DNA from: Micromonospora carbonacea
GTDB lineage: Bacteria > Actinomycetota > Actinomycetes > Mycobacteriales > Micromonosporaceae
DNA: 64,000 nt
Direction of reading: 5' to 3'
NCBI RefSeq assembly: GCF_014205165.1
Contig: NZ_JACHMZ010000001.1
Coordinates: 992,001 to 1,056,000, forward strand
The notes under the pieces were generated by a model that saw only the letters and a list, made by a program, of their open reading frames with translations, did no database searches and was not told the DNA's origin. Made by a program: the position numbers and the translations under genes. Positions 1-64,000 of this stretch are shown piece by piece (within the stretch, counting starts at the first letter, position 1; each line of letters opens with the position of its first letter).

Positions 1-428
1 GCCGCACGCGCCGCCGCCAGGGGTGCGCGGCCTGCACTTCGCTGTTGCTCCGCTCCGGCCACGCAGAACGGCCGGCGACTGGCGCGAAAGCGGGGGAGCC
101 CGCGGGGCCGCCGCAGAACGACAGGCCGTTAACCGTCAGGGGTGGGCCGGCAGCAGGCCGGGCCGCGCGGCCCACAAGCCCGCGCGGCGCAGGGGAGCGC
201 ACGCCGGCCGCGTTCGCGATCTGGCGGCGATAGCGGGCTGTGGCTACTGCGCCTCCGGCGGGGGCGCTCTGGCTCCAGGATGGCCAGGGCTCCGTCGGTG
301 AGCCGCGGCCGTCGGTAATTGCGGTAGGTCATCCCACCTGCCATCGACCCAGGCAAGCCGAGTAAACCCCCGCCCGTTCCCAGGGGCGGCTCGATGGCAG
401 ACGGGATGGTAGCCACAACGTGGCTTGC
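1..428. other. Region without a convincing gene; inverted copies of a shared motif near its right end
   Basis: No open frame here has recognisable protein features. The only structure I see is an inverted pair, CTGCCATCGA at 338-347 and TCGATGGCAG at 391-400. The right arm begins a 23-bp sequence that recurs at 13324-13346. The rest is ordinary GC-rich DNA. Confidence 0.5.
338..413. repeat. Inverted/direct repeat at the 3' side of the AbiTii-like gene
   Basis: TCGATGGCAGACGGGATGG at 391-409, followed by TAGC, recurs at 13324-13342 followed by CAGC, so 22 of 23 bases match. The 14-mer CTGCCATCGACCCA at 338-351 is the reverse complement of the sequence at 13320-13333. Thus the left locus has both orientations, forming a 10-bp-arm inverted repeat with a 43-nt loop. 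It lies 16 bp beyond the stop of the AbiTii-like gene; the second copy lies about 55 bp beyond the stop of the AT-rich membrane-protein gene. The function is unknown; a transcription terminator or a recombination site are the obvious options. Confidence 0.6.
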
Positions 429-1376
429 CTACGAGATCTGTGTAGGTGATGGTGTTTTGAGGGACAGAATCTCTCCGAGTAGAACATATGTTTCGAGGAA
501 CAGATACCTCGCTTCTGAGAGTGTCACGTCATTGTGAATTCCGGTGGAGACTCGGTCATATATTCCTCGCATCGCCTGCCGAAGGCGACCTTGGCGACTC
601 TTGCTGCTGGTGCATTGTCGGACAAAGGCATCAATCCGGTTCAGTACGTTTGACTTGCGTACGTCGACCTTCTGTTCTCCATGCTGAATCGGCTCTTCCT
701 GTGGAGGGAATACAGCATCAGCAAAGCTGTCAATAAGGCGTCGGCATGTGCTCATGGCTTGGCTGATGGCTTCAGGGTCGCCAGCATCCAGGCGCTCGAT
801 GATCGACTCAACCTTCGTGAGTGCTGTGCCGCTCAATGGGGCGAGCATCGAGTCGATATGCTGCCGAGTCGACTCGAACAGCTCTCCTTGTGATTCACTG
901 AAGAGCAGTTCATGATACGTTCGGGTCGCGATTTCGTATAGGTTTGCGATTACGGCAGAGCGAATGGCGGACAGTTCGGCAATGCTGCTCGTGACCTGGC
1001 CTACGTTTCGGTAATGGGCATTCAGTGCGGTGCTCAAATGTTCGCCGCTAAGGCTGGGTGTGTGGAGAGTGCTCAACATTCCCTCTAGGGATTTGATGCT
1101 TGCAGCAATCGCCCCAAGGCTCCCTGTCTTCGCCCGCTCTTCACCCTTTTCGTTCTTGTATATTCGACCCGAACGCTTCAGGTGTGGGCGCGTCGATTGA
1201 TTGAAGGTGTAGCCATTTAGTTCTAGTTGCAGCCATTGCAGGCTATCCTCGTCGCCGATCAATCGGGCGAGCCGAGAAGCTTTGAGTAGCAAATTCTCGG
1301 CGTCGACTCGACTAAGCTCGATGTCCTCAAGAAGATCTTCAGCTAGTCTCAGTGCTTCAGTCTGCTTCTTCAGCAC
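429..1376 (-). CDS. AbiTii-like protein with C-terminal HEPN-type motif (putative phage-defence cargo)
   Basis: The N-terminal ~150 residues match my knowledge of the AbiTii domain of abortive-infection proteins, including LAEDLLEDIELSR and a segment LARLIGDEDSLQWLQLELNGY. The C-terminal part ends in a helical region with R-x5-H (R275, H281 in RVSTGIHND), which resembles the Rx4-6H motif of HEPN ribonucleases. I chose the GTG at 1376 because AGGAAGG sits 8 nt upstream; an upstream TTG at 1418 would add 14 residues (329 aa in all). Base composition is clearly less GC-rich than the neighbours, which suggests recent acquisition. In Lactococcus AbiT needs two proteins, AbiTi and AbiTii; no AbiTi-like gene is seen beside this one. 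The defence role is inferred from domain resemblance only. Confidence 0.7.
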   Translation of the reverse strand: MLKKQTEALRLAEDLLEDIELSRVDAENLLLKASRLARLIGDEDSLQWLQLELNGYTFNQSTRPHLKRSGRIYKNEKGEERAKTGSLGAIAASIKSLEGMLSTLHTPSLSGEHLSTALNAHYRNVGQVTSSIAELSAIRSAVIANLYEIATRTYHELLFSESQGELFESTRQHIDSMLAPLSGTALTKVESIIERLDAGDPEAISQAMSTCRRLIDSFADAVFPPQEEPIQHGEQKVDVRKSNVLNRIDAFVRQCTSSKSRQGRLRQAMRGIYDRVSTGIHNDVTLSEARYLFLETYVLLGEILSLKTPSPTQIS

Positions 1377-1418
1377 AATCTTGACCTTCCTTACCAAGTG
1401 AGGCGCTAGCACGGGCAA

Positions 1419-1923
1419 GCCTGCTTACCCGGACTTTTCCGACGTCCGACTCATCGCTCGGTTGGCCGGGGGCACCCTGAGGCCGCACGAGGCTGTCAGC
1501 CCATGTCATGCGCGACGAGGCTGTCGGGCATAGTAGCTAGCCGGCGGCGGCCGAGGCTACTGAGATCCTGCTGGCGCACGCCAGTGAAGCAAGCCCATGA
1601 GGAGCAGGGACAGGCGGTCGATGGCGATGAGCACGGACAGGCGCATCGCTAGGCCAGCCCCGTGGGCCCAGAGGCCGCAAAGCGTGGCGATGCCTGAGCG
1701 TGGGACCGCTGCCTAATGGATGCTGTCGACAGCCACGGTGATTGCGACAAGACGCTACATGGACAGCCGACAGTGGCCGGGCACGGATAGTCGCCCGAGG
1801 CCGCGAACGCGGACGGACACTGCCGGACGGAGCGCCCAGGACTTACAAGAGAGGGGTCCTGCTCGTGAGTGCCGTACCGGTCGGCGGCGGGTGGTCGGTG
1901 GTTGTTGTGGGGAGGGCTGAACC
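1419..1923. other. Intergenic region upstream of the AbiTii-like gene, no gene recognised
   Basis: About 500 bp between the AbiTii-like gene and the repeat array. A short leftward hydrophobic frame of 29 codons starts at 1646 but has no supporting signal. The segment must hold the promoter of the AbiTii-like gene; I could not define its -35 and -10 boxes. Confidence 0.4.
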
Positions 1924-2149
1924 ATCTCGGCATCTCGGCATCTCGGCATCTCGGCAAGGGTGCTGTTGACCTGCGAAAACGCGCGTGCCGAGATCGTTCA
2001 GGTTCTGCGGCGTGAACTCGGCAACCGGGTTTCATCTCGGCAGAAGGTTGCCGAGTTGCCGAGATCGAATCTGGTCGACCGGTCTAATCTCGGCAGTCTC
2101 TTTGCCCTGCTAGCTGGCCGGTTTCGCCGAGTTGCCGAGCTGCCGAGTT
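1924..2149. repeat. 8-bp iteron array (ATCTCGGC / GCCGAGAT), candidate origin or transfer site
   Basis: Four head-to-tail copies of ATCTCGGC occupy 1924-1955. Further same-strand copies are at 2034-2041 and 2087-2094, with a variant AACTCGGC near 2016. The opposite orientation occurs at 1987-1994 (GCCGAGAT), as a tandem pair at 2050-2065 (GCCGAGTT, GCCGAGAT) and as a tandem triplet at 2126-2149 (GCCGAGTT, GCCGAGCT, GCCGAGTT). The array ends 12 bp from the stop codon of the replication ATPase. Arrays of this kind serve as replication origins or as clt loci, where TraB-type translocases bind 8-bp repeats. The sequence cannot say which applies here. Confidence 0.85.
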
Positions 2150-2161
2150 GGTTCAGCGGGT

Positions 2162-3724
2162 TCAAGCGTCGTGCTGCTCGACCCAGAAGACGGCCCGGTT
2201 ACCGCGCTCGTGTTTGCCGGCTCGAACGACGTGGTTGCCGCGCCAGCGTCCGGCCTGCCCGGTGAGCAACCGGCCGAGTTGCAGCGGGTTGGGTAGGCGT
2301 CCGGCGTGGGTGGTGATGAACTGCCCGTCCCACGGGTCGTTGATGTCGCTGCCGAGGTGCATCGGCTCGGCGTCTCGGCGTAGGTCGGCGGCGGTCATCG
2401 CTCGACTGCCGTGGCGGTCGTGCCAGGTGGTGAGGAACGCGCGCCAGCGCGTCTCGTCTTCGTCGATCTCGCGGACGTTGGTGGCGTTGGTGAGGAATCC
2501 GTCGATGCCGTGGTGGGCGAGGAACCCGCCGAGGGCTTGCGCCCACGGGGTGAACTGCCGCATCGACACCCCGGTTACCCGTGGTGCTCCCTGGCGGGTC
2601 CAGTCGAGGACGAGGACCAGGAGGTGCCACAGGACGGTGAGTTGGTTGGCGGGGTCGGTGATCCACTGGTCGAGGTGCGGGATGCCGAACCCGGATTGGT
2701 CCCGCAGCTCGGGGCGGGGCATGTTCGGGTCGAGGTGGACGCGGACGGTGCGGGAGGCCATGTCCCCACCGACCTGGAGGTTGTTGCCGGTGGCCATCCA
2801 CAGCCGGTCGTTGACGGTGGCGACGTTGCGGGACACGCCGAGCTGCCGATCTGACCACACGCCGGTGGTGACGAGCTGGGCGAGCACGGCGGAGTCGATG
2901 ACGGTTCCCTCGGCGAGGTTGTCCCAGATCACCACCCCCACCTGTTCGGCGAGTACGGCGGTGATGGACTTGCGTAGCTCTTCGTCGGAGTACGCCCACG
3001 GCATGATCCGCTGTCCGTAGAGCATGCCGGGACCAGCGGTCAGGATGGTCTTTCCGGACGATGGCATGGTCGCGTCGATCAGCGCGAACGGCGTCAGCGA
3101 GCGGGTGAAGTGCCGCAGGATCGGCGTGGCCAGCAGGGCCACGTAGTTGGCTCGGTCGGCGGCGCTGGCCCACGGGAAGTCGCGCAGGAACCGGCCGAGC
3201 AGGAACGCGCGTGCTTCCCGCACTTGCTCGGCGGTGGGCTCATCCGGCACGGGCGGCAGGGCGACCTTCGACGCAAGGTAGAGGCCGGTGGCCGGGTCGT
3301 AGCCGGGGCGCTGCAACAGGGTGCCGTCGCGGCGCAGGACCGGGGCACCGATGATCCCGCGCAGCGCCGGCACGTTCGGCCACGTCTTCGCCGCGAGCAC
3401 GGACGACAGGATCTCCCTCGGCGGGGTCACCTCCTCCTCGAAGACCTCCGGATTGCCGCCGTCGCCCTTGCGGGTCTTGAGCCGGTACACGTAGGCGTGC
3501 TCGGCGAGCAGCCCGGCGAGCCCGGCCGGGGTGACCGCACTGGCGGCGACGGGTAGCGGGGAATCGTCGTCAGGGCCGGTGGTCAGGCCACCGGAGACGG
3601 CTTCCATGTGGACCAGCGACCCGGCCGACACGTACGTGTCAGGTAGGACACCGTCGACCAGCGCGGCCTTGAGGACCCGGATGGTTTCCGGCCCTGAACC
3701 AACCTGCAACCGGGGGGCGCTCAT
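2162..3724 (-). CDS. AICE replication ATPase / putative helicase
   Basis: 520 aa. It has a P-loop ATMPSSGKT at residues 218-226 and a Walker B-like VVIWDN at 264-269, followed by a sensor-like WMATGNN and an arginine-bearing ASRTVRVHLD. This layout fits the plasmid/AICE replication ATPases that sit beside prim-pol primases and probably act as the element's helicase. Its start overlaps the primase stop by 4 bp (ATGA), implying translational coupling. The gene is followed within 12 bp by the 8-bp iteron array, consistent with Rep acting at a nearby origin. Family assignment rests on context and motifs; the exact helicase superfamily is uncertain. Confidence 0.78.
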   Translation of the reverse strand: MSAPRLQVGSGPETIRVLKAALVDGVLPDTYVSAGSLVHMEAVSGGLTTGPDDDSPLPVAASAVTPAGLAGLLAEHAYVYRLKTRKGDGGNPEVFEEEVTPPREILSSVLAAKTWPNVPALRGIIGAPVLRRDGTLLQRPGYDPATGLYLASKVALPPVPDEPTAEQVREARAFLLGRFLRDFPWASAADRANYVALLATPILRHFTRSLTPFALIDATMPSSGKTILTAGPGMLYGQRIMPWAYSDEELRKSITAVLAEQVGVVIWDNLAEGTVIDSAVLAQLVTTGVWSDRQLGVSRNVATVNDRLWMATGNNLQVGGDMASRTVRVHLDPNMPRPELRDQSGFGIPHLDQWITDPANQLTVLWHLLVLVLDWTRQGAPRVTGVSMRQFTPWAQALGGFLAHHGIDGFLTNATNVREIDEDETRWRAFLTTWHDRHGSRAMTAADLRRDAEPMHLGSDINDPWDGQFITTHAGRLPNPLQLGRLLTGQAGRWRGNHVVRAGKHERGNRAVFWVEQHDA

Positions 3725-4650
3725 GCCGCCACCACCCGAGGCTGCCGCGCGCCGACCCGTAGGCCGGACGCGATCGTGCGGGCGATCTCACCCGGCCGCA
3801 GCCCGATGGACAGGGCGGCGGGTTCGAGAACCGCGGTGACGTCGTCGTCGGTGAGCGCGCCCCCGGCGGCGAGCTGCCCGAGGGCGACGGCGGACGCGAA
3901 CAAGGCGTGGTTGCGGCGGCCTTCCGGCGCGGAGGTCAGGTGCGCCACCTGCCGGTGGATCGCGGCGGAGATGTACCGGCCGCGCCGGTCGACGTCGAGG
4001 GTCACCGTGACCGCCTGCCGGGCCGGCGGCGGGGCGGGCGCGATGAGCTGGCCGAGCCAGTCGGGCAGAGGGGCGGGATCGACGTCGAGCGCGACGGTGT
4101 AGCGCCGGCCGTGGGCGGTACTGCCGGCGGCGACGACGTAGCCGCCGTGGGCGCGGGTGTCGACCAGCCACCCGAGCGCCCCGGCGGTGTTTCGCAGCGT
4201 CGGCCCGCTGGAAGGGTGGCGGTAGTAGAGGTGGGTGCCGCCTCGCCCGGTGGTCACCGTGTACGTGGTTTCGATGCGCTGGCCGTGCTGGTGGCAGACG
4301 GTGGCGAAGACGTCCACGCCGTCGCCGCACAGGTCATGGTCGGCCGGCGGGATCTGACCCGGCTTGGGCACGTCCAGGTCGACCACCACGAGCCGGGACG
4401 GTCCGCAGGCGAGGCCGATTCCGTACGGTCGGACCGACCATGCTCGGCGGATGCGGTCGGGGTCGGTGGTGGCGCGGGCTTCCCAGCCGAGGTGCCGGCC
4501 GGCGGCGCGGCAGCGGGGGTCGGTGCGGTCGCACCGGTCGGCGGCGTGGTTGGGAAACGCGGGCCGCTTGTCGTCGGGGCGCAGCGGGAAGACGTGCCAT
4601 CCGCGTGCGGCGTGGGCGAGTGCGGCGGCGAGCAGGTCGAGGTGGGACAT
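3721..4650 (-). CDS. Bifunctional DNA primase/polymerase (prim-pol domain)
   Basis: 309 aa. The archaeo-eukaryotic primase/prim-pol fold is supported by the catalytic DxD in VVVDLDVP (D91, D93) and the TGRGGTH motif ending in H140. A Cys/His cluster near residues 40-53 (C40, C47, H53) looks like the zinc knuckle common in this family. It should make primers and extend DNA from the element's origin. It is the first of a coupled pair with the replication ATPase. Upstream are a small membrane-protein gene and the 11-bp repeat array. RepSA-type elements use a different replicase, so this is a prim-pol-type AICE. Confidence 0.9.
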   Translation of the reverse strand: MSHLDLLAAALAHAARGWHVFPLRPDDKRPAFPNHAADRCDRTDPRCRAAGRHLGWEARATTDPDRIRRAWSVRPYGIGLACGPSRLVVVDLDVPKPGQIPPADHDLCGDGVDVFATVCHQHGQRIETTYTVTTGRGGTHLYYRHPSSGPTLRNTAGALGWLVDTRAHGGYVVAAGSTAHGRRYTVALDVDPAPLPDWLGQLIAPAPPPARQAVTVTLDVDRRGRYISAAIHRQVAHLTSAPEGRRNHALFASAVALGQLAAGGALTDDDVTAVLEPAALSIGLRPGEIARTIASGLRVGARQPRVVAA

Positions 4651-4680
4651 GGTGCCTCCGATCGGTGGGTGCGGGCGGGG

Positions 4681-4920
4681 TCAGCGGCGGTGGGTGAGCA
4701 GCGCCCAGATCACGAAGCCGGCGACCGTGATGACGGCGGCGGCGGTGAGGGCGGCGGCGGTGAGGTCGCGGATGAGCCAGCCGGTGACGCGGGCGCGGGT
4801 GAGGGCGGCGTCGGCGTGCCACGCGATGCGTTCGACGCGGCGGCCGAGGGGGATACCGAGAGTGATGCCGAGGATGGTGCCGAGGGCGAGGGCGGCGAGC
4901 GCTACGGCGGCCGGGTTCAT
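4681..4920 (-). CDS. Small two-TM membrane protein of the element
   Basis: 79 aa, starting at the ATG at 4920, which has GGGAG a few bases upstream. There are two hydrophobic segments, near residues 5-25 and 52-75, separated by a basic/amphipathic stretch. The frame could be extended to 5034, but that extension is translated from the 11-bp repeats and gives a repetitive STWNP leader, so I rejected it. It lies between traB and the primase on the same strand. No family is recognised; it may help in transfer or spread, which is inference from position. Confidence 0.65.
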   Translation of the reverse strand: MNPAAVALAALALGTILGITLGIPLGRRVERIAWHADAALTRARVTGWLIRDLTAAALTAAAVITVAGFVIWALLTHRR

Positions 4921-4955
4921 GGCTGCTCCCTGGTTGTGGGCGTGGTCGGCCGGCC

Positions 4956-5034
4956 GTGGATTCCACGTGGATTCCACGGCGGGTTTGTCTAGGTGGGGGC
5001 CGTGGAATCGGTGTGGATTCCACGTGGATTCCAC
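4956..5034. repeat. 11-bp palindromic repeats GTGGATTCCAC, two tandem pairs
   Basis: GTGGATTCCAC occurs at 4956-4966 and 4967-4977, and again at 5013-5023 and 5024-5034, all abutting without spacers inside each pair. A partial inverted copy, GTGGAATC, is at 5002-5009. Each unit is itself a palindrome of GTGGA arms around one base. The block starts 18 bp after the traB stop codon and ends upstream of the start at 4920. In Streptomyces plasmids clt commonly lies just downstream of traB, so this is a strong clt candidate. It could equally be an operator for the primase genes. Confidence 0.85.
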
Positions 5035-5052
5035 GGCCCCGACAGGGCTGCG

Positions 5053-6999
5053 TCAGGCGGTGCGCAGGATGCGGTACCGGCCGTTGCGGTTGATGGCCAT
5101 CAGCAGCGGTTGGTTACCGGCGGTGAGTTCGGCGAGGGCCTTGGACAGCCACTTGGCCGTGTAGCCGGTCGCGGCGAGCACGTCACCCAGGTCGGCCGGT
5201 CGCACCTCGGTGTGTCCCTGGGCGGCGAGGGCGGTGATGTGCTCGCGCAGGATCGCGCGGGCATGCTCGGGGCTGGACTGCTGGGGCAGAGCGAGGGAGA
5301 ACCGGCGCGGCGTGGGGGTGGTGTCGAGTTCGTGTGAGGGGTCGACGTCGTCGGGCGGGTCGTTGGGGTTGACGCCGGGGCGGGCGGCCATGGCGGGCAC
5401 CTCCTGGTCCTCATCGTCGTCGGCGGCCGGTTGGGGGCCGGGTGACGGCTTGACGGTGTCGGTGGGCATGACAGGCGCGAGAGCACGCGCGGTGACCGGG
5501 TCGAGCGGACGGCGGACGGCGGTCCAGCCGGTGACCGCGGCGGCCAGGTCGGCGCGCTGGGCGAGTTCCGAGCGGCAGGGGATCGGCCACCGGCCGGTGG
5601 GGATGCCGGGCGACTCGATGTAGAGGTAGCCGGGTTTGCTGCTGCCCCACGACTCGGGGGAGGCTCCGGCGTCGACGGTTTCGCCGGACAGCGCCAACGA
5701 CGGGTCGTCGCGGCTGTCGATGCCGAAGCACACGTTCGTAGCGAACTGGCTGCGGAGGGAGGTCGGGGCCCGGTCGTGGGTCCAGCGTTGCTGGGACAGC
5801 ACGAGGGAGATGCCGGCCGACCGTGCCCGTTCGGCCACCTGCACCAGCGCGGGGTGACCGGACCACGCGGCCGACTCCTCCACCCACACCGTCAGGTGCG
5901 ACAGCGAGCATCCCGGCATCCACTCGGTCAGGTCCTCCCGGCCCAATGCCTCCGTGCGGGCGGGGATGACCTGCTCGGCGAGGACGTCGAAGAACGCTTC
6001 CGCGTGGTCGTCTTCGGTGACCAGCAACGTCAGCCCGGCCTTGACCGGCTTGATGGTCTGGTCCCGCTTGACGGTGTCGACGACGATGAGCGCGCCGTCG
6101 GTGCGGGTCAGGTAGTCGGTCATGACCACCAGGGCCCATTCGGTCTTGCCCGAACCCGTCATGCCGGTCGCCCGGACGTGGGTGGCGGGGCGGACGCCGG
6201 GCCGGCCGGTGAGCCACAACCCGACCTGCTCGCCATCCTCGGCGATGCCGAAGCGAAGCGGAGCGTCCCCAACCGATCGGCCGGGGGCGGACGGGCCGGC
6301 CCACGGGATCGTGTCGCGGAGCTGGTCGACGGGCACGACTTCGATGCGGCCGCTACGGACGCTGTCGGGGTCGCGGTGCACGCGCACGGCGGTCGGGGCG
6401 ACGTCGAGGGCGGAGGCGATGGACTCGCGGGAGCCCTCGACGTCGGAGAGGGTGTCGCCGTGCGGCATGGTGATCGACGCTTTGACCTTCGCCCCGTCGA
6501 TCTTCGGTCGGCCGATGCGGGCGTCGCGTAGCGCGGCGACTGCCTCGGCGAGCCCGCCTCCGGTGGTGCGGGCGGGTTGCTCGTCGGGGTTGGCCTTCGC
6601 CATCAGCCGCATGACCGCGACCGCGACCGAGGCGGCGACGGTGCCGCCGGCCCATATGTCCAGCCACGGCCGTTCCCAGGGTGCGCCGATGGTCGCCCCG
6701 AGGGCCCACACCGACCCGGACGCGGTGAGCAGGGTCGCCACCCGCTGCCGGATGACACCCCGCGCCCGGCCGGTGGCCCAGGTCAGCGCGGTGAGTCCGC
6801 CGCCGGCGGCGGTGATGCCGGCGGCGGCCCACGGGTTGCTGCCCCACCAGTGGTGCGACGCGGCGGCGGCCGGCCAGGCGAGCAGGCAGCCGGTGGGGCA
6901 GGCCAGGTAGGGCAGGAGCGCCGAGCGCAGATCGACGCCGTAGGTCATCGGGGACAGGCCGCTGTTGCGGGGCATCCGGGACGGGCGGGGCCGCTTCAT
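5053..6999 (-). CDS. traB: FtsK/SpoIIIE-type DNA translocase, conjugal transfer protein TraB
   Basis: 648 aa. Three or four hydrophobic segments lie between residues 27 and 133, then a motor domain with Walker A GMTGSGKT (279-286) and a Walker B-like LTVWVEES (369-376). After a proline/acid-rich linker (about 500-565) the last ~75 residues form a winged-helix-like region ending in NRNGRYRILRTA, comparable to the FtsK gamma domain that reads 8-bp DNA sites. Proteins of this kind move double-stranded DNA between mycelial cells during conjugation. The start at 6999 overlaps the preceding stop (ATGA). The proposed clt repeats lie directly downstream. Confidence 0.93.
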   Translation of the reverse strand: MKRPRPSRMPRNSGLSPMTYGVDLRSALLPYLACPTGCLLAWPAAAASHHWWGSNPWAAAGITAAGGGLTALTWATGRARGVIRQRVATLLTASGSVWALGATIGAPWERPWLDIWAGGTVAASVAVAVMRLMAKANPDEQPARTTGGGLAEAVAALRDARIGRPKIDGAKVKASITMPHGDTLSDVEGSRESIASALDVAPTAVRVHRDPDSVRSGRIEVVPVDQLRDTIPWAGPSAPGRSVGDAPLRFGIAEDGEQVGLWLTGRPGVRPATHVRATGMTGSGKTEWALVVMTDYLTRTDGALIVVDTVKRDQTIKPVKAGLTLLVTEDDHAEAFFDVLAEQVIPARTEALGREDLTEWMPGCSLSHLTVWVEESAAWSGHPALVQVAERARSAGISLVLSQQRWTHDRAPTSLRSQFATNVCFGIDSRDDPSLALSGETVDAGASPESWGSSKPGYLYIESPGIPTGRWPIPCRSELAQRADLAAAVTGWTAVRRPLDPVTARALAPVMPTDTVKPSPGPQPAADDDEDQEVPAMAARPGVNPNDPPDDVDPSHELDTTPTPRRFSLALPQQSSPEHARAILREHITALAAQGHTEVRPADLGDVLAATGYTAKWLSKALAELTAGNQPLLMAINRNGRYRILRTA

Positions 7000-7382
7000 C
7001 GGCCACCCCCGCCGCCGTTGGTGAAGCGGAAGTCGGACTTGCGGGGCCGGTGGCCGACGGCCTCCAGCTCGGGCAGGTAGACGGCCTCGAAGCGGGTCGA
7101 CGCGGTCACGATGTACTGCGACGCGACCACCAGGGCATCGGAAGCGTGGGTGATGGGCTTGGCGACCTGGCGGGCGCGCGCCCGGCCGGTGAGTCCGCCG
7201 ATTACCACCCCGCCGGAGACGGCCCGAAGCCGGGCGTCCAGCTCGGAGGCGGTCACGCCCAGCTCCAGGGCGGCGGCGTGCAGGATCCGGCGGGTGTCGT
7301 TGAACCACTGGGACAGGGCGACGTTGTCGGTGAGGGCGTCGGCGCCGGTGAAGATGCCACGCTGATCGTGGGTGCCTGCCAT
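6996..7382 (-). CDS. TraA-like plasmid transfer protein
   Basis: 128 aa from the ATG at 7382. The sequence beginning MAGTHDQRGIFTGADALTDN and the segment QWFNDTRRILHAAALELGV resemble a small soluble protein that commonly precedes traB in Streptomyces and Micromonospora integrative elements, often annotated as plasmid transfer protein TraA. No catalytic motif is visible. It overlaps traB by 4 bp and so is co-translated with it. The name rests on recall of the family; a role as TraB accessory factor is inferred from position. Confidence 0.6.
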   Translation of the reverse strand: MAGTHDQRGIFTGADALTDNVALSQWFNDTRRILHAAALELGVTASELDARLRAVSGGVVIGGLTGRARARQVAKPITHASDALVVASQYIVTASTRFEAVYLPELEAVGHRPRKSDFRFTNGGGGGR

Positions 7383-7530
7383 GCTGATGGTTCTCCTTCG
7401 TGGAGGGCCGGGCGCGGAACGTTTCTCAGGCGTGCGCCGCGCCCGGCGCAAACAGGTGAGGTGGGCCGGTCGGCCCCCGCACCCACCCGAACCCCTTCCG
7501 GGGTGCGGGTGAGCACGGCCGGGTGACCGG

Positions 7531-7995
7531 TCAGCCGAGCAGCAGGACCAGGGCGGCGGTGACCGCGGTGCCGGCCAGGCCGCACAGGAGCAGGTCGACG
7601 GCGGTACGGACGCGGCGGTACTTCGCCACCGTCGTGCGTGACAGCCACACCAGCTCGTGCGCCCGCAGCGACGCCATGCTCAGCGGCGGCAACGCGGCGT
7701 CGGTCATCAGGTCACCCGGGGCGCTGACGGCGTAGCGGTCGGGGCCATGCCCGCCGCCGAGCGACGGACGCACCGCGCACGCCAACAGGGCGACCGCGAC
7801 ACCGATCACCGTGACCGTTATCGCTCCGGTGGGGAGGGCGGGTGCGGGCAGGTCGGCGCGGGCCAGCACGGCCAGGCCGACGGTGAGGGCGGTGCCGGCG
7901 AGCGTGAGCAGCGTCGAGGCTTTCGCGTCCACGCGCACCAGCTCGGCGCGCACGGTGGCCAGTTCAGTGGTCAGGAAGCTGGTGTCTGGCACCAT
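7531..7995 (-). CDS. PycTM-like (Pycsar-effector-type) two-TM protein in the transfer cluster
   Basis: 154 aa. An N-terminal helix with ELVRVDAKASTLLTLAGTALTVG runs into a first hydrophobic segment (about residues 26-45) and a second one (58-75). A C-terminal hydrophobic helix lies at 134-153. This pattern, especially the D-x-K-A before the first membrane helix, is typical of the PycTM family, whose founding members are cyclic-pyrimidine-activated membrane effectors. No nucleotide cyclase gene is nearby, and the gene sits among transfer genes, so a spread or entry-exclusion role is at least as likely as defence. The 148 bp upstream of traA show no gene. Confidence 0.6.
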   Translation of the reverse strand: MVPDTSFLTTELATVRAELVRVDAKASTLLTLAGTALTVGLAVLARADLPAPALPTGAITVTVIGVAVALLACAVRPSLGGGHGPDRYAVSAPGDLMTDAALPPLSMASLRAHELVWLSRTTVAKYRRVRTAVDLLLCGLAGTAVTAALVLLLG

Positions 7996-8080
7996 CAGAG
8001 GTCTCGCCTTCCATCAGGAGGAGTGAGGGCCGGCGGCACGGCATGGGTTTCCAGGCCAGGGGCCGTGCCGCCGGGCGTAG

Positions 8081-8935
8081 CTAGTCGTCGGCGTGCATCA
8101 GGTGCGCGAGGGCCGCGCCCATGCCGAGTACGGCGACGGGTAGGCAGGCGACGAGGGTGGTGATCCACCAGGGGGCCGAGGTGACTCCGGCGGCGATCAG
8201 CAGGTGGTAGGCGACCTGGCCGAGTGCGCCGATGGCGAGGGAGCCGAGGGCGGACCACTTGGCGAACCGGGCCGCCCGTGCGGGTACGCGGCCGGAGAGC
8301 CACACGTAGAGGGCGAACGCGCCGTAGGTCTCGACGCCGATCGGGAGGGTTATGGCGGTGTCGATGACCCACCCGGACCCGATGCCGGGCAGGAGGTTGA
8401 CCTTCCCGAACCCGGTGAGCTTGCCGAGGCCGACCCAGCCGCCCCAGATGGCGACGAACGCGGGCAGGGCGAGCAGGATCACCGGCCACACCACCGCCCG
8501 ACGCGACCGCGCGGGCCGAATCTTGGTACCCGGGCTTTCGACCATGCTGACCTGCTCAGCCGGCGACCCGGCCACCGGCGGCGGGGCGGGGGTCGGGTCC
8601 GGTGCGGTCTGCTCGGGCCGCTCGGGCGTGTCCGGGTCCGTCCCGTCGGTGTCGGTGTCCGGGGTGGGGTCGACCGGGACCAGCACCGGCCGGTCGGCGA
8701 GGCTGCCGCGGAGCACCATCGCGGCGTGCAGCGAGTCCGCCCGGTCCTGCTGGGCGCGTTCCTCCCGCAACCGGGTCAGCAGCTCGTTGGCCTTCTCCGA
8801 CCCGATCCGGAACCGCTTCATCAGCCGGTTACGCGACGGCAGCGCGTCCAGCTCGTGAGCGAGCTTCCGGGCCGCCGGAAGCAACTCGTCCACGGGTTGC
8901 GGGTAGCGGGTGCCGTTGATCGTGGGGGCGGTCAT
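8081..8935 (-). CDS. Spd-like membrane protein (DUF2637-type transfer spread protein)
   Basis: 284 aa from the ATG at 8935, with GAAAGGA upstream. The N-terminal third (about 20-80) is a soluble helix-turn-helix-like region, RNRLMKRFRIGSEKANELLTRLREE. A Pro/Asp/Thr-rich linker follows (about 105-165), then four hydrophobic segments to the C-terminus. This layout matches SpdB/DUF2637 proteins of actinomycete plasmids and AICEs, which help spread transferred DNA through mycelium. They are sometimes mislabelled as ABC permeases. It is coupled to the upstream Cys-rich gene by a 4-bp overlap. Confidence 0.7.
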   Translation of the reverse strand: MTAPTINGTRYPQPVDELLPAARKLAHELDALPSRNRLMKRFRIGSEKANELLTRLREERAQQDRADSLHAAMVLRGSLADRPVLVPVDPTPDTDTDGTDPDTPERPEQTAPDPTPAPPPVAGSPAEQVSMVESPGTKIRPARSRRAVVWPVILLALPAFVAIWGGWVGLGKLTGFGKVNLLPGIGSGWVIDTAITLPIGVETYGAFALYVWLSGRVPARAARFAKWSALGSLAIGALGQVAYHLLIAAGVTSAPWWITTLVACLPVAVLGMGAALAHLMHADD

Positions 8936-9096
8936 CGGGTGTCGTCCTTTCGGGTAGTGGTGGGGGCGGTGCAGCACTGGCCGTCCGGGGCGGGACAGCC
9001 GTGCAGGCACGCGCCGCAGGACTGCTCGATGCAGTGCTCGCCGGTGTCGTCAGCGGCGCAGGCCACCGGGTCGCAGATGCAGCAGGCGGGGGGCAT
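8932..9096 (-). CDS. 54-aa cysteine-rich protein
   Basis: Starts at the ATG at 9096, overlapping the previous stop, and its own end overlaps the Spd-like gene. Ten of 54 residues are cysteine, with spacing C-C-x-C, C, C, C-x2-C, C and a terminal C-C, plus two histidines. This suggests one or two zinc sites. Tight overlaps on both sides argue that it is translated. I do not recognise a family; position suggests an accessory role in transfer. Confidence 0.6.
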   Translation of the reverse strand: MPPACCICDPVACAADDTGEHCIEQSCGACLHGCPAPDGQCCTAPTTTRKDDTR

Positions 9097-9434
9097 CAGC
9101 CCACCGCCACGGCGGCGAGCGCGTCGGCGGTGGCCGTGTCCAGCGGCGACACGTCGAGGTAGTCGGTGGCGTCGGCGTAGATCTCCCAGCCGTGCCACGT
9201 CGGGTAGGCGTTCAGGGACCGGACCGGGCGACCGTCGTTGTTGACGCGCTCACGCTCGGCGGTCAGCAGGTTCGGGGCGTTCAGGCCGGCGGCGTCGAGC
9301 CAGGCACGCAGCTCGCCGACCGACCCGAACGTGATCGCCATGGAACTGCCGTCGCTGTGGACACGGATGCTGGTCGGGGCGGCGAGCAACAGCAGCTCGG
9401 CCATCACCGCGCGGTGGCTCTTGCGGTCGGTCAT
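9096..9434 (-). CDS. Conserved hypothetical element protein, 112 aa
   Basis: The chosen ATG at 9434 overlaps the upstream stop (ATGA). The protein, MTDRKSHRAVMAELLLLAAP at the start, looks like a small soluble alpha/beta protein with a segment SSMAITFGSVGELRAWLDAAGL. It has no membrane helix or catalytic motif. It belongs to a chain of four overlapping genes (9550 down to 8081). Function unknown. Confidence 0.6.
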   Translation of the reverse strand: MTDRKSHRAVMAELLLLAAPTSIRVHSDGSSMAITFGSVGELRAWLDAAGLNAPNLLTAERERVNNDGRPVRSLNAYPTWHGWEIYADATDYLDVSPLDTATADALAAVAVG

Positions 9435-9550
9435 CGCCGGGTCTCCTTCATCTTCGGGGTCGGCAGGTTCAGCGCGTGCCCGATGGCGAACGGGGCGAGC
9501 ATCACGGCGGGACCGCCGAGCAGGATCAGCAGCAGAAGCAGCCAGGTCAC
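9431..9550 (-). CDS. 39-aa single-TM peptide
   Basis: A GTG start at 9550 is preceded by GGAGGT with a 5-nt spacer, one of the best ribosome sites in the element. The product begins MTWLLLLLILLGGPAVMLAP, a single membrane helix with a short basic tail. It overlaps the next gene by 4 bp. Such mini-proteins are common in AICE transfer operons, but no function can be assigned. Confidence 0.6.
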   Translation of the reverse strand: MTWLLLLLILLGGPAVMLAPFAIGHALNLPTPKMKETRR

Positions 9551-9632
9551 GGGGCACCTCCAATCGACTGGGGAGAGCAGGCCGGCTCGGTGCAGGTCAG
9601 CAGGTGGGACGGCAGCCGAGGGGCGACGGTCA

Positions 9633-9884
9633 TCACGCGACTCGCGGAACCGGAACACCGCGTACCGCGAGCAGGGCCCGCGCCTCGCGGAGCACCCGGC
9701 GCTGTGCGCGGCGCAACCGCTGCCAGTCCATTTCGCTCGGTACGGCGTCGCTGAACAGGAGCGTGATCTGAGCGTCGAGCAACATCACCTCTGCCTCGAT
9801 CAGCGGCATCTCCTGCTCGATCGCGGCGAGGTCGGTGGTGCTCGGCTCCCGGAACTCTTCGGGGTGTCTCTGCGGCTCAGCCAC
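9633..9884 (-). CDS. DUF6284-like small protein
   Basis: 83 aa from a GTG at 9884. The stretch TDLAAIEQEMPLIEAEVMLLDAQITLL followed by an Arg-rich helix (RLRRAQRRVLREAR) matches my memory of DUF6284 proteins found in actinomycete mobile elements. It is predicted to be all-helical and soluble. It is the first gene of the leftward transfer operon and is divergent from the HTH gene at 10001. The shared 116-bp intergenic region carries palindromic repeats that probably regulate it. Confidence 0.6.
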   Translation of the reverse strand: MAEPQRHPEEFREPSTTDLAAIEQEMPLIEAEVMLLDAQITLLFSDAVPSEMDWQRLRRAQRRVLREARALLAVRGVPVPRVA

Positions 9885-9936
9885 GTCGGCTGTCCTTTCG
9901 ATCTAGAAGGGGTTCGATTCAGAGATGCGATTCTCT

Positions 9937-9992
9937 GTTGCGCAACAAGGTAGCGATACGCGGCGAGGTTGCGCAAGTGGGTAGCGGTAACG
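9937..9992. promoter_or_regulatory. Palindromic direct repeats, probable operator between divergent genes
   Basis: The palindrome GTTGCGCAAC is at 9937-9946, and TTGCGCAA recurs at 9969-9976, 31 bp (three helical turns) away. Each is followed by a near-identical tail: GGTAGCGATACG at 9949-9960 and GGTAGCGGTAACG at 9980-9992. The second copy lies 9-32 bp before the GTG at 10001. A dimeric repressor binding both copies could control the leftward transfer operon and the rightward HTH gene at once. The small HTH protein next door is the obvious candidate. Confidence 0.65.
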
Positions 9993-10000
9993 TTGTTCGG

Positions 10001-10237
10001 GTGACTGACCCTCGGGACGAACTTTCAGCAGCTACGAAGCGCTATCGGCGTACCGAAGCGGCCCATGAAGCGGCGCGTGAGGCCGTGGTCGCGGCTGTCG
10101 TTGCCGCGCTCCGGCAGGGCGTGGGGCCGACCGAAGTTGAGCGGCTGTCGCCCTTCAGCGGTGCGTACATCCGGAAGCTCGCGCGGCAGAACGACGTGCC
10201 CGCCGCGCCTCCCGGCCCCAAGCGCGCGGCTCGGTGA
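10001..10237 (+). CDS. Small helix-turn-helix protein, putative regulator
   Basis: 78 aa. I start at GTG 10001 (MTDPRDELSAATKRYRR); no ribosome site precedes it, and the operator-like repeat with a TAACGT box lies just upstream, so a leaderless message is likely. After a long charged helix, the segment GVGPTEVERLSPFSGAYIRKLARQN reads as a helix-turn-helix with its recognition helix near residues 47-62. The tail is basic. It is probably an element regulator acting on the palindromes upstream. Starting at 9938 would place codons across the operator and is less likely. Confidence 0.6.
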   Translation: MTDPRDELSAATKRYRRTEAAHEAAREAVVAAVVAALRQGVGPTEVERLSPFSGAYIRKLARQNDVPAAPPGPKRAAR

Positions 10238-10247
10238 GGGCGGGCGG

Positions 10248-10511
10248 TCAGCTGGCCTTCCGTCGCGTGTAGTCCTCGGCGTTGACCAGGCCGGTGGTGA
10301 GCGCGGATTCCTCCATGTCGTCGAGGACCCGAGCGGGGATGACCAGTCGGCCACGGACCTTGATGGCTGGGAACTGCCCAGCGTGGATCGCTCGGTACAG
10401 CGTCACCTCCGACATGCCGAGGATGGTGGCAACCTCCGACACGGAGTGGAAGCGGGGGCGCGGGTGGTGGGTGATCGTGCGTACGGTGCTCAACCTGATC
10501 TCCTGAACCAT
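10248..10511 (-). CDS. xis: Excisionase-like HTH protein
   Basis: 87 aa from the ATG at 10511. The core FHSVSEVATILGMSEVTLYRAIHAGQFPAIKVRGRLVIP (residues ~20-58) is a classical excisionase/MerR-type winged helix (HTH_17). A short acidic-then-basic tail follows. In AICEs this protein acts as recombination directionality factor, favouring excision by the integrase. Here it is separated from int by 4.4 kb of other genes, an unusual arrangement. It could alternatively be a plain regulator of the same fold. Confidence 0.75.
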   Translation of the reverse strand: MVQEIRLSTVRTITHHPRPRFHSVSEVATILGMSEVTLYRAIHAGQFPAIKVRGRLVIPARVLDDMEESALTTGLVNAEDYTRRKAS

Positions 10512-10625
10512 CGGGGCTTGCTCTTGCCGTCTGGAACCAGTGAAATCGATGGAAGGCGCTTCGGCGACGCAAGTTGAGTGCAAGGCCCGGCAAGGCAGTG
10601 CAACCCTCAGCCACGGGAGACGGAA

Positions 10626-11903
10626 ATGACGAGGATCGAGCGGTGGACCGGCGCTCTGGCTTGTCTTCTCCAGTCGGCATCGGGTATGACGAACGAGAGC
10701 TTCGCGACGTGGCTGGGAATCGCGGTCAGAACCGTCGCCTACTGGCATAGTCGGCCGGACACCGTGCCCGGAAACTCCAATCAGGAGATTCTTACTGCGG
10801 CGCTGGACCGGGTATCCGATGCGGTGCGGGATCGCTTCTTCCGTATGGTTTCGGATTCGCTCAAGCAATCCGGAATTCCTCGTACCGGAAACGTCGTTCT
10901 CGACGTTGTGAGTGACGCCGCGAATTCTGTTGTCAATGATCCTCTGTTGACCAGCGGCCCGGTCGGAGCCGAATCGATCGAGTCGTTACAGGAGGAAATG
11001 GCGCTGCTGGCGCGTGCCGGGGGGATGGCCGCGTTCGACACGTTCACCAGCGCCCGTCGTCTGCGGGATGAGGCCAGGAAGCTGGCTGAGCGTACCCGCA
11101 GGCCGGGCGACCTCGCTGACCTGTACGTCATCGTCGGCCAGGGGACGGCGCTCATGGCGTCCACCGCGTTCGATCTCGGGCACTGGAACGACTCGGCGGC
11201 GCTCGCGCGGGCTTCCACCCAGTACGCGGACCTTGCCGGGCACGCTTCGCTCAAGGCGTGGACGTACGGACTGCAAATGACGTTGGCGAACTGGCGCAAC
11301 GAACCCGATGCGGCACTGACCTACTTCGCTCGCGCGATGCGTGCGGCTCCCGAGGGTGAGCCGAGACTCCGGCTCCGATACATCGCTTCCCGCTCTCACG
11401 CGCTGCTGGCCGACGCGGAATCGGTTGCCGGGGTATTGGAAGCGGCCCGGCGTGATCGGGATATGGCGGCTTCCCGTCCCGATGATCTCAGCCGGTCGAT
11501 CGGCGGCGAGTTCGCATTCGGGGAAGCCAGAGCGGCGGCGTGCGCGGCGGCGGCCTGGCTGGATCTGCGCAACGGCGAGCAGGCGGCGAAGTACGCCCGT
11601 GAGGCGTTGCAGGTCTACGAAGCGCTGCCGCTGTCCCGCCGTCCGTACTCCCAGATCAACGGGACGCAGATCGACGTGGCCGCTGCTCACCTGCACATGC
11701 GCGACCGAGACGGCGCGGCCGAAGCGTTGCAAGGCGTTCTCGACCTACCGGCGCAGAAGCGGAACGTGTCGCTGACCGGGCGGCTGGAGAAGGTCGGTCG
11801 GCTACTGACCACGCCCGCGTGGCGTGAGGACTCGGAAGCGCAGCAACTCGCCGAACGAATCTCCGTCTGGCTCGCGGAGACGTCAGCCCGTCCGCTCTCC
11901 TGA
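10626..11903 (+). CDS. HTH/TPR regulatory protein
   Basis: 425 aa; the ATG at 10626 has GGGAG upstream, so I prefer it to a frame beginning at 10578. Residues ~15-50 (MTNESFATWLGIAVRTVAYW) look like a helix-turn-helix. The remainder is a helical repeat domain of the tetratricopeptide type, with motifs such as ALARASTQYADLAGHASLKAWTYGL and GEQAAKYAREALQVYEALP. Proteins of this build are frequent on actinomycete integrative elements and are thought to sense a peptide or small ligand. Its last 21 bp overlap the convergent epimerase gene. Confidence 0.68.
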   Translation: MTRIERWTGALACLLQSASGMTNESFATWLGIAVRTVAYWHSRPDTVPGNSNQEILTAALDRVSDAVRDRFFRMVSDSLKQSGIPRTGNVVLDVVSDAANSVVNDPLLTSGPVGAESIESLQEEMALLARAGGMAAFDTFTSARRLRDEARKLAERTRRPGDLADLYVIVGQGTALMASTAFDLGHWNDSAALARASTQYADLAGHASLKAWTYGLQMTLANWRNEPDAALTYFARAMRAAPEGEPRLRLRYIASRSHALLADAESVAGVLEAARRDRDMAASRPDDLSRSIGGEFAFGEARAAACAAAAWLDLRNGEQAAKYAREALQVYEALPLSRRPYSQINGTQIDVAAAHLHMRDRDGAAEALQGVLDLPAQKRNVSLTGRLEKVGRLLTTPAWREDSEAQQLAERISVWLAETSARPLS

Positions 11904-12917
11904 CGCTCGCCACGCGGCGAGCACCCGCGCTTCCTTGTCACGGCTGAGCCCGATCTCGTTGGCCCGGTCGTGGGCGCTTACCTCCCCGGTCTCGACCAGC
12001 CACCGCCAGGTGTCGGCGACAGTTTCGGCCAGCGGCCGGCAGAACAGGCCGGCTCGGTGAGCGCGGGACGGATCAACTCGCCAAACACCCTCGAAGGTGC
12101 GCCAGAGCGGCAGCTCGGACCACTGCCGCACGCCCTGGTGGAGAAGCACGTCATCCGGCACCCACTCGAACTGCGGTGCGGCGCCGGTCGCGTCGGCGCA
12201 CGACGCGAGCAGCTCCCCGAACGTGGCCTCGCCGACGGGGGCGCAGACGTTGAACGCGCCGGAGATGCCCTCGGCGGCGGTACGCAAGGCGAACGCGGCC
12301 AGGTCGCGGACGTCGACGGGCTGAATCGACCGATCCGGCGAGCCCGGTGCGAGAACCGTCCCGCCGGCAGCGACCCGGCGCAGCCACCAGGGCAGCCGGC
12401 CGACGTACTCGCGCGGACCAAGCACCACACCGGGCCGTAGGACCGTTGTCCGATCCGGGCCGAACGCGGCCAGTGCGGCAGCCTCGCACCCCGACTTCTG
12501 GTAGCCGTACTGCGTCGGTCCGTCTTCGGTGTCGGTGCCGTAGTCCGGCCCGGCATCCGGTGGGCAGTAGAGCACCTCGGATTCCTCGCTGAGCGGCTTC
12601 ACCGGCCAATCCCGGTAGACGCTCACCGTCGACATGAAGACGTACCGGCCGGCGACGGGATCCAGCGCGCGAGCCACGTCGAGGGTGTTCCTCGGTACGT
12701 AGCCCGAGGTGTCCACCACGGCGTCCCACGGCCCGGCGGCGGCCAGGGCATCGACGTCGGCCGGCTGCGTCCGGTCCCCTCGGATCGCGTGTACGCCGTC
12801 AACGTCCGGCCCGGTGGAGCCCCGGTTGAACGTGGTCACCTCCCACCCTGAGTCGAGGGCGGCTGTCACGATCGTGTGGCCTACGAACCAGGTTCCGCCG
12901 AGAACCAGCAAGCGCAT
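11883..12917 (-). CDS. NAD-dependent epimerase/dehydratase family protein
   Basis: 344 aa from the ATG at 12917 (MRLLVLGGTWFVG). It is an atypical short-chain dehydrogenase: an N-terminal GGTWFVG nucleotide-binding loop, a catalytic YxxxK-type motif in QYGYQKSG, and a substrate region with RPGVVLGPREYVGRLPWWLRR. The likely cofactor is NAD(P) and the substrate a nucleotide sugar or similar metabolite, but the substrate cannot be read from sequence. It is convergent with the HTH/TPR gene, with overlapping 3' ends. It is probably cargo of the element. Confidence 0.78.
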   Translation of the reverse strand: MRLLVLGGTWFVGHTIVTAALDSGWEVTTFNRGSTGPDVDGVHAIRGDRTQPADVDALAAAGPWDAVVDTSGYVPRNTLDVARALDPVAGRYVFMSTVSVYRDWPVKPLSEESEVLYCPPDAGPDYGTDTEDGPTQYGYQKSGCEAAALAAFGPDRTTVLRPGVVLGPREYVGRLPWWLRRVAAGGTVLAPGSPDRSIQPVDVRDLAAFALRTAAEGISGAFNVCAPVGEATFGELLASCADATGAAPQFEWVPDDVLLHQGVRQWSELPLWRTFEGVWRVDPSRAHRAGLFCRPLAETVADTWRWLVETGEVSAHDRANEIGLSRDKEARVLAAWRASGERTG

Positions 12918-13080
12918 TGGACCATCATGCCGAGAAGGAGCCGCCAGGGATGCACGGGGATGTCTCCTGGTGAACATGGGGTCGAGCCTGACTGTGACCT
13001 GTTGGCGAGCTGGCCTGTACTTGGATCAAGAGCGCCGCGCGGCGCGGGTCGGGGCGCGGCAATCGGCTCCTGCGGAGCCG

Positions 13081-13110
13081 CCGCCCCGGCTGCCTGCGGA
13101 GCCGGGGCGG
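13081..13110. terminator. GC-rich hairpin, possible terminator
   Basis: CCGCCCCGGCT at 13081-13091 pairs perfectly with AGCCGGGGCGG at 13100-13110 across an 8-nt loop. A smaller CGGCTCC/GGAGCCG hairpin precedes it at 13064-13080. There is no U-tract, as is normal in high-GC actinobacteria. It lies 290 bp beyond the 3' end of the leftward membrane-protein gene, so it could end that transcript before the epimerase gene. Confidence 0.4.
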
Positions 13111-13323
13111 AAGGTCAACCGGCCCGCAAACCACGCCGACACCCTGAATCCCGAGAGTCACCGGCAGCGAGGGCCCGTCTGACCGGCGTAGCGGCACCCG
13201 ACGAGCTGCCCGGATCCAGTGGCCGAAACGTCGGCGGGTTGCGCCGCGGATGCAGGCTAGAAAGACCGCCTTCGGCCGGGAACTCCGGCTCCGGGATGGT
13301 CGGGATGCTCCGGCCTGTGTGGG

Positions 13324-13346
13324 TCGATGGCAGACGGGATGGCAGC
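13324..13346. repeat. Second copy of the 23-bp cargo-flanking repeat
   Basis: TCGATGGCAGACGGGATGG plus CAGC, differing by one base from the copy at 391-413. Both copies have the same orientation relative to an AT-rich leftward gene and lie just past its stop codon (55 bp here, 16 bp at the left). Confidence 0.65.
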
Positions 13347-13400
13347 AAGTTGAGCTCAGGTCGGGCCTTCTGCCGCTGCAACGTCAGTAGCCAGTCGTGT

Positions 13401-14279
13401 TTATGGGCACCGATCGTGTGAGTAGGAAGTCGTACCTTTGCGTAGTTTGAGAAGTGGGCGATTAGCCCACTGCGGCAGATCGTCGCAAGTCTGACGTGAC
13501 TTGAGCTCGGACAGGGGTATCGTACGAACCTTGCCTGCTGTCGCGTCGAGAAAAGTGATTTGGTCTTCACTCTGCTGTAACGCGTATATCTTGCTCGGTT
13601 TGACACTTGGGCCAATATTTGCGGATTCTGCCGGCAGCCACATCGATCCTGAAACTATTTCATTTAGAAATACCACGAGAATCATTGGGAGGATGGTCGA
13701 TGTGGCCCCCTTTGGCCATGAAGTGCTTTCCCTGTCGCTACCTGCATCTACCAATGAATAAGCCCCCCACAGTATTCCCAAGAATGTGGCAAGGATAACC
13801 ATTATTGCCGGCAGGAGGAAAAATGCTGTCCCGATTATAGGAAGAGCGCTTCCGCTGGCGGCCAGCCTTAATGGTGATACGAATTCTTCTGAACCGGACT
13901 TCTTGGCTCTCGTGAGCTTGTGTGCGGGAAACCAGATCGTCCATGCTATTAGGGCCGCCAGGGAGAGCATCCACACTATGGGGGTTAGGACTGATACTAG
14001 CAATCCCTGAATGTTAAGTGTCTTAGCGAGATGCAAAAATGTTGCCCTATCGCCCGCCGAGACGACAAATATTTTGAACGAGGCTAGTAATGCCCCTATG
14101 AGGGGGATGGCGACCAAGGGATCCATGCCGTGGTCGCGCGTGAATGAAAGAAGGCGCATGAATGGTGGCGTTGCTGTTGGTGTCCGGACTTTTCGCTGAG
14201 TTGGTATTTCTTCAGAGAAGTCTTTGACTTCGCCAAATTGGTTGTTGGGTCGCGTTCTGCGCTTTCCCCTGTTGGTCAT
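13401..14279 (-). CDS. AT-rich multi-TM membrane protein, unknown function (cargo)
   Basis: 292 aa from an ATG at 14279 with GGCGGA upstream. A basic N-terminus (MTNRGKRRTRPNNQFGEV) is followed by hydrophobic segments near residues 56-75, 92-118, 143-172 and 195-215, then a soluble C-terminal domain of ~75 residues containing IYALQQSEDQITFLDATAGKVRTIPL. No family is recognised. Its base composition is far less GC-rich than the flanking genes and similar to that of the AbiTii-like gene, so it was probably acquired separately. A defence or exclusion role is possible but unsupported by motifs. Confidence 0.65.
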   Translation of the reverse strand: MTNRGKRRTRPNNQFGEVKDFSEEIPTQRKVRTPTATPPFMRLLSFTRDHGMDPLVAIPLIGALLASFKIFVVSAGDRATFLHLAKTLNIQGLLVSVLTPIVWMLSLAALIAWTIWFPAHKLTRAKKSGSEEFVSPLRLAASGSALPIIGTAFFLLPAIMVILATFLGILWGAYSLVDAGSDRESTSWPKGATSTILPMILVVFLNEIVSGSMWLPAESANIGPSVKPSKIYALQQSEDQITFLDATAGKVRTIPLSELKSRQTCDDLPQWANRPLLKLRKGTTSYSHDRCP

Positions 14280-14398
14280 GTGTCTTCCGCCTTCGCGTGG
14301 CCAGCTGAGCTGGCGGGATGCGGGTCCTCGGATTGATGGTAGCGAAATTGCTTGCGTAAGGAAACGGCTGCTGCTTGGTTGGAGCGCGCAGGATCGGC

Positions 14399-14540
14399 CG
14401 TACAGCCATCCGTGCTGTCAAGTTGGCTGACAGGCACCGTCTGGGGCCGACCGGAGGATCCACGACGGCCCGGCAGACATGGTCAACGACATAGGTCGAA
14501 AGGAGTCTCGATCTTTGCAAGGCCAGCGTTGCGGCCTTGA
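14399..14540. repeat. Diverged ~140-bp non-coding repeat, copy 1
   Basis: Shares with copy 2 the words GTACAGCCATCCGT (14400-14413), GGGGCCGACC (near 14443) and GATCTTTGCAAGGC (14510-14523), in the same order and similar spacing. Between them is a recognisable CGAAAGGAGTCT, matched by CGAAAGAAGTCT in copy 2. The two copies are offset by 271 bp. The palindrome that is perfect in copy 2 is degenerate here. Confidence 0.6.
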
Positions 14541-14661
14541 GGGCCGCCCCCAACGGGCCGCAAGACGAGCACCCAGGCATCGTCGGATGAACACGACAAG
14601 GCGAGGCCAGCACGACCAGCCAGGATCGAGAGTCAGCACTCTTAATCCGCTGCTCTGTCGA

Positions 14662-14695
14662 GGCTTGGCTGTACAGCCATCCGTACAGCCAAGCC
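14662..14695. promoter_or_regulatory. 13-bp perfect inverted repeat (operator-like)
   Basis: GGCTTGGCTGTAC at 14662-14674 pairs with GTACAGCCAAGCC at 14683-14695 across the 8-base spacer AGCCATCC. The symmetry and spacing suit a dimeric DNA-binding protein. It heads repeat copy 2 and lies upstream of the membrane-protein gene, and downstream of int. Confidence 0.5.
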
Positions 14696-14813
14696 GGCCG
14701 ACGGACATAGTCCGGGGCCGACCTTGGGCGACACAGCGGGCAGGTCAGCGACAGTCGCCGACGCTGGCCGAAAGAAGTCTTGATCTTTGCAAGGCGGGGA
14801 TAGTCGTTGCGCT
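14670..14813. repeat. Diverged ~140-bp non-coding repeat, copy 2
   Basis: Begins with GTACAGCCATCCGT at 14671-14684 and ends past GATCTTTGCAAGGC at 14782-14795. Both copies lie in the 660-bp gap between the integrase gene and the membrane-protein gene. They could be binding arms for integrase or excisionase, a duplicated promoter, or the scar of an old insertion; nothing in the sequence decides. Confidence 0.6.
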
Positions 14814-14940
14814 CGCGGCCTGCCCCTGCGGGCGGCCTCCGGCCTACCGGAAAGTCGCTGAGATCACTTCACTGTCGCCTTCCTAAACCATTGTCGGCAG
14901 AGTGGATACATCGTGCTTGAGGGAGGGAGACTCGTCGCGG

Positions 14941-16428
14941 CTACCCGTCGGGCTGTCCTGCGACGGTCGCCCGGCGACCTCGGGCAACGTTGACCAGGCC
15001 GTCTGCTGCCAGGAGAGCCACTGCGCGGTGAGCGGTACCGACTGAGGCTCCATGCGCCGCAGCCAACTCGGCGACCGAAGGAAGCGGGTCACCCGGCTTG
15101 AGGCTCCCGGTGCGGATCTGCTCGCGTAGTCCTTCGGCAATGACTCGGTACGGGCTGCTCGGTAGCGTGGGCGAGGTCGGGCGCGTAGGCATCCGGGCAG
15201 CGAGGGTGCCGGCGGCCCGCTGGTCGGACTCCGACAGCCACGCGGCGTAGACCCGGAGAGTGGTGGTGCCACCGCCACCGTGACCGAGCCGGCCGGCGAC
15301 GGTACGCACGTCGACACCGGCATTGATCAGCTCGGTTGCCGAGTAGTGGCGCAGGGCGTGAATGTGGCTGTCGATGCCGAGCCGCTTGGCGAGCCGACCG
15401 TATCGCTGGGTGATGGTGTCGGGGCGGTAGCCGCGGCTGTTGTCCGGCTCGGGGGAGAAGACGTAGTCGGCCGGGTCGGCCGTCGCGTCGAGCTGCGCCA
15501 GGCGGTCGACGTACCGCGCGTGTAGTTCGGCAAGTACGGCGACCGTCTCGGGGTCGAGGGCGACTCGGCGTTGCTGGTGGGTCTTGGTGTCCTTCTCCTG
15601 TAGCGCGCCGTCGGCGTCGAGGTAGGCGCTCCGCCGGAGAGTCAGCACGCCGGCGGCCAGGTCGAGGTGATGCCAGCGCAGCGCGGCCAACTCGCCCCGT
15701 CGGGCACCGGTGGTCATGGCGAGCCAGACCAACGCGCCCCAGTCCGGGTCGCGCCACGACTCGGTGATGATGCGGGCGGCGTCGGTCGGGTTCGGCGGTT
15801 GCGGGTCGGGGTGCGGCGGGGCGGGTGGTTCAGCCTGTGCGGCAGGGTTGACCGCGATCCAGCGCCACCGCACCGCCCGACTCAGCGCACCGCTCAGGAT
15901 CCAGTGGATCTGTCGTACGGACGATGGGCTGAGCGGCTTGCAGACGTGCTGGCGGCATCTCGCGGTACAGGTGTGCTCGCCCTTCACCCGGTGCGTGACG
16001 AACGCTTTGCCACCGCACCAGTCCCGGCAGCGGCGCAGACTCGCGTAGAACGACTCCAACGTCTCGGCGTCAAGCCGGCCGACCGGCAGCTTGCCGAGCG
16101 TCGGCCGTACGTGCTTGTCCAGCTTGTTCTCGTACCCCATGCGGGTGGTGGCCTCAATGTCGGCCACCTCAAGCCATCGGTCTAGGAGCTGGTCGAGCGT
16201 TGCGCGCGTGCGCGGGTTGCGCCGCTCGTCGACCTGGGCCAGCAACCGGGTGCGTGCTTTCTCCGCTTCCTTGGCGGCGGTGCGGCCGGCGGGGATGACC
16301 TCGGTCAGGTAATGCCGCTTGCCGCTAATCGGGTCTACCCCCGCGTAGACCTTCACGCGGAGTGACCCACTGGGCAGGGTCTCGACCTCGCCGCGCTGCC
16401 GCTTCGTGCGTCCGTTCGAACTCGCCAC
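14941..16428 (-). CDS. int: Tyrosine site-specific integrase with C-terminal GntR-type domain
   Basis: 495 aa from a GTG at 16428. An AP2-like N-terminus and core-binding domain contain a Cys/His insertion (C134, C138, C154, C158, H161, C163). The catalytic domain shows R243 (TTGARRGE), H357-x-x-R360 (HALRHYSAT), H383 (LGH) and nucleophile Y394 (LRVYAAW). Residues 426-490 then form a GntR-like winged helix (YRVIAEGLREQIRTGSLKPG and GASVGTAHRAVALLAADGLV). The gene lies 69 bp from the tRNA-Arg 3' end, the expected attB of this family. The fused GntR-type domain is unusual and may sense host state or autoregulate int. Confidence 0.93.
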   Translation of the reverse strand: MASSNGRTKRQRGEVETLPSGSLRVKVYAGVDPISGKRHYLTEVIPAGRTAAKEAEKARTRLLAQVDERRNPRTRATLDQLLDRWLEVADIEATTRMGYENKLDKHVRPTLGKLPVGRLDAETLESFYASLRRCRDWCGGKAFVTHRVKGEHTCTARCRQHVCKPLSPSSVRQIHWILSGALSRAVRWRWIAVNPAAQAEPPAPPHPDPQPPNPTDAARIITESWRDPDWGALVWLAMTTGARRGELAALRWHHLDLAAGVLTLRRSAYLDADGALQEKDTKTHQQRRVALDPETVAVLAELHARYVDRLAQLDATADPADYVFSPEPDNSRGYRPDTITQRYGRLAKRLGIDSHIHALRHYSATELINAGVDVRTVAGRLGHGGGGTTTLRVYAAWLSESDQRAAGTLAARMPTRPTSPTLPSSPYRVIAEGLREQIRTGSLKPGDPLPSVAELAAAHGASVGTAHRAVALLAADGLVNVARGRRATVAGQPDG

Positions 16429-16496
16429 GCGGCAAACCTAGCTCGCTCGCACCACGGATAGCCCCACGCGGCTCGATCGGCTGAGAGAAAGTGCTG

Positions 16497-16569
16497 TGCG
16501 CCCGGCAGGATTCGAACCTGCGGCCTTGGGATTAGAAGTCCCCTGCTCTATCCGCTGAGCTACGGGCGC
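16497..16569 (-). tRNA. tRNA-Arg (anticodon UCU), integration site
   Basis: The minus strand folds as a cloverleaf: acceptor GCGCCCG paired with CGGGCGC, D arm GCTC/GAGC, anticodon loop CTTCTAA giving UCU, and T arm GCAGG-TTCGAAT-CCTGC. Position 73 is A; CCA is not encoded. One G-A mismatch closes the outer end of the anticodon stem. The 3' end faces the integrase gene, the arrangement expected for a tRNA used as attB by the AICE. Confidence 0.95.
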
Positions 16570-16694
16570 GCGCGGTGGGTCTCGCGCCAAGAGGGTACCG
16601 CCGCGCCGGGGGTGCCCGGCGCGACGGGGCGGCCCGTCGACGCGCGTTCAGCGTCGCATGGCCCGCCGCCAGCGGGCACCCCTGTTTCACCCGG

Positions 16695-17801
16695 TCAGCC
16701 CGCTGCGGCGGCCCCCGTGCTCTGCGTGGTCGCCTCCGCAGGCGACCGGCTGACCGGCACCTCGGGCGACGGCACGCCGCCTTGCTGCCCGGGCGTCGAA
16801 TCGTCGCCCGGCACGGTGGGCGTCGGCTGGTCGGCAGGCTGCTCGGGCGTCGGGCCGGCGGCGAGGAACGCCTCCGCCCACCGGCCCACCTCGACGAAGA
16901 CCTGCTCCCGGACGGCGGGGCCGGAGAGGGTCAGGTCGTGCATGCCGCCGTCGAAGCGGGCCAGGGTCACGTGCCGGCCGAGGCGGGGGGCCCAGCGGAC
17001 CATGTGCTCCACGTCCAGGACGGCGTCGGCGAGGGCCGCCGAGTCGTGCCACTTCGTGCCCCGGAAGGTGCGGGTCGAGCAGGCCAGCAGCACCGGCACC
17101 GGGATGTCGAGGCCGGCGCGGAGCTGCCGCTGACCGGCGCGGACCGCATTCAGCCAGCCGGCCCGGACCGGGAAGCCGGCGAGCGGCTTCCACGCCAGGT
17201 CGTACGTCCACTCGCCCCGATGCTCGGCGTGCAGGCTCTCGCCGTACACGGTGCCGAGGCCGAAGGGGAGACGGCGGCGCGGCGCGCTGCGGCCCAGGCG
17301 CGAGACGGCGGCCGCGAGGGGTCTGCGGACCACCCAGGGGGCGTTGATGTCGAAGAAGGGGCTGTTGAGCACCAGCCCGTCGACGATGCCGGCGTCGCGT
17401 CGGGCGTGCGCCCAGAGGGAGATGACGAGGCCGCCGGTAGAGTGACCCATGACCAGCAGGGTGTCGTGGCCGTCGTCGGTGCGGACGATCTTCGCGGCGG
17501 CGTCCAGCTCGGGGAAGTAGTCGCCGAGGTCGCGGCAGAAGTTCGGGGTCTGGTGCGCGAGCAGGCTGCGGCCGTACTTTCGCAGGTCGAGGGCGTAGAA
17601 GTCCCAGCCCCGCTCCGCGAAGAAGTCGGCCACGTGGGTCTGGAAGAAGTAGTCGACGTAACCGTGCACGTAGAGCACCGCGCGGCGGGTCGGCCGGTCG
17701 GCCCGGCGGCGGACCAGGGTCGCGACGACCGGGCCCTCGTCGTCGGTGCCCAGGTCGATCGTCTGCCGCTCGTACGGCGGCCCCAGCACATCCGGTTCCA
17801 C
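16695..17801 (-). CDS. Alpha/beta hydrolase (serine aminopeptidase/lysophospholipase-like)
   Basis: 368 aa from GTG 17801. It has the alpha/beta hydrolase signature: AVLYVHGYVDYF near residue 45, nucleophile elbow GHSTGG near 120, and a late FDGGMHDLTLSG with the candidate catalytic His. This is the S33/Hydrolase_4 type, often lysophospholipase or monoglyceride lipase; the substrate is not determinable. The last ~45 residues are a Pro/Thr/Ala-rich tail without structure. It begins the chromosomal DNA right of the tRNA and stands alone. No clear ribosome site is seen, so the start could be GTG four codons later. Confidence 0.8.
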   Translation of the reverse strand: MEPDVLGPPYERQTIDLGTDDEGPVVATLVRRRADRPTRRAVLYVHGYVDYFFQTHVADFFAERGWDFYALDLRKYGRSLLAHQTPNFCRDLGDYFPELDAAAKIVRTDDGHDTLLVMGHSTGGLVISLWAHARRDAGIVDGLVLNSPFFDINAPWVVRRPLAAAVSRLGRSAPRRRLPFGLGTVYGESLHAEHRGEWTYDLAWKPLAGFPVRAGWLNAVRAGQRQLRAGLDIPVPVLLACSTRTFRGTKWHDSAALADAVLDVEHMVRWAPRLGRHVTLARFDGGMHDLTLSGPAVREQVFVEVGRWAEAFLAAGPTPEQPADQPTPTVPGDDSTPGQQGGVPSPEVPVSRSPAEATTQSTGAAAAG

Positions 17802-17897
17802 GACCGCGACGGTACGCCCGCAGCCTACCCGACGGTAGCCCCGCCGGGGAGATGGCGGACCGCCGTGGCGGACACCACCTCCCCGACGGGGGTCGGC

Positions 17898-18332
17898 TCA
17901 GGCGGTCTCGGCGTCGACCCGGTGCGCGTCGCCGTCGGTGTCGTCCAGCTCCGCGTCGGGCAGGCCCGCCTCGGGCTGGCCGGTGTCGCGCAGCCGCTTG
18001 TTGTTGCGCGGCTCCTGCCGGGTCTTGGCGTCGTTGAGCCGGCGGCGCAGGTCGTCGCGGACGTCGTTGAGCGCGGCGTTCAGGTCCTCCTCGGCGGAGG
18101 TGGTGACGATCTTCTGCCGGCCGGCGATCCAGCACTCCAGGGTGACCTTCTGCCCCCGGGCCTCCCGGTCCTTCACCGACACCTCCAGCTCGGTGGCGTC
18201 GGCGTGGAAGCCGGCGAGCCGGGCGTCGAGGGTGGCGAACTGCTCGGCGATCCAGTTCCGGTCGCCCTGGGAGAACCCGGCCCCGACGCGCAGGCACTCG
18301 GCCACGGTCGCGGGGTTCGCCACGGCGCTCAT
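17898..18332 (-). CDS. HPF/RaiA-family ribosome hibernation-type protein
   Basis: 144 aa from the ATG at 18332, preceded by GGCGAGG; a longer frame to 18410 is possible. The core (about 10-105) has the beta-alpha layout of the sigma-54 modulation/RaiA domain, with LDARLAGFHADATELEVSVKDRE and KVTLECWIAGRQKIVTTSAEEDLNAALNDVRDDLRRRL. Such proteins bind the 30S decoding region and silence ribosomes in stationary phase. It is short, lacking the C-terminal dimerisation domain of long HPF, and ends with an acidic tail. It is divergent from ssb across 338 bp. Confidence 0.72.
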   Translation of the reverse strand: MSAVANPATVAECLRVGAGFSQGDRNWIAEQFATLDARLAGFHADATELEVSVKDREARGQKVTLECWIAGRQKIVTTSAEEDLNAALNDVRDDLRRRLNDAKTRQEPRNNKRLRDTGQPEAGLPDAELDDTDGDAHRVDAETA

Positions 18333-18670
18333 CGCAGCGCCTCGCCGTCCGTGCGGACGAAACCGGTCGTACGGGGTCGGCAGGAAGTCATGTCCCGTGG
18401 CCTTTCTCATCGGACGGCGTGCCGTCGGTGGTGCTCGCTTGATCGAATCTGTACCCAGTCACGGGCCGTCCGGAAACGCCTCCGACGGGGCCGCCCGGGC
18501 GGCATCCCAGCCGGGGTCTAGCACATCCGGGCTTGATCAGGTCTTTGTCCACAGGCCGCCGGCCTGTCCACAGGTGGCGGCCTCACGGTGGCGACGGGCG
18601 GGCCGGAGCGGCCAGTGTCGGCGGCGGGTCGACTCACCACGGCAACCCCGATCTCTTCCCTGGAGGGACG
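18333..18670. promoter_or_regulatory. Divergent promoter region raiA-like/ssb with two DnaA-box-like sites
   Basis: TTGTCCACA at 18545-18553 matches the high-GC actinobacterial DnaA box exactly, and CTGTCCACA at 18564-18572 differs by one base. Both are in the same orientation, 19 bp apart, and about 100 bp upstream of ssb. They may let DnaA tune ssb transcription. No gene is seen in this gap. Confidence 0.55.
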
Positions 18671-19792
18671 ATGTTCGACACCCACGTAACGATCGTCGGC
18701 AACATCTTGACGGCGCCGGAGTGGCGGCGTACCACCCAGAGCGGCACGCTCGTGGCCAACTTCAAGGTGGCCTCCACCGCCCGCCGGCTCGACCGGGGCA
18801 GTGGCCGGTGGGTCGACGGCAACAGCCTCCGCGTCCGCGTCAACTGCTGGCGGAAGCTGGCCGAGGGGGTGGCGGCCTCCGTGATGGTCGGCGACCCGGT
18901 GGTGGTCGTCGGCCGGCTCTACACCCGTGACTGGACCGACGACGCGGGCAACCACCGCACGGTGTACGAGCTGGAGGCGGTCGCCGTCGGCCACGACCTG
19001 TCCCGAGGGCGGGCCCGGTTCCTGCGCAACCGGCCGAACGTGGCCACCAGCACGGTCGAGGACGCCGAGGCGGAGAGCCGGGTGCACGGCGAGCCGACCG
19101 AGCGGGTCCCGCGTGAGCAGGCCCCCAGCGGGCCGCCCCTCAGCGGGCCGGAGGGCCGCCCCTTCGACGAGGACTTCGAGCCGGACGACTTCGTCCCGGC
19201 CCACGTCTCCTTCGACCCGCGCGTCGTGGACGCCGCCCACGGCCCGGCGGCTGCGCACGGGCTGGGTGCTGCGCCCGGGCTGGGGGCGGTGCACCGGCTG
19301 GGCGACGCCCCGCGTGGCCTGGACGACCTCGACGAGCGGGACGACCTGGACGACGACTCCGAGGGTGACTCCGACGAGGACGACTTCGGCCACGACGACT
19401 CCGGCCACGACGGGCTCGGCGACGACGGCGGGCGTGGGCAGGGCTCCGGCCTCGACGCCGGCTCCGGGTTCGGTGCCGGCACCGGCGAGGGCTCCGGGCT
19501 CGGTGACGACGGGGAGTCGGCCGAGGCGGGCGCGGCGGATGGCGGCCCGCCCCCGTCCGGTGGCGCCCTGGTCCCGCCCGCCGAGCGCGACGAGTCGTCC
19601 GTCGGGCGCGACGGGTTGTCCGTCGGGCGGGACCAGTCGTCCGTCGGGCACCGCGAGGCGTCCGCCGGACGCGACGGGTTGTCCGCCGGGGCCGGACCCG
19701 ACGGCTCCGCGCCGCCCACCGGGGAGCTCGACGGGGTGACGCCGACCCGGCGTGGTCGGCGGGGGCGGGGTCGGGCCGGCGTGCCGGCCTGA
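18671..19792 (+). CDS. ssb: Single-stranded DNA-binding protein with atypical long tail
   Basis: 373 aa from ATG 18671, with GGAGGGACG just upstream. Residues 1-125 form the OB fold (MFDTHVTIVGNILTAPEWRR, WVDGNSLRVRVNCWRKLAEG). The tail of ~250 residues is first acidic (LDDLDERDDLDDDSEGDSDEDD), then Gly-rich, then a repeat of short S-V-G-R-D units, and ends in a basic RRGRRGRGRAGVPA. The conserved acidic DDDIPF-like tip of bacterial SSBs, which recruits partner proteins, is absent. This may be a paralogue with a special role and not the housekeeping SSB; the main ssb usually lies near rpsF/rplI, which are not here. Confidence 0.88.
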   Translation: MFDTHVTIVGNILTAPEWRRTTQSGTLVANFKVASTARRLDRGSGRWVDGNSLRVRVNCWRKLAEGVAASVMVGDPVVVVGRLYTRDWTDDAGNHRTVYELEAVAVGHDLSRGRARFLRNRPNVATSTVEDAEAESRVHGEPTERVPREQAPSGPPLSGPEGRPFDEDFEPDDFVPAHVSFDPRVVDAAHGPAAAHGLGAAPGLGAVHRLGDAPRGLDDLDERDDLDDDSEGDSDEDDFGHDDSGHDGLGDDGGRGQGSGLDAGSGFGAGTGEGSGLGDDGESAEAGAADGGPPPSGGALVPPAERDESSVGRDGLSVGRDQSSVGHREASAGRDGLSAGAGPDGSAPPTGELDGVTPTRRGRRGRGRAGVPA

Positions 19793-19810
19793 CGCCCCGA
19801 CGGGAGAAGT

Positions 19811-19872
19811 GATCATGTCGGGGAGATGGGGGTGTCCGGGCGTTGGGATACCGCTATCTCCCCGACATGATC
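19811..19872. terminator. Long perfect hairpin after ssb
   Basis: GATCATGTCGGGGAGAT at 19811-19827 is the exact inverse of the 17 bp at 19856-19872, with a 28-nt loop. It starts 18 bp after the ssb stop and ends 80 bp before cobD. It probably ends ssb transcription; the length and perfection also suggest a mobile palindromic repeat. Confidence 0.6.
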
Positions 19873-19951
19873 TTGCCTAGTGAGCCCCGGCCGGCATGAG
19901 GCCGCCCTGCTGGGGAGCGGCGGCTAGGCTGCCGGCCGGAGGTGGTGGCAG

Positions 19952-21022
19952 GTGCGGCAGTCGATCGCCGTGGCTAACGCGGCAGGGCTGGTGGCGGGGT
20001 ACGCGCTGGACTCCCTCCTCGGCGACCCACGACGCTGGCATCCCGTGGCCGGGTTCGGCCGGGCGGCCGGGGCGCTGGAGCGGCGCGTCTACCGGCCGGA
20101 CCGGGCAGCCGGCGCGGCGTTCACGGCGCTCGCCGTGGGCGTGCCGGTGCTGGTGGGAGTGGCGGCGACGGTGGGCACCCGGCATCGGCCCCTCGGTCGG
20201 GCCGTGCTGACGGCCGCCGCGACGTGGACGGTGCTCGGTGGGCGCACCCTGCGTCACGAGGCGACGGTGATGGGCCGCGCGTTGCGTGGCGGGGACGTGC
20301 CGGCGGCCCGCCGCCGGTTGGGGCACCTGTGCGGGCGGGACCCGTCGGCGCTGGACGAGCCCGAGCTGGCGCGCGCCACCGTCGAGTCCGTTGCCGAGAA
20401 CACCTCCGACGCGGTCGTCGCCCCGCTGCTGTGGGGGGCGGTCGCCGGGCTGCCCGGCCTGCTCGGCTACCGGGCGGCGAACACGCTCGACGCGATGGTC
20501 GGTCACCGCTCGCCCCGGTACGCCCGCTTCGGCACCGCGTCCGCCCGCCTCGACGACCTGCTCAACCTCGTGCCGTCCCGGCTGACCGGCCTGCTCACCG
20601 TCGCCGTGGCCCCGACGGCGCACGGCGACCGGGGACGGGCCTGGCGGGTGTGGCTGCGCGACCGCGACGACCATCCCAGCCCGAACGCCGGGCAGTGCGA
20701 GGCGGCGATGGCGGGCGCGCTCGGCGTGCGGCTGGGCGGCCGCAACGTCTATTTCGGGCGGTCGGAGGTGCGGCCGTACCTCGGCGACGGGCCGCGCCCG
20801 GAGGCGCGGCACCTGAAGCGCGCGGCGCGGATCTCCGGGGCGGTGGGGTTGGCCGCGCTCGGGCTGGCCGCCGCCTATCCGGTGACGGTCGGCCGGCTGG
20901 CCGGCGCGGCGGCGGGGACCGCGCTGAGGAGGACCGCGGCGGCGGGGACTGCCGTGGCGGGGAGCGTGCTGAGGAGGACCACGGCGGCGAGGGCGGGCCG
21001 ATGGGGCGGGGGCGTCCGGTGA
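19952..21022 (+). CDS. cobD: Adenosylcobinamide-phosphate synthase (CobD/CbiB)
   Basis: 356 aa from GTG 19952 with GGAGG 8-9 nt upstream. The protein is an integral membrane enzyme with the family motifs [37 protein letters not shown] and [15 protein letters not shown]. It attaches the aminopropanol side chain to adenosylcobyric acid in cobalamin synthesis. The C-terminal ~35 residues are a low-complexity extension with a repeated Leu-Arg-Arg-Thr motif. It overlaps cobQ by 4 bp, so the two steps are co-expressed. No cobalamin riboswitch is evident upstream. Confidence 0.93.
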
Positions 21023-22563
21023 GCGGGGGGCTGCTGGTCGCCGGCACCACCTCCGACGCGGGCAAGAGCGTGCTCACCGCCGGGATCTGCCGCTGGCTGC
21101 ACCGGCGCGGGGTGAAGGTCGCCCCGTTCAAGGCGCAGAACATGTCGAACAACTCGGCCGTGGTGGTCGGCCCGGACGGGCGGGGCGGGGAGATCGGCCG
21201 GGCCCAGGCGATGCAGGCGGCGGCCTGCGGAATCGCCCCCGACCTGCGGTTCAACCCGGTGCTGCTCAAGCCGGGCAGTGACCGGTCCAGCCAGGTGGTG
21301 CTGCTCGGCGAGGCCGTCGACACGGTCACCGCCGGCAACTACCACGCCCTGCGGCCCCGGCTCGCCGAGGCGGCGTTCGCCGCGCTGGCCGAGCTGCGGG
21401 AGGCGTACGAGGTGGTGGTCTGCGAGGGGGCCGGCAGCCCGGCGGAGATCAACCTGCGGGCCGGGGACTACGTGAACATGGGACTGGCCCGGCACGCCGG
21501 GCTGCCCACGATCGTGGTGGGCGACATCGACCGGGGCGGGGTGTTCGCCTCCATGTTCGGCACGGTCGCCCTGCTCGACCCGGCCGACCAGGCGCTGGTC
21601 GCCGGCTTCGTGATCAACAAGTTCCGGGGCGACCTCGGGCTGCTGCGGCCGGGGCTGGACATGCTGGCCCGGGTCACCGGCCGCCCCACGTACGGGGTGC
21701 TGCCCTGGCACCTCGACCTGTGGCTGGACGCGGAGGACTCGCTCGCGTACGGCCGGGTGCTCGGTCGGCCGGCGGCCCCGCACGGCACGGAGTGGCTGGA
21801 CGTGGCGGTCGTCCGGCTGCCCCGGATCAGCAACGCCACGGACGTGGAGGCGCTGGCCACCGAGCCCGGCGTCCGGGTCCGGCTGACCGTGGAGCCGGCC
21901 GAGCTGGCCGCCGCCGACCTGGTCGTGCTGCCCGGCTCGAAGTCCACCGTGGTCGATCTGGCCTGGCTGCGGCAGACCGGGCTGGCCGACGCCGTGGCGG
22001 CGCACGCGGCGGCCGGGAAGCCACTGCTGGGCATCTGCGGCGGCTTCCAGATGCTCGGCCGGGCCGTGCACGACGAGGTGGAGAGCCGGGCGGGCAGCGT
22101 TGCGGGGCTGGGCCTGCTGCCCGTCGAGGTCACCTTCGCCGCGCGCAAGACCGTCCGGCAGGCCGCCGGCACCGCCGCCGCCGACCCGGGCGTCCCCGTC
22201 CGGGGGTACGAGATCCACCACGGGCACGTCTCGTCGGCCGGCCCGGGGCTGCCGCCCCTGCTGGCGTACGACGACGGCACCGGCGAGGGGGCCGTGCTCG
22301 GCGCGGTGTGCGGCACCCACTGGCACGGGGCCTTCGAGTCCGACGCGTTCCGCCGCCGCTTCCTCACCGAGGCGGCCCGCCTCGCCGGCCGTACCGGATT
22401 CCGGGTGGCCCCGGACACCAGCTTCGCCGCCGCCCGCGAGCGTTCCCTGGACCTGCTCGGCGACCTGGTCGAGGAGCACCTCGACACGACGGCCCTGTGG
22501 CGGCTGGTCGAGTCCGGCCCCCCGGCCGGGCTGCCGTTCGTCCCGCCCGGAGCGCCGCGCTGA
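21019..22563 (+). CDS. cobQ: Cobyric acid synthase CobQ
   Basis: 514 aa from GTG 21019 overlapping the cobD stop (GTGA); an in-frame ATG at 21001 is an alternative. The N-terminal amidotransferase ligase domain opens with [19 protein letters not shown] and [12 protein letters not shown]. The C-terminal class I glutamine amidotransferase has nucleophile C340 in [10 protein letters not shown] and the catalytic His near YEIHHG. It amidates four carboxylates of adenosylcobyrinate diamide with glutamine and ATP. Length and motifs are normal. It forms a two-gene operon with cobD. Confidence 0.95.
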
Positions 22564-22738
22564 CCCGGGCTCCGAGCCACCTGGAGCGCCGCGCCGAACC
22601 GGCTTCCCGTGGCGCGCCGGCAGTGACGTGTCGCACATGTCCGGACACGCGCAGGTCGGCGACCGCGAGCCGGATGCCGGGTCGTCACCACCCCGGCCGT
22701 GGCCGTGCGGGGCCCGGCGCGCTCGCTAGGCTGCGCCG

Positions 22739-23800
22739 ATGATCTTCAATCGCAGGGGGAAGCTGGCGGACCGGGTCGCCGACGTCGAGGCGGCCGTGCG
22801 CGGGCGCGACGGCGACGCCATGACCAGGGCCGTGGCGCGGGTCTGGCAGGCGGCGCAGCAGGCGTCCGTGGCGGAGCTGGACGCGGTGCTGCCCCGGTGC
22901 GTGGCGCTGCTGCCGCAGCTCGGCACCGGCGCGGGCGGCCAGTTCTCCGTCCTCTGCGGCGCGCTGGTCGAGCTGGGGGCCCGCCCCGACGAGCTGGTCG
23001 CCCCGGCGGCCGACGGGCTCGCCGCCGCGCTGGCCGGCGCGCACCGCTTCCGCTCCGGCTGGCAGCGGGTACGCGGCGACGACGCCCCGCCCGACCCCGA
23101 CGACCCTGCCACGATGGACGAGGCGCTGGCCGCCCTGACCCAGGCGTACGACGACGAGGCCGTCGCCCACGACGCGGTGCAGGGCTGGTACGCGGTCGGC
23201 ACCTGGGCGATGCCCGTGATCACCCTGTTGCAGCAGTCCGCGGCGGTGCGCGCCTCGTTCCCGCACCGGGAGGGGCTGCTGGAGGCGGGGGCGGGGCTGG
23301 CCGGCGAGCGGCCCGACCTGGAGTGCGTCCTGGGGCTGCTGCGGGTGCTCGACGGCGAGCGGCTGCTGGTGCTGCACCGGGCCACGGGCCGGGGCTGGTG
23401 GGTCACCATCGACGGGGTGGCCGACAACTTCCAGCTGCACACCCTGCTGGCCGGGGCGCTCGCCGGCCCGGCCGAGCGGGGGCTGATCGAGGGGCTGACC
23501 GTCGACCCGGCCTGGGTGGAGGTGGCCACGGACGCGCCCGAGGACCGGTTCGGCGGCACCGTCGTGGGCAGCTTCAACCTGGTCGACGGGCACGGCAAGT
23601 GGATCTGGAACGAGGGCGCCCCGGCGGACATCCCGCTCTTCGAGGGCGTCCGCGTCGTGGTCCTGGACCCGCCGCCGTACCAGCGGAGCTGGAACAACAT
23701 CCGGCGGTTCCCGCTGATGGCGGCGGCCCTGACGGTCGACGGAGCGCTCACCGGGGCCGAGGCGGCGCACTGGCTGGGCCGGGTGGCCGAGCCGGCCTGA
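22739..23800 (+). CDS. Conserved hypothetical protein, 353 aa
   Basis: Starts at ATG 22739 (MIFNRRGKLADRVADVEAAV). It is a soluble, mostly helical protein. Its middle has LLRVLDGERLLVLHRATGRGWWVTIDGVADNFQLHTLLAG, its C-terminal part FNLVDGHGKWIWNEGAPADIPLFEG and a Trp/Pro-rich RVVVLDPPPYQRSWNNIRRF. No catalytic motif or signal peptide is visible. I do not recognise the family; it stands alone between cobQ (175 bp upstream) and the convergent rhodanese gene. Confidence 0.7.
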   Translation: MIFNRRGKLADRVADVEAAVRGRDGDAMTRAVARVWQAAQQASVAELDAVLPRCVALLPQLGTGAGGQFSVLCGALVELGARPDELVAPAADGLAAALAGAHRFRSGWQRVRGDDAPPDPDDPATMDEALAALTQAYDDEAVAHDAVQGWYAVGTWAMPVITLLQQSAAVRASFPHREGLLEAGAGLAGERPDLECVLGLLRVLDGERLLVLHRATGRGWWVTIDGVADNFQLHTLLAGALAGPAERGLIEGLTVDPAWVEVATDAPEDRFGGTVVGSFNLVDGHGKWIWNEGAPADIPLFEGVRVVVLDPPPYQRSWNNIRRFPLMAAALTVDGALTGAEAAHWLGRVAEPA

Positions 23801-23838
23801 CCGCCGCCCGGCCAGCCGCCACCGGGGCGTCGCCGGGG

Positions 23839-24240
23839 TCAGTAGCGGATGTCGGCGGGGCGGTCGGACATCGGCAGCCCCGCCTCCCGCCACGCCTCGA
23901 CGCCGCCCACCAGGTCGGTCGCGCGGTGCAGGCCGAGCGTCCGCAGGCTCGCCACGGCCAGGCTGGAGCTGTAACCCTGCCGGCACACCACCACGATCTC
24001 CCGGTCGTACCCGGTGGCCTCGGGGATGCGCCACTCGCTTGCCGGATCGAGCCGCCACTCCAGCACCGTCCGGTCGATGACGACCGCGCCGGGCAGGTCG
24101 CCCTGTTCCCGGCGCTGCACGTCGGTGCGGGTGTCGACGAGCAGCGCGCCGAGGCGTACCGCCTCGACCGTCTCGTGCGGGGTCAGCCGGCGGACCCCCG
24201 AACGGGCCTGTTCCAGCAGGGCGTCGACGCCCGGGCTCAT
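23839..24240 (-). CDS. Rhodanese-like domain protein
   Basis: 133 aa from ATG 24240. A single rhodanese domain: GALLVDTRTDVQRREQGDLPGAVVIDRTVLEWR, active-site loop VVVCRQGYSSSLA with the expected cysteine, and the C-terminal DLVGGVEAWREAGLP. It would carry a persulfide on that cysteine in sulfur transfer; the acceptor is unknown. It is convergent with the hypothetical gene at 22739 and divergent from the kinase-like gene at 24367. Confidence 0.9.
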   Translation of the reverse strand: MSPGVDALLEQARSGVRRLTPHETVEAVRLGALLVDTRTDVQRREQGDLPGAVVIDRTVLEWRLDPASEWRIPEATGYDREIVVVCRQGYSSSLAVASLRTLGLHRATDLVGGVEAWREAGLPMSDRPADIRY

Positions 24241-24366
24241 CACGTTGTGGCGCACGGCACGATCATGCCTGCGGCCCGGGGACTCCGCGCAACGAAACGG
24301 CCTCGGTTCGACCGGACGACGTACGGGCCGACGATCCCGCCGGCGCGGACCGCTAGCGTCGGGGCC

Positions 24367-24996
24367 GTGGGGGTGCCGGTCGTCGAGACGTACGCCGGGC
24401 TGGGCCGGCGGGTGCTGGCCGGGCCTGCGCGGTTGGGGCGTACCCGACTGGTGGCGGTCGACGGGCCGAGCGGCGCGGGCAAGAGCCTCTTCGCGGCGCG
24501 CCTCGCGGACGCCCTGGCGGCGCTGCCCGGCGGCGGGCGGCCACCGGTGGTGCACACCGACGACCTGCTCGACGGCTGGGCCGACCAGCTCACCTTCTGG
24601 TCCCGGCTGGAGCGGTGGGTGCTCGCCCCGCTGCGGGCCGGGCGGCCGGGGTCCTACCGGCGGTACAGCTGGGTGCGGCACCGCTTCCTGCCCCGCGAGC
24701 TGCCCGTCCCGCCCGCCCCCGTCGTGATCGTCGAGGGGGTGTCGGCGGCGCGGGCGGCCGTGCGGCCCGAGCTGACCCTGTCGGTGCTGGTCACCGCGCC
24801 CGCCGGGCTGCGGCTGACCCGGGCCGTCGCCCGGGACGGGCCGGGGATCCTGCCCGAGCTGCGCCGCTGGCACGTCGGCGAGCGCGCGCACTTCGCCGCC
24901 GACGGCACGGCGGACGCGGTCGACCTGCTCGTCGACGGCGCGCCGGAGGTGCCGCACGACCCCCGCACCGAGTACGTCCGCCGCCGGCCTCGGTAA
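24367..24996 (+). CDS. Uridine kinase-like P-loop protein
   Basis: 209 aa from GTG 24367 (a GTG two codons later is possible). It has the P-loop GPSGAGKS at residues 33-40, then VVHTDDLLDGWADQLTFW and a third strand PVVIVEGVSAARAAV, as in the uridine kinase/phosphoribulokinase group. A substrate nucleoside cannot be confirmed. It ends 12 bp before the peptidase gene and may share its transcript. Confidence 0.75.
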   Translation: MGVPVVETYAGLGRRVLAGPARLGRTRLVAVDGPSGAGKSLFAARLADALAALPGGGRPPVVHTDDLLDGWADQLTFWSRLERWVLAPLRAGRPGSYRRYSWVRHRFLPRELPVPPAPVVIVEGVSAARAAVRPELTLSVLVTAPAGLRLTRAVARDGPGILPELRRWHVGERAHFAADGTADAVDLLVDGAPEVPHDPRTEYVRRRPR

Positions 24997-25008
24997 GGCC
25001 GGCATACG

Positions 25009-26385
25009 ATGCCGGTCATGACCTCACCGATCATGTCCGACGCCGAGGTGCGGGCCGCCGTCGCGCGCGAACTGCCCGGCGTCCGCGCCGACCTGGAACG
25101 ACTCGTCCGCATTCCCGGCATCGCCTTCGACGGCTTCGACCACTCGCACGTCGAGCGGTCCGCCGAGGCGGTGGCGGAGCTGCTGCGCGGCTGCGGCCTC
25201 GACGTGAAGGTCGTGCGGTCCGGCGGGCAGCCGGCGGTGATCGGGACGCGGGCCGCCCCGCCCGGCGCGCCGACCGTGCTGCTCTACGCCCACCACGACG
25301 TGCAGCCCGTGGGCGACCTGTCGCTGTGGGAGTCCGACCCGTTCGAGCCCGTCGAGCGGGACGGCCGCCTCTACGGCCGGGGCGCGGCCGACGACAAGGC
25401 CGGGATCATGGCGCACGTCGCGGCGCTGCGCGCGTTCGGCGACCGGCTCCCCGTCGGCGTGGTGATCTTCGTTGAGGGCGAGGAGGAGTACGGCTCGGAC
25501 TCGCTGGAGCGGCTGCTCGCCGAGCACCGCGACGCGCTCGCCTCGGACGTGATCGTGATCGCCGACTCGGCCAACTGGGACGTCGGCGTGCCGGCGCTGA
25601 CCACGTCGCTGCGCGGCATCGTCAACTGCTTCGTGGAGGTCCGCACCCTGGACCACGCCGTGCACAGCGGCATGTTCGGCGGCGCGGTGCCGGACGCGCT
25701 GACGACGCTGGTCCGGCTGCTGGCCACGCTGCACGACGACGCCGGGGACGTGGCGGTCGCCGGGCTGTCCGGCCGGGCGGGCGCGACCGTGGACTACCCG
25801 CAGGACCGGTTCCGGGCCGAGGCCGGGCTGGTCGACGGCGTGTCGCTCATCGGCACCGGCCGGATCACCGACCGGATCTGGACCAAGCCGGCGCTGGCCG
25901 TGCTCGGCATCGACGCCCCGGCCACCGGCGAGGCCCCGAACGCCCTGGTCCCGGCGGCGAAGGCCAAGCTGAGCGTGCGGCTCGCGCCGGGCGACGACCC
26001 GCAGCGGGCGTACGCGGCGGTGCGCGAGCACCTGACGAAGCACGCCCCGTGGGGCGCCCGGGTGACGGTGACGCTGGAGCACGACGGCGCCCCGTGCGTC
26101 ATCGACGCGTCCGGCCCGATGTTCGATGCGGCCCGCGACGCCTTCCGTGCGGCCTGGGACGGCACCGACCCGGTGGACATCGGCATCGGCGGCTCGATCC
26201 CGTTCATCGCCACGTTCCAGGAGATGTTCCCGCAGGCGGCGATCCTGGTGACCGGGGTGGAGGACCCGCACGCCCGGGCGCACGGCCCGAACGAGAGTCT
26301 GCACCTCGGCGAGTTCGCCCGGGTCTGCGCGGCCGAGGCGCTGCTGCTGGCGAAGGTGGCGGCAGCGGCGGAGCGGGGCCGGTGA
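25009..26385 (+). CDS. M20-family metallopeptidase (dipeptidase)
   Basis: 458 aa; ATGs at 25009, 25018 and 25033 are all possible and none has a strong ribosome site. Metal-binding signatures of the M20 family are clear: YAHHDVQP (residues 94-100), RGAADDKAG around D128-129 and VEGEEEYGS (156-163), with a late H in DPHARAHGPNE. A dimerisation lid domain lies between about 200 and 310. It should hydrolyse dipeptides or similar amide bonds with two zinc ions. Full length for the family. Confidence 0.9.
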   Translation: MPVMTSPIMSDAEVRAAVARELPGVRADLERLVRIPGIAFDGFDHSHVERSAEAVAELLRGCGLDVKVVRSGGQPAVIGTRAAPPGAPTVLLYAHHDVQPVGDLSLWESDPFEPVERDGRLYGRGAADDKAGIMAHVAALRAFGDRLPVGVVIFVEGEEEYGSDSLERLLAEHRDALASDVIVIADSANWDVGVPALTTSLRGIVNCFVEVRTLDHAVHSGMFGGAVPDALTTLVRLLATLHDDAGDVAVAGLSGRAGATVDYPQDRFRAEAGLVDGVSLIGTGRITDRIWTKPALAVLGIDAPATGEAPNALVPAAKAKLSVRLAPGDDPQRAYAAVREHLTKHAPWGARVTVTLEHDGAPCVIDASGPMFDAARDAFRAAWDGTDPVDIGIGGSIPFIATFQEMFPQAAILVTGVEDPHARAHGPNESLHLGEFARVCAAEALLLAKVAAAAERGR

Positions 26386-26498
26386 GCCTCGGGCGACGCC
26401 GCCGGCACGGAACGGAGTCAGGTGACGGAACCGTAACGTCCCAGTTCATCGGGGTGTTTTCGGCGTGTCGCGGGACATCCTGGTATAGCCTTTCGAAC

Positions 26499-26705
26499 AT
26501 GAGTACGAACGAGGTGATGGCGCGGCTCGGTGCCGCCGTCGGCGCTCTGGGGGACGTGGACGTCTCCGCGTGGTCCGAGGACACGCTCAAGGAACAGCTC
26601 GGTGACCTCTCCACCGCCCTGGTGACGCTCGACGCGCTGCTCTCCCGCGTCGCCGACGAGGTGCGCGCCCGCGGCCTGCGCATCGAGGAGCCCGTCGCGG
26701 CCTGA
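26499..26705 (+). CDS. Small hypothetical protein, DUF222-N-terminus-like
   Basis: 68 aa from ATG 26499. A TATAGC box lies about 10 bp upstream with no clear ribosome site. The sequence [41 protein letters not shown] resembles the start of actinobacterial DUF222/HNH proteins, but the frame stops before any HNH domain. It may be a remnant or an independent small protein. It is followed by a degenerate GC-rich repeat tract, consistent with decay of a longer gene. Confidence 0.5.
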
Positions 26706-26718
26706 CCGGCCGTCGGCC

Positions 26719-26872
26719 CGGGTCGCGGCCCGACCGTCCGTTCGCGGTCGCGGCTCGACAGGTCGCGCGCGTACGGTTGCGGCCCGACCGTCCGCTCCCG
26801 CGCGGTCGCGGCGCGACTTCCGTTCGCGCGGTCGCGGCTCGCCGTCCGTGCGCGGTCGGCGCGGACCGGGCT
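26719..26872. repeat. Imperfect tandem repeats, unit like GTCGCGGCCCGACCGTCCG
   Basis: Four to five degenerate copies of a ~26-45 bp unit fill most of the gap between the small gene and the ligase. Examples begin GTCGCGGCCCGACCGTCCG, GTTGCGGCCCGACCGTCCG, GTCGCGGCGCGACTTCCG and GTCGCGGCTCGCCGTCCG. The rest, up to 27040, shows nothing recognisable apart from the ligase's ribosome site. Confidence 0.6.
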
Positions 26873-27040
26873 CCACCGAGACACCGGTCCCCGCACGCTG
26901 GGGGGCGTCGGGGACCGGGCGGTCCAGGCATCCGGCACGGATGCCGGGCCGGGGTGGCGCGGCAGCTCCGGAAGCGGCAACTTCCGGCGGCGTTCCGCGT
27001 ATCCCCAGCGGTGTCGGGGGTGGCTGGCAGGATGAGGTGC

Positions 27041-28669
27041 GTGCGGTTCCTCGACCTGGCGGCCACCTCCGCCGCCGTGGGCGCGACCACCGGCCGGCGG
27101 GCCAAGGTGGAGCTGCTCGCGGCGGCGCTGCGGTCGCTCGACCCCGCGGAGATCCCGGCGGGCGCCGGCTGGCTCGCGGGTGAGCTGCGACAGCGGCAGA
27201 CCGGCGTCGGCTGGGCCGGGCTGCGCGACCTGCCGCCGCCGGCCGCCGAGCCGACCCTGACCGTCCGCGCCGTCGACGCCGTGATCGACGACATCGCGTC
27301 GGTGGGCGGCCCCGGCTCGCAGGCCCGCCGTCGGCAGCTCCTGCACGGCCTCTTCGCCGCCGCCACCGCCGACGAGCAGCGGATGCTGCGCGGCCTGTTC
27401 AGCGGCGAGCTGCGCCAGGGCGCCCAGGCCGGGCTGCTCGCCGACGCGGTCGCCCGCGCCGCCGACGTGCCGCTGGCCGCCGTGCGCCGGGCGCTGCTGC
27501 TCGCCGGTGACCTGCGGGCCGTGGCGGTGGCCGCCCTGGGCGGCGGCGCGGCGGCGCTGGCCGAGTTCCGGCTCCAGGTCGGCCGGCCGCTCGCCCCGAT
27601 GCTGGCGTCCAGCGCCCCCACCGTCGACGACGCGCTGGCCGCGACCGGCGTCCCCGCCGTGGTCGACGTGAAGCTCGACGGCATCCGCATCCAGGTGCAC
27701 CGCTCCGGCCCCGACATCGCGGTCTTCACCCGCAGCCTGGACGAGATCACCGCCCGGGTGCCCGAGGTGGTCGCCGCCGTGCGGGCGCTGCCCGCCCGGG
27801 AGCTGGTGCTCGACGGCGAGGCCATCGGGCTGGACGAAACCGGCCGGCCGCTGCCGTTCCAGCAGACCTCCAGCCGGGCCGCCCGCCGCGCCGCACCGGC
27901 CGCCGGGGCCGGCCCGCCCGGCGGCCCGTCCGCGTCGGCACCCGTCGGCGACGCCGTCGCCCCGGTCGCCCCGGCCGTGCGCGCCGCCGCCGAGAGCACG
28001 GGCGAGGCGGTGCTGACGCCGTACTTCTTCGACCTGCTGCACCTCGACGGCGACGACCTGATCGACCGGCCCGGCCACGAGCGGTGGGCGGCGCTGGCCG
28101 GCGCGGTCGACCCGACGCTGCTGGTCGGCCGGGTGACGGTCGACGACACCGGGGCGGCCGGGGCGGCCTTCGCCGCGGCGCTCGACGCCGGGCAGGAGGG
28201 CGTGGTGGTCAAGAACCCCGACGCGCCCTACGACGCCGGCCGGCGCGGCGCGGCCTGGGTGAAGGTGAAGCCGCGGCACACCCTCGACCTGGTGGTGATC
28301 GCGGTCGAGTGGGGCAGCGGCCGGCGCAGCGGCTGGCTGTCCAACCTGCACCTCGGCGCGCGGGACCCGGCGACCGGCGAGTTCGTCATGCTCGGCAAGA
28401 CGTTCAAGGGGCTCACCGACGAGGTGCTGCGCTGGCAGACCGAGCGGTTCCTCGCCCTGGCCGTGGAACGCGGCGACTGGCTGGTGCGGGTCCGTCCCGA
28501 GCAGGTGGTCGAGATCGCGTTCGACGGGGTGCAGGCCAGTTCCCGCTACCCGGGCGGGATGGCGCTGCGCTTCGCCCGCGTGGTCCGCTACCGCAACGAC
28601 AAGACCGCCGCCGAGGCGGACACCATCGACGCGGTCCGGGCCATCCACGCCGGGCACCTGTCGTCGTGA
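27041..28669 (+). CDS. ATP-dependent DNA ligase (LigB type)
   Basis: 542 aa from GTG 27041, preceded by GGATGAGG; an ATG three codons earlier is the alternative. The N-terminal DNA-binding domain (1-180) precedes the adenylation domain with nucleophile K211 in [11 protein letters not shown], then [28 protein letters not shown] and WVKVKP. A C-terminal OB fold ends with [13 protein letters not shown] Pro/Ala-rich insertion lies within the adenylation domain near 275-320. It seals nicks using ATP, in addition to the NAD-dependent replicative ligase expected elsewhere. Monocistronic. Confidence 0.92.
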
Positions 28670-28727
28670 CGCCGGGCGGGTGGCGGCGTCCCGGGCTGCG
28701 GACACCGCCACCCGCCCGACCCGGCCG

Positions 28728-29684
28728 TCAGGCGGACAGCGACCGGGCGTAGTTGACCTGGTTGTTGATGTGCATGACCTGCCCCTGGTCGGTGACGGGG
28801 ATGCGGGCCACATACTGGTGCGGGCCGTTGCTGACCGTCACCTGCACGGTGCCGTAGTGCCGGGTCTCCTTGATCAGCAGGAAGAGCAGGCTGAAGATCG
28901 TGAGGCAGAAGAACCCGAGCACGGCGCAGACGATCGCCCAGGTGGCGACCTTCTGCTCCGTCTGCCAGTAGTCGGCGACGTGCCACTGCGTCCCGGCCAG
29001 GGGCAGCACGCCGGCCGGGGTGCGGATCTCCGGCGGGGAGACCGTGATCTCGCCGATCTGCACCGCCACGCCGGAGGACGCCCCGTACTGCGGGGCCCCG
29101 AGCGGCGCCGCCAGCGCCGGCGGGTACGGCCCGGCCGGCGGCGCGGAGAACGCCCCGGTTCCCGGCGGCGCGGAGTACGGCCCGGCGGCGGGCGGGGCCG
29201 AGTACGGTCCCGTGACGGGCGGGGCCGAATACGGTCCGGCGGCCGGTGGAGCCGAATACGGTCCGGCGGCCGGCGGGGCCGAGTACGGTCCGGCGGCCGG
29301 CGGGGCCGAGTACGGTCCGGCGGCGGGCGGCGCGGAGAACGGTCCGGCGGCCGGTGCCGGGTGCGGCGCGACGGCCGGCGGCACCGGGAACGGCGCGGTG
29401 GCCGGCGGCGGGGCGAACGGGTCGGCCGTGGCCGGGAACCCCGCCGGCGGGGTCGAGTACGTCGTCGAGCGCGGCGTGACCGCCCACGGGTCGGTCGACG
29501 GATGCGTCGCCGTCACCGGGTCCGGGAAGGCCGGCCCCGAGGCGGGCGGCTCCGGGAAGGCCGGCGGTGCCGGGAAGGCGGACGGCTCCGGGAAGGCGGG
29601 CCCTGAGGCGGGCGGCCCCGGAGCGGGCGGGCCCGAGGAGGGCGGCTCCGGCGGGTGTGGTGGCGGCGTGGGATCAGGGGTCAC
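28728..29684 (-). CDS. Membrane protein with nine-residue tandem repeats
   Basis: 318 aa from GTG 29684. The N-terminal half is Pro/Ala/Gly-rich and contains eight repeats of AAGPYSAPP or close variants (about residues 110-185). The C-terminal part is a conserved-looking domain: EITVSPPEIRTPAGVLPLAGTQWHV, one or two membrane helices (VATWAIVCAVLGFFCLTIFSLLFLL), then VQVTVSNGPHQYVARIPV. Function unknown. The proline-rich part is probably cytoplasmic and disordered. Confidence 0.75.
   Translation of the reverse strand: MTPDPTPPPHPPEPPSSGPPAPGPPASGPAFPEPSAFPAPPAFPEPPASGPAFPDPVTATHPSTDPWAVTPRSTTYSTPPAGFPATADPFAPPPATAPFPVPPAVAPHPAPAAGPFSAPPAAGPYSAPPAAGPYSAPPAAGPYSAPPAAGPYSAPPVTGPYSAPPAAGPYSAPPGTGAFSAPPAGPYPPALAAPLGAPQYGASSGVAVQIGEITVSPPEIRTPAGVLPLAGTQWHVADYWQTEQKVATWAIVCAVLGFFCLTIFSLLFLLIKETRHYGTVQVTVSNGPHQYVARIPVTDQGQVMHINNQVNYARSLSA
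29134..29355. repeat. 27-bp coding minisatellite
   Basis: Eight in-frame 27-bp units encode the AAGPYSAPP repeats of the preceding protein. Units differ only by a few substitutions (VTG, GTG or F for Y), suggesting recent expansion by slippage or unequal exchange. Copy number is likely to vary between strains. Confidence 0.8.
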
Positions 29685-29803
29685 CGCGACCCCCCACGGT
29701 TCTCGATCACCCGGCGGACACTACAACTTCCCGCCGTGCCCCGGCGACCCGTCGAGTGTCCGGTTTCCGCAGCGAGCCGGAGCGGGGGAGGGCCCGGCTG
29801 CGG

Positions 29804-30625
29804 TCAGGCGGGGGCGCTCGGGGAGGGCTCGGCGGCCCGGTCGAGCGGCTTGCCCGGCCCGTCCAGCCCGGCCGCCCGGCGGGCCTCCCGCCGCGCCACC
29901 CAGCCGTAGCCGAAGAGCGTCATGACGGCGAAGATCCACCACTGCACGACGTAACCGAAGTTCTGCCAGTTGTTGGTGTGCCCGATCGGCACCGCCTGGA
30001 AGACCGGGTCGGCGGCCGGCGTCTGCTCGTCGAGCAGCACGTATGCGCCGTAGACCGGGTACGGCAGCTCCCGGGCCAGCCGGGGGACGGCGATCCGCCG
30101 GGTCTCCAGCCGGCCGTCGCGCCGGTCGACGGCCCCCGCGCCGCTCTCGCTCGGGTGCACCCGGCCCACCACGGTCACCTCGCCCTGCGGCACCGGCGGG
30201 AGCTGCGGCTGCGCCAGGGCCCCGCCCGGGGCGGGCGGCACCCAGCCCTGGTCGACGAGCACGGCCGTGCCGTCGGCGAGGAGCAGCGGGGTGACGACCT
30301 CGAAGCCGACCCGGTTGTCGACCGTGCGGCCCCGGACCAGGACGATGTTGGCCGTGTCGTACCGGCCGGTCACGGTGACCCGCGACCAGGTGGCCTCGTC
30401 GGCGGGGGCCGGGCCGGCCGTGCCGCCGCCCCCGGTGGGGGCCGGCACGGCGTCGCGCAGCGGCGCCGGCGTCATCCGGCTGCCGGCGTCGATCCGCTCG
30501 TTGATCGCGGTGCGGCCCCGGTAGCGGTCCAGCTGCCAGTTGCCGAGCAGCACCATCACGGCCGCGGCGACCAGGGTCAGCGCGAGGATGCCCAGCCAGC
30601 GTGGCGTCAGGAGGAACCGGTACAC
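29804..30625 (-). CDS. SURF1 family cytochrome-oxidase assembly protein
   Basis: 273 aa from GTG 30625. An N-terminal helix LGILALTLVAAAVMVLLGNWQLDRYRGR carries the GxWQLxRxxxK-like SURF1 signature; a C-terminal membrane helix follows FGYVVQWWIFAVMTLFGYGWVARREARR. Between them lies a soluble extracytoplasmic domain with VTGRYDTANIVLVRGRTVDNRVGFEVVTPL. It helps assemble the haem centres of aa3-type oxidase in the membrane. Length and topology are normal; no oxidase genes are adjacent. Confidence 0.9.
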   Translation of the reverse strand: MYRFLLTPRWLGILALTLVAAAVMVLLGNWQLDRYRGRTAINERIDAGSRMTPAPLRDAVPAPTGGGGTAGPAPADEATWSRVTVTGRYDTANIVLVRGRTVDNRVGFEVVTPLLLADGTAVLVDQGWVPPAPGGALAQPQLPPVPQGEVTVVGRVHPSESGAGAVDRRDGRLETRRIAVPRLARELPYPVYGAYVLLDEQTPAADPVFQAVPIGHTNNWQNFGYVVQWWIFAVMTLFGYGWVARREARRAAGLDGPGKPLDRAAEPSPSAPA

Positions 30626-30822
30626 GGGTCGAGGCTACCCGCAGGACCGCAGCCGCCAGGCGGCCGGCCCGGGACCGCCGCCGGCACGCCGCGACCCCGG
30701 CGGCCCTGCGGCGCGACGCGGGCCGGTCGTGGCCGCCGGGTGTGCGTCCGGGCGGTATCGTCACGCGGGCGGATCGGGGGGCCGACCGCCGCCGCGTACC
30801 ACCCTCGCCGGAGGAGTCGCTG

Positions 30823-32214
30823 ATGACCGTCGTGCCGCGCCTCGTGCTCAGCGCGCCGTCCTCGGGCCACGGCACGAGCGCGGTGGCGCTCGGGCTGCTC
30901 GCCGCCTTCGCCGAGCGGGGCCTCGACGTCGCCGGGTTCAAGGTCGGGCCGGACCAGGTCGACGCCGGCTATCTGGGGCTCGCCGCCGGCCGTCCGGGGC
31001 GCACCCTCGACGCCCGGCTGGTCGGGCCCGACCGCGTCCCGGCCCTGTTCGGCCACGGTGCCGCCGGTGCCGGGCTCGCCGTGGTGCAGGGCACCATGGG
31101 GCTGTACGACTCGGTCGCCGGCCAGTCCGAGACGGAGTCCACGGCCGCCGTGGCGATCGCGCTGCGCAGCCCGGTGGTGCTGGTGGTCGACGTGGCGGCG
31201 ATGGGGCAGTCGGTGGCGGCCCTCGTGCACGGCTTCCGGGCGTACGACGATCAGCTCTGGCTGGGCGGGGTGATCCTCAACCGGGTGGCCTCGCCCCGGC
31301 ACGAGGCGATGCTGCGCGAGGCGCTCGACGACGTCGGCGTGCCGGTCTACGGAGCGGTGCGCCGCCACGAGCTGCCCCCGGTGCTGCCGCCCCGGCGGCA
31401 CGGCCTGGCCCCGGTGGTCGGCCGCGACGCCGACGCGCTGCGGGCGGTCCGCCGGCTCGGCGAGGCGGTGGCCGCCACGCTCGACCTGGACCGGCTGCTG
31501 ACGCTGGCCAGGTCGGCCCCGCCGGTGCCGGGCGAGCCCTGGTCGCCGGAGCCGGCCGAGCCGGCGGACCCGTCGGGGCCCGTGCCGGCCGGCGCGTCCC
31601 CGGTGATCGCGGTGGCCGGCGGGCCGGGCGGCGACTACGGCCCCGCCGAGACGACCGAGCTGCTGCGGGCGGCCGGCGCGGAGGTGGTCCGCTTCGATCC
31701 GCTGCGCGACGAGGCGCTGCCCGCCGGGGCGGCCGCGCTGGTCGTCGGCGGCGGCCTCCCCGAGTCGTACGCGGAGCAGCTCTCCGCCAACCGCCGGCTC
31801 TGCATCGCGGTGGCGGAGCTGGCCCGGACGGGGCGGCCGGTGCTCGCCGAGGGCGCCGGCGTGCTCTGGCTGGCCCGGGAGCTGGACGGGCTGCCGATGT
31901 GCGGCGTGCTCGACACGGTGGGCGTCAGCCGCGAGGGCGTGGTGGTCGGCTACCGGTCGGCGACCGCCCGCACCGACAGCGTGCTCGCCCCGGCCGGCGC
32001 GACGGTGGTCGGCTACAAGGAACACCGGGCGGTGCTCACCCCCCGCGCCGGCCAGTCCCCGGCGTGGAGCTGGGACGGCGGCGCGCCCGAGGGGTTCGTC
32101 TGGCAGGGCGTGCACGCCTCCCAGCTGATGGTGCACTGGGCCGGGCAGCCCGGGGTCGGTGCCCGGGTCGTCGCGGCGGCCCGGGCCGCCGCGGTGCTCG
32201 GGGCTCCCGCCTGA
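30823..32214 (+). CDS. cobB: CobB/CbiA-like cobyrinate a,c-diamide synthase lacking two catalytic residues
   Basis: 463 aa from ATG 30823 with GGAGGAG upstream. The overall CobB layout is present: an N-terminal ATPase domain with FKVGPDQVDAGYLGLAAGRPGRTLDARLVG and a C-terminal class I amidotransferase-like domain. The Walker A lysine is replaced (SGHGTSA, T18 where SGHGKTT is usual), and the amidotransferase cysteine is replaced by G344 (LAEGAGVLWL, where AECAG/AECGG is usual). It may use free ammonia, be an inactive paralogue, or belong to a divergent lineage. It is close to the other cob genes. A 28-bp tandem duplication covers its 3' end. Confidence 0.85.
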   Translation: MTVVPRLVLSAPSSGHGTSAVALGLLAAFAERGLDVAGFKVGPDQVDAGYLGLAAGRPGRTLDARLVGPDRVPALFGHGAAGAGLAVVQGTMGLYDSVAGQSETESTAAVAIALRSPVVLVVDVAAMGQSVAALVHGFRAYDDQLWLGGVILNRVASPRHEAMLREALDDVGVPVYGAVRRHELPPVLPPRRHGLAPVVGRDADALRAVRRLGEAVAATLDLDRLLTLARSAPPVPGEPWSPEPAEPADPSGPVPAGASPVIAVAGGPGGDYGPAETTELLRAAGAEVVRFDPLRDEALPAGAAALVVGGGLPESYAEQLSANRRLCIAVAELARTGRPVLAEGAGVLWLARELDGLPMCGVLDTVGVSREGVVVGYRSATARTDSVLAPAGATVVGYKEHRAVLTPRAGQSPAWSWDGGAPEGFVWQGVHASQLMVHWAGQPGVGARVVAAARAAAVLGAPA

Positions 32215-32243
32215 TCGCCGCGGTGCTCGGGGCTCCCGCCTGA
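32187..32243 (+). repeat. 28-bp tandem duplication across the cobB stop codon
   Basis: The last eight sense codons and the stop (AAVLGAPA then TGA) are repeated with a 29-bp period at 32187-32214 and 32216-32243. The second copy is untranslated. It is a recent local duplication without obvious function. Confidence 0.85.
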
Positions 32244-32290
32244 CCGCCGCCGCTCACCCGGGGACGGGCCCCTGGTGAGCGGCGTCGTCG

Positions 32291-34423
32291 TCAGCCGACG
32301 ATGGCGTCGGAGGGCGGGGTGAACTGGCGGGTGGGCTGGCCCTTCAAACCGTCGCGCAGGGTGTTCGCCACCGCCGCGATCGGGATCTGGGACTGCCCGT
32401 CGCCGACCGCGTTGAACGGGTTGTCCGGGTCCGCGATGAAGCTCGCCGCCGCCAGCTCCGGCGTGTAGCCGACGAACCAGGCCGACCGGGTGCTGTCGGT
32501 CGTACCCGTCTTGCCGGCCACCGGCCGCCCCACCGTGCCCCGCACGCTGTCGGCGGTCGACCAGCCGCCGCAGCTCCCCTTGGCCGGCGTGTCGCCGGTC
32601 GGGCAGCGGGCCGCGTCGGTGGCGGCGCGGGCCGCGTCGGCGCTGACCACCTGCCGGCAGCGCGGCTTGGCGACCTCCCGCTCGATCCCGCCGGCCGTCG
32701 TGTACGTGGCCGGGGTGCCGTCCCGCTTGCTGATGGACTGGACGGGCATCGCCTCGCAGTACCGCCCGTCGGCGGCGATCGCGGCGTAGGCGTTCGCCAT
32801 CTCCAGCGGGGTGGCGTCGGAGACGCCCAGGGTGAAAGCGCCCCACTTCCTGGCCTTGGCCGGCGACGCCTGCTCCCGGTCGACGTCGGTGCGCCAGCGC
32901 AGCCCGAGCTGCTCGGCGAGCCGCACGGCGGCGTCCGCCCCGACCCTCTCCTCCAGTTGGACGAAGTAGGTGTTCACCGACTTGCCGAACCCGGACCACA
33001 TGGTCTGCCGGCCCGTCATCGCGCCGCTGGCGTTGGACGGGGCCCACCCGTCGTACACCTCGGAGCGGTAGCGGTACGGCGAGTCGTACGCGGTGGACAG
33101 CGGCATCCCGGCGTTGAGCGCGGCCAGCATCGGGAACATCTTGAACGTCGACCCGGCCTGGTAACCGGGGAGGTCGCCGCCGCCGAGCAGGGGCGCCACG
33201 GTGTTCGGATAGTTCGCCTTCACCTTCGGTGACGCCTCCGGGTTGGAGCTGGGCCCGTTCTCGCTGACGTCCAGCGAGTAGTTGCGGTTCACCGCCATCG
33301 CCTTGATCCGCCCGGTGCCCGGTTCGGCGACGACGATGCCGTTGGCGAACGGGCTGCCGGTGTTCTCCTTGGCCCCGACGTTCTTCTCGGCCGCCGCCTG
33401 GATCTTCGGGTCGATGCTGAGCACGATGCGGTAGCCGCCGCGGCGCAGCTTGTCCATCCGTTCCAGCCGGTTCTCCCCGAACGCGGGCTGGGCGCTCCAC
33501 CAGTTCTTCAGGTAGTCGCAGGCGAAGCCCCAGGTCTGGTACGTCGCCGGCAGCGACGCGCAGTCGTTCGGCGGGTCGGTCAGCTTGAGCCGGATCGGCT
33601 CGGCCTTCGCCGCGGTGGCGGCGTCCGGGCTGAGGTAGCCGAGCTGCGCCATCCGGTCCAGCACGTAGTTGCGCCGGCCGGTGGCGTCCTTCTGGTCGGA
33701 GCTGGCCGGGTCGTACTCGGAGGGCGACTTGACCAGTCCGGCGAGGGTGGCCGCCTCGACCGGGCTGAGGGTGGCCGGCGTCTTGGAGAAGAAGATCTGC
33801 GCGGCGGCGTAGATGCCGTACGCCCGGTGGCCGAAGTACGCCGAGTTGAGGTAGCGCTCCAGGATCTGCTCCTTGGTCAGCTCCTTCTCGACGTCCAGCG
33901 CCATCCGCATCTCCTTGACCTTGCGCAGGCTGGTCTGCTGGGTGGCCTCCTGGACCTCCTTCGGGGTCTTGGCGCTGTCCCGCAGGGTCATCCGGACGAA
34001 CTGCATGGTCAGGGTCGACGCGCCCTGGGAGACCCCGCCGGACTGTGAGTTGGCCACGAAGGCGCGGGCGGCGCCCTTCGGGTCGACGCCCCGGTGCTGG
34101 TAGAAGCGGCTGTCCTCGGCGGCCACGATGGCCTGCTGGATGTTCGGGGACATGTCGGACAGCTTCGTGTAGCGGCGGTACTCCTCGTAGAACATCGTCA
34201 GCACGGTCCGGCCGTCCGGCGCGTACACGTAGGAGGTCTCGGCGGGCAGCGCGGTGCGCAGGATGTCGGCCTTCTGCTCCCCGGCGTGCGCGGTGGCCTT
34301 GGCGCCGAGGCCGGTGACGGCGGCCAGTGGGTAGAGCGCGCCGGCGATCACGATGCCGGCGATCAGCCCGGCGCGCAGGAGAGGGACGAGACGGCCAACG
34401 GAGGCAAGGGGTCGGTTGCTCAC
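32291..34423 (-). CDS. Class A penicillin-binding protein (bifunctional transglycosylase/transpeptidase)
   Basis: 710 aa. A membrane helix (residues ~18-38) is followed by the GT51 transglycosylase domain with catalytic E103 in AAEDSRFYQHRG and TMQFVRMTL. The transpeptidase domain has SxxK in AGSTFKMFP, SxN in GKSVNTYF and KTGTT near the C-terminus. It polymerises and crosslinks peptidoglycan outside the membrane. The end is short, without PASTA domains. It is convergent with cobB, 76 bp away, and divergent from cobC. Confidence 0.93.
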   Translation of the reverse strand: MSNRPLASVGRLVPLLRAGLIAGIVIAGALYPLAAVTGLGAKATAHAGEQKADILRTALPAETSYVYAPDGRTVLTMFYEEYRRYTKLSDMSPNIQQAIVAAEDSRFYQHRGVDPKGAARAFVANSQSGGVSQGASTLTMQFVRMTLRDSAKTPKEVQEATQQTSLRKVKEMRMALDVEKELTKEQILERYLNSAYFGHRAYGIYAAAQIFFSKTPATLSPVEAATLAGLVKSPSEYDPASSDQKDATGRRNYVLDRMAQLGYLSPDAATAAKAEPIRLKLTDPPNDCASLPATYQTWGFACDYLKNWWSAQPAFGENRLERMDKLRRGGYRIVLSIDPKIQAAAEKNVGAKENTGSPFANGIVVAEPGTGRIKAMAVNRNYSLDVSENGPSSNPEASPKVKANYPNTVAPLLGGGDLPGYQAGSTFKMFPMLAALNAGMPLSTAYDSPYRYRSEVYDGWAPSNASGAMTGRQTMWSGFGKSVNTYFVQLEERVGADAAVRLAEQLGLRWRTDVDREQASPAKARKWGAFTLGVSDATPLEMANAYAAIAADGRYCEAMPVQSISKRDGTPATYTTAGGIEREVAKPRCRQVVSADAARAATDAARCPTGDTPAKGSCGGWSTADSVRGTVGRPVAGKTGTTDSTRSAWFVGYTPELAAASFIADPDNPFNAVGDGQSQIPIAAVANTLRDGLKGQPTRQFTPPSDAIVG

Positions 34424-34544
34424 GGGGTCAAGTTATGACATTTCCGAATCGTCCGTGAGAACAATTCATAAACCGGCAGCGGGTGACGCGGCCCACGCCG
34501 GGATGCGCTGTCCCGCGCGGCGGCTTCCCGGCAGGATCGCGGAC

Positions 34545-35711
34545 ATGCGTGCTCACCTGGTGCCGCCACCACCCACCCGGGACGAGCCGGACGCCACCGT
34601 CGAGGCGGACCCCGGTCCCGCCCCCGGTCCCGACCCCGCCCCCGGTCCCGACCCCGCCTCCGTCACCGGTCCCGACCTCGGGCACCACGGGGACGCCGAG
34701 GTCGGCGACGGTCTGGTCGACCTCGCCGTCAACGTCCGCCGGGCCCCGATGCCGGACTGGCTGGCCGACCCGATCACCGCCGCCCTGGGCGAGTTGGCCG
34801 CGTACCCGGACGCCCGGCCCGCCCGCGCGGCCGTCGCGGCCCGGCACGGCCGCCCCCCGGAGGAGGCGCTGCTCACCGCCGGGGCCGCCGAGGGCTTCGT
34901 GCTGCTCGCCCGCGCCCTGACCGGCGCGCGCCGGCCGGTGGTCGTGCACCCCCAGTTCACCGAGCCGGAGGCCGCGCTGCGGGCCGCCGGGCACGACGTC
35001 GAGCGGGTGCTGCTCGACCCCGCCGACGGCTTCCGCCTCGACCCGGCCCGGGTGCCCGCCGACGCCGACCTCGTCATGGTCGGCAACCCCACCAACCCCA
35101 CCTCCGTGCTGCACCCGGCGGCCGACCTCGCCGCGCTGGCCCGCCCCGGCCGCGTCCTCGTCGTCGACGAGGCGTTCGCCGACACCACCGCCGCGCCCGG
35201 CGTCGCCGGCGAGCCCGAGTCCCTCGCCGCCCGGCGGGACCTGCCCGGCCTGGTCGTCGTGCGCAGCCTCACCAAGACCTGGGGGCTGGCCGGGCTGCGG
35301 ATCGGCTACCTGCTCGGCGAGGCCCCGCTGCTGGCCCGCCTCGCCGCCGCCCAGCCGCTGTGGGCGGTCTCCACCCCGGCGCTCGCCGCCGCCACCGCCT
35401 GCGCGTCCCCGGCCGCCGTCGCGGCCGAACGCGCGATCGCCGCCGAGCTGGCCGCCGACCGCGACCACCTGGTGACCCGCCTGTCGGCCCTGCCCGGGGT
35501 ACGCGTCGCGGGCCGCCCGGCGAGCGCGTTCGTGCTGATCCACCTGCCCGGCGCGGCCGACGTCCGGCTGCGCCTGCGCGGGCGCGGCTGGGCGGTACGT
35601 CGGGGCGACACGTTCCCCGGCCTCGGCGCAGACTGGCTGCGGGTGGCCGTGCGCGACCGGGCCACCACCGACGCCTTCGCCGGGGCGCTGGCGGAGATCC
35701 TGGAGGCATGA
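34545..35711 (+). CDS. cobC: PLP-dependent aminotransferase-like CobC (Rv2231c type)
   Basis: 388 aa from ATG 34545 (MRAHLVPPPPTRDEP). It is an aspartate-aminotransferase fold protein with VVDEAFAD and the PLP lysine in SLTKTWGLAG (about residue 245). Similar proteins (Rv2231c) are assigned to L-threonine-phosphate decarboxylation, supplying aminopropanol phosphate for cobalamin. The N-terminus has a short GPDPAPGPD repeat from tandem CCCGGTCCCGACCCCGCC-like DNA. It is the first gene of the cobC-cobT-cobA operon and overlaps cobT by 4 bp. Histidinol-phosphate aminotransferase is the alternative reading. Confidence 0.82.
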   Translation: MRAHLVPPPPTRDEPDATVEADPGPAPGPDPAPGPDPASVTGPDLGHHGDAEVGDGLVDLAVNVRRAPMPDWLADPITAALGELAAYPDARPARAAVAARHGRPPEEALLTAGAAEGFVLLARALTGARRPVVVHPQFTEPEAALRAAGHDVERVLLDPADGFRLDPARVPADADLVMVGNPTNPTSVLHPAADLAALARPGRVLVVDEAFADTTAAPGVAGEPESLAARRDLPGLVVVRSLTKTWGLAGLRIGYLLGEAPLLARLAAAQPLWAVSTPALAAATACASPAAVAAERAIAAELAADRDHLVTRLSALPGVRVAGRPASAFVLIHLPGAADVRLRLRGRGWAVRRGDTFPGLGADWLRVAVRDRATTDAFAGALAEILEA

Positions 35712-36811
35712 TGCTGCACACCACCATCGCGGCGATCCGGCCGCTCGACGAGCCGGCGATGGTCGCCGCCGGTGAGCTGCACGGCCGGCTCACCAAGCCG
35801 GCCGGCTCGCTCGGCGTCCTGGAGGAGCTCTCGGTGCGGCTCGCCGGCCTGGCCCGCGCCTGCCCGCCGCCGCTGCCCGAGCCGGCCGCCGTGGCGATCT
35901 TCGCCGGCGACCACGGCGTGCACGCCCAGGGGGTGACCCCCTGGCCGCAGGAGGTCACCGCCCAGATGATCGGCAACTTCCTCGCCGGCGGGGCGGTGGT
36001 CAACGCGTTCGCCCGGCAGGCCGGCGCCTCGGTCACCGTCGTCGACGTCGGCGTCGCCACCCCGCTGCCGCCGGCCGTCCCCGCCCAGGCGGACGGCCCG
36101 CCCGGCCGAGCCGGCGGCCCGACGCGGCCCCGCCTCGTGGCGGCGAACGTGCGCCCCGGCACCCGCGACCTCGCCGTCACCGCCGCCCTCACCCGCGACG
36201 AGGCGCTCGCCGCCGTGGAGACCGGCATCCGCATCGCCCGCGAGCTGATCGACGCCGGGGCGGGCATCCTGCTCACCGGGGACATGGGCATCGGCAACAC
36301 CACCCCGGCCGCCGCCCTGGTCGCCGCGTTCACCGGCGTCGACCCCGCCGAGGCGACCGGCCGGGGCACCGGCGTGGACGACCCCACGTACGCCCGCAAG
36401 ATCGGCGTGGTGCGGGCGGCGCTGGCCCGGCACGCCCCAGACCCGACGGACCCGCTGGGCGTCCTCGCCGCCGTCGGCGGCCTGGAGCACGCCGCCCTGG
36501 CCGGGCTGATCCTCGGCGCCGCCGCGCGCCGGGTGCCGGTGCTGCTCGACGGGGTGATCGCGGTCAGCGCCGCGCTCGCCGCCGTCGCGTTCGCCCCGGA
36601 CGCGGTCGGCGCGCTGGTCGCCGGGCACCGCTCGGCCGAGCCGGGGGCCACGGTGGGGCTGCGCCACCTCGGGCTCGACCCGCTCATCGACCTCGGGCTG
36701 CGCCTCGGCGAGGGCACCGGCGCGCTGCTGGCCCTGCCCGTGGTCACCGGGGCGGTCCGGGTGCTGCACGAGGTGGCCACGTTCGACTCGGCGGGGGTGG
36801 CCGAGAAGTGA
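35708..36811 (+). CDS. cobT: Nicotinate-nucleotide:dimethylbenzimidazole phosphoribosyltransferase
   Basis: 367 aa from ATG 35708, overlapping cobC. Family motifs are clear: LTKPAGSLGVLEEL, AIFAGDHGVHAQGVTPWPQEVT, LLTGDMGIGNTTPAAALVAAF and the catalytic glutamate region near LGEGTGALLALP. It makes alpha-ribazole phosphate for the lower ligand of cobalamin. A Pro/Gly-rich insert at about 122-140 is lineage-specific. It overlaps cobA by 4 bp, so all three are coupled. Confidence 0.95.
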   Translation: MMLHTTIAAIRPLDEPAMVAAGELHGRLTKPAGSLGVLEELSVRLAGLARACPPPLPEPAAVAIFAGDHGVHAQGVTPWPQEVTAQMIGNFLAGGAVVNAFARQAGASVTVVDVGVATPLPPAVPAQADGPPGRAGGPTRPRLVAANVRPGTRDLAVTAALTRDEALAAVETGIRIARELIDAGAGILLTGDMGIGNTTPAAALVAAFTGVDPAEATGRGTGVDDPTYARKIGVVRAALARHAPDPTDPLGVLAAVGGLEHAALAGLILGAAARRVPVLLDGVIAVSAALAAVAFAPDAVGALVAGHRSAEPGATVGLRHLGLDPLIDLGLRLGEGTGALLALPVVTGAVRVLHEVATFDSAGVAEK

Positions 36812-38073
36812 GCGCCCCCAACCCGTACCCCCTGGGGCTGCGCCTGGCGGGCCGGCGGGTGGTCGTGGTGGGCGGGGGAGCGGTGGCCACCCGGCGGGTG
36901 CCGGCGCTGCTCGACGCCGGCGCGGACGTCCTGCTGGTCTCGCCGGAGCTGACCCCCGCGCTGCGCGCCCACGTCGACGCCGGCCGGCTGCACTGGGAGC
37001 CGCGCCGGTTCGCCCCCGACGACCTGGACGGGGCCTGGCTGGTGCAGGCGGCCGTCGACGACCCGGTGGCCGCCGCGGCGGTCAGCGCCGCCGCCGCCGA
37101 GCGGCGGATCTTCTGCGTCCGGGCCGACGACCGAGCCGCCGCGACGGCGTGGACACCCGCCGTCACCCGGCACGGCCCGGTCACGGTCGCCGTCCTCGGC
37201 GGCGGCGATCCCCGCCGCGCCATGACGGTCCGCGACGCCATCCGCAACCTCCTGGGTGCAAGGAAGGGCCCCCTGTTAACGGATTCGGTAGCGGAAGGGC
37301 CCCCTGTTAACAACGCTGGGGCCGGGCGCGGGCGGGTGGCGCTCGTCGGCGCGGGGCCGGGCGACCCGGAGCTGATCACCGTGAAGGGATGGCGGCTGCT
37401 CACCGAGGCCGACGTCGTGGTCGCCGACCGCCTCGTGCCGGGGCTGCTCCTCGACGAGCTGCGCCCGGACGTCGAGCTGGTGGACGCCTCGAAGATCCCG
37501 TACGGGCCGTCGCGGGCCCAGGAGGAGATCAACCGGATCCTCGTCGACCGGGCCCTGGCCGGGGCGTTCGTGGTGCGGCTCAAGGGCGGCGACCCGTACG
37601 TCTTCGGTCGGGGCGGCGAGGAGCTGCTGGCCTGCGCGGCGGCCGGGGTGCCGGTGACCGTGGTCCCCGGGGTGACCAGCTCGATCGCCGCCCCGGCGGC
37701 GGCGGGCGTCCCGGTGACCCACCGGGCGGTGGCGCACGAGTTCACCGTGGTCTCCGGGCACGTCGCGCCCGACTCGCCGGCCTCCCTGGTGCGCTGGGAG
37801 GCCCTCGCGGGGCTGCGCGGCACACTGGTGATCATGATGGGGCTGAAGAACCTCGCCGCGATCGCCGGGACGCTGATCGGGCACGGGCGGCCGGCGGGCA
37901 CGCCGGTCGCGGTGGTGCAGGAGGGCACGACCGGCGGCCAGCGCAGCCTGCGCTCGACGCTCGGGACGGTGGCCGCCGACGTGGCCGAGGCGGGCCTGCG
38001 GCCCCCGGCGGTCGTGGTGGTCGGCGACGTGGTGACCGCACTGGACGCCGGACCGACGCCGCCCGACGCCTGA
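36808..38073 (+). CDS. cobA: Precorrin-2 dehydrogenase / uroporphyrinogen-III C-methyltransferase fusion
   Basis: 421 aa from GTG 36808. The N-terminal SirC-like domain has the NAD site VVVVGGGAVATRRVPALL (residues ~18-35). The C-terminal SUMT domain (from about 172) has VALVGAGPGDPELITVKG, VVRLKGGDPYVFGRGGEE and VTVVPGVTSSIAAPAAAGVP. It methylates uroporphyrinogen III to precorrin-2 and can oxidise it to sirohydrochlorin, serving sirohaem and cobalamin synthesis. The linker (about 151-170) is encoded by two copies of a genome repeat that kept the frame open. Confidence 0.93.
   Translation: MSAPNPYPLGLRLAGRRVVVVGGGAVATRRVPALLDAGADVLLVSPELTPALRAHVDAGRLHWEPRRFAPDDLDGAWLVQAAVDDPVAAAAVSAAAAERRIFCVRADDRAAATAWTPAVTRHGPVTVAVLGGGDPRRAMTVRDAIRNLLGARKGPLLTDSVAEGPPVNNAGAGRGRVALVGAGPGDPELITVKGWRLLTEADVVVADRLVPGLLLDELRPDVELVDASKIPYGPSRAQEEINRILVDRALAGAFVVRLKGGDPYVFGRGGEELLACAAAGVPVTVVPGVTSSIAAPAAAGVPVTHRAVAHEFTVVSGHVAPDSPASLVRWEALAGLRGTLVIMMGLKNLAAIAGTLIGHGRPAGTPVAVVQEGTTGGQRSLRSTLGTVAADVAEAGLRPPAVVVVGDVVTALDAGPTPPDA
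37262..37311 (+). repeat. Two 19-bp repeat copies inside the cobA coding sequence
   Basis: GGAAGGGCCCCCTGTTAAC is present at 37262-37280 and 37293-37311. The same words make up the palindromic repeats at 38157-38201 and, in diverged form, 52838-52890. Here they are direct repeats, translated as KGPLLT and EGPPVN within the interdomain linker. Confidence 0.85.
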
Positions 38074-38152
38074 GGCCGGCCGTGCGCCGGCTCCCGCCCG
38101 GGCCCACCCGTGCCGGGCCCACCCGTGCCGGGCCCACGGTTGGGCCCGGGCG

Positions 38153-38205
38153 TTAAGAAGGGCCCCCTGCTATGCGGAAAGCGTTAACAGGGGGCCCTTC
38201 CTTAC
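38153..38205. terminator. Palindromic repeat of the GAAGGGCCCCCTG family, likely bidirectional terminator
   Basis: GAAGGGCCCCCTG at 38157-38169 pairs with CAGGGGGCCCTTC at 38189-38201 around a loop containing GGAAAGCGTTAA. Outer bases TTAA and CTTA extend the symmetry partly. It sits between the convergent cobA and otsB-GH15 genes, so it can end both transcripts. Just before it (38100-38146) is a 15-bp tandem repeat built on GGGCCCACCCGTGCC. Confidence 0.7.
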
Positions 38206-38212
38206 ACCTCGG

Positions 38213-40819
38213 TCACTGCTTGAGCATGTTGTCCAGCAGCAGGGCGCAGCGGATCAGGCCGAGGTGGCTGTACGCCTGCGGGTGGTTGCCCAGCCCGCGC
38301 TCGGCCAGCGGGTCGTACTGCTCGGGGAGCAGCCCCGTCGGGCCCGCCGTGTCGACCATCTGGGCGAACAGCTCCTCCGCGTCGGTGCGGCGGCCGGTGC
38401 GCAGGTACGCCTCGATCAGCCATGCCGTGCAGATGTGGAAGCCGCCCTCGCGCCCGGGCAGGCCGTCGTCCCAGTGGTAGCGGTAGACGACCGGGCCGCT
38501 GCGCAGGTCCGCCTCGATCCGCAGCACGGTGGACAGGAAGCGCGGGTCGTCGCCGGGGAGCAGCCCCGACAGGCCGATCCACAGCGAGGACGCGTCCATG
38601 TCCTCGTCGCCGTACGCGACGCTGTACGCCTCGACGTCGGCGTGCCAGCCGTACTCCAGCACGTTGGCGCCGATCCGGTCGCGCAGCTCCACCCACTCGG
38701 GACGGTCCTCGCCGCCGTGCTGCCGCACCACGTGCAGCGCCCGGTCGACGGTCATCCAGCACATCACCTTCGAGAAGATGTGGTGCCGCGGGGGGAGGCG
38801 GGCCTCCCAGATGCCGTGGTCGGGCTCGTGCCAGCGGCGGCGGACCGCCTCGACCATGTTCTCCAGCACCCGCCACTCGTCCTCGCGGACGGTGCCCCGG
38901 GCGTCGGCGACGGCGGCGATGAGGTCGGCGATCGGGCCGAACACGTCGAGCTGGAGCTGGTGGTTGGCGAGGTTGCCGACCCGCACCGGCCGGGAGCCGG
39001 CGTAGCCGGGCAGGGTGTCGATGACCGCCTCGGCGCCCAGCTCGTACCCGTCGACGGTGTAGAGCGGGTGCAGCCGCTCGGGGTGCCCGCCGGTGCGCTC
39101 GATGCAGCCGTCCACCCAGCGCAGCAGCGCCTCGGCCTCCTCGGTGGAGCCGAGGTCGACCAGCGCCCGCGCGGTCATCGCCGCGTCGCGCAGCCAGCAG
39201 TAGCGGTAGTCCCAGTTGCGCACGCCGCCCAGCTCCTCGGGCAGCGACGTGGTCGCCGCCGCGAGGATCGAGCCGGTGGCCTCGTGGCAGAGGCCGCGCA
39301 GGGTGAGCGCGCTGCGGGCGACCAGGTCCCGGGCGGTGGTGGGCAGCCGCAGCGAGGCCACCCAGTCCTTCCACGGCTGCTCGGCGGCGGCCTGCCGCTC
39401 GTGGACCGTCAGCCGGTGGTGCTCCAGGCTGTGCGTGCCGAAGCGCAGCTCCAGCACCACCTGACCGCCGGCGGCGGACAGGTCGACGACGGCCTTCGCC
39501 GTCTCGTACCCGCCGTCGTTGTCGACCTGCCACTGCACCCCGGGGGAGTAGAGCGCGATCGGCTCGTTGGAGCCGAGCACCAGCAGCCCGTCGCCGACCG
39601 GCTGGAGCTGCGTGGCGACCTGGCCGAACTCGGGCCGGGGGGCGAACTCCACCCGCACCGTCCCGGAGCCGGTGAGCACCCGCACCAGGGCGGAGTCGCC
39701 GGTGACGACCGCCGGGCCGTCGGGGGTGGTCTCCCGGGCCGGCTTGTCCAGCCAGTCGGTGACGGTGAGGCCCGACCAGCGGGTCTCCACGGTCATCGTG
39801 CCGGAGCGGTAGCGCTGGCCGAGCGGGATGCCGCCGCGCTCGGGGGCGACGCTGAAGTGCCCGGCCGGGCTGCCGCCGACCAGGTCGGCGAAGATCGCCG
39901 CCGAGTCCGGCTTGGGGTGGCAGAGCCAGGTGACCTTGGCCTCGGGGGTGAGCAACGCGACCGTACGCCCGTTGGCGAGCATCGAGTGCCGCTCGATCGG
40001 GACGGCCCGCTCCCCGAACAGCCAGTGCCGCCGGGTCTCCAGCAGCAGGCCCAGCGCGCGGGCGGCCTCGATCGGCTCGCCGACGCGGTAGTCGGCCTTC
40101 GTCTCGCCGAGGCCGATCTTGATGCCCATGTCGGGGCCGTGCAGGTTGCCGAACGCGTTCTCGTCGGTGACGTCGTCGCCGATGAACAGCACGGCGCTGG
40201 CCGAGAGCTGGGTGCGGAGCTGGTCGACGGCGGTGCCCTTGTGGGTCGCCACCACGGACAGCTCGATGACCTCCTTGCCCTGGGTGACGGTGACGCCGTC
40301 CCAGGTGGCGGGGCCGGCGCGGACCGCGTCGACGGCGGCGGCGGCGACCTGCGGGTCCACCCCGCGGGTGTGCACGGCGACGCTGGCGGGCTTGCGCTCC
40401 AGCCGGACGCCCGGGTGGGCGTTGGCGATCTCGCGCAGCTCGTCGCGCAGCCGGGTGCGCACGGCGATCAGCTCGGGGGAGAGCCGCTCGACGAAGCCGA
40501 TGTCGAACTCGGAGCCGTGGCTGCCGACGAGGTGGACCTCGCTGGGCAGCCGGGAGAGCGCGGCCAGGTCGCGCAGCGCCCGGCCGGAGACCACGGCGAC
40601 GGTGGTCTGCGGCAGCGCCGCGAGCGCGCGGACGGCGGCGACCGACTCGGGCAGCGGCACGGCCTTGCTCGGGTCCTCCACGATCGGCGCGAGGGTGCCG
40701 TCGTAGTCACAGGCGACGAGGAGCTGCGGGACCCGGGCTATCCGCCCGATGGCCGCCCGCAGCTCCGGATCCAGCACTCCCGCGGCCGGGGCCGCCCCGT
40801 CGTGGACGGACGTGTTCAC
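38213..40819 (-). CDS. otsB: Trehalose-6-phosphate phosphatase fused to a GH15 glycoside hydrolase
   Basis: 868 aa from GTG 40819, overlapping otsA. Residues ~25-255 are a HAD phosphatase of OtsB type, with DxDGT (D38, D40, in [11 protein letters not shown]) and [11 protein letters not shown]. From ~270 to the end is a GH15 glucoamylase/trehalase-like (alpha/alpha)6 domain, with [23 protein letters not shown] and [15 protein letters not shown]. The phosphatase releases trehalose; actinobacterial GH15 proteins include acid trehalases, so both synthesis and hydrolysis may be in one chain. The GH15 substrate is inferred. Confidence 0.9.
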
Positions 40820-42216
40820 GCAACCTCCGTATCAGGCACACCGAGCTCGGTGAGGAACGACTTCGCCCAGTGCCCCACGTCGTGGGTACGCAGGTGGCGC
40901 TGCATGACCCGCATGCGACGGCGGGCCTCGGGCTTCTCCACGTGCACGGCCTTGAGCAACGCGTCCTTGACCGCGTCCGGGTCGTGCGGGTTACACAGGA
41001 ACGCCTGGCGCAGCTCTGTCGCGGCGCCGGCGAACTCACTGAGCACGAGCGCGCCGCCCTGGTCGGCGCGCGATGCCACGTACTCCTTGGCCACCAGATT
41101 CATTCCGTCTCGCAGCGGGGTCACCATCATCACGTCGGCGGCCACGTACATCGCCGCCAACTCACTGCGACTGTACGACTGATGCAGGTAATGCACCGCC
41201 GGCACGCCGACCCTGCCGAATTCCCCATTAATCCGGCCAACCTCGCGCTCGACCTTGACCCGTAGGGCCTGGTAGTGCTCCACCCGTTCCCGGCTCGGCG
41301 TGGCCACCTGCACCATAACCGCGTCCGGAACTGTCAACTTTCCGTCAGCGAGAAGTTCGCGGAAGGCCTTGAGTCGGAGCTCGATGCCCTTCGTGTAGTC
41401 GAGCCGGTCGACGCCCAGGATGATCGTCCGGGGGTTGCCCAGCTCCTCGCGGATCTGCTTGGCCCGGGACTGGATCGCCGGGTCCTCGGCCAGCCGCTCC
41501 ATCTCCCGGGTGTCGATGGAGATGGGGAATGCGCCCGCCTTAACCTGGCGGCCGTCGACCTGGATCATCTGCCCCTCGTAGCGCAGCCCGAGCAGGTGCC
41601 GGGCCAGCCGGACGAAGTTCTGCGCCGCCAGCCGCTGCTGGAAGCCGATCAGGTCCGCGCCGAGCAGCCCGCGCAGGATCTCGGTGCGGAACGGCATCTG
41701 CATGAACAGCTCGATCGGCGGGAACGGGATGTGCAGGAAGAACCCGATCCGCAGGTCGGGGCGCAGCTCGCGGAGCATCGCGGGCACGAGCTGGAGCTGG
41801 TAGTCCTGCACCCAGACCGTCGCGCCGTCGGCCGCGACCTCCGCCGCGGCCTCCGCGAACCGCGCGTTGACCAGCCGGTACGCCTCGCGCCAACGCCGCT
41901 TGTACGCCGGTGTCTCCACCGCGTCGTGATAGAGCGGCCAGATTGTCGCGTTCGACTGGCCCTCGTAGTAGCGCTCCAGCTCGTCGGCGCTCAGTGGCAC
42001 CGGGTGCAGCCGGATGCCCTCCAGGTCGAACGGCTCGGGGGCGGGGCCGGTGCCGCCGGCCCAGCCGACCCACGTGCCCTGGTGTTCGGCGAGGACGGGG
42101 TGCAGGGCGGTGACGAGGCCACCGGGGCTGCGTCGCCACTGCCGCCCCTCGGGGGTGTTCACCTCGTCGACCGGTAGTCGGTTCGCCACGACGACAAAGG
42201 AACTACGGACGGTCAC
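40816..42216 (-). CDS. otsA: Alpha,alpha-trehalose-phosphate synthase (UDP-forming)
   Basis: 466 aa. GT20 signatures include VVVANRLPV at the N-terminus, the GG...[18 protein letters not shown] loop, [34 protein letters not shown] and [16 protein letters not shown]. It joins a nucleotide-activated glucose to glucose-6-phosphate to make trehalose-6-phosphate. The product is the substrate of the fused phosphatase encoded immediately downstream with a 4-bp overlap (GTGA). Length and motifs are standard. Confidence 0.95.
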
Positions 42217-42356
42217 GTTCGGCCACCTCCGGGTGCTGACGGGTCCACCGCGCTGAGCGTACTGAGCGTAGCTGCGGCGTCTGGAGCCCCGTGCCGGAGT
42301 TACCTACCCGTCCCACGCTGGCCGAACCGTGAAGACGATCACGTCGCCCGCCCGGC

Positions 42357-42743
42357 TCACAGATCGATGATCGGCCATTCCTTCGGCAGCACCTCGCCCA
42401 GCACCTCGCGCCGGTCCGTCATGATCGGCGTCGTCGCCCGGGCGGCCTCCATCGCCGCCTGCGCCAGGTCCATGCTCCCCAGGGTTCGCGACCAGCCACC
42501 GAGGATCGCGCACATGTCGTGCTCGACGGGAGTGACGACCACCTGTTCGAGGTCGCCGAGGATGTCCAGGAGCGGCCAACCGTCGCTGGTCACCTGCCGG
42601 TACGCGGCGGCCAGGCAGAGGGCGGGGACGACCACGACCTGGAGCCTGTCCGCGACCTTGGCGATCTGCTCGCCGACCGCCTCGGTCCCTTCGGAATAGG
42701 CGAGCAGGCAGGAGGTGTCGAGCACCAGGCCGGCCTCGCTCAC
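42357..42743 (-). CDS. PIN-domain-like protein, probable VapC toxin
   Basis: 128 aa from GTG 42743. The start GLVLDTSCLLAY gives the first PIN aspartate, and SMDLAQAAMEAARATTPIMTDRREVL gives later acidic positions. The glutamate usual in the second helix is not obvious (LCLAAAYRQV). It would cleave RNA when unchecked. Its start overlaps the stop of the antitoxin-like gene (GTGA), the normal VapBC arrangement. The weak active site means toxicity is uncertain. Confidence 0.72.
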   Translation of the reverse strand: MSEAGLVLDTSCLLAYSEGTEAVGEQIAKVADRLQVVVVPALCLAAAYRQVTSDGWPLLDILGDLEQVVVTPVEHDMCAILGGWSRTLGSMDLAQAAMEAARATTPIMTDRREVLGEVLPKEWPIIDL

Positions 42744-43018
42744 GAGGCCAGCCGTCCGCGCGAAGCCTCGCCCAGCAGTGCCGCCGCCTTGGCCCGCAGC
42801 TCGGGCGTGATCTTCGCCTGCGCCTCGTCGAGCCGCTGCCCGGCTTCGGTGAGACCCGCCTCGGTCAACCGGAAGCCGACCTGCCGCAGTGCCCGACGGG
42901 TGCGTTCCCCGGCCATCCGCTGCCGGACGCTCTCGGTGATGAACGCCGAGACGTTCGGCTCCTCGGCCAGCCGCTCCGCCACGTCGTCGGGAACGCTGAT
43001 GGCGATCTTCTTGGTCAT
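42740..43018 (-). CDS. Putative VapB-type antitoxin
   Basis: 92 aa from ATG 43018. The N-terminus MTKKIAISVPDDVAERLAE followed by VSAFITESVRQRM is a ribbon-helix-helix DNA-binding pattern. The C-terminal half is helical and charged, suited to binding the toxin. It precedes and overlaps the PIN gene and probably autoregulates the pair from the 214-bp gap shared with ettA. Confidence 0.72.
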   Translation of the reverse strand: MTKKIAISVPDDVAERLAEEPNVSAFITESVRQRMAGERTRRALRQVGFRLTEAGLTEAGQRLDEAQAKITPELRAKAAALLGEASRGRLAS

Positions 43019-43232
43019 ACCGCGAAAGCTATCCGGTTATACCGGGCGGGGCAAGGGGGCACGCGGGGGTGGTCGCCGGGCGGGGTGATGTGGGCGCAGC
43101 TCGGCGTACCTGTCAGGATTGACGATGGCGTGCGTCGTGGCCGGCCCCCGGCCGGCGGCGGCGAGGGGCCCCGGAGCCCGCGCCCGCATCCCGACGCGTC
43201 GAGACCAGCAATCAACGGAGGTAGCCCGCACC

Positions 43233-44909
<1,677 letters not shown>

Positions 44910-44911
44910 GC

Positions 44912-45367
44912 ATGGCGGACCGCTTCGTCTACCACTGCACCCTGCGCTGGTCCGACCTGGACGCGTACGGCCACGTCAACAACTCGCGCTTCCTCACCCT
45001 CTACGAGGAGGCGCGGGTGGCGCTGATGTTCGCCGGCGGCAAGGCGTGGGGGGTCGGCTCGTTCGCCGACGGGGTCGTCATCCGCCGGCACGAGGTCGAC
45101 TACCTGCGCCCGGTCGACTACGCGCTGGGCCGGGCCACGGCCGAGGCCGCCCCGACCGTCCGGATCGAGCTGTGGGTGGAGGAGATCCGGGCCGCCCGGT
45201 TCACCGTCGCCTACGAGCTGTACGACGGCGACACCCTCGCCAGCACCGCCCGCTCGGTGCTGGTCCCGTTCGACCTGGTCGCCCAGCGGCCCCGGCGGGT
45301 CACCGACGAGGAGCGGGCCTTCCTGCTGTCGTACGCCCCCGGCAGCGCGGCCGGGCGGCCGGCGTGA
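44912..45367 (+). CDS. Acyl-CoA thioesterase, hotdog fold
   Basis: 151 aa from ATG 44912. LRWSDLDAYGHVNNSRFLTLYEEAR is the 4-hydroxybenzoyl-CoA thioesterase-type motif with its catalytic Asp, followed by the hotdog strands. It hydrolyses an acyl-CoA of unknown chain length. It follows ettA directly and overlaps the next gene by 4 bp, so it lies in an ettA-led operon. Confidence 0.88.
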   Translation: MADRFVYHCTLRWSDLDAYGHVNNSRFLTLYEEARVALMFAGGKAWGVGSFADGVVIRRHEVDYLRPVDYALGRATAEAAPTVRIELWVEEIRAARFTVAYELYDGDTLASTARSVLVPFDLVAQRPRRVTDEERAFLLSYAPGSAAGRPA

Positions 45368-46143
45368 GCGACGCACCGGCGCGCCCGCAGCGGCCCGGCC
45401 CGGACCCCGGTCCGGTCGGCGGGCACGGGCTGACCGGGGTGGCGGACGCGGGCGCGTTCCTGGCCCGGCTGGTCCGGCTCGACCCGGCCGCGCCGGTCCG
45501 GCTGCGCCCGGCCGCGCCGGCCGGCGGGCCGGACGCGGCGGGCGGCCGGACGGCGCTCTGGGCCCGGCTGCCGTGGGGCGTGCTGGCCGTCCGGACGGTG
45601 GCCGGGCCGGGGTGCGGTGACGTCACGGTGGCCGCCGGGGAGCTGCTGGACGCGCTGTCGTCCGGCGCGGGCGGCCTGCCCGTGCGGCGGGACGCGCAGT
45701 GGCGCTGGCCGCTGCCGCCGCCGGCCAGCCGGTCGGTGGAGCTGTTGCCGGCCGGGGAGCTGTGGCGGATCGCCGAGGCGGCCGCCGGCACGCTGCGGGA
45801 GGCCGCCGCGCACGGGGTGGCCGGCCGGGCGGTGGGTCAGCGGGTGCTGCGGGACGCCCTGCTCGACCACGTTGCGGTGGTGGTCACCCCGGACGACCCG
45901 CCCGGGCCCCCCGTCGAGATCGCCCAGCGGCTGGTGCAGGGGCTGGTGCGGATGGGCTTCCTGGGTCGCCCCGGCGACGGCGATACGGCCGCCGCGGGCC
46001 CCGGTGCGGGGGCCGGGGGCGGCGACGTTCAGGTGAGGACGGCCGGCCGGTGGGTCGGTCTGGTGGGACCATACGGAGCCGTGTGGTCGCAGAAGGTTGT
46101 GGATCTTGCCGTCATGCCGCTCGGGACTCATCCGAAAGTATGA
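45364..46143 (+). CDS. Conserved hypothetical protein, 259 aa
   Basis: GTG 45364 overlaps the thioesterase stop. The protein has a Pro/Arg-rich start, then DAGAFLARLVRLDPAAPVRLRP and LWARLPWGVLAVRTV, and a helical centre ELWRIAEAAAGTLREAAAHGVAGRAVGQRVLRDALLDHVAV. The C-terminal GRWVGLVGPYGAVWSQ follows a glycine-rich linker. No catalytic motif is seen. I do not recognise a family; it is the last gene of the ettA-thioesterase unit. Confidence 0.7.
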   Translation: MSDAPARPQRPGPDPGPVGGHGLTGVADAGAFLARLVRLDPAAPVRLRPAAPAGGPDAAGGRTALWARLPWGVLAVRTVAGPGCGDVTVAAGELLDALSSGAGGLPVRRDAQWRWPLPPPASRSVELLPAGELWRIAEAAAGTLREAAAHGVAGRAVGQRVLRDALLDHVAVVVTPDDPPGPPVEIAQRLVQGLVRMGFLGRPGDGDTAAAGPGAGAGGGDVQVRTAGRWVGLVGPYGAVWSQKVVDLAVMPLGTHPKV

Positions 46144-46274
46144 CCGGTGGTCGTTCTTCTGGCCTGGGGCTGTCGTTGGGGGGATGCCACAACCCGGCTG
46201 TCCGGGTACCGTCCATCCTCGGATCCAACGCACCGTAGGCGGCTGGATCCGCTGGGGAGTGAGGTGCGCGAGCG

Positions 46275-46859
46275 ATGCCGTGGTGGTCATGGCGCCCCGG
46301 TCCCGCCATTGGCGGCGAACCGGAAACTCGAAGCGGGATCACAGTGGACAGCACCGTCCGGGTCGGACCACCGGCCCCACGTCAACCGGGCGACGACTGC
46401 CCGTCCGTCGATCGGCCGATGATCGCCGACATGTCGGCCACCATCGCGCCGGTCACCCTCCGCCGGGTCTGCGACGCGCTCGACCTGCTGGACGTGCGCT
46501 ACCTGGCCGACGGCGACGGCAACCTGCTGGCCATGTGGGAGCGGCACGCGGTGCTGGTCACCCTGGAGGGGCCCGAGGACGAGATCCTGGTGATGCGGGC
46601 CCGCCCGCACGCCACGGTGCCACCGGACTGGGCCGACCGGGCCTACCGGGTGGTCAACGAGTGGAACCACACCCGACGGTTCTGCAAGGCATACATCGGT
46701 GACCCCACCGAGCGGGGGCAACTGCCCATCTACGCGGAGCTCCAGGTGCCGCTCGGCGCCGGCGCGCACGACGCGCTGCTGGTGGAGATGCTCGACTGCG
46801 GGGCCGCGGTGGCCACCACCTTCGTGGACTGGCTGCACGACGAGGGTGCCCTGCTCTGA
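46275..46859 (+). CDS. YbjN domain-containing protein
   Basis: 194 aa from ATG 46275 (MPWWSWRPG); GGAGTGAGG lies upstream. After a disordered ~50 residues, the YbjN/type III chaperone-like domain runs to the end, with VCDALDLLDVRYLADGDGNLLAMWE and AYRVVNEWNHTRRFCKAYIG. Function in actinobacteria is unclear; such proteins are thought to be small-molecule- or peptide-binding chaperones. An internal start near 46421 would leave only the domain. Confidence 0.75.
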   Translation: MPWWSWRPGPAIGGEPETRSGITVDSTVRVGPPAPRQPGDDCPSVDRPMIADMSATIAPVTLRRVCDALDLLDVRYLADGDGNLLAMWERHAVLVTLEGPEDEILVMRARPHATVPPDWADRAYRVVNEWNHTRRFCKAYIGDPTERGQLPIYAELQVPLGAGAHDALLVEMLDCGAAVATTFVDWLHDEGALL

Positions 46860-46914
46860 TCCGCACGGTCCCGTCCGGGCCGCCGCCGGCGGCCCGGACG
46901 AGACCGTGGCAGGC

Positions 46915-47334
46915 TCAGGCCGGCCCGGCCGGGTCCTCCATGACGTTGACCATGAAGTAGGCGGCCCGCTCCAGATAGTCCCAGAGCGCCGTGGCGATCT
47001 CCGGCGGCAGCTCCAGCCGGTCGACGGCCCGTCGCATGTGGTGCAGCCAGGCGTCGCGCTCGGCGGCGCCGATCCGGAACGGGGCGTGCCGCATCCGCAG
47101 CCGGGGGTGCCCCCGCTGGGCGGAGTAGGTGTTGGGGCCACCCCAGTACTGCATGAGGAACAGCGTCAGCCGGTCGGCGGCGGGGCCCAGATCCTCCTCC
47201 GGATACATCGGCCGCAGCAGCGGATCGGCGGCGACGCCGACGTAGAACTCGTCCACCAGCTTGCGGAAGGTGGGTTCGCCGCCGACCGCTTCGAAGAGGG
47301 TCGCGGCACGCTCGGACTCACCGGTGGGATTCAC
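46915..47334 (-). CDS. glbO: Group II truncated haemoglobin
   Basis: 139 aa. It shows the group II (HbO) pattern: LFEAVGGEPTFRKLVDEFY, MYPEEDL, FLMQYWGGPNTYSAQRGHPRLRMRHAPFRIG with the proximal histidine near H82, and a distal-pocket Tyr/Trp set. It binds haem and probably acts in oxygen or nitric-oxide chemistry near respiratory enzymes. It is convergent with the YbjN gene, 55 bp away. Confidence 0.92.
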   Translation of the reverse strand: MNPTGESERAATLFEAVGGEPTFRKLVDEFYVGVAADPLLRPMYPEEDLGPAADRLTLFLMQYWGGPNTYSAQRGHPRLRMRHAPFRIGAAERDAWLHHMRRAVDRLELPPEIATALWDYLERAAYFMVNVMEDPAGPA

Positions 47335-47470
47335 CGTTCCATCCTGCCAGGTGCGGCCGGACCCGGCGGCGGCCTACCGGCCCGGCCACTGCCGACCTCG
47401 TCACAGCGGGATCACGGCGGCCCGGCGCGGCGGGAAGGCCGGGTGACCCGCGACGGCAGCCCCCGGGTGG

Positions 47471-48868
47471 TCAGCTCACCGCCTGGCTGGCCCGGCCGCG
47501 CTCGCCCGGCGCGCCGCCCTCGCGCCCGTCGCCCGGGGCGACGGGCCGGGGCCGGGGCTCGCCGGTACCGGCCGGGGCCGGTGCCGGCGTTGCGGCGTTG
47601 CCGGCGGCCTCCACCGCCGCGTCGATCGCCGTCCGCGTCGGCCACGCCGCGGCGGTGAGCAGCATCAGCAGCACGCCGGCCGCGCTCCACCCCCCGACCA
47701 CCACCGGGATCGGGAAACGCTCGGCGAGCAGGCCGGTGACCAGCACGGCGAGGCCCTGGATCACCTGGACGCCGGTGGCCATCACGCCGAACGCCCGGGC
47801 CCGGTAGCCGTTGGGCAGCGCGCGGACGAAGAGACCGTTGGCGACCGGGAGCAGCCCGGCGACCGCGAAGCCGCACAGGCCGGCGAGCAGCGCCACCACC
47901 AGCGGCGGCGGGTCGAGCAGCGACGGCACCAGGACGAGCGGGGCGAGCACCGCCAGCGGCCGGATCAGCACGAGCCGGCGGGCCGGGGCGACCGCCCGGC
48001 TGACCAGCAGCCCGCCCAGGATGAAGCCGACCGGGTTGGCGGCCATGATCACGGCCTGGGCGACGCCGCTGTCCATGCCGTCGTCGACGCCCTCGCGGGC
48101 CCAGGCGGCGGCCAGCCCCTCCGGCACGATGGAGAAGAGCATGGCGCTGAAGACCAGCAGGGCGATCGCCCGCAGCACCGGCGTGCCGAACACGATCCGG
48201 AAGCCGTCGCCGGTCTCCCGCAGCAGGTGGCTGCGGTGGGCGCTGGTCATCGCCGGCGGCCGGTCCTGCACGCCGAAGCGGACCAGGGCCGCCGACAGGG
48301 CGAAGGTGGCCGCGTTGACCAGCAGGGCGAGGGTCGGGTCGAACGCGGCGAGGGCCGCGCCGATGAGATAGCCGAGCACCTGGGCGGCCTGGCCGGTGCT
48401 GCTGTTGAGCGAGAGCCCGACGACCAGCCGGTCGCCGGTCAGGATGAGCGGCATCAGCGCGGACCGGGCGGCCTGGCTGGGCGGGTTGGCCAGGGTGGTC
48501 GCGAAGAGCAGGCAGAGGATCAGCCACGGCTCGTTGCCCGGGAGGGCGACCAGCACCATCAGGGCCATCCGGATCAGGTCGCACGCCACCATCACCGAGC
48601 GGTAGCGGTAGCGCTCGGCCAGCGTGGCCAGCAGCGGGCCGCCGATCAACCAGGGCAGGAAGCTGACCGCGAACGCGGCGGCCGAATAGGCCACGGACTG
48701 CGTCTCGCGGTAGACCAGCACCGTGACGGCGGCCTTGGCGATGAAGTCGCCGATCCAGGAGAGCGCGCTGGCGGTGAAGACCGCCCTGTACTCCCGCTGG
48801 GCGAACACCTCGCGGAAGGTGGCCGGCCCTTCCTGGGAGGGTCGCTCGTCGGACACCGTGGCCTCCAT
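47471..48868 (-). CDS. Major facilitator superfamily transporter
   Basis: 465 aa from ATG 48868 (MEATVSDERPSQEGPATF); a GTG three codons earlier is possible. About twelve membrane helices, with TFREVFAQREYRAVFTASALSWIGD at the N-terminus and a GN-type loop typical of drug/EntS-like efflux MFS. Residues after ~435 are a Pro/Ala/Arg-rich cytoplasmic tail. The substrate is unknown. Confidence 0.85.
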   Translation of the reverse strand: MEATVSDERPSQEGPATFREVFAQREYRAVFTASALSWIGDFIAKAAVTVLVYRETQSVAYSAAAFAVSFLPWLIGGPLLATLAERYRYRSVMVACDLIRMALMVLVALPGNEPWLILCLLFATTLANPPSQAARSALMPLILTGDRLVVGLSLNSSTGQAAQVLGYLIGAALAAFDPTLALLVNAATFALSAALVRFGVQDRPPAMTSAHRSHLLRETGDGFRIVFGTPVLRAIALLVFSAMLFSIVPEGLAAAWAREGVDDGMDSGVAQAVIMAANPVGFILGGLLVSRAVAPARRLVLIRPLAVLAPLVLVPSLLDPPPLVVALLAGLCGFAVAGLLPVANGLFVRALPNGYRARAFGVMATGVQVIQGLAVLVTGLLAERFPIPVVVGGWSAAGVLLMLLTAAAWPTRTAIDAAVEAAGNAATPAPAPAGTGEPRPRPVAPGDGREGGAPGERGRASQAVS

Positions 48869-49190
48869 CGTTCCCACGGTGGGCCACTCGTGATGGCCTG
48901 ACCGGGAACCGTCGTCAGATCTACGGATCAGCGAGACGTGATCACGCTCCGGCAGGTGGCGTGCGTACCGGATTCTGCCCGATCGTCTGACAACTAGCTA
49001 GGGCGAACGGATTGATCGTCGCATCTCCGACTGAACGAACGGACGATACCCGAGGGGCCGCGAGGTCCGCGACCCCTGTATTCTCGGCCAACATATCCGC
49101 AGGTCATCGACGTTTCTCGGTGGCTCGGGCGGATGGTGGCCCGCCCGCGGCGGTGGCGGCGGAGCCGGATCAGGGGGTCGGTGGGCCCGC
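48869..49190. other. Intergenic region, nothing recognised
   Basis: 322 bp between the MFS start and the MscS stop. It should hold the MFS promoter. I see no gene, hairpin of note or repeat. Confidence 0.4.
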
Positions 49191-50300
49191 TCAGGTGGCC
49201 CCGCCCTGGCCGGTCGCCGTGTCGTCCGGGGCCCGCAGCGGGACGCCCGGATAGAGGCGGGCGGCGGCGATCTTGGCGGTGATGCCCGAGTTCTCCAGCG
49301 CCTCGGCGAGCCGCCGGCGCAACTCCCGGCCCACCGCGAACTGCCCGTCCGCGGTGGTCTTCACCACCGTGCGGATCACCGCGCCGTCCACCGTCATCTG
49401 CTCGACGCCCAGCACGTCGGGCTCCTCCACGATCTCCGGGGCCAGGTCCGGGTCCAGGGCCACCGACGCGGCGGCCGTGCGCAGCACCGCCGTCGCCTCC
49501 TCGGTGCCGGCGAACCCGATCGGCAGGTCCACCACGACCAGCGCCCACCCCTGGCTCTTGTTGCCCACCCGGACGATCTCGCCGTTGCGGATGTACCAGA
49601 GCACGCCCCGGCCGTCGCGGACGGTGGTGACCCGCAGGCCGACCGACTCCACCACGCCCGTCGCCTCGCCCAGGTCCACCGTGTCGCCCACGCCGTACTG
49701 GTCCTCGACCAGCATGAACAGGCCGGCGATCAGGTCCTTGACCAGGCTCTGCGCGCCGAAGCCGAGCGCCACGCCGGCGATGCCCGCGCTGGCCAGCAGC
49801 GGCGCCAGGTCGAAGCTGAACTCCCGCAGGATCATCAGCAGCGCGATGCCGAAGACGAACGCCGTGACCATGCTGCGCAGCACCGAGCCGATCGCCTCGG
49901 CCCGCTGCCGCCGCCGCTCGGGGATGAACTCGCCGGGCTCGTGGGCGGCGGTCGGCACCCGCTCGCGCAGCGGACGCAGCAGCGTGGGCACCCCGTCGGC
50001 GGTGGTCCGGACCAGCCGCTTGATCATCCGGTGCAGCGCCCACCGGGCGAGGAAGGCCAGCGCGAGGATCAGCAGCACCCGCAGCGGCTTGAGCAGGATC
50101 CAGTAGCTGCCCTCCGCGAACCAGGCCGAGCCGCTCGTCTCGTACAGCCACTCGCAGGAGGTGCTGCCCTGGCAGTCCGCGCTCGGCGACGGGCCCGGGG
50201 ACGCCCCGGGGGCCGCGGTGGCGGGCGCGGTGACGGCCACGACGTCGGAGAGGGTGGCGAGAAACAGGCTGCGGGCGCTCACCCTGCTTTCGTACCCCAC
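49191..50300 (-). CDS. Small-conductance mechanosensitive channel (MscS family)
   Basis: 369 aa. An N-terminal signal-like or first membrane segment is followed by extracytoplasmic CQGSTSCEW with two cysteines, then helices near 70-85 and 140-160. The pore region is LLASAGIAGVALGFGAQSLVKDLIAGLFMLVEDQYGVGD, and the cytoplasmic beta domain follows. It opens under membrane tension to release osmolytes. The start at 50300 gives an N-terminus of uncertain topology. Confidence 0.9.
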   Translation of the reverse strand: MGYESRVSARSLFLATLSDVVAVTAPATAAPGASPGPSPSADCQGSTSCEWLYETSGSAWFAEGSYWILLKPLRVLLILALAFLARWALHRMIKRLVRTTADGVPTLLRPLRERVPTAAHEPGEFIPERRRQRAEAIGSVLRSMVTAFVFGIALLMILREFSFDLAPLLASAGIAGVALGFGAQSLVKDLIAGLFMLVEDQYGVGDTVDLGEATGVVESVGLRVTTVRDGRGVLWYIRNGEIVRVGNKSQGWALVVVDLPIGFAGTEEATAVLRTAAASVALDPDLAPEIVEEPDVLGVEQMTVDGAVIRTVVKTTADGQFAVGRELRRRLAEALENSGITAKIAAARLYPGVPLRAPDDTATGQGGAT

Positions 50301-50394
50301 CGCCCGCGACCGGCCGGCAGCGGGGCGCGTGCCCCCGGGCGGACCGTGCGGAACCGGTCATCCTGACACAACCGCCGAGTGCTTCGAGGAGGGA

Positions 50395-50421
50395 CCCCGG
50401 ATTAGTACGTGCAATCCGGGG
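50395..50421. promoter_or_regulatory. 9-bp inverted repeat upstream of the HNH gene
   Basis: CCCCGGATT at 50395-50403 and AATCCGGGG at 50413-50421 flank a 9-base spacer AGTACGTGC. It lies between the divergent mscS and HNH genes, about 125 bp before the HNH start, and may be an operator or a hairpin in the leader. Confidence 0.45.
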
Positions 50422-50545
50422 CCTTATCAGGGACGATTGGCGCAACGGACGTCGGTGATCCCGCCGACGCCGGCGTCGTTCCGCCCTGCGCGGGTCGGCC
50501 CGGCGGGCCAGCGGCGGGAGCAGCTGGACCGGGAGGGTGAGCTCG

Positions 50546-51088
50546 ATGCCTGACATACGACCCGCGGTGGGCTCTGGCGCGCTGGTTCTCAACGCCACCT
50601 ACGAGCCGCTGTGTGTCGTGTCCGTGCGTCGCGCCGCCATTCTCGTGCTCTCCGCCAAGGCCGTCTGCGTCGCCGACGGCGAGGGGATCCTGCACAGCGC
50701 CCGCGACGCGCTCCCGGTGCCCTCCGTGGTCCGGCTCACCCGGTTCGTGCGGGTGCCCTACCGCGCCCACGTCGGGCTCTCCCGGCGGGCGATCTTCGCC
50801 CGGGACGGCTGGCGGTGCGCCTACTGCCGGGGCCCGGCCGAGACCATCGACCACGTCTTCCCGCGCAGCCGGGGCGGCCGGCACGCCTGGGAGAACGTGG
50901 TGGCCGCCTGCGCCCGGTGCAACCACACCAAGGGCGACAAGACCCCGGCCGAGCTGGGCTGGCGGCTGCACGCCCCGCCGGCCGTGCCGAAGGGGACCGC
51001 GTGGCGGGTGCTCGGGCACCGGGCCCCCGACCCGCGCTGGGCGGACTGGCTCGACCTGCGCGAGGCCGAGACCGAGGCGGCGGCCTGA
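50546..51088 (+). CDS. HNH endonuclease family protein
   Basis: 180 aa from ATG 50546 with GGGAGGG upstream. The HNH core is DGWRCAYCRGPAETIDHVFPRSRGGRHAWENVVAACARCNHTKGDKTP: two CxxC zinc pairs, the DHV histidine, central N and final H. The N-terminal VLNATYEPLCVVSVRRAAILVL is typical of a widespread housekeeping-like HNH family in actinobacteria. Its natural substrate is not established. Followed by tandem 14-bp repeats. Confidence 0.9.
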   Translation: MPDIRPAVGSGALVLNATYEPLCVVSVRRAAILVLSAKAVCVADGEGILHSARDALPVPSVVRLTRFVRVPYRAHVGLSRRAIFARDGWRCAYCRGPAETIDHVFPRSRGGRHAWENVVAACARCNHTKGDKTPAELGWRLHAPPAVPKGTAWRVLGHRAPDPRWADWLDLREAETEAAA

Positions 51089-51100
51089 GCCACCCGCACG

Positions 51101-51156
51101 CCCGCACGCCTGCGCCCGCACGCCTGCGCCCGCACGCCCGCGCCCGCACGCCCGCG
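51101..51156. repeat. Four tandem 14-bp repeats, CCCGCACGCCYGCG
   Basis: Units at 51101-51114, 51115-51128, 51129-51142 and 51143-51156 differ only at the T/C position. They occupy the short gap between the convergent HNH and sortase genes. Confidence 0.85.
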
Positions 51157-51165
51157 CGGTGCCCG

Positions 51166-52056
51166 TCACCCGGTGCGGGCCTTCACCAGCGACGCGTACA
51201 CCACCACGTTGTCGGCGTACCCCGCCTCGCCGCCGACCCACGCGCCGCCGCAGGTGATCAGGCGCAGCCCCGGGCGGCTGAAGTCGCCGTAGACCTCGTC
51301 CACCGGCAGCCGGGCCTTGGCGTAGCGCCGTACCTCGTCGACCTCGAAGATCGCCACGGAGCGGTCGGCCCGGCTCACCTCGACCCGGTCGCCTGAGCGC
51401 AGCTCCTTCAGCTCGTGGAAGACCGCCGGCCCGGTGCGGGTGTCGACGTGGCCGACGATCACCGCCGGGCCGTACTGGCCGGGGGTCGGGCCCTGGTCGT
51501 ACCAGCCGGCCTCCTGGGCGCGGTCGGCGTCGGGCACCCCGATGCTGCCGTCCGCGGCGATGCCCACGTCGTGCACCGGGGCGTCGAGGCCGATCGGCGC
51601 GCTCGTGATGCCGACCGGCCGGCTGGCCGCCAGCACCGGGAACTTCTTCGGCGGGGGCCGCAGGCCGGCGATGAAGCGGTCCGGCAGGAGGCTCTGCCCC
51701 GTCACCCGTTCGACGCCCAGCATCGCCACGATCAGCACCATCAGGGCGGCGACGAACAGCACCGGGAACCCCGGGCCCCGGCGGACCGCCCGCTGCCACC
51801 GCCGGGCGGCCGTACCGGATCGGGCCGCCGCGCCGACGGGCCCGGCGCGGCCGGGCGGCACGGCGGCGCGGCCGGGCGGTCCCACGGTGGTCACGCTGGC
51901 CGAGAAGGCCTGCCGGGCCACCCGGGCGAACCGGCCGCAGCCCCGGGCCACCAGCCGGGCCGCCGCCCGGACCGGCCTGCGCCGCGTCCGTCGGGCGCGG
52001 TCCCGCCGGTCGCGCTCGCGTCGGGTCGTGGCGGCGGCGCGGGTACGTCGGGCCAT
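51166..52056 (-). CDS. Class F sortase
   Basis: 296 aa. A very basic, Arg-rich cytoplasmic N-terminus (~95 residues) precedes a membrane helix FPVLFVAALMVLIVAMLGV. The extracellular sortase domain has catalytic His in VGHVDT, Cys in LITCGG and the Arg following later. It would cleave a sorting signal and attach or process a surface protein. The gene 12 bp upstream, on the same strand, encodes a secreted protein that may be its partner. Confidence 0.9.
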   Translation of the reverse strand: MARRTRAAATTRRERDRRDRARRTRRRPVRAAARLVARGCGRFARVARQAFSASVTTVGPPGRAAVPPGRAGPVGAAARSGTAARRWQRAVRRGPGFPVLFVAALMVLIVAMLGVERVTGQSLLPDRFIAGLRPPPKKFPVLAASRPVGITSAPIGLDAPVHDVGIAADGSIGVPDADRAQEAGWYDQGPTPGQYGPAVIVGHVDTRTGPAVFHELKELRSGDRVEVSRADRSVAIFEVDEVRRYAKARLPVDEVYGDFSRPGLRLITCGGAWVGGEAGYADNVVVYASLVKARTG

Positions 52057-52068
52057 GACGGCTCCCGG

Positions 52069-52707
52069 TCAGGACCGCGTCCCGGTCTGCCGGCGGGTGC
52101 CGAACGCGCCGAACCCGGCCGCGACGGCCGCCGCCACCAGGCCGCCGACCAGCAGCAGCGAGCCCGTGCCCCGGCCCTCGCCGGCCGTGCCGCCGGCGCC
52201 GGTGTTCGGGCCCTTGCTCGGCTGCGTCATGTTCAGCACGGTGAGGGTGGTGGTCGCGGTGCCGCCGTTGGCGCAGCGCAGCTCGACCGGGTAGTCGCCG
52301 GCCTGCTTGTTGCCGGGCACGGTGACCGCCCCGGTCAGGAAGCCGTTGTTCGGCCGGAGCACGACCCGCCCGAACGCGTCTGACTGCACGTCGGCCTGCC
52401 GGTTGTTGTCGTTGTCGCAGCTCGCCCGGATGTCGACGCGGGTGCCGGCCGGCGCGCTGTTCGGGGTGACCTCGACGAAGGTGTTCTCCCCGGCCCAGGC
52501 CGGCGCGCCGGCGAGCAGGACGAACGCCCCGAGCACGCCGAGCACGGTCAGCGCGGCCCGTACGGTCGGCCCCGCACCCACGGCCCGCGCGCCGCGTCCG
52601 GCCGGCCGGGCCGGGGCCGGCGCGGGCGGCGTTGCCGGACGCATCCTGGCTGCCGGCGCGGCGCACCTGGCCGGCCGGGCACGGTGTGACGTGGTGAGCC
52701 CCCGCAT
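52069..52707 (-). CDS. Secreted/anchored surface protein, sortase partner candidate
   Basis: 212 aa from ATG 52707. A long signal region ends in ALTVLGVLGAFVLLAGAPAWAGENTF, with cleavage likely after AWA. The mature part is an Ig-like beta domain (TFVEVTPNSAPAGTRVDIRASC, GDYPVELRCANGGTATTTLTVLNM) with two cysteines. A Gly-rich linker and C-terminal hydrophobic helix with RR follow. No LPxTG-like signal is visible before the helix. It is in the same operon as the class F sortase. Confidence 0.8.
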   Translation of the reverse strand: MRGLTTSHRARPARCAAPAARMRPATPPAPAPARPAGRGARAVGAGPTVRAALTVLGVLGAFVLLAGAPAWAGENTFVEVTPNSAPAGTRVDIRASCDNDNNRQADVQSDAFGRVVLRPNNGFLTGAVTVPGNKQAGDYPVELRCANGGTATTTLTVLNMTQPSKGPNTGAGGTAGEGRGTGSLLLVGGLVAAAVAAGFGAFGTRRQTGTRS

Positions 52708-52837
52708 CGTTCCCCCCTCCCGGTGCCGAGGCACCGGAATCCTCCCCGGGACAAGTCCGCCCTGCATTCCCCCTGACGTGGGGGCAAACCCGCCGGCACC
52801 GGTCCGCGCGCCGGCTCGGCTGGTGTTCGGCAGGGTG

Positions 52838-52890
52838 TTAGGAGGGGGCCCTTCCTATACAGAAAGCGTTAACAAGGTGCCCTTCCTTAC
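52838..52890. repeat. Diverged copy of the Micromonospora-type palindromic repeat, overlapping the lrp stop
   Basis: Contains GGAGGGGGCCCTTCCTATAC and, after GAAAGCGTTAACAAGG, TGCCCTTCCTTAC. It is the same family as at 38153-38205 but with unequal arms. Its right end supplies the stop codon (TAA, 52887-52889) of the Lrp/AsnC gene. Confidence 0.7.
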
Positions 52891-53321
52891 AGGCGGGTGA
52901 CGGGGTGCCAGGCCAGGGGGGTGGAGAGGACCATCGTGCTCGACGGCTGGCCGTACGGAGCGAGCCGGTCGATCACCCGCTCGAAGTCGCCGATCGAGCC
53001 GGCCGCCACCCGCAGCACGCTGCACGCGTCGCCGGTGATCCGGTGGATCTCCATGATCTCCGGCCAACCCGGCACGTCCGGGTCGTTGAGGATGCACCGC
53101 GACCCGTAGCAGGACATCCGGATCAGGGCGACCACCGTGCGGCCGGCGCGGGCCAGGTCGACGTGGGCGTGGTAGCCGGTGATCACCCCCGACTCCTCCA
53201 GCCGGCGGACCCGTTCCGCCACGGCCGGCGGCGACAGGTGCACCCGGCGGGACAGCTCGCTGTAGGAGAGCCGGGCGTCGGCCTGGAGTTCCCGCAGCAG
53301 CGCCCAGTCCATGTCGTCCAC
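52887..53321 (-). CDS. Lrp/AsnC-family regulator, probable controller of the kynurenine operon
   Basis: 144 aa from GTG 53321, with GGAAGG 6 nt upstream. The N-terminal winged HTH (LLRELQADARLSYSELSRRVHLSPPAVAERVRRLEESGVI) leads to a RAM ligand-binding domain, with residues such as GWPEIMEIHRITGDACSVLRVA. It is divergent from kynA across 145 bp and so probably senses tryptophan, kynurenine or a related amino acid. A repeat element provides its stop codon. Confidence 0.9.
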   Translation of the reverse strand: MDDMDWALLRELQADARLSYSELSRRVHLSPPAVAERVRRLEESGVITGYHAHVDLARAGRTVVALIRMSCYGSRCILNDPDVPGWPEIMEIHRITGDACSVLRVAAGSIGDFERVIDRLAPYGQPSSTMVLSTPLAWHPVTRL

Positions 53322-53466
53322 GCCTGGCCTTCCTCTCCGAAAGGTGGATGGGGGTTTCGGCTTTGGCTTCGCAGGTCGAAGGCGGGCAGCGCCGTCGAAT
53401 CGGCATTCCGTTCGGCCCGTCGACCGGGGCACCATGACGCTACCCGGCTCATGGAGGAGACGACAG

Positions 53467-54414
53467 GTGGAGCAGACGGACCTGCGGGTGCCCGCACCGG
53501 CCACGGCGGTCCGTCCGGCGACCCCGCGGCAGCGGGCGGCCCGGGCGGCCCGTAACGGCGGCGAACCGACCCTGGACTTCGCCGACCGGGTGCCCTACGA
53601 CGCGTACGTGCACGCCAGCACCCTGCACCGGTTGCAGCAGCCGCTGAGCGACGACCCGGGCGAGATGTCCTTCCTGATGGTCAGTCAGATCATGGAGCTC
53701 TACTTCGGGCTGACCCGCCACGAGCTGCGCGAGGCCCAGCGCTGCCTGCGCGCCGACCGGGTCCGCGCCGCCCTGGCCCCGCTGCGCCGCGCGGCGCTGC
53801 ACCTGGAGGGGCTCAACGCGGCCTGGAAAGGGCTGCGCTGGATGACCCCGGCCGACTTCAACCGGTTCCGCAACCTGCTCGGCGAGGGATCCGGCTTCCA
53901 GTCGGCGATGTACCGGCACCTGGAGTTCACGCTGGGCCTGCGCGACGCGGCCCTGATCCGGCCGTTCCGCCGGCAGGCCGAGGTGCACGCCGAGCTGCGC
54001 GCCACACTGGCCGCCCCGAGCCTGTGGGACGACGTGGTCGCCCTGCTGGCCCGCCGCGGCTTCGCCGTTCCGGCCGAGGTGCTGGGGCGCGACGTCGGCG
54101 AGGAGCACCGGCCGCACCCGGCGGTGGAGGCCGCCTGGGTGGCGATCTACGACGACGAGGAGGCCGGCGGCGGGGAGACGGCCGGCGAGGGGAGCGGCGC
54201 GGGCGGGCCGGGCGACGAGCTGCGGCTGCTCGGCGAGGCGTTGGCCGAGGTGGCCGAGCAGTTCGGCGACTGGCGGTGGAACCACGTCAAGGCGGTGCAG
54301 CGCACCATGGGCGCGAAGGTCGGCAGCGGCGGCTCCGCCGGCCTGGCCTGGTTGCAGCGCAGCATGTCCCGGGTGGTCTTCCCCGAGCTGTGGTCGGCCC
54401 GGACGGCGATGTGA
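53467..54414 (+). CDS. kynA: Tryptophan 2,3-dioxygenase
   Basis: 315 aa from GTG 53467, with GGAGGAGACGACAG before it. Family marks: YDAYVHASTLHRLQQPL, RFRNLLGEGSGFQSAMYRHLEF, and the axial haem His H273 in WRWNHVKAVQRTMGAK. The active-site HQ in FxxxHQ is SQ here (S73, FLMVSQIMELYFG), and the usual GTGGSSG loop reads GSGGSAG. It opens the indole ring of L-tryptophan to N-formylkynurenine. First gene of the operon, with kynU 13 bp downstream. Confidence 0.92.
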   Translation: MEQTDLRVPAPATAVRPATPRQRAARAARNGGEPTLDFADRVPYDAYVHASTLHRLQQPLSDDPGEMSFLMVSQIMELYFGLTRHELREAQRCLRADRVRAALAPLRRAALHLEGLNAAWKGLRWMTPADFNRFRNLLGEGSGFQSAMYRHLEFTLGLRDAALIRPFRRQAEVHAELRATLAAPSLWDDVVALLARRGFAVPAEVLGRDVGEEHRPHPAVEAAWVAIYDDEEAGGGETAGEGSGAGGPGDELRLLGEALAEVAEQFGDWRWNHVKAVQRTMGAKVGSGGSAGLAWLQRSMSRVVFPELWSARTAM

Positions 54415-54427
54415 GCGGGGGGACACG

Positions 54428-55708
54428 ATGACCGTCGCGGAGAGCGGGGCGCACCGCCTCGACAAGGCCGACCCCGGGCACCGGCACCTGTTCCACGTGC
54501 CGCCGGCCGACGGCGGGCGCTACCCGGAGGCCGCGTACCTGGCCGGCAACTCGCTCGGCCTGCAACCCCGGGCCACCCGCGCCGAGCTGCTGGCCGACCT
54601 GGACGCGTGGGGCCGGCTCGGCGTCGAGGGGCACCTGGAGGCCGACCGGCCCTGGCTGCCGTACCACGAGCTGTTGACCGGGCCCGTCGCGCGACTGGTC
54701 GGCGCGCGGCCCACGGAGGCCGTGGTGATGAACTCCCTCACCGTCAACCTGCACCTGCTGATGGTCAGCTTCTACCGGCCGGCGGGGCGGCGCACCCGGA
54801 TCGTCATCGAGGACTCCGCCTTCCCGTCGGACAGCTACGCGGTGCGCAGCCAGGCCCGCTTCCACGGCCTCGACCCCGACGCCGCCGTGCTGCGGCTGCG
54901 CCCGCGCCCCGGCGAGGACGCCCTGCGCACCGCCGACGTGACCGACCTGCTCGCCGCCGAGGGCGACACGATCGCGCTGGTGCTGCTCGGCGGGGTCAAC
55001 TACCTCACCGGCGAGCTGCTGGACATCCCGGCGATCACCGCCGCCGGGCGGGCCGCCGGCGCGGTCGTCGGCTGGGACCTGGCGCACGCGGCCGGCAACG
55101 TGCCGCTCGCGCTGCACGACTGGGGCGTCGACTTCGCCGCCTGGTGCTCCTACAAGTACCTCAACTCCGGCCCGGGCGCGCTGGCCGGCGTCTTCGTCCA
55201 CGAGCGGCACCTCGGCCGGGCCGACCTGCCCCGCTTCGAGGGCTGGTGGAGCACCGAGGCGGCCACCCGGTTCGAGATGGCCCCCACCTCCCGGCCCCCG
55301 GCGACCGTGGAGGCGTGGCAGGTGTCCAACCCGCCGATCCTCGCCATGGGCCCGGTGCGCACCTCGCTGGAGCTGTTCGACTCGGTAGGCATGCCGGCGC
55401 TGCGGGAGCGCAGCGTGCGGCTCACCGGCTACCTGGAGCGGCTGCTCGACGACGTCACCGCGACCCGCCCGCTGACCGTGGTGACGCCGCGCGACCCGGC
55501 CCGCCGGGGCTGCCAGCTCTCGGTGCGCGTCGGCGCGGGCAGCGCCGGGGAGCTGACCAAGCGGCTGCGCCACGAGCACGGGGTGATCGCCGACGCCCGG
55601 GAGCCGGACGTCGTCCGGTTCGCCCCGGTGCCGCTCTACTCGACGTACCACGACTGCTGGCGGGTCGCCGACGCGCTGGCCGCGACGGTCGCGGAGGTGA
55701 CCCCATGA
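54428..55708 (+). CDS. kynU: Kynureninase
   Basis: 426 aa from ATG 54428. PLP enzyme with YLAGNSLGLQPRAT, the phosphate/ring contacts in VIEDSAFPSDSYAV and WDLAHAAGN, and the PLP lysine K243 in WCSYKYLNSGPG. It cleaves 3-hydroxykynurenine (or kynurenine) to 3-hydroxyanthranilate (or anthranilate) and alanine. The start has GGGGGGACACG upstream. It overlaps kmo by 4 bp. Confidence 0.95.
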   Translation: MTVAESGAHRLDKADPGHRHLFHVPPADGGRYPEAAYLAGNSLGLQPRATRAELLADLDAWGRLGVEGHLEADRPWLPYHELLTGPVARLVGARPTEAVVMNSLTVNLHLLMVSFYRPAGRRTRIVIEDSAFPSDSYAVRSQARFHGLDPDAAVLRLRPRPGEDALRTADVTDLLAAEGDTIALVLLGGVNYLTGELLDIPAITAAGRAAGAVVGWDLAHAAGNVPLALHDWGVDFAAWCSYKYLNSGPGALAGVFVHERHLGRADLPRFEGWWSTEAATRFEMAPTSRPPATVEAWQVSNPPILAMGPVRTSLELFDSVGMPALRERSVRLTGYLERLLDDVTATRPLTVVTPRDPARRGCQLSVRVGAGSAGELTKRLRHEHGVIADAREPDVVRFAPVPLYSTYHDCWRVADALAATVAEVTP

Positions 55709-57042
55709 ACCCCGAACGGGACGAGATCGCCGTCGTCGGGGCCGGGCTGGCCGGCTGCCTGCTGGCCTGCTTCCTGGCCCGGCGCGGCTACCGGGTGGCG
55801 CTCTACGAGCGGCGGCCGGACCCGCGCGCCGGCCGCGTCGAGCGGGGCCGCTCGATCAACCTGGCGCTGTCCGAGCGCGGGCTCGACGCGCTGCGCCGGA
55901 TCGGGCTGGCCGAGCAGGTGCTGGCCGACGCGCTGCCGATGCGCGGGCGCATGATCCACCCCGTGACGGGGGAGCCGGCGTTCCAGTCCTACAGCGCCGC
56001 CGGGGACCGGGCGATCAACTCGATCAGCCGGGGCGCGCTCAACAACGCCCTGCTCACCGCCGCCACCGCGCTGCCCGGGGTGCGGGCCGCCTTCGACCAC
56101 CGGCTCGTCGGCCTCGACCCGGCCACCGGCGAGATGACCTTCGAGACCCCGCAGGGCAAGATCACGGCCGCCGCGCCGGTCGTCCTCGGTGCCGACGGGG
56201 CCGGCTCCGCCGTGCGCGGGCAACTCCTCGCGTACGGGGTCCTGGAAGAGAGCCTCGACTTCCTCGACTACGGCTACAAGGAGCTGACCCTCCCCCCGCT
56301 GGGCGGGGAGTTCGCCCTCGACCCGGCGGCCCTGCACATCTGGCCGCGCGGCACGTCGATGATGATCGCCCTGCCCAACCCCGACCGCTCGTTCACCTGC
56401 ACGCTGTTCTGGCCCACCCACGGCACGGCGAGCTTCGCCTCGCTGACCAGCCCGGCGGCGATCGAGCGGCACTTCGCCACCCACTACCCGGACCTGCTGC
56501 CGCTGGCCCCCAACCTGGTCGACGACTACCAGCACAACCCGGTCGGGGTGCTCGGCACCGTCCGCTGCACGCCGTGGCAGGCGGGCGGCCGGGTCGGGCT
56601 CCTCGGCGACGCCGCGCACGCCATCGTCCCGTTCTACGGCCAAGGCGCGAACTGCGCGTTCGAGGACGTGGTGGCGCTGGACCGCTGCCTCGACGAGTGC
56701 GCCGACGACTGGGCGGCCGCGCTGCCGCTGTTCCAGGCGCGGCGGCAGGACGACGCCGAGGCGATCGCCCGGATGGCCCTGGCCAACTTCGTGGAGATGC
56801 GCGACAAGGTCGCCTCCCCGGTCTTCCAGGCCCGCCGCCGCCTCGACCACGCGCTGGAACGGGCCCTGCCCGGGAGGTACGCCTCCCAGTACGAGCTGGT
56901 GTCCTTCTCCACCACCCCGTACGCGCGGGTGCGGCGGCGGGTGCGCCGCCAGCAGGCGGCGCTCGGGGCGGTGGCCGCCGGCACGGCGGCGCTGCTGGCC
57001 GGCGCGGTCGGCGCGGCGTGGAGCAGGGGGCGGCGGCGGTGA
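55705..57042 (+). CDS. kmo: Kynurenine 3-monooxygenase
   Basis: 445 aa from ATG 55705. FAD Rossmann loop VVGAGLAGCLL (residues 10-20), INLALSERG, the GADGAGS motif, and a second FAD site RVGLLGDAAHAIVPFYGQGANCAFEDV. The C-terminus has a hydrophobic segment, ALGAVAAGTAALLAGAVGAAW, like the membrane anchor of KMO. It hydroxylates kynurenine with NADPH and oxygen, directing the pathway to 3-hydroxyanthranilate. Coupled to both neighbours by overlap. Confidence 0.95.
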   Translation: MNPERDEIAVVGAGLAGCLLACFLARRGYRVALYERRPDPRAGRVERGRSINLALSERGLDALRRIGLAEQVLADALPMRGRMIHPVTGEPAFQSYSAAGDRAINSISRGALNNALLTAATALPGVRAAFDHRLVGLDPATGEMTFETPQGKITAAAPVVLGADGAGSAVRGQLLAYGVLEESLDFLDYGYKELTLPPLGGEFALDPAALHIWPRGTSMMIALPNPDRSFTCTLFWPTHGTASFASLTSPAAIERHFATHYPDLLPLAPNLVDDYQHNPVGVLGTVRCTPWQAGGRVGLLGDAAHAIVPFYGQGANCAFEDVVALDRCLDECADDWAAALPLFQARRQDDAEAIARMALANFVEMRDKVASPVFQARRRLDHALERALPGRYASQYELVSFSTTPYARVRRRVRRQQAALGAVAAGTAALLAGAVGAAWSRGRRR

Positions 57043-58547
57043 GCGTGACCTGGGATCCGGGCCTGATGGCCGGGCGGGCGGCCGGCGGGCCGCCGCTGCT
57101 GCGGCACTTCGTCGGCGGGGAGTTCGTCGCCGCGGGCCGCCGGTTCACCAAGCGCAGCCCCGTCACCGGCGAGCCGGTCTTCGAGGTGGTCGAGGCCGAC
57201 CGGTCCACCGTCGACGACGCGGTCGCCGCCGCCCGGGCGGCCCTGCGCGGGCCGTGGGGCCGGACGGGGGAGCGGGACCGCGCCGAGGTCCTGCGCCGGG
57301 TCGCCGACGAGCTGGAACGCCGCTTCGCCGACCTGGTCACCGCCGAGGTCGCCGACACCGGCAAGTCCATCGGCCAGGCCCGCACGCTGGACGTGCCCCG
57401 GGCCGCGGCCAACTTCCGGGCGTTCGCGGAGATCGTGGCGACCGCACCGACGGAGTCGTTCACCACCGTCACCCCCACCGGCGGGCGGGCGTTGAACTAC
57501 GCCGTGCGCAAGCCCGTCGGCGTCGTCGCCGTGATCGTGCCGTGGAACCTGCCGCTGCTGCTGCTCACCTGGAAGGTCGCCCCGGCGCTGGCCTGCGGCA
57601 ACGCCGTGGTGGTCAAGCCCAGCGAGGAGACCCCCGCCTCGGCGACCCTGCTCGCCGAGGTGCTGGCCGCCGCCGGGGTGCCCGACGGGGTGTTCAACCT
57701 GGTGCACGGCTTCGGCCCCGACTCGGCCGGCGAGTTCCTGACCCGCCACCCGGACGTCGACGCGATCACGTTCACCGGCGAGTCCGCCACCGGCGGGGCG
57801 ATCATGCGGGCCGCCGCCGACGGGGTGAAGGCCGTCTCGTTCGAGCTGGGCGGCAAGAACGCCGGCCTGGTCTTCGCCGACGCCGACCTCGACGCCGCCG
57901 TCGCCGGGTCGGTGCGGTCCAGCTTCACCAACGGCGGCCAGGTGTGCCTGTGCACCGAGCGGATCTACGTGCAGCGGCCCGTCTTCGACGAGTTCGTCGG
58001 GCGGCTGGCGAAGGCGGCCGACGCGCTCGCGTACGGGTGGCCCGCCGACGAGGCCACCGTCAACATGCCGCTGATCTCCCACCAGCACCGGGAGAAGGTG
58101 CTCGGCTACCACGACCTCGCCCGCGCCGAGGGGGCCGAGTTCCGGGCCGGCGGCGGCACGCCCGCCTTCGGCGACGCCCGCGACGGCGGCGCGTACGTGC
58201 GGCCCACCGTGCTCACCGGCCTCGGCCCCGACGCCCGCACCAACCGCGAGGAGATCTTCGGCCCGGTGGTGCACGTCGCCCCGTTCGACACCGAGGAGGA
58301 GGCGTACGCGCTGGCCAACGGCACCGAGTACGGCCTCGCGGCGACCGTGTGGACCCGGGACGTGGGCCGGGCGCACCGGGCCGGGGCCCGCCTCGACGCC
58401 GGCATCGTCTGGGTCAACACCTGGTTCCTGCGGGACCTGCGCACCCCGTTCGGCGGGGTCAAGGCGTCCGGCATCGGCCGCGAGGGCGGCGTGCACTCCC
58501 TCGACTTCTACTCCGAACTCACCAACGTCTGCGTGGACCTCACATGA
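57039..58547 (+). CDS. 2-aminomuconate 6-semialdehyde dehydrogenase (AmnC/NbaE type)
   Basis: 502 aa from GTG 57039. Aldehyde dehydrogenase superfamily, with VIVPWNLPLLLLTWKVAPALACGN, general base E269 in FELGGKN, nucleophile C303 in NGGQVCLC and EEIFGPVV. Position in a kynurenine operon and closeness to the hydroxymuconic-semialdehyde group indicate oxidation of 2-aminomuconate semialdehyde to 2-aminomuconate with NAD. Overlaps on both sides. Confidence 0.88.
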   Translation: MSVTWDPGLMAGRAAGGPPLLRHFVGGEFVAAGRRFTKRSPVTGEPVFEVVEADRSTVDDAVAAARAALRGPWGRTGERDRAEVLRRVADELERRFADLVTAEVADTGKSIGQARTLDVPRAAANFRAFAEIVATAPTESFTTVTPTGGRALNYAVRKPVGVVAVIVPWNLPLLLLTWKVAPALACGNAVVVKPSEETPASATLLAEVLAAAGVPDGVFNLVHGFGPDSAGEFLTRHPDVDAITFTGESATGGAIMRAAADGVKAVSFELGGKNAGLVFADADLDAAVAGSVRSSFTNGGQVCLCTERIYVQRPVFDEFVGRLAKAADALAYGWPADEATVNMPLISHQHREKVLGYHDLARAEGAEFRAGGGTPAFGDARDGGAYVRPTVLTGLGPDARTNREEIFGPVVHVAPFDTEEEAYALANGTEYGLAATVWTRDVGRAHRAGARLDAGIVWVNTWFLRDLRTPFGGVKASGIGREGGVHSLDFYSELTNVCVDLT

Positions 58548-59338
58548 CCGTCGACATCGAAGCCGCCGCCCGGGAGCTGACCGAGGCCCGGTCCAGCGGC
58601 AAGCCCTGCCCGCCGCTGCGCGGCCGGCTGCTGCCCGAGGGGGACGTCGCGTCGGCGTACCTCGTGCAGCAGCGCCAGGCGCGGGCCTGGCACGGCCGGG
58701 GCGAACGCCGGGTCGGCGCGAAGATCGGCCTGACCTCCCGGGCCGTGCAGGACAGCCTCGGCGTGTACGAGCCCGACTTCGGGGTGCTGACCGACGCGAT
58801 GGCCGTCGCCGACGGCGACGAGGTGCCGATCGGGCGGCTGCTCCAGCCCCGGGTGGAGGCGGAGATCGCCTTCGTGCTCGGCGCGGACCTCACCGTCGGG
58901 CGGCCCACCACCGTCGACCTGCTGCGGGCCGTCGACCACGTGCTGCCGGCCATCGAGATCGTCGACTCGCGGGTCGCCGGCTGGGACATCTCCATCGTCG
59001 ACACCGTCGCCGACAACGCCTCCAGCGGGCTGTTCGTGCTCGGCACCGCGCCGCGCCGGCTCGCCGACGTGGACCTGCGGCTGTGCGGGATGGTCCTGGA
59101 GCACGCGGGGGAGCCCGTCTCGGTCGGTGCGGGCGCGGCGTGCCTCGGCAACCCGCTGCACGCCCTCGGCTGGCTCGCCGGCACCCTCGCCCGCGCCGGC
59201 GACCCGCTGCGCGCCGGCGACGTGGTGCTCTCCGGGGCGCTCGGGCCGATGGTGCCGGTGACGCCCGGCGCGGCGTACGAGGCGCGGATCTCCGGGCTCG
59301 GCTCGGTGCGGACCTGCTTCAGCGAGGAGAAGTCATGA
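58544..59338 (+). CDS. 2-keto-4-pentenoate hydratase (2-oxopent-4-enoate hydratase)
   Basis: 264 aa from ATG 58544. Fumarylacetoacetase/hydratase fold with KIGLTSRAVQDSLGV, the metal-binding glutamates in RVEAEIAFVL and AIEIVDSRVAGWDISIVDTVADNAS. It hydrates 2-oxopent-4-enoate to 4-hydroxy-2-oxovalerate at the end of the meta pathway. The downstream gene is a paralogue that probably catalyses the preceding decarboxylation; the two could be swapped. Confidence 0.85.
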   Translation: MTVDIEAAARELTEARSSGKPCPPLRGRLLPEGDVASAYLVQQRQARAWHGRGERRVGAKIGLTSRAVQDSLGVYEPDFGVLTDAMAVADGDEVPIGRLLQPRVEAEIAFVLGADLTVGRPTTVDLLRAVDHVLPAIEIVDSRVAGWDISIVDTVADNASSGLFVLGTAPRRLADVDLRLCGMVLEHAGEPVSVGAGAACLGNPLHALGWLAGTLARAGDPLRAGDVVLSGALGPMVPVTPGAAYEARISGLGSVRTCFSEEKS

Positions 59339-60108
59339 TCGGGGTGGACACCGCCGGCATCGCCGCGAGGCTGGGCGAGGCGGCCGACACGGCCACCGCC
59401 ATCGGCCAGCTCGCCGCCGAGACCGGCCTCGACGTCGACGGCGCGTACGCGGTGCAGACCGCCCTCGTGCAGCGCCGGCTCGACCGGGGCGAACGCCTCG
59501 TCGGGGTGAAGATGGGGCTGACCAGCCGCGCGAAGATGGCCCAGGTCGGCGTCGACGAGGTGATCTGGGGGCGGCTCACCGACGTGATGCGGGTGCCCGA
59601 CGGCGGCACGGTCGACGTGGCCGACTTCATCCACCCCCGGGTCGAGCCGGAGGTGGCGTTCCTGCTGGACCGGGTGCCCGAGCCGGGCGAGCCCGTCGGG
59701 TCGTTCGCCGACGCGGTGCGCGCCGTGGCCCCGGCGATCGAGCTGATCGACTCCCGGTACGCGAACTTCGCCTTCTCCCTGCCGGACGTGATCGCCGACA
59801 ACACCTCGGCGGGGGCGTTCGTGATCGGGCCGTGGTCGCCGGTGCCCGACGGGCTGGACAACCTCGGCGTGCTGCTGGAGGTCGACGGGCGCATCGCGCA
59901 GGTCGGCTCGACCGCGGCGATCCTCGGCGACCCGCGCCGGGCCCTGGACGAGGGGCTGCGCCTCGCCGGCCGGCACGGCGTGCGGCTGCGCTCCGGCTGG
60001 GTGTTCCTCGCCGGGGCCGCCACGGCGGCCGTGCCGCTGCGGCCGGGCGCGCACGTGCGGGCCGTCGTCGAGAAGCTCGGCGTCGCGTCGCTGCGGGCCG
60101 CGTCGTGA
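59335..60108 (+). CDS. 4-oxalocrotonate decarboxylase-like (AmnD/NbaG type)
   Basis: 257 aa from ATG 59335. Same fold as the upstream hydratase, with KMGLTSRAKMAQVGVDEVIWG, RVEPEVAFLLD and AIELIDSRYANFAFSLPDVIADNTS. The ANF-F-L-DVIADNTS variant is typical of 2-oxo-3-hexenedioate decarboxylases paired with a hydratase. It would turn 4-oxalocrotonate into 2-oxopent-4-enoate. Followed by a 25-bp hairpin before the next gene. Confidence 0.85.
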   Translation: MIGVDTAGIAARLGEAADTATAIGQLAAETGLDVDGAYAVQTALVQRRLDRGERLVGVKMGLTSRAKMAQVGVDEVIWGRLTDVMRVPDGGTVDVADFIHPRVEPEVAFLLDRVPEPGEPVGSFADAVRAVAPAIELIDSRYANFAFSLPDVIADNTSAGAFVIGPWSPVPDGLDNLGVLLEVDGRIAQVGSTAAILGDPRRALDEGLRLAGRHGVRLRSGWVFLAGAATAAVPLRPGAHVRAVVEKLGVASLRAAS

Positions 60109-60127
60109 GCGTCGTGGTGGGGGTGCG

Positions 60128-60203
60128 GGGGGTGCCGGGCAGCCCGACCCGCTCCGGGCGGTCAGGCTTGATCCCTCCGCGGGTCGGGCTGCCCGGCACC
60201 CCC
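60128..60203. terminator. Perfect 25-bp hairpin inside the kynurenine operon
   Basis: Bases 60128-60152, beginning GGGGGTGCCGGGCAGCCC, are the exact inverse of 60179-60203, with a 26-nt loop. The hairpin lies 20 bp after the decarboxylase stop and 56 bp before the RidA start. It may attenuate or stabilise segments of the operon mRNA, or be an inserted palindromic element. Confidence 0.65.
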
Positions 60204-60258
60204 TTCGTGGTACGGGTCGTCGTGGGCGTCGCGGTGCGGGGGTGGTTCTGGTGAGTGG

Positions 60259-60696
60259 GTGGTGCTCGTGAGCGGGCAGGCTCGGGTGGTTGCCGGGAAG
60301 GCCGTGCCGCGCGGGGCGTTTCCGCACGTCAAGGTCGCGGGCGGCTTCGTCTTCGTCTCCGGCACGTCGTCGCGGCGGCCCGACAACACGTTCGCCGGTG
60401 TCGCCGTGGACGAGTTCGGCACCACCGACCTGGACATCCGGGAGCAGACCCGGGCCGTGATCGGCAACCTGCGGGACCTGCTGCGCTCGGTCGGCGCGGA
60501 CCTGGCCGACCTCGTACAGGTCACCTCCTACCTGGTCAACATGAACGACTTCGGTGGCTACAACGAGGTGTGGGCGGAGTTCTTCGACGCGGACGGGCCG
60601 ACCCGGACCACGGTGGCCGTGCACCAGCTTCCGCACCCGCACCTGCTGATCGAGATGCAGGCCGTGGCGCTTCTTCCGGCGGACGGTCGGCCGTGA
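60259..60696 (+). CDS. RidA-family 2-aminomuconate deaminase
   Basis: 145 aa from GTG 60259; GTGs at 60262 and 60268 are alternatives. Rid/YjgF fold with [53 protein letters not shown] and a C-terminal [11 protein letters not shown]. Bacterial 2-aminomuconate deaminases of the AmnE/NbaF type belong to this family. In this operon it would convert 2-aminomuconate to 4-oxalocrotonate and ammonia, linking the dehydrogenase with the decarboxylase. Confidence 0.85.
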
Positions 60697-60731
60697 GTTC
60701 GGAAGGTCAGTCGTGACTTCGGGAGGTCAGT
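60692..60731 (+). repeat. Two 20-bp tandem repeats carrying ribosome-site sequence
   Basis: Units at 60692-60711 and 60712-60731 read CGTGAGTTCGGAAGGTCAGT and CGTGACTTCGGGAGGTCAGT. The second provides GGGAGG 6 nt before the GTG at 60733; the first contains the RidA stop codon and a weaker GGAAGG. Confidence 0.85.
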
Positions 60732-60732
60732 C

Positions 60733-61257
60733 GTGAGTGAGATCGCCGAGCCGTTCAGCTTCCCCGGCTGGATCGCCGAGAACCAGCACCTGCTGAAGCC
60801 GCCCGTGGGCAACAAGGAGATGTTCCCCGGCGGCGACGACTTCATCGTGATGGTCGTGGGCGGGCCCAACCAGCGCACCGACTTCCACGTCGACCCGTAC
60901 GAGGAGTTCTTCTACCAGGTCAAGGGCAACATGCACGTCAACCTGATGACGCCCGAGGGGCCGCGCACGGTGCACGTGCGCGAGGGGCAGATGTGGATGC
61001 TGCCGCGCGACACCCCGCACTCGCCGCAGCGCCCCGAGCCCGGCTCGATCGGCGTGGTCGTCGAGCGGGTCCGCGAGGAGGGCACGCTGGAGAAGTTCCA
61101 GTGGTACTGCCCGCAGTGCGGGGCGAAGGTGCACGAGGTGGAGTTGCAGGTCCGCGACATCGCCGCCGACCTGCCCCCGGTGTTCGGCGCGTTCTACGCC
61201 GACGAGGCCGCCCGCACCTGCGGCGAGTGCGGCGCGCTGCACCCGGGCAAGGGCTGA
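60733..61257 (+). CDS. 3-hydroxyanthranilate 3,4-dioxygenase
   Basis: 174 aa from GTG 60733. Cupin with iron ligands H52 and E58 (FHVDPYEEFFYQVKG) and H96 (RDTPHSPQR). A C-terminal rubredoxin-like site has C126, C129, C163 and C166, as in bacterial NbaC. It opens 3-hydroxyanthranilate to 2-amino-3-carboxymuconate semialdehyde. It overlaps the decarboxylase gene by 1 bp (TGATG). Confidence 0.95.
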   Translation: MSEIAEPFSFPGWIAENQHLLKPPVGNKEMFPGGDDFIVMVVGGPNQRTDFHVDPYEEFFYQVKGNMHVNLMTPEGPRTVHVREGQMWMLPRDTPHSPQRPEPGSIGVVVERVREEGTLEKFQWYCPQCGAKVHEVELQVRDIAADLPPVFGAFYADEAARTCGECGALHPGKG

Positions 61258-62387
61258 TGACCGGACCCGCCGCACCCGCACCCGCACCCGGCCCCGCCGT
61301 CGCGGGGCGGCCCGTCGTGGACGTGCACACGCACGTCGTACCGAAGGGGTGGCCGGACCTCGGCGCGGCGTGCGGCGGGTCCGGCTGGCCGTGGCTGCGG
61401 GTCGACTCCGAGCGGGCCGCCATGATCATGGTCGGGGAGACGGAGTTCCGGCCGGTCGGAGCGGAGTGCTGGGACGCGCCGACCAGGCTGGCCGACATGG
61501 CCGCCGACGGGGTCGACGTGCAGGTGGTGTCGCCGACGCCGGTCTTCTTCGGCTACGACCGGCCCGCCGGCCAGGCGGCGAAGGTCGCCCGGATCTTCAA
61601 CGACCTGACCCTGGAGGTCACGGCCGGCGGCGGCGACCGGCTCGTGCCGTTCTGCCAGGTGCCGTTGCAGGACCCGGACGCGGCCTGCGCCGAGCTGGAC
61701 CGCTGCCTCGCGGCCGGGCACGTCGGGGTGGAGATCGGCAACCACGTCGGCGACCGTGACCTCGACGACGCGGGCGTGGTCACCTTCCTCCAGCACTGCG
61801 CGCACGTCGGCGCGCCGGTCTTCGTGCATCCGTGGGACATGCCGGACGGCCCCCGGCTCGACCGGTGGATGGCCCGCTGGCTGACCGGGATGCCCGCCGA
61901 GACGCACCTGTCGGTGCTGGCGATGATCCTCGGCGGGGTGTTCGACCGGGTGCCGAAGACGCTGCGGATCTGCTTCGCCCACGGCGGCGGCAGCTTCCCG
62001 TTCTGGCTGGGCCGCGCCGACAACGCCTGGCACCGCCGGGGCGACCTGGTCCGGGGCGCGTCGGCCGCCCCGCCCAGCGCGTACGTCGACCGGTTCTGCG
62101 TCGACTCGGTGGTGTTCGCCCCGGCGGCGCTGCGCCTGCTGGTCGACACGATGGGGGAGGACCGGGTGCTGGTCGGCAGCGACTACCCGTACCCGCTGGG
62201 GGAACGCCCGGCGGGCCGGGTGGTCCGCGAGGCCGACTTCCTCACCGCCGGGCAGCGCGCCAAGCTCCTCTCCACCAACGCCCTGCGCTTCCTCGGCCTC
62301 GAACGGCGGTTCGCCATCCAGGAGCTGCTGTCGATCGACCGCGACTGGACGGGCCTGCTGGAGGACGACAAGACGCCGCGGTTCTGA
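61257..62387 (+). CDS. 2-amino-3-carboxymuconate-6-semialdehyde decarboxylase (ACMSD)
   Basis: 376 aa from ATG 61257. Amidohydrolase-fold zinc enzyme with VDVHTHVVPKGW (H24, H26), VFVHPWDMPDGPRLDRWMARWLTGMP, FAHGGGSFPFWLGR and VLVGSDYPYPLGE. It removes CO2 from ACMS to give 2-aminomuconate semialdehyde, diverting flux from quinolinate/NAD to catabolism. An N-terminal Pro/Ala stretch of ~18 residues precedes the domain. Operon member with the dioxygenase. Confidence 0.93.
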   Translation: MTGPAAPAPAPGPAVAGRPVVDVHTHVVPKGWPDLGAACGGSGWPWLRVDSERAAMIMVGETEFRPVGAECWDAPTRLADMAADGVDVQVVSPTPVFFGYDRPAGQAAKVARIFNDLTLEVTAGGGDRLVPFCQVPLQDPDAACAELDRCLAAGHVGVEIGNHVGDRDLDDAGVVTFLQHCAHVGAPVFVHPWDMPDGPRLDRWMARWLTGMPAETHLSVLAMILGGVFDRVPKTLRICFAHGGGSFPFWLGRADNAWHRRGDLVRGASAAPPSAYVDRFCVDSVVFAPAALRLLVDTMGEDRVLVGSDYPYPLGERPAGRVVREADFLTAGQRAKLLSTNALRFLGLERRFAIQELLSIDRDWTGLLEDDKTPRF

Positions 62388-62436
62388 CCGGCCGTGTCGG
62401 GCGGCGGGGCGGGGCGGGGTCGGGCAGGATGGCGGG

Positions 62437-63900
62437 GTGGCCGAGCTGCACGACCTGACCGCCCTGGAGCAGGGCGCCGCGATCGCGCGCGGCGAGTGCT
62501 CCAGCGCGGACCTGGTCGAGCACCACCTGGCCCGGGTCGACGCGCTCGGCGACACCGTCGGCGCGTTCGTCACCGTCACCGGCGAGGCAGCCCGCCAGGC
62601 GGCGCGGGCAGCCGACGCCGCCCCGGCGCAGGGGCGCGGCCCGCTGCACGGCGTGCCCACCGCGATCAAGGACCTGACGCTCACCGCGGGGGTGCGCACC
62701 ACGTTCGGCTCGGCGGCCTTCGCCGACCTGGTGCCCCCGGTCGACGCCGACGTCGTCCGGCTGATCCGCGCCGCCGGGCTGGTCAGCCTCGGCAAGACCA
62801 CCACCAGCGAGCTGGGCTGCTCGCTCTACTCCGAGGGCCTGGTCGCGCCGCCGGCCCGCAACCCGTGGGACCTGGCCTACACGGCCGGCGGGTCCTCCGG
62901 CGGCGCGGCGGCGGCCGTCGCGGCCGGGCTGGTCCCCGTCGCCCAGGGCTCCGACGGCGGCGGCTCGCTGCGCATCCCCGCCTCGCTGTGCGGCCTCGTC
63001 GGCCACAAGCCGAGCCGGGGCACGGTCCCCGGCGGGCCGGTGGGCTTCGGCGCGTTCGGGCTGCCGATCAACGGGCCGCTGGGGCGCACCGTCGCCGACG
63101 TCGCCGCGCTGCTCGACGTCATGGCGGTGCCGGTGCCCGGCGAGCCCTACCTGCCGCCGCCCGCGCCCGACGGCGGCTACCTCGGCGCGGCCCGCGGTGC
63201 CGCGCCCGGCCGGCTGCGGGTCGGCCGGTTCACCGCCCCGATGCTCGCCGACGAGCCCGTCCACCCCGACTGCGTGGCCGCCGTCGACACCGCCGCCGCG
63301 CTGCTCGCCGAGGCCGGGCACGAGGTGGTGGACGTCCCCGCGCCGTTCGGCCCGGAGGTGTGGCCGCTGTTCGAGATCGTGTGGTATGTCCTGGCGCTCG
63401 CCCCCGTCCCGCCCGAGCGGGAGAGCCGCCTGCTGCCGCTGACCCGGCTCCTGCGCTCCCGCGGCGCGGAGATCTCCGCCGGCACGCTGACGAGCACCCT
63501 CGGCGAGCTCCAGGCGCAGGCGCGCCGGGCCGCCCACCGCACCGCCGGCTGCGACCTGCTGCTCTGCCCGACGCTGGCCGCGCCGCAGGCCGAGGTGGGC
63601 TGGTTCACCGCCGACGGCGACCCCGAGCGCGACTTCGACAGACAACGGCGGTTCTCGCCGTACTGCGCCGTGTTCAACGTCACGGGGCAACCGTCCGTGT
63701 CGCTGCCGCTGGGGCGCACGGCCGAGGGACTGCCCGTCGGGGTTCTGCTCACCGGCCGCTACGGCGCCGACGCGACCCTGATCGGCGTCGCCGCGCAGCT
63801 TGAGCACGCCAGCGGCGGGTGGGATCGCCACCCCGCAGTCTGGCGGGCCGTGGGCTCCGCTAACGTGAATACGAGCGGAGTCGGCGAGCCGATGTCATGA
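62437..63900 (+). CDS. Amidase-signature family enzyme
   Basis: 487 aa from GTG 62437. The Ser-cisSer-Lys triad is visible: the lysine in TAIKDLTLTAG, TAGGSSGGAAAA, and GSDGGGSLRIPAS. It hydrolyses an amide of unknown type. It follows ACMSD by about 50 bp on the same strand and may belong to the same transcript. It is the only obvious amide hydrolase in the operon, which otherwise lacks kynurenine formamidase; that link is speculation. Confidence 0.88.
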   Translation: MAELHDLTALEQGAAIARGECSSADLVEHHLARVDALGDTVGAFVTVTGEAARQAARAADAAPAQGRGPLHGVPTAIKDLTLTAGVRTTFGSAAFADLVPPVDADVVRLIRAAGLVSLGKTTTSELGCSLYSEGLVAPPARNPWDLAYTAGGSSGGAAAAVAAGLVPVAQGSDGGGSLRIPASLCGLVGHKPSRGTVPGGPVGFGAFGLPINGPLGRTVADVAALLDVMAVPVPGEPYLPPPAPDGGYLGAARGAAPGRLRVGRFTAPMLADEPVHPDCVAAVDTAAALLAEAGHEVVDVPAPFGPEVWPLFEIVWYVLALAPVPPERESRLLPLTRLLRSRGAEISAGTLTSTLGELQAQARRAAHRTAGCDLLLCPTLAAPQAEVGWFTADGDPERDFDRQRRFSPYCAVFNVTGQPSVSLPLGRTAEGLPVGVLLTGRYGADATLIGVAAQLEHASGGWDRHPAVWRAVGSANVNTSGVGEPMS

Positions 63901-63955
63901 TCGTCCAACCGACCCGGAAGTTCCTGGTCTCTCTTTCCGCCTGGGGGCGTTGGGA

Positions 63956-64000
63956 TTGTCTGTTACCGAGACGTTGCTGATCTTCGTCGGCATCCCGGCG
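63956..64000 (+). CDS. Start of a membrane protein gene, cut by the window end
   Basis: A TTG at 63956 opens MSVTETLLIFVGIPA, the beginning of a membrane helix typical of small conserved actinobacterial membrane proteins. Only 15 codons are available, so neither start nor identity is certain. Confidence 0.4.
   Translation, partial: MSVTETLLIFVGIPA

Follow-up and report, generated by a model that had tools for sequence, protein, structure and literature searches.

A mobile AbiTii gene with a predicted HEPN-like domain is swappable cargo of a Micromonospora integrative element

Introduction

The fusion of an AbiTii domain to a HEPN domain is already known: fusions to c2405-type and Ymh-type HEPN domains were published in 2013, and the available part of that survey predicts an RNase-based abortive action for them (PMC3710099). 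The c2405 HEPN domain is described there as keeping the histidine of the motif and lacking the arginine, with a helix-hairpin-helix in a few cases. In lactococci, AbiTii has no HEPN domain according to the same part of the survey (PMC3710099) and comes together with AbiTi, as stated in the text available of a second source (PMC3985639). A further single-protein system is Tha of Staphylococcus aureus prophages, for which the accessible description gives an N-terminal part of unknown fold and a HEPN domain spanning residues 184-296 with an R-x4-H motif; it defends against phage by means of its RNase activity and is triggered by phage tail proteins (PMC11087260).

Here we describe abiTii, a gene on an integrative element (AICE) of Micromonospora carbonacea. 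Like the AbiTii-c2405 HEPN fusions, its product combines an N-terminal AbiTii domain and a C-terminal HEPN-like domain in one protein. It shares the AbiTii domain with Lactococcus AbiT but differs from the lactococcal protein in having the HEPN-like domain and in that no AbiTi is seen beside it. By description it also resembles Tha, a single protein of ~300 aa with a C-terminal HEPN domain, but its motif is R-x5-H. ApeA likewise joins an N-terminal domain to a C-terminal HEPN domain in one protein, and occurs in a related element (L091, see below), but its N-terminal domain is ApeA_NTD1 and its HEPN family is a different one.

An AbiTii domain in a single-gene locus

The window analysed is a stretch of 64,000 nucleotides of the M. 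carbonacea genome; negative positions lie upstream of it. The features of abiTii are as follows.

429..1376, minus strand: abiTii, AbiTii-HEPN protein of 315 aa with a GTG start; matches AbiTii profiles; dN/dS 0.07 against the copy in genome G428
849..1346, minus strand: AbiTii domain, residues 11-176 (PF18864, 56.6 bits; PADLOC AbiTii, 62 bits)
465..893, minus strand: HEPN-like C-terminal domain by predicted fold, about residues 162-304
738..743, minus strand: R212-R213, in 361/361 rows from three branches (best 120 of 266, 618 and 490 matches plus the query)
534..554, minus strand: R275-VSTGI-H281 motif; H281 occurs in each of the three branches, R275 in a single clade

The initial annotation had noted an AT-rich, foreign-looking gene with an N-terminus resembling AbiTii, and both points were borne out. 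The GC content of abiTii is ~0.55, against ~0.65-0.77 for most of the surrounding element, and the Pfam AbiTii profile PF18864 matched the protein at 5.1e-15, above its curated cut-off of 27.6 bits, as did the PADLOC AbiTii model (2.2e-17), which shows that the protein contains an AbiTii domain. An alternative TTG start at 1418 would lengthen the ORF; the closest homologue (P0003, 96%) is likewise 315 aa long and starts at the same place as the GTG start. A search of 5.8 billion proteins returned 266 homologues at E <= 0.001, the best with 96% identity from Micromonospora sp. FIMYZ51, and further relatives lie on plasmids or in other phyla. Searches of the protein against NCBIfam and PHROGs gave nothing of note, a phage collection yielded no match, Rfam gave none over window positions 1-2600, and a sigma-70 scan found no promoter-like site. 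No AbiTi-like neighbour was recognised in the window, and the AbiTi model had no match in the host genome, nor in any control genome. The single-gene organisation holds at this locus.

A HEPN-like fold with a clade-specific arginine

Searches by sequence found no HEPN family in the protein (Pfam, NCBIfam or PHROG), a DUF4145 match was weak (E 0.021, in 5/38 members), and no solved relative was detected, the best E being 0.99. The full-length predicted model had a pLDDT of 93.2. Because fold searches with it were dominated by the long helix and uninformative, with no HEPN structure among the matches listed, the C-terminal domain was modelled alone (pLDDT 85.7). In a fold comparison of this domain (VIA-align), HEPN structures headed the list, with 7 HEPN titles and 2 MntA-HepT among the first 16 rows. 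In the predicted model R275 closes helix 259-276 and H281 lies in the following loop, the usual place of the HEPN motif. HEPN motifs are spaced R-x4-6-H, and R275-x5-H281 fits this spacing at a helix end. Thus, the HEPN-like C-terminus originally proposed stands by predicted fold and not by family match in sequence; a HEPN fold is supported but not proven.

To judge the candidate active-site residues, three branches of relatives were compared, comprising 121 actinobacterial-type, 120 proteobacterial-type and 120 Firmicutes-type rows (the best 120 of 266, 618 and 490 matches, respectively, plus the query). In these sets of best matches, R275 was present in 119/121 actinobacterial-type rows and in 0/120 of either other branch, where nearly all rows carry L, I or V at this position. 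H281 was scored in 121/121, 120/120 and 119/120 rows, one Firmicutes-type row having a gap there; since the actinobacterial-type row P0036 ends before the motif and is misaligned there, the sound count for that set is 120/120. E202, R212 and R213 were found in 361/361 rows and N246 in 360/361. In a tree of 59 rows, which carries a long-branch warning, the R275 rows fell into one supported clade (100/100), mainly actinobacterial, joined by the R-less L019, with two label changes. From the branch counts and the tree, R-x5-H is therefore a feature of one clade, and H281 with R212/R213 a feature of the family. The R-x5-H motif first noticed by eye is thus real and well kept within its branch, but it is not a signature of AbiTii-HEPN proteins as a whole. 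A lysine three residues before the histidine had been suggested by the first 43 loci as a substitute for R275 in the other branches; a K-for-R swap was ruled out, as neither residue is present in 66/120 Firmicutes-type rows and both are present in 10 actinobacterial-type rows (best 120 of 490 and 266).

This branch differs from c2405 HEPN domains in having R275 and in having no helix-hairpin-helix. For most of its length the abiTii protein can be aligned with the proteobacterial-type branch, whose members bear a C-terminal helix-hairpin-helix, and it is this related branch that fits c2405 when set against the available part of the published description (PMC3710099).

We consider it likely that abiTii is a mobile abortive-infection gene, here a single protein, whose AbiTii domain senses infection and whose HEPN-type domain dimerises and cuts RNA to stop the phage. 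The N-terminal AbiTii domain would sense or receive the infection signal, and the long helix would couple it to the C-terminal HEPN-type domain. That domain would dimerise and cleave RNA, and the cleavage would halt growth of the phage and probably of the cell too. Alternatively, the HEPN-like domain could be non-catalytic, serving in dimerisation or RNA binding, with the phage blocked by target binding. The c2405 family with its histidine and no arginine (PMC3710099, available part), the aliphatic residue at the R275 position in the two other branches and L019, which has lost both R and H from within the R clade, are consistent with this view, but the near-invariance of R275 in its own branch, of H281 in all sound rows of that branch and of E202, R212 and R213 across all 361 rows (best matches as above) argues against it, and we regard a non-catalytic domain as unlikely.

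abiTii lies at the distal end of an AICE-type element

The element and its variable parts comprise the following features.

3721..4650, minus strand: Prim-Pol replication protein, backbone (Pfam)
5053..7308, minus strand: TraB-like transfer protein, backbone (451.5 bits, below the equivalog cut-off of 800)
14941..16428, minus strand: tyrosine integrase with C-terminal GntR-type HTH (Pfam)
16496..16539: att repeat, tRNA-Arg 3' end, with an exact copy at -264 to -221
1925..2095: octamer cluster, 8 x TCTCGGCA, 4 in tandem (repeat count)
130..1791: replaceable cargo slot 1, the abiTii pocket; flanks align with sister element G377, interior unaligned
12960..14928: replaceable cargo slot 2, here with the AT-rich membrane gene 13401-14279
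1..1858: part of the abiTii cassette inside the window; the whole spans -47 to 1858, with 82-90% DNA identity to the G428 element

A tyrosine integrase, att repeats at a tRNA gene, a Prim-Pol protein and a TraB-like protein, the last at 451.5 bits against a cut-off of 800, are all present, as in an AICE. The integrase adjoins tRNA-Arg (16496-16569). A second, exact copy of 16496-16539 lies beyond the window at -264 to -221, which gives an element of ~16.8 kb. This 44-bp copy of the tRNA-Arg 3' end is the distal att, and abiTii is the recognised gene nearest to it, which confirms the placement at the far end of an AICE. The octamer TCTCGGCA occurs 10 times in the window against 2.6 expected, and we take the cluster of eight at 1925-2095 to resemble a TraB recognition (clt) region, as a candidate.

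The GntR-type HTH of the integrase occupies residues 427-489 (PF00392, 2.5e-14); in the genus, 23 of 30 further integrase matches extend to residue 490 or past it, so the integrase-HTH fusion is largely conserved in this family. The backbone also encodes a small protein with two TM segments at 7531-7995 that matches PycTM (PF18967, 38.4 bits, cut-off 27.2) and is 81% identical in G377; it may act in transfer or as a Pycsar-like effector.

abiTii is swappable cargo on a ~1.9-kb cassette

At E <= 1e-80, 29/160 genus genomes had a match to the integrase, its own included, and 14 related element stretches were taken for comparison. Among the 160, the abiTii protein occurs only in its own genome and in G428, so the 14 elements all come from genomes that lack it. 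The closest sister element, G377, sits at the same tRNA-Arg and aligned from 1792 to 16578 except for two replaced stretches, 130-1791 and 12960-14928. Its slot 1 (L102:1203-3125) holds three ORFs in place of abiTii, with no Pfam match above cut-off and no PADLOC match; its slot 2 holds a D12 methylase (PADLOC PD-Lambda-5_B, 5e-64), a HerA-like ATPase (6e-19) and a transposase. As G377 has other genes there at the same tRNA-Arg, abiTii is cargo.

The second copy, in G428 of the same genus, encodes a protein of 96% identity. Compared with 38 kb of G428, the DNA match is limited to -47 to 1858 (82-90%), and the nearest integrase match in the G428 stretch reaches 30% over 194 residues. The host element in G428 is bounded by 44-base tRNA-Val-end repeats, 20.6 kb apart. 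Between the two abiTii copies, 54 of 68 differences are synonymous and dN/dS is 0.07, so the protein is kept by selection. Taken together, these results show mobility of the abiTii cassette, purifying selection on the gene and a replaceable pocket that has defence-type genes in some sisters. What is new is that abiTii is swappable cargo, on a cassette of ~1.9 kb that moves between unrelated integrative elements.

Some related elements carry defence-type genes in their att-proximal pocket

Several relatives carry replication modules unlike that of the window, so the pocket was taken to be the 5 kb adjoining the distal att on the element side. Both att copies were located in 12 of the 14 elements; L089 and L092, each with a single att found, were not counted. 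Pocket ORFs were simple-script calls chosen by eye, and 20 of the 52 listed were scanned with Pfam. Defence-associated families (ApeA, DUF4209, McrBC, Beta_protein and NOV_C) were found in 5/12 pockets:

L091:14142-15536: ApeA_NTD1 with HEPN_Apea (Pfam)
L093: NOV_C (Pfam)
L096:2752-3822: Beta_protein (Pfam)
L097:3969-5960: DUF7380 with DUF4209 (Pfam; PADLOC PDC-S39, 7e-198)
L100:5064-8444: McrB- and McrC-type genes (Pfam)

Beta_protein forms part of a P4 defence locus, and McrBC acts as a restriction system; NOV_C is presumably defence-associated, given a weak PADLOC match to HmaA (3e-5). ApeA and DUF4209/C6orf70 are listed as HEPN families in the available part of the 2013 survey (PMC3710099). 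The L097 pocket also has a DUF4145 match below its cut-off (E 0.006), and L100 is short, with 8.7 kb between att copies. A TY-Chap1 protein in L094 and an Excalibur protein in L101 lie outside the count of five, and among the ORFs scanned no recognised family was found in the pockets of L088, L090, L095, L098 and L099. PADLOC matched 4 of 10 pocket ORFs, two of them weakly or generically; in a rough control, it matched 1 of 10 chromosomal window ORFs (10 of the 30 listed), an ATPase-like one.

Judged from this gene content, the att-proximal pocket is a replaceable site where some sister elements carry genes of putative defence type. The cassette moves between integrative elements, and its place here is a pocket that other defence genes occupy in some relatives. 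The phage-defence role first proposed for abiTii is supported by this association. This att-proximal pocket was not found described in titles and abstract openings of the literature on AICEs with defence and on Micromonospora AICEs. Another cargo gene is reported in AICEs and near defence genes in the accessible text of one study (PMC11706625), so that, as far as this text goes, defence-linked cargo on AICEs is not new as such.

It could also be that abiTii serves the element itself, by excluding competing elements or addicting the host, with phage defence incidental. Its position near the att site and near the clt-like repeat cluster and its movement between elements are compatible with such a role, but the phage-defence families in the pocket of sister elements, the occurrence of relatives on plasmids and in other phyla, some beside restriction-modification genes, and the absence of a recurring antitoxin-like partner from the neighbour clusters of 43 loci with abiTii relatives make it very unlikely.

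Neighbours of abiTii relatives in other genomes

At these 43 loci, 437 ORFs of at least 80 aa within 6 kb of the relative were clustered. One cluster, from three loci, comprised adenine-type DNA methylases; others were MerR-like or mixed, at scattered distances and strands. Synteny around the relatives was shared in Mycolicibacter/Mycobacterium, and L004, L012 and L015 have, by eye, integrase-like genes within about 320 bases of the relative. The motif [ND]PP[YFW] occurred in 4/111 ORFs of at least 200 aa within 2 kb and in 2/255 beyond.

In 4/43 loci (L011, L023, L026 and L030, three Firmicutes and one actinobacterium), type I restriction-modification genes lie directly upstream on the same strand. 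The relative is preceded by a type I M-like gene in L023 (E 1e-17), L030 (6e-10) and L011 (4e-14, all against solved M proteins); in L026 the relative shares 4 bases with the end of an HsdR gene (type I R, E 2e-256), and a type I M gene (E 1e-190) is found 7.4 kb upstream. The gap to the upstream gene is 35 bases in L030, 74 in L023 and 373 in L011, and the L030 ORF at 35 bases is HsdS-like solely via similarity to the L023 protein. L026:999-10993 is a type I restriction-modification locus from Faecalibacterium. No match to solved structures was obtained for the two further ORFs examined, in L025 and L027.

Because of these four loci, abiTii is not always alone, and the earlier claim that it has no adjacent partner holds for the window. 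Some relatives elsewhere are tied to restriction-modification genes, and many HEPN families sit in restriction-modification operons according to the available part of the survey (PMC3710099). The four loci could mean that abiTii is a back-up triggered by the blocking of a type I system, here watching a system encoded elsewhere; with only 4/43 such loci and no restriction-modification gene found beside abiTii in the window, we hold this to be very improbable.

We give almost no credence to the suggestion that abiTii works with the AT-rich membrane protein at 13401: the lactococcal AbiT system has two genes (PMC3985639, available part) and both genes here are AT-rich and in cargo slots of one element, but they lie ~12 kb apart in different slots, and a relative of the membrane protein was found only in L098 (25%) among the 14 related elements, in a genome without abiTii, and in none of the 43 loci.

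AbiTii proteins across the family and phylum

PF18864 was found in 20/300 genomes of the family and in 15/396 of the phylum, the host genome included in both; L128, a partial match below cut-off, was dropped from the phylum sample. None of the other 19 family proteins matched the abiTii protein by BLASTP at 1e-4. In 12 of these 19 (L057-L062, L064, L066-L069 and L072) the C-terminus has an uncharged hydrophobic stretch (hydropathy at least 1.86) instead of a HEPN domain, and 7/15 other phylum-sample proteins have such a tail (at least 1.79), together 19/34; the tails were judged by hydropathy window, and 4/120 HEPN-type rows also exceed 1.6. Lactococcal AbiTii was predicted to be membrane-located. 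The HEPN-like domain profile matched the query alone among 35 AbiTii proteins, and PF18864 may under-detect HEPN-type members.

Two adjacent AbiTii genes, both hydrophobic-tailed, occur at G546:C1:3493024-3494420 (L122, L127). The M. carbonacea genome also has a Ymh-family match (PF09509, 1.9e-21) at G000:C1:6276895-6277233 (L051).

Discussion

The name AbiTii is old, but little is understood of how such proteins work. We tentatively suggest, with somewhat more doubt than confidence, that AbiTii could serve as an all-purpose sensor of infection, coupled in Actinobacteria either to a HEPN RNase, as in abiTii, or to a C-terminal membrane segment, and that the att-proximal pocket of this tRNA-Arg family could be a defence hotspot in which small systems are exchanged, among them several HEPN proteins whose sensors differ. 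The locus offers a compact single-gene version of AbiTii, together with a putative active site, relatives that naturally lack R or are broken, and a cassette that can be transferred. The pocket, with genes unrecognised in 5/12 relatives, is a place in which more such compact defence systems of actinobacterial integrative elements may be sought.
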